IMG/VR virus record: IMGVR_UViG_3300020436_000050
Coordinates: 1 to 30,855 of that record
Reading direction: 5' to 3' (one strand)
Origin: a virus
DNA: 30,855 nt
Shown: positions 1-30,855 of the stretch, piece by piece
How positions within the stretch are numbered: position 1 is the first letter of the stretch
Layout: every line of letters begins with the position of its first letter
Notes under the pieces: model-generated
What the model was told of the DNA's origin: nothing
What the model saw: the letters and a program-made list of their open reading frames with translations, nothing else
The model's database searches: none
Translations under genes and position numbers: made by a program

Positions 1-3000
1 GTTGTAAATTTGGCGTAAGAATATGCACCATAGTAATTACCTGCACCTGAACTAAGTCCAGTTACGCTAAGTCCATGATTTGCTGAAATTTCTGTGTGCA
101 CCCTGATAGTTTGACCTGAACCAACTCTTGTGATATGACTCACTTGGTATACACCATCAAGACAAATTGTGCTCATACCGACGACTGCTGATCCATTTGA
201 TGTCCTTGCTGTAACACCACCACCAACATTAGATCTACTGACTACAAAATAATCACCAGTTCCTATTCCAGTTTCTGTGAATCCACCAAAAGTATTATCT
301 CTAAGCACAGAATTAGATGGAATAGAAAACTCAAATTGTATTCCTTTTGTGGTAGATCCAATACCAACAATCACACCTTGGTCACCTTCCATAGTCACAT
401 CAGAGATTGATTTATATGGGTTAGTGAATCCAGTTGTGCCAAATCCAGTATTATTTTTATCAGTATCTACAATCTTGACACCAAAACTAGAGGTGTTGGG
501 GTCTTCAGTTTTTGTAAACCCAATAATACCAGATTGACCATACACCACAGTGTCTGTGACCGCTACATCTTTGATAATACGAGTGGCAGGGAATATTTGA
601 CCTGCATATAATCCTCTTGCTTTACTTACTTTTGCACCATCTACGATCTTATCATTTGCTTGCTTTCTCCATGTTACTGGCCTAAGAGGTGTTTTAGCAG
701 CAGTGATTCCTTGACCTTTGTATATCGTGGTCTGTAGTGTATCTCTTGAAACTGTTTCTCTAATTGTTCTTGAGTCCTGTGTAAGGATAGATCTATTTGC
801 TGGTGGACTATTGATGGTGATTATGTCACCCTTAGTGATTGTCTCAACCGCCTCTGCAGTGCCTATATCAGCATCAGTTCCACGATAAAATAGAACCTGT
901 AAAGATGATCCTAGTGCTGGTGCTTCAGTGAATTTTATCTGTGTGCCACCAGTAAACTGATATGCCACACCTGGTTTCTGTAACACATCATTTATGAATA
1001 CAAGTAATACGTCATCTAGACTTATAGGACTACCCGATTGTGTTTCTATACTGATTGGTGAGTTATTTTCTGTGATTGTGAATTGAGTTTTACTTCCATT
1101 GAATTCGTCAGAAAAATCATCTAATATTTGAAACTTACCTAATACCCAACCAGAGAATTTATCATCACTGGTTTCAGTTACAGTAAAGGTGGCAGGTTGG
1201 AAATTTGTACCAGCACTGAAGTTTGTAGGTATACCTGCTATGGTTAGTTGTTCACCCACAGTGAAACCATATCCTGTATTTGTTATCTCTGTCTGAGATA
1301 TACTGTCACCTATACCAATCTTGATCGATACAGATGCACCAATACCAGTGTTAGCACTGATAAGTTTTATATCATCATAACCATATGGAGAATCAAATTC
1401 TAATAATGGCACGTTGGTGTGAGTGTAACCTACACCTGGTGTGCCATCCATGAATACTTTTTTGATCCTACCATCTTGCACAGAGAATGTACCTGCTGCT
1501 GCAGTTGTTGGATTACCACCTATAACTCTTACCTTGAATTGTGTGCCAGCACTTCTATAACCTGAACCTGTGTATCCCATTGCCACAGTTATAGTACCAA
1601 AACCAGAGACCACAGCAGTTCCAAAACCAGCTTGTATTTGCTGGTATCCAAATCCTTGAGTGTTACCAAGACCAGATATAATACCTTTTCTAGGTAATCT
1701 ATTTGCGTTTACATCAGAGGTGCTGTAAGTCTCTGTCAATCCTGATATATTATTGCCAGTAAATGTAATTGAAGTGGCACCACCAACCTCATTATAATTG
1801 TAGTCTGTGCCAGGTTTTTGGAATGTATTATTGAGTAGAATTACACCGAAGTCAGTATTGATACCTGTTATGTTACCACCACCAGATTTCATGGTAAATG
1901 TTTTAGCAATACCAGTGAATCCAGATGAGAGGTCATCTAATAAGAAATTGCCTGAATAATCTGATCTTATGAATGATCTACCCTGAAATTCAGATCCCTC
2001 CACAACATCTGCAACAAGAAGATTATGAGTGCCTATCCCTGCTGATGTAAGTGTTATACCAACACCTGTGAGTGCATCACCTTGTGTTTCTGCAAATGAG
2101 AAATTGTTAGTGGCATTCTTGATAATAAAATAATCCCTATTTCCTGTCAGAGGTGCAGGTGGGTTGATTGATCTTAGTTTGACCTTGGTTCCAGTGTCAA
2201 ATATTTCTGTCAGTGCAGTAAATACGCTAGCTCCTACATCAACTGATGCCGATGATACACCTATCTTCTGTCTAGTTCCTCCAAATGGAACATCAGCAAA
2301 ATGTATTTTATCCTGTCTTATGTTATAATCACCTTTTAGTAGTGTCACTGTTGCATTGGATGTATGTGACTCTTCAAAAGTTCCCATCCATGCTCTGTCC
2401 AACAATACATTATTAGACATTGTACCAAAACCTATAACTTGTATTCTGAGTATCTCATTACCTATTTGCACCAAGTCATATTGACTAAAACCTCTTACAT
2501 CAGCAAATCTCACCTCACGATTCAACATTGTATTCTCTGTTGTTGTCGCTGTACCAGTATTACTAAGAAGTGGTGACTGTATAACGTTATCAATCGCTAT
2601 AATACACTTGGTGTCTAATTTTTGTGCAGTAAATCTATGTGTGCTTCCAACCCCTACTGTTGTCAAACCTATCGGATCATTTGCTAGAGCAAGTGCTTTA
2701 GAGGCAGCAACCTTGAATCTATCTTCATCTACCTTAATAACAAAAACACTTGATGGTAAAGACGTATCAGCTCCAATACCACTGCTGTTATGATCTATAC
2801 CAATCGCTGCCATTCCTGTCGCATCATATGTCAATTCCTCACCAGTCACAAAAAAATGATTCTTTATAACAAATGTATTTGAACTAACAATAACTTTTGT
2901 TGAACTAGCACCATCAAATTCGTGAGAAAAAATAGGGTCACCCTTATGTGTAAGGTTGAATGACCTTTGAAAACTCTCACTTTCAGTATTAAATTGTTTA

Positions 3001-3026
3001 TTGAGTGACCCTAATTGAAATGACAT
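1..3026 (-). CDS. Large virion structural protein, partial (C-terminus beyond left edge)
   Basis: Reading the minus strand from ATG at 3026 gives an open frame that reaches position 1 without a stop, so at least about 1000 residues are present and the C-terminus is missing. It starts MSFQLGSLNKQFN and is rich in Gly, Thr, Ser and Val, with many short GIGT/GFGT turns typical of beta-rich phage tail and baseplate proteins. Near residues 45-100 it carries a module (TGEELTYDATG, later SVFVIKVDEDRFKVA) that also recurs in the neighbouring 2759-residue protein. Its start codon overlaps the stop of that gene as TAATG, so the two are very likely co-translated in the baseplate operon. The product is presumed to be a tail or baseplate component from context; I do not recognise a specific T4 counterpart. 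No signal peptide or membrane segment is apparent. Confidence 0.75.
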   Translation of the reverse strand, partial: MSFQLGSLNKQFNTESESFQRSFNLTHKGDPIFSHEFDGASSTKVIVSSNTFVIKNHFFVTGEELTYDATGMAAIGIDHNSSGIGADTSLPSSVFVIKVDEDRFKVAASKALALANDPIGLTTVGVGSTHRFTAQKLDTKCIIAIDNVIQSPLLSNTGTATTTENTMLNREVRFADVRGFSQYDLVQIGNEILRIQVIGFGTMSNNVLLDRAWMGTFEESHTSNATVTLLKGDYNIRQDKIHFADVPFGGTRQKIGVSSASVDVGASVFTALTEIFDTGTKVKLRSINPPAPLTGNRDYFIIKNATNNFSFAETQGDALTGVGITLTSAGIGTHNLLVADVVEGSEFQGRSFIRSDYSGNFLLDDLSSGFTGIAKTFTMKSGGGNITGINTDFGVILLNNTFQKPGTDYNYNEVGGATSITFTGNNISGLTETYSTSDVNANRLPRKGIISGLGNTQGFGYQQIQAGFGTAVVSGFGTITVAMGYTGSGYRSAGTQFKVRVIGGNPTTAAAGTFSVQDGRIKKVFMDGTPGVGYTHTNVPLLEFDSPYGYDDIKLISANTGIGASVSIKIGIGDSISQTEITNTGYGFTVGEQLTIAGIPTNFSAGTNFQPATFTVTETSDDKFSGWVLGKFQILDDFSDEFNGSKTQFTITENNSPISIETQSGSPISLDDVLLVFINDVLQKPGVAYQFTGGTQIKFTEAPALGSSLQVLFYRGTDADIGTAEAVETITKGDIITINSPPANRSILTQDSRTIRETVSRDTLQTTIYKGQGITAAKTPLRPVTWRKQANDKIVDGAKVSKARGLYAGQIFPATRIIKDVAVTDTVVYGQSGIIGFTKTEDPNTSSFGVKIVDTDKNNTGFGTTGFTNPYKSISDVTMEGDQGVIVGIGSTTKGIQFEFSIPSNSVLRDNTFGGFTETGIGTGDYFVVSRSNVGGGVTARTSNGSAVVGMSTICLDGVYQVSHITRVGSGQTIRVHTEISANHGLSVTGLSSGAGNYYGAYSYAKFT

Positions 3027-6000
3027 TATAGGTTATATGTTTGATTACTTGATACTGAATCTGGTTTGTCAATCTTGAGTTCAGCTACTCTTACTGTATA
3101 CGCTTTATTTGCAACTGGTAAGAACCGTAGTTGAGTGCTACTACCAGTAATATGTATGTCAGTATTGTCAATGTTACGTTTCTCAGCGTCATCTGTGTAC
3201 AAGTTATTATATTTGTTGTATGAGGCATTGCCACCAAACGAATTAGCACCGACTATGAATACAGAATATGTGTTATCAGTAGTGTTATTAATTTCAACAT
3301 GGAATCTACAAGTTGTGTAGTTGCTGTATGATTTTGTCGATATGACCTGTAGTGATGGTGATCCATTTGCAACGATTGTTGTGAATGTGCCATCAAGTTC
3401 AGTATCTCCTACCACATAAGACCCAGTGATACCAGTATTACCATGAGTTTGTGCTACACCCACTGATCTTGATAATGCTGACACTGTGACTGCCATACCC
3501 ACAGGAGCTGTATGCCTTAGTTTCAATACATTACTCAACATATTGACTTGGAATGTTCCTATATCAGTATCAGCATCCATGTTACCAAAGTTTGTGAATA
3601 GAACTTGGTTCGCTCCATTTGCTAACCAAGTAAATTCATCTATCTCTTTCTCACCTAACGGTCCTCTCGCTGACACAAGTATACTTCCAGATTTGTACAT
3701 AGTACCATCGATTGCATCTACCTCTTGTACCACTGCAGATCCAAATACATTAAGTTGCTTTGTCATACCTTTGTATTCTTGGAATCCAAATGATGTTGAA
3801 GCAACACCTACACCATTAGTGATGATCTCTTTGTGGAATGTAATATCATAACTAAACGCTGAATTATTTGGTACAAAAAGCACACTCGCAAGAGGACCAC
3901 TAACATCAGTGGTAAATTCACCAAGATCTCCAGCATCACTTAGTTCCGAATATGTATTGAGATAAGCAGTTGTGCCATCATGAAACACTACAAATTCTGA
4001 GTATTGAGTAGCATTGAATGATATACCTAGCGATGTATCAAGAACCACTTGTGCATAATATTTGATTGCACTGATACCATCACCACCAGGTCCTCCTGTC
4101 AACATGTCAAATGTATCAAGTTCAACGGATCTTATAAGATCAGGATCAGAGTAGAACTGTGGACTTAGATCATCTATATCTAAAACTCTATTAGATTTGC
4201 ATATAATCGCATCCCCAAATCTACCAGATGTAAATGATACTTCATCACTTATATTCTCATCAAGATTTGTGTTCTCACTTACAAGATCGAAATTGACTTT
4301 ATCAAGCAATGATGCTTGTGCGTCAATTACAACGACGTTACCAGCACCTGATGATATTCCAGCAGGTTGTGGTGCTGTAGTTGGAACAGAATTTATAAGA
4401 AGATCTGAGTGTTTTTTGAAACCTGCTATGTGTGCGAGTGAATCAACTGGTTCACTCCAACTATTGATGCCTACAAAACTCTTGAGAGAGTATGCAAAAC
4501 TTTGATAGTAATCATTATCTTGTATTCTCTGATAAAAATCATTTGTTTTTCCTGTGTCTCTTTCCCATCCAAAAGGTTTCTCTGTAGATGTGTCAAGAGT
4601 AAAGTAACCAGTATACTTTTGACTTGAATCTATCGTACCACCTGCTTTGGAGAACTTACCTGTTACAACGTCACCAGTATTGAATCCAACAAGGGTGTCA
4701 ATACGTAAAACATTTCTTGTTTTACCTTCACCTATTATAACTTTTGCCTCTTTACCTGATGATGATACCACTGGTTCACCATTCAAGAAGGTTGATTCAA
4801 TAAGATTTACTTTGAACTTAGCAAGATCTTTATCTTTTGTCACTGTGCCATACTTGGCAAAGTCATGTGTGCCAGGATCTTTGTCAACTTCGTATGTTAT
4901 TGTCGCTCCATTTACATTTCCAAAAGCAGTATCAATTCCAGTTAGTGTGAATGTTTGGTATCCAAAATCAGAGGAGTTATAACCATTACCTGTTGAAACA
5001 CCAACATTCTCTACAAATACCTTATCACCAACACTGAATGGCATAGGCACGGCTGTGTTGAATCCTGTAAGAGGAGTTTGGAGTCTAAGTGTTACGTTAG
5101 GGTCATTGTATGTGGCACTTATGATACCAACACCATTACTATTGTTTACCGCAAGTAATTCAACATCACCTGAACTTAAGTTTCCTCCAGCTGTCACAAT
5201 CTTGACATTGGATACTGCTCCACCCTCTATCTCTGCCTCAAACTTAGCATTTTCATTCACTGTATTTGTTTTGCTATTGTAAACAACAAACTCAGGAGGT
5301 GTAAGATAATTTTTTCCTGTTGATGTTATAGCGACACTATCAACAGCAAAGTTATCCTTCAAAAATAAAACCTGTGGCACTGCTGCCTGTGGTTGAAGCG
5401 TCAAGTCAGATGGATAATCATATCCAGTGTCAACCATCTGCACCTTGTCGATAGCACCTATGACACTGCTGTACGCCTTTAGATTCGCTGATGATCCTGT
5501 TGTTGATGCTACAGATACTTGCGGTAGATCTTTGTAAAATACACCACCACCTTGTAGTAATACTCTTGCTACACCACCAGTAACATTATTAGAGTCAGTA
5601 AAGTATGAAAGTTGAGATGCACTTGAGTATCCCACTCTTTCTGGCACTCTTGTCAAGTTGAATCCAAATGTATTTGCTGAAGTTGTTGATATTGTATGTC
5701 CACCAGTAAACACACTTGTGTTTACGAATATTTTAGAGAAATCTTTTATATCTTTATTAGTCTCAATTATTTTTGTATTTTGAAGTGGTAAAAACTTATA
5801 GTATAATACGTCTGGGACACGATTGGTAAAGTGTATAGATGTTTTTGATCCAGCATTACCAGGTATACCTGTATTGATGACTTCTATCGCAGATTTACCT
5901 GTTCCTACAAAAGGTTTATTGAAGTCTTTATCTAAGAAGAATGATAATTTTGTATTATCAAGTGATACGTCAGATGTGTCAATTTCTAATGTATCTCCAA

Positions 6001-9000
6001 GAGTCAGAGAGATAGGTGGATTGACAGAGCTACCAATACTTACAAATCTTGTGCCAGGATCATAAACTGCTGTGATAGAACTGGTTGCGGATGATACAAC
6101 TGTAAGATCAATTCTATCATCAGTCTTGAATGTATGATTATTTGATGTAGCAGATACATCTATTATTCTCACTGTCCCTGTTACAACATCTCTCTTTGTT
6201 TTGAAGAAGTGAGTGTTACCAATACCTGCATTAGCACTCAACATCACCCTTTCCAAGTCAGATCCTATACCAGTTCTTGTAGTGACAATACCAATAAGAT
6301 TATTATCAATCTTTTGAACAAACACCTCTGGTGGCATAGGTCTGGTAAAGGTGACATTGACACGTTTCATAGCGTCAGTCTGATACTTTATTGATGTACC
6401 AGCACCAGGATTATACTCTACTTTGTCTCCTGTTTTGAATGGATGATCTGGTAAGTAAAAAGACCTTGTTGGTATAAAAATATTTTTTGTCTCATTATTA
6501 TGGAATGATGTTATTTGATTACCACCTCTTCCAGCTACTGTAACTGTAGTGCCGATTCCTACACCAAATGTATTACCTGTACCTACAGAACTCTCTGCAT
6601 TAAAGTAGTAACTTACATCCTCTGGTGTATCTAATATTACTGATTTCTCTAATGCGTATGTAAACTCATTTTCAAGTCTTGTTATTTTACTACCAAATGT
6701 ATGAGCAGCACCAGTCGTGCTGTTCTGTGCTCGCAACAATTCTAATCTATTATTTTTAACATCAAAGTTGAGTATCTTGAGTTGCTCGCTATCAATTTGA
6801 ACTATATCATTGATTTTGAATTTATTATTTGCAGTAATGTCAGGCATCCACTCATTAATTATTACACTTGTCGTCAATCCTGTAGCAGCAGATGTGCCCA
6901 TGGACACACCAAGACCAGTGCTCACATCCTTTAGACTTATTCTCGTATTTGCTGTAAGATTAGTGTGTGTATCAGTTGATATGCCTATGATCTCTACAGA
7001 TATATTATTAGTAAGTCCATGAGGTTCTGAGTTTATAGCAGTCACCACATTACCATTAGATACTAATACCACGTTCTCTTTAGTGGTTATAGTTGATGTA
7101 ATTGTGGTTATACCAGGTCCCTCAACATGACTAACTTTTGCTATAGCACCCTTACCTCGTGTAAATTGATTGTCAAATACAAGACTATCACCAACATTAT
7201 AATTTTTACCTGCTGTTACTACATCAATTCTTTCTATACCACCATTTTTGACATTTGATATTTTAGAATTTATATTTGTATTCTTGTTTGCATTAGGTAC
7301 AAATTCATACTCACGAATATTATATGGTTCGGTATTTCTCACAAGATTCAATGCTATTGGGTCAAGATCTTGTATAGATTCAAACGCAATATTGAATTCT
7401 TGTAATTTTGAGTGATACGTGTCACCAATAATGTATGGGAATGTAGGAGTCCTTACTCCATTGAAGGGACTGTTAGCGTTCTGTACTTCTATAGGATTGA
7501 CTGTGGTGTAATATGCATACACACCATTTGGAAACTCAGGTGTAGCAGCAAATCTACCATTATGCTCATCAAGATCACCAGTGCCTTCAACATATGTGAA
7601 ATCTTCTACAAAGAATCCAGCTGGATATATGCTGATGTTAGGTCCGTCAACCCTTTGACCTGCTAACTTACGATAACTCGATTCAATATACTTCTTGCTA
7701 CCATCCACCACAGCGTAAGGACCGTAAATTGGGTTTCCATCGTAAGCCCAACCTATTATTGGTGAGTGGTCTTGTCCCAAATCACCCAAAAAGTTTCTGA
7801 GGTTTCTAGGAACATAGTAGTTTACATAAGGGTTACCTAATTCTGCAACTCTTGGTGTCTCCAAGAATCCATCATCATCCTTTACATCACCAAACTTAGC
7901 ATATCTCTCTACTTGATTGATTCTCCACTCTTTTACAGACGCAGATAATATAGCACCCTCACCTGGTGTTTTAGCATAAGTTGTAGTAGACGCTTGACTA
8001 TATCCAGCACCTTTTTCAATAATATCAATACTGGTTATAGTACCATTAGTGACGTTTGCTTTTGCCTTACATCCTACACCATCACCCTCGATAATAATAT
8101 CAGGTGTGCTAAAGAAATTTTCTCCACCATGTTTGATGATAATTTGATCAATTTGGCCATTTACAACAAACGGTTGCATAAATGCGTTCTTACCAACTGT
8201 CGCTTCTATGGTCGGTTTGTAGTTGTCATTTATAACTGTAGATCCATAATCACTTCCTTTCTCATTTACATGGACTGATATAATTTTACCTCGTATTATA
8301 GGTGTGGCAGTAGCATTTGTTGTAGAAATACCTTGTCTACCACTAATGTCAACAGAGATAGGTGGATCTTGGAATACATGAGTTCCTAATCCATTGTCCC
8401 TGAGTTCTACATGAGTAGCAAGACCTACTACCTCACATAATCTAAAGTTATTATCATCAATCTTATCAACAAAATATTCAGCATTGTTTGTAAGACCTCC
8501 AATAGCACTTACGTTTGACGAATATTTGATTTTCTCAGCATCTTCAAAACCATGATCAGATATATTTACAGTGTTTGTGAATGTGTTGATACCTGTTATG
8601 GTTTGTATCTCTCTGTTCTTAAAAAATCCAATATCTTCTACAAGAACTTTATCAACTTTCTGTCTTCTAGCTGTCGTTGTAAATTTCTGCAATCCACCAC
8701 CATTTGTTGTAATTGGAAGTGTGCCGATACCTGCTAATGCCTTAGTGCTTGACTCTGATAAGTGTATTTGGAAATCATCTAACTTGACAACAAAGTATGA
8801 AGCAGTGTCTACCAGTGTGCCAGGTGTTACACCAATTCCTATAGTGGTACTACCGTTTGCATCATATATTATCTCCTCACCATCTTTGAAACCATGAGGT
8901 GTTGGGAATACGAATCTATCAGTTGCAGTATTGACCACACCACCAGTAGATGTAGAATCAAACTCCACAGTTTGATTTACAAACTTCATCTTTGCTTTCG

Positions 9001-11305
9001 CTATGGCTGTTGTATTATTGCCTCCAACAATTTTTACTGTAGGTGTCTCTTCATAATCAAATCCTTCAGTATCAACAAGTATTTCTTCTAATGTACCCTC
9101 TACTTGTGCTATAACAGACGCACCTGCACCAGTATGTCCGTCCTGTGTGATTGATAAACTAGGTGGATTTATAACATCATATCCAGATCCAGTATTAAGA
9201 ACCTCGACATTCTGCAAAGGTCCAAAATAAACAAGATCAGATGATTTGTAGGAGTATGCCTCCACTCCGTTTGCGAATAAACCAACACCACCTTGTACAG
9301 TTTTATCCTTTGTATCTCCGAATTCAGGTTCATCAAATTTTCTCAATATTTTTTGAGCACCTAATTCATATCCAAATATGGAGAATGGTGTAAGTGAATG
9401 AGACGTATTCCCTTGAATATCATTACCAATGAAAGCAGTCAGGAACTGACCCCTTCTTACGTTCTCACCTGTATATGCAAGTTTTACAGTATTATCATCT
9501 ACCTTCTTGATATAGTATGCTTCTCCCTCATTAAGGTTAGTGAGTGTTCCTATACCAGATGATGAATATACTACAAGGTCTCCATCATGGAGATTATGGT
9601 CTGGTACACTTATTTCTACTTGTGTGGTAGATATACCAGAATTAGTAAATGACCTTATCCTTTTTTGAGGATCTATAGTCCAATGAGGTAAACTATTTGA
9701 TGTAACATAGGGAACCTTACCATCTGTATATGTGTTTTGCACATCGGCTGTGGTATCTCCTTGTAATTTAAGTTTTCTTCTTATCTTATACTTTTTAGTG
9801 CCATCAAGAGTTGGAACGTTTACTGAGATAGATCCAGAGGGTGTGCCTTTTGCAAAAACAAAAGTGATACTACCATCTAACACGCTATCAGGGTCACTTT
9901 GATCAATGACCTCTATTTGATCTCCAACGTATAAAGAATAATCATCGGATGCTAATTTGAAAACATAATTATTTGTACTCTGTAAGTAAAATGCATCAAT
10001 GCTATAGCATGAAGAGTTATTGTAAATCCATGTGGAGTATTTTAGTTCTGTTTCTATCTTACCGAGTTGACTAATGTTGATATTTGCATCTTCTTGCTGA
10101 TTTATCGCTGATCCTACAAATTTATTGAGAACTCCCAATACATTGAATCTAACAGGAGAGTTTAAATTGCCATTTTCATAAGAGGTAGCAACTATGCCTG
10201 ATCTAACAGTTGATCCTATACCACATGGTGATGTAAGTGCATCAATACCTGTAAATTGAGTGTAATTCTTACCTGTGTATTCTAAAGTTCTATTCTCAAA
10301 TGATATTGTGCCTGTAGCTCCAAATCCTATGGTAGAATCTACATTCAGTACAGTAGCACCTACACCTGAAGTATTAGTAATAAATGTTTTACCTATCTGC
10401 TGGAATTTACCGATTGTAGTCCCTTTTGATATGGCAATTTTGTAATATGATTTGCCACCTATAACTGCTCTCTCAACACTATTGATTGAACCACTTGTTT
10501 GAAGAGGAGTTGTCTCTTGAATCAAACTTTGACCAGATATGGTAAGTGGATTACCAGATACTAACTCACATAATAATACATCATTTACAACATAATCAGC
10601 ATCAGATGGTTTTATGACATATTTTGATGGTTGAATCATATCAACATTCACACCATACAATGAACCAAATAATAATTTGAATGCTTCTTCAGTTCCCTTA
10701 GATTTGTAGAAATCCTTTGATTGTCTTATAAAATTTCTTTGGTCTAATTTTTCAGATAGTCCTCTCTCCGCAAAACCAGGTAAAATTTGTTTCTTGAGTT
10801 TTTTCAAAAACTCATTTAGGAATACATTACTAAGATTTGTTACTTTATCATTTACAGCATGTGTACCAATACCTGATTGAGTGAAGGTGAGGTACTCAGG
10901 ATCATTTGTCTTTCTATTATTCTCTATACCACTAAATCCTCTCACACATCCAGTGAATGATGTGCTACCTATACCTGTATAAGTTATTATCTCATTATTG
11001 ACTTTTAAGAGACCCCACTGATTCGGCCATCCTTTTGTAGAGTCAACAAATATTGTAGTATCTCTTCCGTTGGCATATTGTGCTATTGTCGTAAACCCAG
11101 TCAGAGTCTCGTTGTTTAGAAAATCTAGACCTTTATACTCTACTAGATTGTCAACTATATCAATCGCTCCCCCTTGAAATTCTTGAGAGATATAGTATTG
11201 TTTCATAAACTCGCCAAAGCGAGGATTCTCAGTATCAATTACCTCTGGTATTTGACTCTGAATTATTTCATTTACTTTTACTTTTGTAATCGATGTCTGG
11301 ATCAT
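3026..11305 (-). CDS. Giant baseplate-associated virion protein with YHYH domain (gp7 position)
   Basis: This 2759-residue protein lies directly downstream of gp6 and starts in a TAATG overlap with the gp6 stop. That is the place of the wedge protein gp7 in T4-like baseplate operons, but T4 gp7 is much shorter (about 1030 residues) and homology is not shown here. The first 230 residues look globular (FMKQYYISQEFQGG, then DFYKSKGTEEAFKLLFGSLYG near 200-220). The rest is beta-rich and repetitive: a module of the form HxFxxGxxxxY followed by YFVxKIDDxxxxL occurs near residues 575, 800, 920 and 1620. Around residues 1180-1200 the motif GWAYDGNPIYGPYAV matches the YHYH domain known from phage structural proteins. 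Likely role: baseplate wedge plus peripheral or fibre-like decoration. The virion assignment is firm; the gp7 equivalence is inference. Confidence 0.8.
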   Translation of the reverse strand: MIQTSITKVKVNEIIQSQIPEVIDTENPRFGEFMKQYYISQEFQGGAIDIVDNLVEYKGLDFLNNETLTGFTTIAQYANGRDTTIFVDSTKGWPNQWGLLKVNNEIITYTGIGSTSFTGCVRGFSGIENNRKTNDPEYLTFTQSGIGTHAVNDKVTNLSNVFLNEFLKKLKKQILPGFAERGLSEKLDQRNFIRQSKDFYKSKGTEEAFKLLFGSLYGVNVDMIQPSKYVIKPSDADYVVNDVLLCELVSGNPLTISGQSLIQETTPLQTSGSINSVERAVIGGKSYYKIAISKGTTIGKFQQIGKTFITNTSGVGATVLNVDSTIGFGATGTISFENRTLEYTGKNYTQFTGIDALTSPCGIGSTVRSGIVATSYENGNLNSPVRFNVLGVLNKFVGSAINQQEDANINISQLGKIETELKYSTWIYNNSSCYSIDAFYLQSTNNYVFKLASDDYSLYVGDQIEVIDQSDPDSVLDGSITFVFAKGTPSGSISVNVPTLDGTKKYKIRRKLKLQGDTTADVQNTYTDGKVPYVTSNSLPHWTIDPQKRIRSFTNSGISTTQVEISVPDHNLHDGDLVVYSSSGIGTLTNLNEGEAYYIKKVDDNTVKLAYTGENVRRGQFLTAFIGNDIQGNTSHSLTPFSIFGYELGAQKILRKFDEPEFGDTKDKTVQGGVGLFANGVEAYSYKSSDLVYFGPLQNVEVLNTGSGYDVINPPSLSITQDGHTGAGASVIAQVEGTLEEILVDTEGFDYEETPTVKIVGGNNTTAIAKAKMKFVNQTVEFDSTSTGGVVNTATDRFVFPTPHGFKDGEEIIYDANGSTTIGIGVTPGTLVDTASYFVVKLDDFQIHLSESSTKALAGIGTLPITTNGGGLQKFTTTARRQKVDKVLVEDIGFFKNREIQTITGINTFTNTVNISDHGFEDAEKIKYSSNVSAIGGLTNNAEYFVDKIDDNNFRLCEVVGLATHVELRDNGLGTHVFQDPPISVDISGRQGISTTNATATPIIRGKIISVHVNEKGSDYGSTVINDNYKPTIEATVGKNAFMQPFVVNGQIDQIIIKHGGENFFSTPDIIIEGDGVGCKAKANVTNGTITSIDIIEKGAGYSQASTTTYAKTPGEGAILSASVKEWRINQVERYAKFGDVKDDDGFLETPRVAELGNPYVNYYVPRNLRNFLGDLGQDHSPIIGWAYDGNPIYGPYAVVDGSKKYIESSYRKLAGQRVDGPNISIYPAGFFVEDFTYVEGTGDLDEHNGRFAATPEFPNGVYAYYTTVNPIEVQNANSPFNGVRTPTFPYIIGDTYHSKLQEFNIAFESIQDLDPIALNLVRNTEPYNIREYEFVPNANKNTNINSKISNVKNGGIERIDVVTAGKNYNVGDSLVFDNQFTRGKGAIAKVSHVEGPGITTITSTITTKENVVLVSNGNVVTAINSEPHGLTNNISVEIIGISTDTHTNLTANTRISLKDVSTGLGVSMGTSAATGLTTSVIINEWMPDITANNKFKINDIVQIDSEQLKILNFDVKNNRLELLRAQNSTTGAAHTFGSKITRLENEFTYALEKSVILDTPEDVSYYFNAESSVGTGNTFGVGIGTTVTVAGRGGNQITSFHNNETKNIFIPTRSFYLPDHPFKTGDKVEYNPGAGTSIKYQTDAMKRVNVTFTRPMPPEVFVQKIDNNLIGIVTTRTGIGSDLERVMLSANAGIGNTHFFKTKRDVVTGTVRIIDVSATSNNHTFKTDDRIDLTVVSSATSSITAVYDPGTRFVSIGSSVNPPISLTLGDTLEIDTSDVSLDNTKLSFFLDKDFNKPFVGTGKSAIEVINTGIPGNAGSKTSIHFTNRVPDVLYYKFLPLQNTKIIETNKDIKDFSKIFVNTSVFTGGHTISTTSANTFGFNLTRVPERVGYSSASQLSYFTDSNNVTGGVARVLLQGGGVFYKDLPQVSVASTTGSSANLKAYSSVIGAIDKVQMVDTGYDYPSDLTLQPQAAVPQVLFLKDNFAVDSVAITSTGKNYLTPPEFVVYNSKTNTVNENAKFEAEIEGGAVSNVKIVTAGGNLSSGDVELLAVNNSNGVGIISATYNDPNVTLRLQTPLTGFNTAVPMPFSVGDKVFVENVGVSTGNGYNSSDFGYQTFTLTGIDTAFGNVNGATITYEVDKDPGTHDFAKYGTVTKDKDLAKFKVNLIESTFLNGEPVVSSSGKEAKVIIGEGKTRNVLRIDTLVGFNTGDVVTGKFSKAGGTIDSSQKYTGYFTLDTSTEKPFGWERDTGKTNDFYQRIQDNDYYQSFAYSLKSFVGINSWSEPVDSLAHIAGFKKHSDLLINSVPTTAPQPAGISSGAGNVVVIDAQASLLDKVNFDLVSENTNLDENISDEVSFTSGRFGDAIICKSNRVLDIDDLSPQFYSDPDLIRSVELDTFDMLTGGPGGDGISAIKYYAQVVLDTSLGISFNATQYSEFVVFHDGTTAYLNTYSELSDAGDLGEFTTDVSGPLASVLFVPNNSAFSYDITFHKEIITNGVGVASTSFGFQEYKGMTKQLNVFGSAVVQEVDAIDGTMYKSGSILVSARGPLGEKEIDEFTWLANGANQVLFTNFGNMDADTDIGTFQVNMLSNVLKLRHTAPVGMAVTVSALSRSVGVAQTHGNTGITGSYVVGDTELDGTFTTIVANGSPSLQVISTKSYSNYTTCRFHVEINNTTDNTYSVFIVGANSFGGNASYNKYNNLYTDDAEKRNIDNTDIHITGSSTQLRFLPVANKAYTVRVAELKIDKPDSVSSNQTYNL

Positions 11306-13440
11306 TAGTATCCACTACTGTATGATGATGTTGATGTTGAAGTTGATGATGTAGTTGATGATGTGGTTGATGTCGAAGACACAGGTGTTGATGAAGTATC
11401 TATCGGACTTGTCGGGGTGCTTGTTATTGGAAGACTATCAGGTGAGTGAGATGCTCCTGTCATTTTATTTCCATTAGACATAGTATGGAAAGCACCATAG
11501 TAAGGTTGTCCGTTCACATATCCGACCAGAGTGGTAGCAGATGATGTGCTTACTATCATCGCTCCTCTAACCTTGGCACCATTTGAATAACTTGATTGAG
11601 GGTCATATCTTGTGCCTGACGTATTCGCACCAGAAGATATTGGATCTTCTCTCATATAGAAATTACTATTTGATACGTCAAATTGCAGGTATAATTCTTT
11701 TCTTGCTAGTACATCATTAGATTGAGGCACTGCTTGTATCTCTACAATATTATCAGATTGTACTGTAGAAGTTATGTTTACAGTATCAATAATTACTTCA
11801 CCCTTTGCATAATCTACAGATCCAAATGATGAAGACAGTATCTTGACGGATGAGTCAGAATCGATTTGGAATAGGAACAATGATCCCTTATCACCTGAGG
11901 TATGTTGGTCAGAGAAATATACAGTCCCCTGCACTCCTGATACAGTAAATCCAGTTGATTTTATATTATAATTAGATTCATTTCTATGGAACGTATTATC
12001 AAAGCATATCTCATATTGACTGAATACGTTGATTTGTGCAACTAAATTCCTTCTTATTCTAATTGTGGTTATGTTTGATGTAATTGAATCACTAACACGA
12101 TCAATGAGAGACAAAACTTTACTATACTTGAATCTACCACCAAACTTATTCAATTCTGTACCACTTGCAAAATTGTTTAGTGAACTGATAACGTCAGTCT
12201 TCAAGTTATCAGGATCACCGACAAAGTTAGAGTTGTAATACACGTAACTATCAACTTCAACATATAAAAACTTTAAGTCAATCAATTCAGGCACAATACC
12301 TGCTACAGAATAACTTTTCAATGATGATAATATTTGTTTTTTAGTAAACTCTGATAAGAAAGATCCATTCTTAGGTTTAGCAGCGATATAAACTCTTCCA
12401 TACTTGGGAGGTGTCAATTCTTCTCCCCCAAAGGCACTAACAGACTCTATGTTTGCATACACTGAGGGGACTATTGCTTCGTAATCACTTGCAGTCACTG
12501 CTCTATGTTGAGACGAGTAAAGTCTAGGAGCATAGTATCTGACACTGCGTAAATCTTCTATTTCATCACCATTTTCTGAAGGAAATTGTGGTGAGAGAGT
12601 TGTTGTGAGGTTAGTTTCAGTGGCACCGTCTTCATCATTTACGATACCTGCAAAAGACACTCTAGCAACACCATTACCATTCTTTCCCTCAGTCTTGATG
12701 TATGATACATCAATGACATTGCCATTATTTAATTTTGCACCGAATATACCATCTCCAAATAGCACCTCGTACTTCTCATCCGTTGTTTCTTGTATAAGAT
12801 ATATGTTTGATGTTGAGGTGACACCTATAATATTATCTACGAGTTTATACTCAGTGGCAGTTGTGCTTGCATTATTCTCTTTTACATTTATTCTTATCGT
12901 AGATGTATCTACACCATTATTAGGTATTATGAATCTTTGATTAGGTTGAGAATCATTTATTACGAATGTAGATTTAAGATATTGTCCTTGAAACATTTCA
13001 ATAGTTCCAACTGCTGTGCCATCTGATGCAGTGCCAGTTACTTTTTCTGGTATAGAAAATATGTAATTCACATTTGACACACTCCCATTTGCAATTACAC
13101 CAGGTTGAAATGTAACAGTTGATGTTGTCGTTGATATACCTGTCATATTATAATCAACGAGCATTTTTGCTGCTCTCTTAGACCTAGGCACGTAACCTAT
13201 GTTTCTTGCAAGAGAAACAACGTTTTCTCTTAGTGTAGCACTGTCAATGAATGTCTCATTGACTATCATATTACTATTATACGCTGTCGTATATGAATTA
13301 TATGCTAATAAGTTTACTATAACTGATAGGTTAGATCCCTCGAAATCCATATCCGAGAAATTGGAGTTTTCTCTCAGATAATCCTTTATAGAAGACTTAA
13401 TATCTTCAAAATTTAGGTTTGTGAATTGTTGCAGTGCCAT
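11305..13440 (-). CDS. 6: Baseplate wedge protein gp6 (baseplate J-like)
   Basis: This 711-residue protein begins MALQQFTNLNFEDIKSSI and continues with the gp6/baseplate-J N-terminal pattern (SVIVNLLAYNSYTTAYNSNM, then LRENVVSLARNIGYVPRSK, residues about 43-110). In T4-like phages gp6 forms the iris-like dimeric ring of the wedge that holds the baseplate together and drives the contraction switch. The gene follows gp25 by a TAATG overlap and precedes the giant structural gene by another, the usual gp25-gp6 order. Length is close to that of T4 gp6 (about 660 residues). The extra length is mostly a low-complexity Ser/Thr/Pro tail over roughly the last 40 residues (STSTTSSTTSSTSTSTSS), encoded by a triplet-rich stretch near 11310-11400. 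Family call confident; function of the tail unknown. Confidence 0.93.
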   Translation of the reverse strand: MALQQFTNLNFEDIKSSIKDYLRENSNFSDMDFEGSNLSVIVNLLAYNSYTTAYNSNMIVNETFIDSATLRENVVSLARNIGYVPRSKRAAKMLVDYNMTGISTTTSTVTFQPGVIANGSVSNVNYIFSIPEKVTGTASDGTAVGTIEMFQGQYLKSTFVINDSQPNQRFIIPNNGVDTSTIRINVKENNASTTATEYKLVDNIIGVTSTSNIYLIQETTDEKYEVLFGDGIFGAKLNNGNVIDVSYIKTEGKNGNGVARVSFAGIVNDEDGATETNLTTTLSPQFPSENGDEIEDLRSVRYYAPRLYSSQHRAVTASDYEAIVPSVYANIESVSAFGGEELTPPKYGRVYIAAKPKNGSFLSEFTKKQILSSLKSYSVAGIVPELIDLKFLYVEVDSYVYYNSNFVGDPDNLKTDVISSLNNFASGTELNKFGGRFKYSKVLSLIDRVSDSITSNITTIRIRRNLVAQINVFSQYEICFDNTFHRNESNYNIKSTGFTVSGVQGTVYFSDQHTSGDKGSLFLFQIDSDSSVKILSSSFGSVDYAKGEVIIDTVNITSTVQSDNIVEIQAVPQSNDVLARKELYLQFDVSNSNFYMREDPISSGANTSGTRYDPQSSYSNGAKVRGAMIVSTSSATTLVGYVNGQPYYGAFHTMSNGNKMTGASHSPDSLPITSTPTSPIDTSSTPVSSTSTTSSTTSSTSTSTSSYSSGY

Positions 13441-13844
13441 TATAACCTAGTTGGTTCGAGAATAAAGTTGACTGATTGAGTTGGTGTATTGAGTCCAACA
13501 ATATCATAAAATATAGTTACATCAATTGAGTTTTCGTCAGGTGTAGAAACAAATTTTACATCTGTCAGGGTTACTCTGGGTTCAAAATTCTTTATACTTG
13601 TCTCAATCTCCTTTTGAATCGGATCAACATAATCATCACTTGCAAGTTCAAACAATGAACCACTTATACGTGATCCTATTAAGTTATTGAAAAATACCTC
13701 TCCTGTTTGTATGCGAACTAGATTCTGTACAGAACGTTTTATAGCATCTTCATTATTGAGCACAAGAATATCATCCGTTACGGGATGTTTCTTGAAAGAT
13801 AAAGAAATATCTTTGAATCCTTGTGAAAAAGTCTGTGCTGGCAC
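13440..13844 (-). CDS. 25: Baseplate wedge protein gp25
   Basis: This 134-residue protein has the gp25/lysozyme-like wedge signature: FKDISLSFKKHPVTDDI, then NNEDAIKRSVQNLV and GEVFFNNLIGSRISGSLFE, with a C-terminal beta strand FYDIVGLNTPTQSV. In contractile tails gp25 joins gp6 and gp53 in the wedge core and seeds sheath assembly. Length matches T4 gp25 (132 residues). The only in-frame initiator ahead of the conserved part is GTG at 13844; no ATG lies upstream before a stop. The stop overlaps the gp6 start (TAATG). A GATAAATA late-promoter element lies about 22 bp upstream of the GTG, which would give a very short leader. The family assignment is secure; the GTG start is the main uncertainty. 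Confidence 0.92.
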   Translation of the reverse strand: MPAQTFSQGFKDISLSFKKHPVTDDILVLNNEDAIKRSVQNLVRIQTGEVFFNNLIGSRISGSLFELASDDYVDPIQKEIETSIKNFEPRVTLTDVKFVSTPDENSIDVTIFYDIVGLNTPTQSVNFILEPTRL

Positions 13845-13865
13845 TAGATCTTTATAGTCTGGGTA

Positions 13866-13873
13866 TATTTATC
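13866..13873 (-). promoter_or_regulatory. T4-type late promoter element upstream of gp25
   Basis: On the minus strand this octamer reads GATAAATA, one base from the T4 late consensus TATAAATA. T4 late promoters consist of this element alone, recognised by gp55 with gp33 and gp45. It lies just after the island's terminator and about 22 bp before the gp25 start, the right place to begin late transcription of the baseplate operon. The sequence match is direct; its activity is inferred. Confidence 0.6.
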
Positions 13874-13885
13874 ATTATTTAGAGC

Positions 13886-13911
13886 AAAAAAAAGACCCTC
13901 TATTGAGGGTC
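13886..13911 (-). terminator. Rho-independent terminator closing the minus-strand island
   Basis: On the minus strand a perfect 7-bp stem GACCCTC/GAGGGTC with a 4-nt loop is followed by eight T residues, a textbook intrinsic terminator. The stop codon (TAG, 13902-13900) of the small gene at 13900-14088 lies at the loop, so the coding sequence itself forms the first arm. It separates transcripts of the accessory island from the gp25 late promoter immediately downstream. Confidence 0.85.
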
Positions 13912-14088
13912 GTCTTCATGTCCAAGATATCTTACCTCTATTTCGTCAGGATGTGGGAACCCTTCCCTGTAATAATCCTCTGCCAATTCTTGAACTTTAT
14001 CTTCCATTTCCTCCTCTGTTATTGATTTGAACTCTAGTGACCCTTTGATGTATATGTCATATAATTCCATGTTCGTTATATTGATCAT
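13900..14088 (-). CDS. Small acidic hypothetical protein
   Basis: This 62-residue protein begins MINITNMELYDIYIKGS and has an acidic centre (TEEEMEDKVQELAEDYYREG) predicted by eye to be helical. No membrane segment, cysteine cluster or known motif is visible. It lies 9 bp after the glycosyltransferase stop and is the last gene of the long minus-strand island; its final codons form one arm of the terminator. A second in-frame ATG (codon 7, at 14070) is possible. Function unknown. It is likely real because it fills the space exactly between its neighbour and the terminator. Confidence 0.65.
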   Translation of the reverse strand: MINITNMELYDIYIKGSLEFKSITEEEMEDKVQELAEDYYREGFPHPDEIEVRYLGHEDDPQ

Positions 14089-14097
14089 CGGAAGTAT

Positions 14098-14853
14098 CTA
14101 TATGATTCTAGTTTTCTCATGACCGACTCTACACTGTGGATCTATCCATATTTCAAAACCTGCTTTGATTGCATCAAGACAGAATGATACATCTTCACCA
14201 CACATATCTTGCACTTCACCAGAATCAAACACCTGCATCTGTGGTGCAAACCAAGGATACTTCATCTCTGCATGTTCAAATACACCTTTCTTGATAAGCA
14301 ACCAACCAAACCCAGAGTAGTCTACAGTAAATGGTTTGCGTCTCTTGACAATACCATCAACCATCTCATGATTCATGACTCCACCATTCTCTTTGAAATC
14401 ATCCTCTTCTAACCAATGTGCACATGATGTAGTTCTACCATCCTCAGTTGCATACCAACCACCTGCAATATCTTTATCCATTGCAAGAACACGATAGAAA
14501 CTTTCATTAGTAAATACTATGTCACTATCAATCCATAGTTGATAATCATAGTTGAGTTTACCATCCCAAGGTAATTGATCAGGTCCTCTGAGGACGTTTG
14601 CACCAAGACACTTACATCTAGCAAAGTTCACCATAGAACTATAGTCTTGTGCTATCTGAATGTTTGCTCCGTTCTGCACCAACTCAAAACAAAGTGATAC
14701 GAAATTCTTTAGAAAGATATATGATACTCCTCTACCAGGTAAACAAAAAACAACACTTTTACCTTTTAGAAGTTCTTTCGCCTTTTGAAGATAGGAATCT
14801 TCTGTCGATTCATTTTTGGGTGGTTTAGATACCACCTTAAATCCTTTAGCCAT
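14098..14853 (-). CDS. GT-A fold glycosyltransferase
   Basis: This 251-residue soluble protein is probably a nucleotide-sugar-dependent glycosyltransferase. The N-terminal strand VVFCLPGRGVSYIF (residues 34-47) fits the nucleotide-binding start of a GT-A domain. A DxD metal-binding motif sits in QLWIDSDIVF (D109-S-D111), an acceptor-side loop in DYSGFGWLLIKKGVF (178-192), and an acidic catalytic-type motif in CGEDVSFCLDAIKAGF (218-233), followed by a late His (GH245). This order (DxD, then GED about 110 residues later) is typical of GT2-like and related inverting families. It is the only sugar-transfer enzyme in the island, so it could supply the glycan that the carbamoyl and sulfo enzymes modify. 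The precise family and sugar cannot be read from the sequence. Confidence 0.78.
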   Translation of the reverse strand: MAKGFKVVSKPPKNESTEDSYLQKAKELLKGKSVVFCLPGRGVSYIFLKNFVSLCFELVQNGANIQIAQDYSSMVNFARCKCLGANVLRGPDQLPWDGKLNYDYQLWIDSDIVFTNESFYRVLAMDKDIAGGWYATEDGRTTSCAHWLEEDDFKENGGVMNHEMVDGIVKRRKPFTVDYSGFGWLLIKKGVFEHAEMKYPWFAPQMQVFDSGEVQDMCGEDVSFCLDAIKAGFEIWIDPQCRVGHEKTRII

Positions 14854-14885
14854 AATTAGAGTTCAGTCATAATCATTATAACAGT

Positions 14886-15530
14886 TTATATAGCGTCTAT
14901 CAACTCAATAACTTTTTCTGCCATTATTTTGTGTCCTTCCGCACTTGGATGCCCACCATTTCTACCTTGAGCATAATTCTCTGGATTATCCCTATCACCC
15001 CCTAACAAATGAAATTGTATAAAGTTAGGTGTATAATTTTTACAAAGTTGTCTCCAATATCCAACATGTCCATTATAAAATTCTTCAGGTCTAAGGATAC
15101 TAGGCTCAAAGTGCTCTGCAATCAAGGAAACATACTTTTGACCAACACTCTTACAATATGAGTCAAATAGAAAAATATTTTTCCAAAGATTTTCTACACC
15201 AAGCACATCATTGTATACTCTTGTGTAATAATCTCTTTGAGTGTTAGATCTAATCCATTGTGGTGTATACAACTGAGGTTCTTTCTTCTTATCAAAATAA
15301 TCGATTCTTGATGTTACTGTAAATTGTATAACAACCACATCCGTTGATGTGTTTTGCAAATATTTGATTGTGTTTCTTGTAATATTATCATTACTAACAC
15401 CACACACGGATATGTTGACATGACCACAATCATAGTGATTAGCAACAAGGGTGCTATATCTCTCTTTTAATCTATTCTGTAGTTCATCACCCCATGTGAT
15501 ACTACATCCACTAAAACACAGTGACATCAT
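14886..15530 (-). CDS. SGNH-hydrolase-like protein (paralogue 1)
   Basis: This protein is about 214 residues from the chosen ATG at 15530. An earlier in-frame ATG at 15554 would extend the overlap with the carbamoyltransferase gene to 44 bp. Block I is FSGCSITWGDEL with the putative nucleophile Ser10, a block III-like GVSND at 44-48, and a C-terminal HPSAEGHKIMAEKV with the putative catalytic His at about 194. SGNH enzymes are esterases, deacetylases or acyltransferases acting on sugars and lipids. The Asp usually found three residues before the His is absent here (NGGH). Its start lies inside the 3' end of the carbamoyltransferase gene, which suggests coupled translation and a shared substrate. 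It could also act as a non-catalytic binding protein. Confidence 0.75.
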   Translation of the reverse strand: MMSLCFSGCSITWGDELQNRLKERYSTLVANHYDCGHVNISVCGVSNDNITRNTIKYLQNTSTDVVVIQFTVTSRIDYFDKKKEPQLYTPQWIRSNTQRDYYTRVYNDVLGVENLWKNIFLFDSYCKSVGQKYVSLIAEHFEPSILRPEEFYNGHVGYWRQLCKNYTPNFIQFHLLGGDRDNPENYAQGRNGGHPSAEGHKIMAEKVIELIDAI

Positions 15531-16887
15531 ACTTATGTGAAAATTGTATTGCATCTCCTATGGTGTTTACCATAGGTTTACCTTTTATATTCAAAGATGT
15601 ATTCAATAGCACAGGACATCCAGTACGTTCGTACCAGCACTCCAGTATGGGTCTTAGAATACTATCTGAGTTTTTTGGTACTGTTTGTACCCTAGCAGAT
15701 CCATCGACGTGTATACAGGCAGGTATCGCCTTCTGCTGCTTACATTTATAAACATAAGACATATACCTTGATTGTTTAGGCATATCAAAGTAATCTTGAC
15801 AATGTTCCTCAAGTATTGCAGGTGCAAAGGGTCTGAACTTATCTCTCCTCTTTATTTCGTTTACTAGGTCTTTTGTTCCAGCTTCCCTTGGATCCGCCAA
15901 TAAACTTCTATTACCGAGAGCACGAGGACCAAACTCAGCACGGCCATTTGCAACCCCCACGACTTTTTCTTTGAGGAGTGCATCGACAACTCTCCTTGGA
16001 TCACATAACTTCTGTATATTATATCCTAGGTAAGGACTGAAAGCAACTTTCTTACCATATGCTAGACATGCTGCCCCCAGAGCACCCCCTGCGTCACCAG
16101 GACAAGGCATAATCCACATGTTGTACATTTCCCTCAATCCAGTGTTTACGACACAGTTGAGGGCAACACCACCACCATAGCAGATATGCTTACTATACTG
16201 TGCTGCTCTAGCAAATATTGTATTGAGTTCTAATTGCAATATTCTCTCCGCACTCTTTGCGATATCACACTTGTTATAATCTCCTATCCTCGCTCCTTTG
16301 TGATTGTTCTTATGTAACTGCCTTTCTACCACATTCATATTCACAGGATTACCAAACGCTGCCATACCCATAAAGATATACTCTTCATCTAGTGGACGCA
16401 ATCCCGCCCACTTCGTGAGTGCTGAGTACCACAACCCAATAGATTGCGGATACCACTGCGACCATCTCTTTTTATACACTGCTTTTCCGTCTTTGTACTC
16501 CGCAGTCCATATCGATGTAGTATCCCATTCTCCTATACTATCGACAACAACTATCGCTGCTTCATCAAATGGTGATGTCTGAAACGCTGCTGCTGCGTGA
16601 GACTTATGGTGACTATGATACTCTGTGGGTTTGAGTGACAGATGCCTAGGTCTATACCATGCCTTCTGACCTGCGAAGAACTGCCGTGTTCTCTTCAACC
16701 ACGGTCTTTCATAAAATGCTATCTTACCATCATGACATAATAACTGTGCTGTAGACGCAGCAGTGATGTCTAGATGTTTATCATGCTTTCTTTTAGAATA
16801 TCTTTCTGAGTGAGTGGCATAACAAATCTTTCCATCATTGACTACAGCAACTGCTGCATCGTGAAATCCTTCACTGAATCCAATCAT
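15511..16887 (-). CDS. NodU/CmcH-type O-carbamoyltransferase
   Basis: This 458-residue enzyme would transfer a carbamoyl group from carbamoyl phosphate, via a carbamoyl-adenylate, to a hydroxyl group. Family motifs run in order: GFHDAAVAVV (7-16), ATHSERYSKRKHD (24-36), YHSHHKSHAAAAF (90-102) with metal-binding-type histidines, VVDSIGEWDTTSIW (114-127), CYGGGVALNCVVNTG (236-250), ANGRAEFGPRALGNRS (313-328), DKFRPFAPAIL (349-359), HVDGSARVQTV (393-403) and the C-terminal NTSLNIKGKPMV (429-440). It is shorter than bacterial NodU (about 560 residues), but all core motifs are present. The start overlaps the preceding gene as ATGA. Known targets of the family include sugars, antibiotics and, in some phages, 5-hydroxymethylcytosine. 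Here the glycosyltransferase and sulfotransferase context favours a glycan, though DNA cannot be excluded. Confidence 0.93.
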   Translation of the reverse strand: MIGFSEGFHDAAVAVVNDGKICYATHSERYSKRKHDKHLDITAASTAQLLCHDGKIAFYERPWLKRTRQFFAGQKAWYRPRHLSLKPTEYHSHHKSHAAAAFQTSPFDEAAIVVVDSIGEWDTTSIWTAEYKDGKAVYKKRWSQWYPQSIGLWYSALTKWAGLRPLDEEYIFMGMAAFGNPVNMNVVERQLHKNNHKGARIGDYNKCDIAKSAERILQLELNTIFARAAQYSKHICYGGGVALNCVVNTGLREMYNMWIMPCPGDAGGALGAACLAYGKKVAFSPYLGYNIQKLCDPRRVVDALLKEKVVGVANGRAEFGPRALGNRSLLADPREAGTKDLVNEIKRRDKFRPFAPAILEEHCQDYFDMPKQSRYMSYVYKCKQQKAIPACIHVDGSARVQTVPKNSDSILRPILECWYERTGCPVLLNTSLNIKGKPMVNTIGDAIQFSHKYDVTVF

Positions 16888-18011
16888 TCTATAATACCAT
16901 GTCTAATACTAATGGGACCTTCAGGACTGCCCACTTCATATATTCTACCACGTCTCCTCATATCTTTCATACCTCTTTTGTAAATATATTCCTTTGCTAT
17001 CTTCTCATACCTCGCTCGTTCTTCGTAATCGCCAGGATGTGTATTAGTTCTTTCTAGTGGATCCTCTTCAAAACCAAAAGTATCCTTGTAACTATCTCTA
17101 TCCATGTTGAAATAGTAAGGTGTTATTTTATTTGTAGAGAAATAGTTTTCAATTCTCCTTACTTGCGAAACTACAATGTCGAGATAATTCCATAATATAC
17201 CTCTCTTGATTGCGTATAATTTAGCAGCGTTTTGAGTTCCAAATCTTTTCAATACGTGTTTGTTAGTATATCTTTTTAATTTGCTCGCAAAACAATCAAC
17301 CAAATCCTCCTTGTATGGAATGATGTTATGTCTTTGCTTATATTTTTTTATAACATATCTCTCTTCCTCAGTTTGAGGATGAAGTTGGAATTTTATATTA
17401 GCACCTAGCATATGTCTCCCCATGATTGAAAAAGGATCAAATACTATATCAACATCGCATAGGTCATCTATATGAGGTACAATACTTGGATGAACTCCTT
17501 CAGGTTTGAGATATGGTTCTAAAAAAGTTTCAAGATAGTTTTGCCCTGCTGATACTGGGAAATGTTCTTGAAGTTCTGCGAAGTATTTGTCAGTAAAGAA
17601 TATTTCAACAGGGTCTCTGTTCTTCATTAGAATGTCAGGAGGTGTCCTATCATTGACATCACCAAAGTATTGAACCATGAGGTCACCACCAACTTCACTC
17701 GTGTTGGAGTGTAGTTTTGTAACACTTATGTTACTTTTTGCTGCTGCATTCAAATATGGATGCTGTTTTTTCGTGCGTACAAGAGGTTCTTGACCAAATG
17801 TTGTTTTGGTCTTTATTGGTGTCTCTACCACTGACGATCCTTTCCTTATTACGTATGTCTTTTCTATTCTTCTTCTGTAATCATCAGGATCATGCCACTG
17901 TGTGTAATAATAAAATGGGTGCTTTATTTTTGTATATGTCTTTTTGTTGATTTCAATAAGCTGCATCAAGTGCATCTTACCCATGTTAGGTGTTGCCCAA
18001 TAATTGATCAT
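16884..18011 (-). CDS. YWGG-family protein of unknown function (copy 1)
   Basis: This 375-residue protein is the longest of three related proteins in the island. The shared N-terminus here reads MINYWATPNMGKMHLMQLIE, a strand, a Gly-containing loop and a helix; the loop NMGKMH is faintly P-loop-like. The most conserved stretch is HNIIPYKEDLVD (228-239), also in the copies at 24859 and 28300. A third block, YYFNMDRDSYKDTFGF (299-314), matches YEYFDLDKDDWAKTFHV in the third copy. The C-terminal IAKEYIYKRGMKD matches VAKEYIISRGKKD there. A single RDPVE (132-136) recalls the sulfotransferase 3'-phosphate motif but is not seen in the other copies. It starts 5 bp after a 30-codon gene and its stop overlaps the carbamoyltransferase start (ATGA). 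No function can be assigned. Confidence 0.7.
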   Translation of the reverse strand: MINYWATPNMGKMHLMQLIEINKKTYTKIKHPFYYYTQWHDPDDYRRRIEKTYVIRKGSSVVETPIKTKTTFGQEPLVRTKKQHPYLNAAAKSNISVTKLHSNTSEVGGDLMVQYFGDVNDRTPPDILMKNRDPVEIFFTDKYFAELQEHFPVSAGQNYLETFLEPYLKPEGVHPSIVPHIDDLCDVDIVFDPFSIMGRHMLGANIKFQLHPQTEEERYVIKKYKQRHNIIPYKEDLVDCFASKLKRYTNKHVLKRFGTQNAAKLYAIKRGILWNYLDIVVSQVRRIENYFSTNKITPYYFNMDRDSYKDTFGFEEDPLERTNTHPGDYEERARYEKIAKEYIYKRGMKDMRRRGRIYEVGSPEGPISIRHGIIE

Positions 18012-18016
18012 GGATC

Positions 18017-18109
18017 TTAATCCTCATCATCCTCATAGATGTATGGGTCTTGACGACGAAGTTTCCAAAGTTTGTACTCGCCTTTGATCCAGTTCCAAAG
18101 TCTTCTCAT
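18017..18109 (-). CDS. 30-residue small basic/aromatic protein
   Basis: This short minus-strand frame starts MRRLWNWIKGEYKLWKLRRQ and ends in an acidic tail (YEDDED). It fills the gap between a sulfotransferase and the first YWGG gene exactly: its ATG lies 1 bp after the upstream TAA and its TAA lies 5 bp before the next ATG, the same tight spacing as the rest of the operon. The amphipathic Trp-rich basic half and acidic end suggest a small protein that binds a partner or a membrane surface. It has no known domain and the function is unknown. The spacing and unusual composition argue against a random frame. Confidence 0.6.
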   Translation of the reverse strand: MRRLWNWIKGEYKLWKLRRQDPYIYEDDED

Positions 18110-18110
18110 T

Positions 18111-19040
18111 TTATAACCATGACTGAGGTATATATCCAAACTCTTTCTCCCACTTTTGATACACACCTTTCAATTTATTTTTACCCCAAGTTATGTCCTC
18201 ATCTGATAATTTTTGTAGATCTGCAGGTGTATTGTCATGATTTACGCCAATGTAAGGACAATAGACATTTGCATTGATCTCATTGATTTCGCACCCTAGA
18301 AAGTCACAGAGATCACTCTGGTCGTACCAAAACTCTTCCATAACGATTGGATGGGTGTCAAACACTTTTTTATAGTTATTATAGATCTTCAGATAGTCAC
18401 AATTGTGATCTATGCTTTTTGACTTCCAATATTCAATACTATCCTTATATCCAGTTACATCTAATGTTCCTCCTATCCACTCCATAGGATGCTGACCTGT
18501 ATTGTGTTTATATTCTACTGACGCTTCAGAATACCATCTTCTAACTGGATCACGAAATATGATCGTTGCTTTGACAGTAAAGTGCTTTTCTAATTCATTT
18601 TTGATAGATGCCAGAAAATCAGAGGGTAAAACTGCATTACTATTTGAAAAGTCTGATAATCCAATATATCCTTTCTTCTTGTACCTTTCCCAAAGATCAA
18701 GGTGATATTTTATGTAAGTGTGAATCGTTGTTCGTTTTTTGAAGATATTTTGCCAATATGTCGAATCAAGTGGCGTATACATGCTACTTGATACAATCTT
18801 GTGCACTTTTTGATTAGCAATGGCAGATTGCACTCTATAATTGTGTTTTTCGTCAAAATACCGTTTTGCTTGTTTTTGATTGGTTTGTAGTAGGTAAAGA
18901 TAGTATAATATGTTGTTTTCATGAACTATGCCATGATGTGCAATTTTTTGACGACTATGTAAGGTTTTACAGTAAGGTTTAGTCCCAGACCAAGACACAC
19001 CTGCGTTTATTAGTAATAATGGTTTATTTGTTCCACTCAT
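18111..19040 (-). CDS. Sulfotransferase-like protein (paralogue 1)
   Basis: This protein is about 309 residues from ATG at 19040 (MSGTNKPLLLINAGVSW); an upstream ATG at 19076 is open but would lie deeper in the preceding gene. The N-terminal strand-loop GVSWSGTKPY (14-23) takes the place of the PAPS 5'-phosphosulfate loop, and FRDPVRRWYSE (about 162-172) is a clear 3'-phosphate-binding motif (R, S). Other landmarks shared by the island's paralogues are SDFSNSN (about 129-135), VMEEFW, NVYCPYIG and the C-terminal WEKEFGYIPQSWL. Sulfotransferases move sulfate from PAPS to hydroxyls or amines. The usual Lys before SGT is Trp here. The start overlaps the upstream paralogue by 17 bp. Acceptor unknown. 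Confidence 0.82.
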   Translation of the reverse strand: MSGTNKPLLLINAGVSWSGTKPYCKTLHSRQKIAHHGIVHENNILYYLYLLQTNQKQAKRYFDEKHNYRVQSAIANQKVHKIVSSSMYTPLDSTYWQNIFKKRTTIHTYIKYHLDLWERYKKKGYIGLSDFSNSNAVLPSDFLASIKNELEKHFTVKATIIFRDPVRRWYSEASVEYKHNTGQHPMEWIGGTLDVTGYKDSIEYWKSKSIDHNCDYLKIYNNYKKVFDTHPIVMEEFWYDQSDLCDFLGCEINEINANVYCPYIGVNHDNTPADLQKLSDEDITWGKNKLKGVYQKWEKEFGYIPQSWL

Positions 19041-19947
19041 CTGGTATATACCCAAATGTTTTCTCAAACTCTGCATATACTGACTTCATTAGTCTTGCAC
19101 AAGCTTTATATTGATCATCGGTGATATCTACTTTGTCAGAGTTATATTGATCACTCAAATATTCATATTTTGGTGGATTAGAACCCATATCTGGATAATA
19201 TACGTTTTCGTGGACTTTCGTAAAATTATATCCCAAGAAATCGGACAAATACTCTAATTCTTGTTTTTGTGTGTCTGGATTCCACAATTCCTCCATTACT
19301 ATCGCTCTTACATTTTCTACACCCCATATAAGTGCATGTCTTCGATATATCGATGAATAATAAGCGTTAGGTTCAAATCTACCAGACAACCACTGATACA
19401 TTACCTGTATAGGTGTCATATTTGGATATTCATTGTTTTTCACACACTTATTTGCCACAGAAAACAATCTTCTGATCGGATCTCTGAATTGCATGGTAAC
19501 TTTGATATCAAAGTGCTCCAACAATTGATCTCTGATAGTTTGCATGAATGGTATCGACAATAATGCATTTTGATTAGAAAAATCACCTACCCACTCGTAA
19601 TCATGCTTACAATTTTCCCAATGTTTCTTATAATACCAAATATAATTTTCTATGGATAAGGAATCGTAAAAAAATCGATTTTCTTCTTCTTGTGTCCACT
19701 TACCAACAACATATGGAGATAGGTGAGTGAGTAAATCTGGTTTTTTACGTTTTTTTGCAACATCTGGTCTAGGTCTCTTACCATCCAAACGAATATTATC
19801 TTCACCCATCATCATATTGAAAAGGTACATATGTTCCTTTGTATGACCAGTGTAAACGCACTTATGATCCCATGATACTGTGTAATGGAAAGGTGATGTT
19901 GCAGAAAAACAAGTTCCAGTATTGAGAAGTAGTTTTATTTTTCCCAT
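19024..19947 (-). CDS. Sulfotransferase-like protein (paralogue 2)
   Basis: This 307-residue protein begins MGKIKLLLNTGTCFSATSPF. The loop GTCFSATSP replaces the classical KxGTT motif, with Phe in the Lys position. It keeps VGDFSNQN, the 3'-phosphate motif QFRDPIRRLFSV, VMEELW, NVYYPDMG and the C-terminal FGYIPDEWNK. Its ATG lies in the last codons of the upstream paralogue (13-bp overlap across a Trp-Glu-Lys-stop sequence), and its own end contains the next start in the same manner. This nesting implies translational coupling along the array. It is divergent from its immediate neighbours in the middle part, so it is not a recent copy. Likely PAPS-dependent; acceptor unknown. Confidence 0.8.
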   Translation of the reverse strand: MGKIKLLLNTGTCFSATSPFHYTVSWDHKCVYTGHTKEHMYLFNMMMGEDNIRLDGKRPRPDVAKKRKKPDLLTHLSPYVVGKWTQEEENRFFYDSLSIENYIWYYKKHWENCKHDYEWVGDFSNQNALLSIPFMQTIRDQLLEHFDIKVTMQFRDPIRRLFSVANKCVKNNEYPNMTPIQVMYQWLSGRFEPNAYYSSIYRRHALIWGVENVRAIVMEELWNPDTQKQELEYLSDFLGYNFTKVHENVYYPDMGSNPPKYEYLSDQYNSDKVDITDDQYKACARLMKSVYAEFEKTFGYIPDEWNK

Positions 19948-20852
19948 TGACTCGGTATGTAGTTGAAGTATGATTTAAAGTTGTTATAAACCCATGCTAA
20001 CTTATTTCTACCATATTGTAAATCATCATTTGACAAATCTTGCATATCTGAACTCCATTGATCTCTGAGACCTTCTATTTCTGGTCTTTTTGTTCCCCTC
20101 TCTGGAAAATATACGTTATCATGCATTTTGTCAATTGTCATACCAATGAAGTCAGATAAACCACTTGGATCTTCCCACACTTCTTCCATAATAACAGGAT
20201 ACACGTTTTTGAAAGCGGATTTCCAATTTTTTAAATTTGTGATGTAATCAGGAACTAAAAATGGTTCTGGGTTTATTAATTTTGATTTCCAAAAAGAAAT
20301 ACTGTCAGGATACTGCTCCTTTATCCTCTGCCAATAGGCAAGTTTTTCTGGATCTCTTATTTTCCACCCTTCATACGCTTTATCATTTTCAGTGCTCATT
20401 TTATACCATGCAGAAATTTGCGAATATGATCTACGAACAGGATGCCTCCAAATCATTGTAACTCTTACGTCAAATTCTTCTTCTAATGCAGGTGCTATCT
20501 CTTTTAGGAAGTAATCTGGTAGATCACCATTACTATTTGAGAAATCACAAACACCTCTATGACTATCTTTTACTTTACTCTTCATATACTCAATATACCA
20601 TGGCAATGTGGTATTTTTTCTGACAAAATCAAACTTTCTATGTTTGTGATCAGTGTGCCAATAGTATCTTGCATGAACTGGTTTATATTTTCTCTCATAC
20701 AAATAATATAACATATTAGGTTCTGTTGTTGAACCCTTTTTGTCACTTGTGAAGTTATGATGACCATAACCCACGTTATCAAGAGTGTAGCATAGTGGTT
20801 TTGTAGCAGACCACCCTACCCCTGCGTTTATATGAAGGATTGGTTTAGTCAC
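19935..20852 (-). CDS. Sulfotransferase-like protein (paralogue 3)
   Basis: This 305-residue protein starts at GTG (20852), overlapping the stop of the oxygenase gene by 8 bp; no ATG is available before the conserved N-terminus (PILHINAGVGWSATKPLC). The 5'-loop is GVGWSATKP with Trp in the usual Lys position. It also has VCDFSNSNGDLPDYFL, a 3'-phosphate motif IWRHPVRRSYSQ (His replaces the usual Asp), VIMEEVWED, NVYFPERG and the C-terminal FNYIPSQWEK. The family is known to transfer sulfate from PAPS. The direct join to the 2-oxoglutarate oxygenase suggests the two act on the same substrate, perhaps hydroxylation followed by sulfation; that order is inference. Confidence 0.8.
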   Translation of the reverse strand: MTKPILHINAGVGWSATKPLCYTLDNVGYGHHNFTSDKKGSTTEPNMLYYLYERKYKPVHARYYWHTDHKHRKFDFVRKNTTLPWYIEYMKSKVKDSHRGVCDFSNSNGDLPDYFLKEIAPALEEEFDVRVTMIWRHPVRRSYSQISAWYKMSTENDKAYEGWKIRDPEKLAYWQRIKEQYPDSISFWKSKLINPEPFLVPDYITNLKNWKSAFKNVYPVIMEEVWEDPSGLSDFIGMTIDKMHDNVYFPERGTKRPEIEGLRDQWSSDMQDLSNDDLQYGRNKLAWVYNNFKSYFNYIPSQWEK

Positions 20853-21444
20853 AATCTATAAAATAATCAAAGTCCATTCTGTGTGATAGTATCTTATCAG
20901 GGTCAGCAAAAAACACAGTTAGGTTTACCCTTTCATTGTCACCTGACATAAACCTATGCCAAGTTTTAGGTCTTGGATTGTGAGCGAACAATCTATTTGG
21001 TTTCCACTCAATTTCTACTTCTCTATCTGAAGGTTTATCGGGTTGATTGTGATCCCCGTTATCATTCGTGGAAGGATTGTCGCACAAAATAGTGCCTTTG
21101 TTTTTTTCAGGAGCCACATACAATACTGACGTATGTATTCTTGAAGAATTGTCAATATGACAGGGGTAAACTGTATTAGGTGACATAATAACCCAATGAT
21201 TCAATTTTACTAATTTATTATATTTTCTATGATCTTGAAAAGACATGAATTCCTTTGTAAGTTCAGGAATCAAGTCATCTTTTACATAATTAGTGTATTT
21301 TCCAGTGGGAGTGTTTGATCCAACTTTTTTATATTTTTCAAACTCGATTCTTGCTAAATCTTGAATAGTATTGAATCGATCTGGTGATAGAAAATTATCA
21401 ACTATCCCATACTCCCACGGATCTGAATATATCTGTAAATTCAT
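20845..21444 (-). CDS. 2-oxoglutarate/Fe(II)-dependent oxygenase
   Basis: This 199-residue protein from ATG at 21444 forms a TAATG overlap with the preceding stop; a TTG four codons earlier is less likely. It carries the facial triad and cosubstrate Arg of the double-stranded beta-helix oxygenases: YPCHIDNSS (H96, D98), then NPRPKTWHRF (H163) and ERVNLTVFF (R172). A strand IHTSVLYVAP follows the HxD, and WKPNRLFAHNP precedes the distal His, both typical of the prolyl-hydroxylase-like branch. Such enzymes hydroxylate proteins, small molecules or nucleobases with O2 and 2-oxoglutarate. It sits within the sulfotransferase array and would be able to create hydroxyl acceptors for them. The substrate cannot be read from the sequence. 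Confidence 0.85.
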   Translation of the reverse strand: MNLQIYSDPWEYGIVDNFLSPDRFNTIQDLARIEFEKYKKVGSNTPTGKYTNYVKDDLIPELTKEFMSFQDHRKYNKLVKLNHWVIMSPNTVYPCHIDNSSRIHTSVLYVAPEKNKGTILCDNPSTNDNGDHNQPDKPSDREVEIEWKPNRLFAHNPRPKTWHRFMSGDNERVNLTVFFADPDKILSHRMDFDYFIDCD

Positions 21445-22490
21445 TAGATATGCCAATAATCAAATTTGTAATCTATCGGTTCTCCCCAGTTCATAGGTAG
21501 AGAACCGTAATAATCCTTCCAATCGTCGTAAATTTTTTGATATTGTTCTTTTAGTTTGATATATGTCTCTTTCGTAAGTTCCATGTTCTGTCCATACGCT
21601 TGACAGGGGACATCTCTATCAAATTCTACGAAATGACCTTTATCTGGAGAATAAAGATTTTTCCATAGATTATCAATAGGATGATCTAGGAATTGTGAAA
21701 GCACTTTCTTTGCAGTGCCATCATCTTCCCAAAGTTCTTCCATAACAGCAACATGAACATTATCTTTTCCAAAGACTTCATAGATACGCTTGATTTTTTT
21801 AATATAGTTTGTAAAATTGATTTCAATCGGACCTGAAAAACCAAACGATTGGAATTGATTATTGATTATTTTTCCCAATCCTTTACTATTTGTCTGCGTT
21901 CCATCTGGTGTCAACAATCCATCTGCTTCACCTGCCTTTTTCTTTTCTTGTCTATAGAGATATTGTGAATAAGCACGACGAACAGGATCTCTTGCAATTA
22001 GAAGAAATCTGACATCAAATTCAGACTTGAGTAATGCAAAAAATTCTTCCAAATCTCTTCTATGTGATTTGTAACCTAAGTAACAATCACCTGCAGACTT
22101 ATAACCTTTAGTAACAACATGATCATGGAGTGCGTGAAAAAAATCTAATTGTTTTCTTTCTGTTCTCTCACCTGTCATCAGATTGTCAAAGTGTGAAATA
22201 GGAAAATCATGAAGAGGTTGAAGATCAACAGTAAGATTCATTCTATGAGTGCTAGGTTCATAACTCATATAATTTTCCCAAGTATTGTTACGTACTTGAT
22301 CGTAAATGTTGGTCAGTATTCTTGATGACTTAGGATTTCCTTGATAACTTGGATAGCGATCAGGACCGAGATATTTAAATTGTTTAGTATAACCAAAGTG
22401 AGCGTACTTGGCATTACGTTGAAGAGTATATACAAGTGGAGAAGTTGCTGACCAACTAAATCCACCAACTAAAAGCATTTTTGGTTTCAT
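21444..22490 (-). CDS. Sulfotransferase-like protein (paralogue 4)
   Basis: This protein is 348 residues from ATG at 22490, which makes an ATGA overlap with the upstream stop. A 19-residue extension from 22547 is open but lies wholly inside the upstream gene and lacks conservation. The N-terminus MKPKMLLVGGFSWSATSPLV is nearly the same as in paralogue 5, showing a recent tandem duplication. The 3'-phosphate motif is IARDPVRRAYSQY; VMEELWEDDG, NLYSPDKG and YYGSLPMNWGEPI follow. Compared with paralogue 5 it carries an insertion of about 30 residues after the RDPVRR helix (EKKKAGEADGLLTPDG and on) plus a longer central part. The DFSN motif of the other paralogues is lost here. Confidence 0.82.
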   Translation of the reverse strand: MKPKMLLVGGFSWSATSPLVYTLQRNAKYAHFGYTKQFKYLGPDRYPSYQGNPKSSRILTNIYDQVRNNTWENYMSYEPSTHRMNLTVDLQPLHDFPISHFDNLMTGERTERKQLDFFHALHDHVVTKGYKSAGDCYLGYKSHRRDLEEFFALLKSEFDVRFLLIARDPVRRAYSQYLYRQEKKKAGEADGLLTPDGTQTNSKGLGKIINNQFQSFGFSGPIEINFTNYIKKIKRIYEVFGKDNVHVAVMEELWEDDGTAKKVLSQFLDHPIDNLWKNLYSPDKGHFVEFDRDVPCQAYGQNMELTKETYIKLKEQYQKIYDDWKDYYGSLPMNWGEPIDYKFDYWHI

Positions 22491-23365
22491 GAGTAACTTA
22501 TTGGTTGTCCCCAATGAAGAGGAAGAGAACCATAGAAATCCTCCCAATCATCGTATATATGTTGACATTGCTTTTTCATAGAATAGTACAAATAAGGTGT
22601 AAGTTCAAGTAAGTCTTGTCCATACGCTTGACAAGGCACGTCTTTATCATATTCTACAAGGTGACCTCTATCTGGAGAGTAGAGATTTTTCCAGAGGTCT
22701 GTAATTTGATGGTCTAAAAACTTTGAAAGTTCTTTTTTTGCAGTGCCATCGTCTTCCCACAGTTCTTCCATAACAGTAATATGAGTATTATCTTCACCAA
22801 ATTTTTTATGAAGTTTATGAATCTTCCTCATATAATCAATAAACTTATATTGAAATTTTCCTCTTATTTTTAGTTTACAAAGGTATTCTGAAAAAGCACG
22901 ACGAACAGGATCCCTCGCAATTGAAAGAACTTTGACATCAAACTCTTTCAGAAGTAATCTATGAAATTCCTCTTCATTAGTTGTCATTACTCTACCCACA
23001 GACTTATAACCTTTTGTTATGACATGATCAAAGACTGCATGATAAAAATCTATGAGAGCGTGAAAAAAATTTTCACTTGTCATAAGTTTCTTTATGTGCG
23101 AAAGAGAAAAATCATTAAGAGGTTCAAGGTCAACAGTGAGATTCATGTTATGAGTGGCTGGTTCATAACTCATATAATTTTCCCAAGTTCCATTCAAAAC
23201 ATGATCAAATATATTGATAGTTTCATTTTTATGTGTTTTGAAAAACCACATTAAAATCTTACTATAACCAAAATGTGCGTACTTGGCATTACGCTGCAAA
23301 GTATAAACAAGTGGAGAAGTTGCAGACCAACCCCACCCCCCAATCAGAAGCATTTTTGGTTTCAT
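22487..23365 (-). CDS. Sulfotransferase-like protein (paralogue 5)
   Basis: This 292-residue protein is the compact twin of paralogue 4, sharing MKPKMLL at the start, SPLVYTLQRNAKYAHFGY, and long identical stretches such as ELWEDDGTAKKELSKFLDH and DVPCQAYGQ. The 5'-loop is GWGWSATSP and the 3'-phosphate motif IARDPVRRAFSEYL. It ends FYGSLPLHWGQPISYS. Only 10 bp separate its ATG from the ATG of the divergent plus-strand paralogue 6, so any promoters for the pair must lie inside the opposing coding sequences. It heads the minus-strand run that continues to the terminator near 13890. Function: probable PAPS-dependent sulfotransferase with an altered phosphosulfate loop; acceptor unknown. Confidence 0.82.
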   Translation of the reverse strand: MKPKMLLIGGWGWSATSPLVYTLQRNAKYAHFGYSKILMWFFKTHKNETINIFDHVLNGTWENYMSYEPATHNMNLTVDLEPLNDFSLSHIKKLMTSENFFHALIDFYHAVFDHVITKGYKSVGRVMTTNEEEFHRLLLKEFDVKVLSIARDPVRRAFSEYLCKLKIRGKFQYKFIDYMRKIHKLHKKFGEDNTHITVMEELWEDDGTAKKELSKFLDHQITDLWKNLYSPDRGHLVEYDKDVPCQAYGQDLLELTPYLYYSMKKQCQHIYDDWEDFYGSLPLHWGQPISYS

Positions 23366-23375
23366 AGATATAGTT

Positions 23376-24290
23376 ATGAAATTAAGGACTCCACTTATAA
23401 TCGGTGCAGGTACTGGTTGGTGTGCTACAAGTCCTCTCTACATGACTTTACAGTGCTCAAATAAATGTGCTCACGTTGGATTGAAGAAAGAAGATCATCT
23501 TTTGTATCATGTGTACACTAATAACGCTTGGGAATGGCGAAAACCTGATTATGAGAATCTAATCAAAGATTCTATGAGTCCAGTTTGGAAATATGAGTGG
23601 GGAAGACGAAGTAAATATGCATTTCATCAAAATTTAGACGAAATTCATGAATTGTACACAAAACCAACTCTTGAAACTTACATCAACTATTATATTCGAC
23701 ATTATCAAAGAGTAAAACACGAATATTCGTATGTTGCCGACTTTTCAAACAGCAATGCTCAATTACCACTAAGTTTTTTAGAAAAAATTGCTCCAGAACT
23801 GAAAAAACACTTCAAAATCAAAGTTTTGATCATTTTTCGTGATCCAGTTCGTAGATTATACAGTGAATTATCTCACAAATATCAAAATGACGAAAATTTA
23901 CGTAAAAAATACCCAACTTCCAAAGATTATTACTGGAGTTATCTTAAGATAGGCAATTATAGCATAAATTGCGAATATGTCAAGCGAATAAAGTATTATA
24001 AGTCCGTTTTTGATACCACAAGTGTGGTTTCTGAAGATCTTTGGGGAGGAAAGAATGATGCTTTAGCAAAACTTAGCAATTTTTTACAGTTTGACATCAA
24101 AAACCTATGGCCTAACTGCTATTATCCTGAAATGGGAACAAAAGCACCTCACTATGAGAACCTTGCTGACCAGTATGAGTCGGATTTAGAGGATTTGACC
24201 CATGATGACTTGGTTTTTGGTCGAAAGTACCTTGCAAAGTACTATGATGAGTGGTATAATGAGTTTGGAACAACGCCTTGGAGGTGTTGA
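23376..24290 (+). CDS. Sulfotransferase-like protein (paralogue 6)
   Basis: This 304-residue protein is the only sulfotransferase of the island on the plus strand. It begins MKLRTPLIIGAGTGWCATSP; the loop GTGWCATSP again has Trp at the usual Lys position and Cys for Ser. It keeps VADFSNSNAQLP, the 3'-phosphate motif FRDPVRRLYSEL, SEDLWGGKN in place of the MEELW block, NCYYPEMG, and ends with WYNEFGTTPWRC. Its last 49 bp overlap the 3' end of the convergent SGNH gene (24242-24823), so one DNA stretch codes for the conserved C-termini of two protein families. No separate promoter can be identified in the 10-bp gap ahead of it. Acceptor unknown. Confidence 0.82.
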   Translation: MKLRTPLIIGAGTGWCATSPLYMTLQCSNKCAHVGLKKEDHLLYHVYTNNAWEWRKPDYENLIKDSMSPVWKYEWGRRSKYAFHQNLDEIHELYTKPTLETYINYYIRHYQRVKHEYSYVADFSNSNAQLPLSFLEKIAPELKKHFKIKVLIIFRDPVRRLYSELSHKYQNDENLRKKYPTSKDYYWSYLKIGNYSINCEYVKRIKYYKSVFDTTSVVSEDLWGGKNDALAKLSNFLQFDIKNLWPNCYYPEMGTKAPHYENLADQYESDLEDLTHDDLVFGRKYLAKYYDEWYNEFGTTPWRC

Positions 24291-24823
24291 GCGATCAAAT
24301 TGTGACCTTCTTTGCTAGGGTGACCAGTAACATAATGTTTGGGGTGTGTTTCTGGGGTGCCAATCAGGTCATACAAGGTCACCATGTCGCTCCAAGGCAC
24401 CAACTCTTTGAAAATACAGTCATTCTCCATATTTTTTTCTGATCCTTCGCTCGCTCTCCAGAAATAATGTGGAATATCTCGTAAATACTGCTCTAAAATA
24501 TAAACATTCCTCCACAAATTCAACATTCTCAACTCCTGAGAGTCCAAATACTTGTAATATACCCTTGACTCAGTGTTTTTTGTCCAAGGAGTTATGTTTT
24601 TCCAACCATTTTTATGGTAAATTATCCTTCTTGGCACAGTAAATTGAGTAACAACGTAGTCAACATCAGGATTTTGCTCAATATACTCTATTGTCTTCAT
24701 GACAATCATGTCATTTGACATACCACACTGGGCAATATTAGTGTGATCTTTTGAAAATCTTTCTTTTTCTCGATTTTCTAACTCATCACCGTATGTTAGA
24801 CTACATCCAGAAAACAAAATCAT
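24242..24823 (-). CDS. SGNH-hydrolase-like protein (paralogue 2)
   Basis: This 193-residue protein is the shortest SGNH-like member. It begins MILFSGCSLTYGDELENREKE with the putative nucleophile Ser in SGCS, followed by CGMSNDMIV (block III-like Asn) and the C-terminal YVTGHPSKEGHNLIAQHL with the putative catalytic His. The usual Asp three residues before that His is Val. A conserved VVTQFTVPRR strand corresponds to VIQFT in the paralogues. It is transcribed convergently with sulfotransferase paralogue 6 and overlaps it by 49 bp, and is divergent from the YWGG gene at 24859 with only 35 bp between the two starts. Probable esterase or acyltransferase fold; activity uncertain. Confidence 0.75.
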   Translation of the reverse strand: MILFSGCSLTYGDELENREKERFSKDHTNIAQCGMSNDMIVMKTIEYIEQNPDVDYVVTQFTVPRRIIYHKNGWKNITPWTKNTESRVYYKYLDSQELRMLNLWRNVYILEQYLRDIPHYFWRASEGSEKNMENDCIFKELVPWSDMVTLYDLIGTPETHPKHYVTGHPSKEGHNLIAQHLQGVVPNSLYHSS

Positions 24824-24824
24824 G

Positions 24825-24832
24825 AATAAATA
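24825..24832 (+). promoter_or_regulatory. Possible late-type promoter element
   Basis: The octamer AATAAATA, preceded by G, differs from the T4 late consensus TATAAATA in its first base. It lies 26 bp ahead of the plus-strand YWGG gene at 24859, and an AAGGAA ribosome-binding site follows at 24845-24850, well spaced for that ATG. The match could be chance in AT-rich DNA, but the placement in the only gap between two divergent genes is suggestive. Confidence 0.4.
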
Positions 24833-24858
24833 GGGGTAAATAACAAGGAAAAAACAAA

Positions 24859-25602
24859 ATGTTCACATACTGGGGTGGAATTAGAAGTGGTAAGATGCAG
24901 ATATGGCAACTATTTGAGTTGAATGGAAAGACAACTGCTATTTCTACAATCTCAGGAAAGAAGTGGCCTGCATTTTTTATATTATATAGTGGTGGTGAGC
25001 GTTCTCATATACTATATGAAGAAGATAATCATATCAAAACTAAATTTCACAAACCTGCTTGCATCATAGATGGTGAGTATGATCTCAAGTCTGATTGGGG
25101 TAAAGATGGAATTGAAAGAGAGAGTGGTTGGTCAACTGATCCACAAGTATTATATAAGTCTTTCAATAGAGTATTTGAAAAAGATCTCATAGTGAATCCT
25201 TTTCTATTATTTGGATACTATGGTAAGGTAGGAACTGAAGAATTCAATGAGATGGTAGAGAAAAGACAACCTAATATGAAGGTAGATCTAGACTATACGA
25301 TTAGTGAACTAAAGAAGAGACGTAATATCATACCATACAAAACTGACAAGGTACACGAAAAATACTTATTCAATATGCTTACTGTGCAGAAGGAGAAGAG
25401 AGAAAAGGTACTAAAGTGTAGTCAGCAACTTACACCTTTGATTGAAGGTTTACTTACTGAGTATGAAATACCTTTTGAAAAGTTTGATTTAGATGCTGCT
25501 TTGTTGAATAATGATTACTCTACGTTTGGTTTAGATAAACCGCTACCTAAGAAAATTCTTGAAGAAGATATGAATGCTGCTCGAAAATTTTATCAGCAAT
25601 AA
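24859..25602 (+). CDS. YWGG-family protein of unknown function (copy 2, short)
   Basis: This 247-residue protein begins MFTYWGGIRSGKMQIWQLFE, aligning with YWATPNMGKMHLMQLIE and YWGGCTGAKRFVKKLM in the other copies. It keeps the RRNIIPYKTDKVHE block (154-167) and a C-terminal PFEKFDLDAALLNNDYSTFG block, but lacks about 50-130 residues in the middle relative to copies 3 and 1 and the final AKEYIxxRGxKD tail. RSGK in the first loop is the closest of the three to a nucleotide-binding loop. A good ribosome-binding site (AAGGAA) lies 8 bp ahead of the ATG. Its last 56 bp overlap the convergent SGNH gene. Function unknown; a shortened but intact reading frame suggests it is still expressed. Confidence 0.68.
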   Translation: MFTYWGGIRSGKMQIWQLFELNGKTTAISTISGKKWPAFFILYSGGERSHILYEEDNHIKTKFHKPACIIDGEYDLKSDWGKDGIERESGWSTDPQVLYKSFNRVFEKDLIVNPFLLFGYYGKVGTEEFNEMVEKRQPNMKVDLDYTISELKKRRNIIPYKTDKVHEKYLFNMLTVQKEKREKVLKCSQQLTPLIEGLLTEYEIPFEKFDLDAALLNNDYSTFGLDKPLPKKILEEDMNAARKFYQQ

Positions 25603-26335
25603 TCTTATGACCCCTTGCACTTGGATGTGATCCAGAAAATCTTTTGTTTAGATTATTGTCTAGCACTTCACTTTTAAGATCACGAGTAAAATTAGGATTG
25701 TACCATTTCCATCGACCTCGATTCTCTTGTGAGATACGAGTTTCAACTGGCAACTTTAGAATATTTTTCAGTTCTATGATCTCAATATCGTGACCCACTA
25801 GACTATACCAAACATTTCTACATTCAGGTTTACCATATCTTCTGTCTCTTGGTGTTTCGCCTAGATTGAGATGAATAACTTTGCACTTATCTTTGAGATA
25901 ATTGCGTATCATAAACATATTTTTCCAATAATTATCAATAGAGAATTGATCATTCACCGCTACGTGCTTCATGTATGCTTTTTGTGCTTGTTCTTTGTCA
26001 TTGTTGGCATAAAGGTATGAATCTCTTTCCATCCACTTTGCTGGCATGTGATGTGTCTTGCCAGTTTTATCGTACCACAACCACCTTTTCTCTTGACTAA
26101 ACTGAATGATTGCAACATCACAAGTATTACCTTCCTCAAACCATTCAATAGTTTTTTTGACAATCCAATCATTACTTGTGCCACTACATGAAATATTCAC
26201 ATATGTTTTACCTAACCTTTCCGCTACCAGATTCGAGAACCTTTCTTTTTCTCTTTTAGCGTGATTCTGTTCAGGTCCTTGTAACTCTTCACCCCAAGTA
26301 TAACTGTCACCACAAAAGAATAAATTTACTTTCAT
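25547..26335 (-). CDS. SGNH-hydrolase-like protein (paralogue 3)
   Basis: At 262 residues this is the longest SGNH-like member. Block I is FFCGDSYTWGEELQG, with GDS as in classical GDSL enzymes (the others have GCS). Then come NISCSGTSNDWIVKKT (block III-like Asn), VAIIQFSQEKRW, and the C-terminal SGSHPSARGHKIIADKIF. The residue three before the presumed catalytic His is Ser rather than Asp. Its ATG overlaps the stop of the next paralogue (ATGA), so paralogues 5, 4 and 3 form one tight minus-strand cluster. The 3' end overlaps the convergent YWGG gene by 56 bp. Likely esterase, deacetylase or acyltransferase fold; substrate unknown. Confidence 0.76.
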   Translation of the reverse strand: MKVNLFFCGDSYTWGEELQGPEQNHAKREKERFSNLVAERLGKTYVNISCSGTSNDWIVKKTIEWFEEGNTCDVAIIQFSQEKRWLWYDKTGKTHHMPAKWMERDSYLYANNDKEQAQKAYMKHVAVNDQFSIDNYWKNMFMIRNYLKDKCKVIHLNLGETPRDRRYGKPECRNVWYSLVGHDIEIIELKNILKLPVETRISQENRGRWKWYNPNFTRDLKSEVLDNNLNKRFSGSHPSARGHKIIADKIFEQHSYLLQEFS

Positions 26336-27072
26336 ATCTTTTTCCTGATAATACCCATAAGATGATCTGCTATCATTCTATGACCTTCTTTTGTCGGATG
26401 ACCATAGCGGTGTACTAGATTTCTATCTAAGATTGGTTTGTTCAAATCCTTTCTCTTGCTAGGGTGAGTTGTGTTCATCATATAATCAAAGTTCAACTTA
26501 GTCCAAGAATTGATAGAGCAAAGAATGAGAGGCACTCCTTTTATCTTACAGTAGTTCTCAATTGTTTGTTTGTGTATGTTTTCTTTTGTATTGAAGAACT
26601 TCTCAGTTGTCACTACCTTATAATACTCTTTCCAGAAACGCTTATCATAGTGAAACTTCTCATGTAGGTTCTTATATACCTCATGTTCTTCTGGTTTTGA
26701 TAACGAATCTTTAGTGCTCATATCTGCCCACTTGACACCTATCGCCTTTCTCAAATGTAGAAAGTAACTGAACTTATACTTTGGATTGACATTGATCCAC
26801 CCTGATGGATGTACATCTTTATCATATTCAACGCCACTGTAATACTCAGTTCTGGCAGGGAAAGTCATCTGTATAACCGCCAAGTCATATTTCTCTATAT
26901 CGTTCTCTACCATAAGGTTTCTAACCATTCTATCATTTGATGCACCAGAGGTAGAAAAGTTTCTCTCTTTTGCACCTAGGTCATTTGCTATCAACCTAGA
27001 GTATCTTTGCTCTTCACGATTCTCTAACTCTTCACCACATGTCCAAGAACATCCATCAAAATATATTTTCAT
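26332..27072 (-). CDS. SGNH-hydrolase-like protein (paralogue 4)
   Basis: This 246-residue protein begins MKIYFDGCSWTCGEELENRE. The putative nucleophile is in DGCS, followed by FSTSGASNDRMVRNLMVEN, a VIQMTFPARTEYYS strand, and the C-terminal VHRYGHPTKEGHRMIADHL. The region is strongly similar to paralogue 5 (GASNDR, MTFPARTEFYS, VPLVLCTINPFTK against VPLILCSINSWTK), which points to a tandem duplication followed by divergence. Even 10 or more bases before the ATG match the flank of paralogue 5. Asp is missing from the DxxH position. Its ATG overlaps the stop of paralogue 5 (ATGA) and its stop overlaps the start of paralogue 3. Confidence 0.76.
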   Translation of the reverse strand: MKIYFDGCSWTCGEELENREEQRYSRLIANDLGAKERNFSTSGASNDRMVRNLMVENDIEKYDLAVIQMTFPARTEYYSGVEYDKDVHPSGWINVNPKYKFSYFLHLRKAIGVKWADMSTKDSLSKPEEHEVYKNLHEKFHYDKRFWKEYYKVVTTEKFFNTKENIHKQTIENYCKIKGVPLILCSINSWTKLNFDYMMNTTHPSKRKDLNKPILDRNLVHRYGHPTKEGHRMIADHLMGIIRKKI

Positions 27073-27716
27073 TGTTGACGAGTAAGTATATAATTATGTA
27101 TGTCATCTGCAATCATACGATGACCTTCTTCAGATGGGTGTCCATGATCAAATAGTGGGAGTCCCTCGTGATTTATGTGTAAGTCAAACTTCTCCTTTGT
27201 GAAAGGATTTATAGTGCAAAGCACAAGTGGCACTCCTTTGTCTCGACAGTAACTTTCAATTGTGATCTTCTGTATTTTTTCTTTCATCTCAAAGAACTCA
27301 TTTGTTGTCACGATGCGGTAATAATCATTCCAGAATTCTTTTTGATCTGTGAGTCTTGCTAGTGGAGTATTATATGTGTCTACAACTTCTTTCTCAAGTA
27401 TTTTTTTACTGAGTCTTCTTATCATATCAACAAAACTATATTTCGGAGCAACTGATATCCAACCTTTGTAGGGAGGGAGACTATAAAACTCAGTTCTGGC
27501 AGGGAAGGTCATGGTGATCACTGCCAGATCAAACTCTTGAATATTATTCTCAACTAACAGATTTCTGACTATTCGATCATTTGATGCACCAGAGTATGAA
27601 ACGTTCTTTTCTTCTGCACCCAACCTATCGCATAGTATCTTTGAGAATCTCTGCTCACGTTGATTATCCAATCCCTCACCAATTACCCATGAACATCCAT
27701 CAAAGTATACTTTCAT
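27069..27716 (-). CDS. SGNH-hydrolase-like protein (paralogue 5)
   Basis: This protein is 215 residues from ATG at 27716; a TTG three codons earlier is open but less likely. It begins MKVYFDGCSWVIGEGLDNQR with the putative Ser nucleophile, GASNDRIVRNLLVEN (block III-like), VITMTFPARTEFYS and LFDHGHPSEEGHRMIADD. It is the only copy that keeps Asp three residues before the catalytic-type His (D-H-G-H), so it is the best candidate for a complete catalytic triad. It is the first gene of a minus-strand cluster and diverges from the plus-strand operon whose -35 box begins 2 bp beyond its start codon. Probable esterase or acyltransferase; substrate unknown. Confidence 0.77.
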   Translation of the reverse strand: MKVYFDGCSWVIGEGLDNQREQRFSKILCDRLGAEEKNVSYSGASNDRIVRNLLVENNIQEFDLAVITMTFPARTEFYSLPPYKGWISVAPKYSFVDMIRRLSKKILEKEVVDTYNTPLARLTDQKEFWNDYYRIVTTNEFFEMKEKIQKITIESYCRDKGVPLVLCTINPFTKEKFDLHINHEGLPLFDHGHPSEEGHRMIADDIHNYILTRQQ

Positions 27717-27718
27717 TG

Positions 27719-27747
27719 TTGACAAGTCATAATCAAGGTGTTATGAT
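27719..27747 (+). promoter_or_regulatory. Near-consensus sigma70 promoter for the plus-strand accessory operon
   Basis: TTGACA (27719-27724), a 17-bp spacer and TATGAT (27742-27747) match the bacterial sigma70 consensus in 11 of 12 positions. Transcription would begin near 27754, giving a leader of about 190 nt before the first small reading frame. Recognition by host polymerase would make this an early-expressed operon, unlike the late baseplate operon. The -35 box lies next to the start codon of the divergent SGNH gene, so transcription here could interfere with that gene. Confidence 0.75.
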
Positions 27748-27790
27748 ATGTATGTTGGACGCAACATGGGAGTGACTGAATAAACTTACT

Positions 27791-27927
27791 GGCAACTGCT
27801 GGTTAAGGTGATGAGACACAGGTGGTGCTGCTACGAAAGTAGAACCGATCAACCAATCGGGTCTCAGGCAACAACGTTTTTACTACTGTAGTAATGCCCG
27901 TTGTTTGTTGGTATACAGGAATCCAAC
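27791..27927 (+). ncRNA. Candidate structured leader RNA with pseudoknot (possible riboswitch)
   Basis: The leader holds a set of perfect helices. P1 is TGAGAC 27812-27817 with GTCTCA 27861-27866. It encloses a weak 3-bp CAG/CTG hairpin (27819-27830), a CTAC-GAAA-GTAG hairpin with a GNRA tetraloop (27831-27842), and CCGAT/ATCGG (27845-27849 with 27856-27860). The loop of the last hairpin, AACCA (27851-27855), is complementary to upstream TGGTT (27800-27804), forming a pseudoknot. A second domain pairs AACAACG (27870-27876) with CGTTGTT (27899-27905) around a TTACTA/TAGTAA hairpin, and GTTGG/CCAAC (27907-27927) follows. There is no T-run terminator, so translational control is more likely. Structured leaders such as manA and wcaG RNAs are known in marine phages near sugar genes, but I cannot match this one to them by eye. 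Confidence 0.6.
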
Positions 27928-27945
27928 CTCCCTCTTTTCTTTTAT

Positions 27946-28065
27946 ATGATTGTTATGCCTTTATTTTTGATTGTTCTAGCATCGTCTGCTATGGGTGCTT
28001 CGATTGCTCTCTACATATTACGTAAGTTCGATCCTCATACTGATGAAATCTCAAACGACAAATAA
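27946..28065 (+). CDS. Very small membrane protein (39 residues)
   Basis: This frame opens with ATG at 27946, with a second in-frame ATG at 27955. It encodes one hydrophobic segment (PLFLIVLASSAMGASIALYI) followed by a basic-then-acidic tail RKFDPHTDEISNDK, a typical single-pass small protein with the tail in the cytoplasm. It is the first frame after the structured leader and overlaps the next gene by 23 bp, consistent with coupled translation. No good ribosome-binding site precedes it (the upstream bases are pyrimidine-rich), so access may depend on the leader fold. Function unknown; size and topology would fit an accessory or leader-regulated membrane peptide. Confidence 0.5.
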   Translation: MIVMPLFLIVLASSAMGASIALYILRKFDPHTDEISNDK

Positions 28066-28300
28066 TAAGTGGTTAGGAGTCGCAACTCTCGGATATTTTG
28101 CTTCAGCATTTCTGACAGGTGGACTCATATATCTTGCACAGAGTAATCATAGACTTTCAGATACGAATGATGCACTGTCAGCAGATATACAGTTATTAGT
28201 CGAAGCATATCTAACAAGTGATAAGGATTGTTATCTTTTAGCACCTAAACCAGACAATTATCTGATATGGGAAGAAATGCCATATAAGGAGATGATCTAA
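28043..28300 (+). CDS. Small single-pass membrane protein (85 residues)
   Basis: From ATG at 28043 this protein begins MKSQTTNNKWLG and has one membrane segment (residues about 11-32, VATLGYFASAFLTGGLIYLA) followed by a mostly polar C-terminal domain ending WEEMPYKEMI. The frame is open back to an ATG at 27995, but that start would overlap the preceding small gene by 71 bp and place polar residues and a second hydrophobic stretch in front; 28043 is preferred. Its TAA overlaps the next ATG (TAATG). No enzyme motif is seen. A role as membrane anchor for the following YWGG/SGNH pair is conceivable but not shown. Confidence 0.62.
   Translation: MKSQTTNNKWLGVATLGYFASAFLTGGLIYLAQSNHRLSDTNDALSADIQLLVEAYLTSDKDCYLLAPKPDNYLIWEEMPYKEMI
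28286..28291 (+). promoter_or_regulatory. Strong Shine-Dalgarno site for the YWGG copy 3 gene
   Basis: AAGGAG lies 8 bp before the ATG at 28300, inside the end of the preceding coding sequence. It fixes that ATG as the start and shows the gene can be translated independently of the small upstream frames. Most other genes of the island lack such a clear site and rely on overlap coupling. Confidence 0.8.
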
Positions 28301-29196
28301 TGTTTGTTTACTGGGGCGGATGCACTGGTGCAAAGAGATTTGTAAAGAAGTTGATGATATACAACGACAAATCCTATGTTGAGCATTATCCATTCCACAT
28401 TGTTCATGCAAAGCATATTTGTCACTCGGCACCTAAACCACTTCGATACGATTCTCAGTGGGATGTAACTCGAAAAGCTGATATCATTTCTCGAAAAATA
28501 GAAACTCCAAACCAATACTCTATAAAAACTACTGGTTGGGAGAGAGACACAGATTTTGTGAACATGGGTCTAGAAGCAATGGGACCTTCACATCGATCTC
28601 TTGGAGGATTTCAAGTACGAGGAATCGAAGATAGGTATTTCTACCGAGACAGATATAAGATCAAGAACAAATCAAAAGACCTTGTTGAGTTACCCATAAC
28701 TGATATTCCAGAGTGTCATACCGTATTCCCTTATCATCGTCGTGCTGCTTATTCGTTTGATGGTGTGAAGATCTCAGACTGGTTTCGCTCACACACTAAT
28801 ATCGTACCATATAAGTCAGACTTGGTAGAATCCGCAATCAATCAACTTGACAACTGGGGAGAGTATTTTCCTGATTCAGACCCTTGGTGGAAGGTCGATA
28901 AAAAGAAAGTATGGCACCACTTAGATCTTACAGTATTTCACATGTGGTATAAAGTAGAAGAGAGATTACGAGAGGCTGGTATCGATTATGAGTATTTCGA
29001 TCTTGACAAAGATGATTGGGCAAAGACCTTTCATGTACAGAAAAATCTTCCAAGGCAAATTATGCACCATGTATACTGTCAAATGAATCGTCTAGAGAAG
29101 GAAAAGAAGAAGAAGGCATACGAAGACTATCGAAGAATGACAGAGGTTGCGAAAGAATATATTATAAGTAGAGGTAAAAAGGATAACAGACTATGA
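28300..29196 (+). CDS. YWGG-family protein of unknown function (copy 3)
   Basis: This 298-residue protein begins MFVYWGGCTGAKRFVKKLMI. It carries the shared block HTNIVPYKSDLVES (165-178), then YEYFDLDKDDWAKTFHV and the C-terminal VAKEYIISRGKKD, which align with copy 1 in the same order. The middle is rich in Trp, Tyr and His (for example FPYHRRAAYSFDG and WWKVDKKKVWHHL), and no catalytic motif is recognised. The ATG is set by an AAGGAG site and a TAATG overlap; the stop overlaps the following SGNH gene (ATGA). In all three cases a YWGG gene lies near an SGNH gene, which suggests linked function. Highly charged C-terminus (KEKKKKA). Function unknown. Confidence 0.7.
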   Translation: MFVYWGGCTGAKRFVKKLMIYNDKSYVEHYPFHIVHAKHICHSAPKPLRYDSQWDVTRKADIISRKIETPNQYSIKTTGWERDTDFVNMGLEAMGPSHRSLGGFQVRGIEDRYFYRDRYKIKNKSKDLVELPITDIPECHTVFPYHRRAAYSFDGVKISDWFRSHTNIVPYKSDLVESAINQLDNWGEYFPDSDPWWKVDKKKVWHHLDLTVFHMWYKVEERLREAGIDYEYFDLDKDDWAKTFHVQKNLPRQIMHHVYCQMNRLEKEKKKKAYEDYRRMTEVAKEYIISRGKKDNRL

Positions 29197-29876
29197 TGTT
29201 TTTTGTTGGATGTTCTTTCACAATGGGAATGGAACTTGAGAACCCAGAGGAAGAAAGATTCTCATCACTTGTGGCAAATCAACTTCAAATGAAACATCTG
29301 AATCGAAGTGAAGCAGGTTTATCCAATGATGGTATTCTACGTAAGACTATCAAGTACTGTGAGAAAGAACCAGTGGACTTCGCAGTCATTCAATTTACAA
29401 AGTATTCGAGAAGAGAAATATTGAACATCAAAAAACCATTACCAAACACATCACCATACTTCCGTGTCAATGCAAGTAACCCAAGCAAAGGAGTGAAAGA
29501 TTATTTTGCCAAATTATCTACACCAGAAGATGATATTGCAAATTACTATAAAAACAAGTTTTTACTAGAGTTTTATCTTACAGCAAAGAAGATACCTTTC
29601 TATTTTCTACAACTCTCAAAGAAAATCAATAGGGGCGTTCATACAGATAGATGGTTATATCATAAGTCTGCATGGGAAGAAGACTACTTTGCATATCACA
29701 GATCTTTATGGCAAAAATTGAGTGATGAACCAGTTGACTGTATCTATCAAATACTTGGAGGGGACGAAGACTCAGGGTCTCCTTACTTCACATCATCTCA
29801 AAGACCTCATCCAAATGCAGAAGGTCATCGTAAGATAGCAGACCATATACTGAAAAATCTTAAGGGGGATTTTTAA
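29193..29876 (+). CDS. SGNH-hydrolase-like protein (paralogue 6)
   Basis: This 227-residue protein begins MMFFVGCSFTMGMELENPEE, with the putative Ser nucleophile in GCS. Block III-like GLSNDGILRKT and FAVIQFTKYSRRE follow, and the C-terminal RPHPNAEGHRKIADHIL has the putative catalytic His. The DxxH Asp is replaced (Q-R-P-H). It overlaps the YWGG gene by 4 bp (ATGA) and has a GGA-type ribosome-binding site about 9 bp upstream. It is the last gene of the plus-strand operon; an A/T-rich hairpin and T-run follow its stop. Likely esterase, deacetylase or acyltransferase fold, possibly catalytically altered. Confidence 0.76.
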   Translation: MMFFVGCSFTMGMELENPEEERFSSLVANQLQMKHLNRSEAGLSNDGILRKTIKYCEKEPVDFAVIQFTKYSRREILNIKKPLPNTSPYFRVNASNPSKGVKDYFAKLSTPEDDIANYYKNKFLLEFYLTAKKIPFYFLQLSKKINRGVHTDRWLYHKSAWEEDYFAYHRSLWQKLSDEPVDCIYQILGGDEDSGSPYFTSSQRPHPNAEGHRKIADHILKNLKGDF

Positions 29877-29892
29877 TTTTCGGAAATTTTTT
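29875..29892 (+). terminator. Weak possible terminator after the plus-strand operon
   Basis: AATTT, a TCGG loop and AAATT form a 5-bp A/T stem followed by T residues immediately after the SGNH stop codon. The overlapping AAAAATC/GATTTTT pair (from 29853) could extend or replace it. The stems contain few G-C pairs, so efficiency is doubtful. Confidence 0.35.
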
Positions 29893-30135
29893 ATATATCG
29901 CTCGTTGGGATACTTTTGTAGGTTAGGGACTTAGGCGTTTTTCACCCCCATACGGGCAAAAAATCGGTATAAAATTATACACTGTCTAAAAGGGTGTATT
30001 GACAGACTGTCAAGTATCAATTGATACAGGGTCGTGTAGTGTGAGGTCATTGGGAATGTGTCTTCAATCTACTTGACAGTCTGTCAAAAGTGGTGTAGTT
30101 ACTCTGGACTTATTGGCATTGCCAGAGTAATTAGA
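29877..30135. promoter_or_regulatory. Non-coding regulatory stretch with tandem palindromes
   Basis: No credible gene is present. The stretch holds GTATAAAATTATAC (29967-29980), TTGACAGACTGTCAA (29999-30013), directly abutting GTATCAATTGATAC (30014-30027), and TTGACAGTCTGTCAA (30073-30087). The two TTGACAG palindromes are reverse complements differing only at the central base, with centres 74 bp apart. They are operator-like sites of two classes next to a gene for a putative DNA-binding protein. Each TTGACA could also serve as a -35 box, but no good -10 box follows at 16-18 bp. Confidence 0.6.
30099..30130 (-). other. Inverted repeat at the 3' end of the putative regulator gene
   Basis: TTACTCTGG (30099-30107) and CCAGAGTAA (30122-30130) form a perfect 9-bp stem around a 14-nt loop, with TGGCA/TGCCA nested next to it. 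It begins 5 bp beyond the stop of the minus-strand gene at 30136. There is no T-run on either strand, so it may protect or process an mRNA end rather than act as an intrinsic terminator. Confidence 0.5.
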
Positions 30136-30465
30136 TTAGGCATTTAGCATCTGGTTTACAAGTTCATTGAATAACCAACGCTTAGAGATTTTGACTGGGA
30201 AGTACTTGACTCTGCGACCTGATGACGAAACTGAAAAACGAACCTCATCACGAAGGCATAATGGGTCAATCGCTTGCTTGAACATTCTCTTACAGTTGAA
30301 GGTTGACCACTCTGGGTCAACTATCTTTGCAATTTCTGTGAGTGTCAAACCCTGTGGGTTGTTTCTGATGATCTGAAGAATTTCTCTTGTTGATACCTTA
30401 TACTCAAGGTCTCTGCTGTTAGTGTTGATTGAAAAGAACTTAGCAGATTTTGGAAGAGTGAACAT
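30136..30465 (-). CDS. Putative small winged-helix/HTH DNA-binding protein
   Basis: This 109-residue basic protein begins MFTLPKSAKFFS. Residues about 24-50 (VSTREILQIIRNNPQGLTLTEI) resemble the first helices of a winged helix-turn-helix: a helix, an NPQG turn and a helix LTEIAKIVD. A possible recognition helix (CKRMFKQAIDPL) and a basic beta-hairpin (RFSVSSSGRRVKYFPV) follow as the wing. The family is not certain and no effector domain is present. It lies alone on the minus strand, flanked on both sides by palindromic sites, which fits an autoregulating transcription factor. A TTGCAC-17-TAATAT promoter precedes it and an inverted repeat follows its stop. Alternative: another nucleic-acid-binding small phage protein. 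Confidence 0.55.
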   Translation of the reverse strand: MFTLPKSAKFFSINTNSRDLEYKVSTREILQIIRNNPQGLTLTEIAKIVDPEWSTFNCKRMFKQAIDPLCLRDEVRFSVSSSGRRVKYFPVKISKRWLFNELVNQMLNA

Positions 30466-30493
30466 AATAAAAAGAATTCGTAACTACACCCCT

Positions 30494-30522
30494 ATATTAA
30501 GGGTATTTTCAGGATAGTGCAA
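30494..30522 (-). promoter_or_regulatory. Probable sigma70-type promoter of the putative regulator gene
   Basis: On the minus strand TTGCAC, a 17-bp spacer and TAATAT (8 of 12 consensus positions) lie about 29 bp before the ATG at 30465. The spacing and position are right, but the boxes are moderate and the DNA is AT-rich. Confidence 0.45.
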
Positions 30523-30536
30523 TAGTATGTAAAGAA

Positions 30537-30549
30537 ATGTGAATCACAT
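30537..30549. repeat. Perfect 13-bp palindrome upstream of the putative regulator
   Basis: ATGTGAATCACAT is symmetrical around its central base. It lies just upstream of the leftward promoter of the putative regulator and 40 bp before the rightward promoter at 30590, a suitable place for an operator. The half-site TGTGA recalls CRP-type sites, but the 1-bp centre differs from the 6-bp CRP spacing. Confidence 0.5.
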
Positions 30550-30589
30550 CAAGTTGTATCATATGTCACATGAGTTTGTATCTTTTGAT

Positions 30590-30618
30590 TTGACAAGTTT
30601 CCAGAGATTTGTTAAAAT
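30590..30618 (+). promoter_or_regulatory. Strong sigma70 promoter reading toward the right edge
   Basis: TTGACA (30590-30595), exactly 17 bp, then TAAAAT (30613-30618): 11 of 12 consensus positions. A transcript would begin near 30625 and run rightward past three GTAT...ATAC sites and out of the window. Likely a host-polymerase-read early promoter. Confidence 0.72.
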
Positions 30619-30737
30619 TAAGGTATAGAGTCAGGGGTATGACTTCTCAAGAAAATCTTCGACACTCCCCCTGCCCAATTATAAATCTGGCGACAAGCAC
30701 CCTCCTAATATTAACATAATTCCTGGAATCTGTCAAT

Positions 30738-30819
30738 GTATAAAATGATACGTTACAATGTATAATATGTACTTGCCTTATCTCAGAAATCTGCTACATT
30801 TTCATGTATAATATGATAC
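30738..30819. repeat. Three dispersed GTAT...ATAC palindromic sites
   Basis: GTATAAAATGATAC (30738-30751), GTATAATATGTAC (30760-30772, one base shorter) and GTATAATATGATAC (30806-30819) share the pattern of the sites at 29967 and 30014. They lie downstream of the rightward promoter, within what would be its leader or near a further promoter outside the window. Confidence 0.55.
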
Positions 30820-30855
30820 AGTAGTGCCTTGTGCCAATTTTTCAGGTGTCCTCCT

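Follow-up and report, generated by a model that had tools for sequence, protein, structure and literature searches.

A full-length manA RNA in a virus contig: riboswitch candidate or discrete phage RNA gene?

The structured RNA encoded at positions 27753–27937 on the + strand of the window, the 30,855-nucleotide stretch of viral DNA analysed here, is a full-length manA RNA (Rfam family RF01745). It is an ordinary, well-preserved copy of a family that is already known. The identity, structure, promoter and placement of the RNA were computed here, and a survey of approximately 250 manA copies suggests that a discrete RNA gene is at least as likely as a cis-regulatory riboswitch. On balance, and by a slight preference, manA is read as a single-copy phage RNA gene that yields a discrete structured RNA, for which an action in trans is proposed. 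A fuller version of this proposal is more tentative and falls a little short of the probable. Here, manA would be a free-standing, phage-only RNA gene and not a riboswitch: single-copy, transcribed from its own promoter, processed with tRNAs in some phages, extended by a 3′ domain in a subset and acting in trans.

Identity and setting of the window RNA

A covariance-model search over all Rfam families, the check that a preliminary description of this DNA had proposed, returned a single match at the gathering threshold when the entire window was scanned. This match, to RF01745, scores 194 bits (E = 5.9e-53) against a gathering cut-off of 55.2 bits and spans model positions 1–192, i.e. the complete 192-position model. 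Between positions 27600 and 28100, no other Rfam family matched up to E = 1. Membership of the manA family is near certain. The preliminary description had placed a structured leader at 27754–27945, which is right to within a few bases, and had offered manA or wcaG as known marine-phage classes to which it might belong; the first suggestion was correct, and the second was not borne out. Neither wcaG RNA (RF01761) nor PhotoRC-II RNA (RF01717) has a match in the window.

Weinberg et al. described manA RNA in 2010 from marine samples and T4-like cyanophages, labelling it cis-regulatory and probably a riboswitch (PMC2864571). The Rfam type entry for RF01745 is likewise Cis-reg. The Rfam 14 paper credits the original manA alignment with 48 significantly covarying pairs, and the alignment was updated in Rfam 14.3 (PMC7779021). 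A 2023 paper on S-CREM1 states that the regulatory role of manA is still to be verified (PMC9964418). No ligand or function for manA is reported in the literature passages found, and the published passages on the P-HM2 and S-PM2d infection transcriptomes do not mention manA.

Among the products encoded in the window is a baseplate wedge subunit of phage, which agrees with the phage setting expected of manA; manA was also found in 39 phage records, the names of which are all Prochlorococcus, Synechococcus, marine virus or cyanophage. The window RNA ends 17 nt before the ATG at 27955 on the same strand, a potential 5′ UTR placement that holds partly across the whole manA family. In all helices, in its phage setting and in its same-strand position before an ORF, the window copy is like RF01745, and it differs from the family in nothing.

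Positions 14886–29876 of the window form an island of paralogous ORFs. Those at 14886, 24242, 25547, 26332, 27069 and 29193 start with an FxGCSxTxGxELEN-type motif and appear SGNH hydrolase-like by eye, and those at 18111, 19024, 19935, 21444, 22487 and 23376 contain an FRDPVRR-type motif and appear sulfotransferase-like by eye. A carbamoyltransferase, identified by Pfam, is encoded at 15511–16887 within the island.

Conserved fold of the manA RNA

Homologues were gathered from IMG/VR contigs and phage genomes, giving the set of approximately 250 manA copies. The IMG/VR homologues were fetched by exact motifs, and conservation within GUGACUGAAUAA is therefore overstated. Covariation was tested in 61 diverse homologues against the Rfam structure together with a proposed loop–loop contact. 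Standard pairs occupy 96.1% of the cells, and changes on both sides are seen in 28 of 51 pairs, a result that none of 500 shuffles matches. In a control in which the pairing partners were slid, the paired share drops to 32–48%. It is this covariation that places the fold beyond chance. Folding energy by itself would not reveal the fold, and was discarded as weak evidence of structure, being unremarkable when compared with shuffles (z = −1.5).

All of the helices lie on the + strand. The RNA opens with P0 (27753–27766), a 5′-terminal hairpin of the Rfam structure with the sequence UGUUG-GACG-CAACA; 239 homologues can form a perfect P0 hairpin of at least 4 bp, and 88 different sequences are represented among these hairpins. 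The body is closed by a nearly invariant helix between GGGAG (27768–27772) and CUCCC (27928–27932), in which a compensatory A-U to U-A change occurs in 3 of 61 and 6 of 167 sequences. GGGAG/CUCCC was also considered as a pseudoknot and rejected, as the fold shows a nested closing helix. Within the body, the outer pair of the hairpin ACUGGC/GCUGGU (27788–27803, pairing 27788–27793 with 27798–27803) covaries among the 61 homologues (AU 30, UA 19, GU 8). Covariation also defines the long hairpin AACAACG/CGUUGUU with its inner stem (27870–27905), which has two-sided changes at 7/7 outer pairs. The 3′ hairpin GUUGG/CCAAC (27907–27927), with a conserved loop UAUACAGGAAU, is taken from the covariation alignment.

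A four-way junction (27812–27866) is closed by UGAGAC/GUCUCA (27812–27817 with 27861–27866), the six pairs of which all show two-sided changes. Its arms are the hairpin CAG-GUGGUG-CUG (27819–27830), the GNRA hairpin CUAC-GAAA-GUAG (27831–27842), whose length varies among relatives, and the hairpin CCGAU/AUCGG (27845–27860). The last of these (27845–27849 with 27856–27860) is 100% paired in the 61 homologues, with two-sided changes at 4/5 pairs, and carries ACCA in its loop. The closed junction, the GNRA hairpin and the CCGAT/ATCGG stem had all been picked out from the sequence in the preliminary description and are present as given there; the leader stems for which it had proposed a covariation test are preserved in the 61 homologues. 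Its account of a junction with four arms, laid out as in a tRNA but with loops of another kind, also holds.

A pseudoknot that had been drawn between TGGTT (27800–27804) and AACCA (27851–27855) did not survive. At three of the five positions, 19, 21 and 43 of the 61 sequences cannot form the pair, and the pseudoknot fails covariation, whereas the hairpin at 27788–27803 uses the same TGGT bases, covaries and excludes it. An alternative partner for ACCA (27852–27855) may be the complementary UGGU (27823–27826) in the loop of CAG-GUGGUG-CUG. In alignment A1, which has approximately 60 invariant columns, many of them outside helices, UGGU never varies and ACCA hardly does, and a loop–loop contact is therefore plausible from sequence conservation. 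The four-way junction and this candidate contact between the loops of the second and fourth arms, comparable to the D-loop/T-loop elbow, are the features that manA shares with tRNA. It lacks the anticodon arm, T-loop consensus and acceptor end of a tRNA, and its junction is embedded in a larger closed structure. Neither ARAGORN nor Rfam finds a tRNA in the window RNA, which does not belong to that class.

Promoter and 5′ end

The preliminary description had reported a strong promoter upstream of the leader, and rightly so. A sigma-70 type promoter, TTGACA - 17 nt - TATGAT, occupies 27719–27747 on the + strand with 11/12 consensus matches, and would place +1 at about P0. Across the family, 215 of 244 homologous loci match the pattern TTGACA-N15-19-TATAAT with no more than one of the 12 bases different, as do 10 of 971 control windows. 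P0 usually follows the −10 box by 5 nt, which puts the start of the hairpin at approximately +1.

At six loci, a tRNA identified by ARAGORN as tRNA-Thr lies directly upstream of manA, ending 0 nt before it in L240, L167, L147, L156 and L096 and 1 nt before it in L189. No such promoter is present in the upstream sequence of L240 and L167. Maturation of the tRNA and initiation at the promoter would thus yield the same manA 5′ end.

At many loci, a terminator-like hairpin, GGAGGGGTTGACACCCCTCCTTTTTTT, contains the −35 box TTGACA in its loop, so promoter and terminator share bases. Hairpins of this type lie upstream of manA in L037, L047, L145, L152, L188 and many others. A candidate conserved upstream ORF, ATGGGAGTGACTGAATAA (MGVTE*), starting from 27766 was rejected, its ATG not being conserved.

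Sequences behind manA

The first gene behind the window RNA is a hydrophobic 36-codon ORF, MPLFLIVLASSAMGASIALYILRKFDPHTDEISNDK, at 27955–28065 (+), the product of which is, from its sequence, probably a single-span membrane protein. The preliminary description had noted a small frame without a good ribosome-binding site; this frame is real, with its ATG at 27955 and a product of 36 aa that is conserved in related loci. In the predicted fold, its start region is left unpaired. The ORF has no Pfam or PHROG match, and its identification with cyanobacterial NdhP, as a gene near manA in P-TIM68 is annotated, was dismissed when the two gave no alignment. Relatives of the 36-aa protein stand 22–66 nt behind manA, counted from the closing helix, in seven of the eight loci that carry one; the P-HM1 relative is 80 kb away from manA. 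Together these proteins make up a tiny hydrophobic family of 29–36 aa, MPLFLIVLxxSxxGAxIALYILRKYDPH, that matches no known family. A second small ORF of 85 aa (28043–28300, +), also a probable membrane protein, overlaps the 36-codon ORF and has a homologue behind manA in L185. In the window, no terminator is present behind the manA RNA on the + strand.

Across the family, several kinds of element stand between manA and the next ORF. At 62 of 216 loci, a hairpin terminator lies no more than 110 nt past manA, compared with 31 of 921 control windows; under stricter criteria, the count was 37 of 214, compared with 1.8% in the control. The late-promoter-like motif HTAAATA follows within 60 nt at 49 of 216 loci (3.3% in the control); cyanophage psbA genes carry a Gp55-type late motif, according to a passage of a published study (PMC5931967). 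For 12 of 215 loci, ARAGORN reports a tRNA gene no more than 150 nt downstream, mostly 2–17 nt away, where approximately 0.3 would be expected. In L288 (phage S-SSM7), L160 and L036, the final base of the manA match is also the first base of the tRNA match, so RNase P would sever manA from the ORF. Counting terminators, tRNAs, late-promoter motifs and the 3′ domain described below, a separator precedes the ORF at 115 of 216 loci (53%). The other 101, the window included, have none, and their gaps are often 11–55 nt.

The downstream sequences also contain a structured element of approximately 37 nt, GACCUAAGAUGCAACUC-loop-GAGUNGGGCAGAUGGUC. Among the 120 listed IMG/VR matches to this element, 117 have manA 5–18 nt upstream. 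Two of the other three are cut by contig ends, with the 3′ end of manA still visible in one, and the third is a chance match, apparently in coding sequence. Across 41 distinct sequences, its three stems keep all of their pairs, three of which show two-sided changes. No known Rfam family accounts for the element, the best candidate being an 11-bit chance match. Of 216 manA loci, 28 have the element; the window copy does not, and the element is read here as an optional 3′ domain of the manA RNA. The element was seen on L231, L009, L010, L064 and approximately 115 other viral contigs, and a U-run often follows it.

Copy number and gene neighbourhoods

Each of 13 complete cyanophage genomes carries exactly one manA, at sites that differ among them (gp23, talC, gp32, PurS and pstS neighbourhoods). 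In P-HM2, manA lies 5′ of gp32, and in P-SSM7 it is followed by a terminator. One 4.8-kb contig, L158, has two manA RNAs of 183 and 153 bits, unlike the complete phages. Ten of 11 other T4-like cyanophages, which have Synechococcus hosts, lack manA; phages of this group can thus do without whatever function it has. In the picocyanobacterial host family, 200 of 201 genomes have no manA match; the single match is on a 189-kb contig, probably of phage, from a single-cell assembly, and the other genome-contig pattern matches are mostly chance. Hypothetical genes have been annotated over manA in published phage genomes (P-SSM4 PSSM4_169.1, P-HM1 PHM1_121, S-SSM5 SSSM5_127 and P-HM2 PHM2_011/012) and are probably spurious.

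The first downstream ORFs at 215 loci fall into approximately 48 clusters, the most frequent being gp32 (37), transaldolase TalC (35) and a ThyX-containing cluster (19). These are followed by phrog_431 (16), phrog_3060 (10), a phosphomannomutase-like protein (8), PurS (6), HSP20 (6), mannose-6-phosphate isomerase (4) and others. The constant functional class of controlled genes that would be expected of a riboswitch is not seen among these clusters. A manA tree of 160 tips requires at least 81 changes of downstream family, compared with a mean of 107 for shuffled labels; a tree built from fewer than 200 columns is poorly resolved, and the figure of 81 is therefore rough. Genes downstream of manA are co-oriented with it in a ratio of 188:5, and upstream genes in a ratio of 154:29.

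Discrete RNA gene or leader

The preliminary description had taken the RNA for a riboswitch or other cis-acting element. That view agrees with its filing by Rfam and by Weinberg et al. in 2010, but the neighbourhood favours a discrete RNA at least equally. The discrete RNA is supported by the abutting tRNAs, the terminators, the late-promoter motifs, the single copy per genome and the changing downstream gene, and also by the promoter found at nearly every copy, the 3′ domain and the lack of manA in almost all genomes of the host family. It is proposed that manA transcription would be driven by its own strong sigma-70 promoter and start at P0, and that a body of approximately 185 nt would fold, closed by GGGAG/CUCCC, with the tRNA-like four-way junction locked by the UGGU/ACCA loop–loop contact. 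In some phages, tRNA processing would free manA at its model ends. We infer release as a discrete RNA that may act in trans when phages infect Prochlorococcus and Synechococcus, on some RNA, protein or metabolite of the host or the phage. The downstream genes would be mostly read-through neighbours, and the window transcript would continue into the small membrane-protein operon. Four observations tell against a discrete RNA: the stronger co-orientation downstream than upstream, as expected for a leader; the recurrent pairings with gp32 and talC; the 101 loci that have no separator before the ORF; and the lack of manA in most of the other T4-like cyanophages. Co-orientation under the discrete-RNA proposal could reflect read-through, because a convergent gene would receive antisense RNA.

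The published interpretation, in which manA is a candidate cis-acting riboswitch or leader that senses a metabolite such as a sugar phosphate or nucleotide precursor and controls the downstream gene, is possible but judged doubtful. In the window, its target would be the small membrane-protein operon. The Rfam type and the label given in the 2010 report (PMC2864571) speak for this interpretation, as do the downstream co-orientation, the approximately half of loci in which nothing separates RNA and ORF, and recurrent neighbours in nucleotide and sugar metabolism (talC, thyX, PurS, manA and PMM) in addition to gp32. Set against these, no common expression platform is evident in the family, terminators being present in a minority only, and the predicted fold of the window RNA leaves the start region unpaired. 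The downstream target is nearly as changeable as under shuffled labels. Between RNA and ORF there is often a tRNA, a terminator or a late-promoter motif, tRNAs are found at either end of manA, and each genome has one copy.

It is unlikely that manA is a general 5′ module, a structured cap that guards phage transcripts from host RNases or aids translation. The position of P0 at approximately +1, the possible 5′-terminal hairpin in 239 copies and the occurrence of manA before ORFs and tRNAs alike would suit such a module, but a stabiliser needs no invariant core of the kind seen in the invariant columns of A1, and a single copy per genome also argues against it. The idea that inverted repeats have clustered here by chance, or that the RNA is a degenerate tRNA, with which a folding energy only modestly better than that of shuffles might agree, is refuted by the 194-bit match and the two-sided changes in 28 pairs, ARAGORN finding no tRNA in the window, and retains a negligible probability.

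Relation to other phage RNAs and implications

PhotoRC-II and wcaG RNAs are likewise structured RNAs of the same marine phages, and PhotoRC-II occurs on two related contigs, L248 and L143. Unlike manA, PhotoRC-II is tied to probable psbA genes, according to the 2010 report (PMC2864571). The near-universal promoter of manA, its single copy per genome, the abutting tRNAs and the 37-nt 3′ domain of relatives do not appear in the passages of published manA descriptions that were found. The 3′ domain, bound to manA, is a new structured element that is invisible to an Rfam search.

For 16 years, manA has been filed as a riboswitch candidate without a ligand, and it may have been mis-filed as a leader. 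If manA is a discrete RNA gene, ligand searches based on the downstream genes would be misdirected. The family would then represent a non-coding RNA that is widespread among viruses abundant in the ocean, one that could be tested in laboratory cyanophages, among which P-SSM4, P-HM2 and P-SSM2 carry manA.
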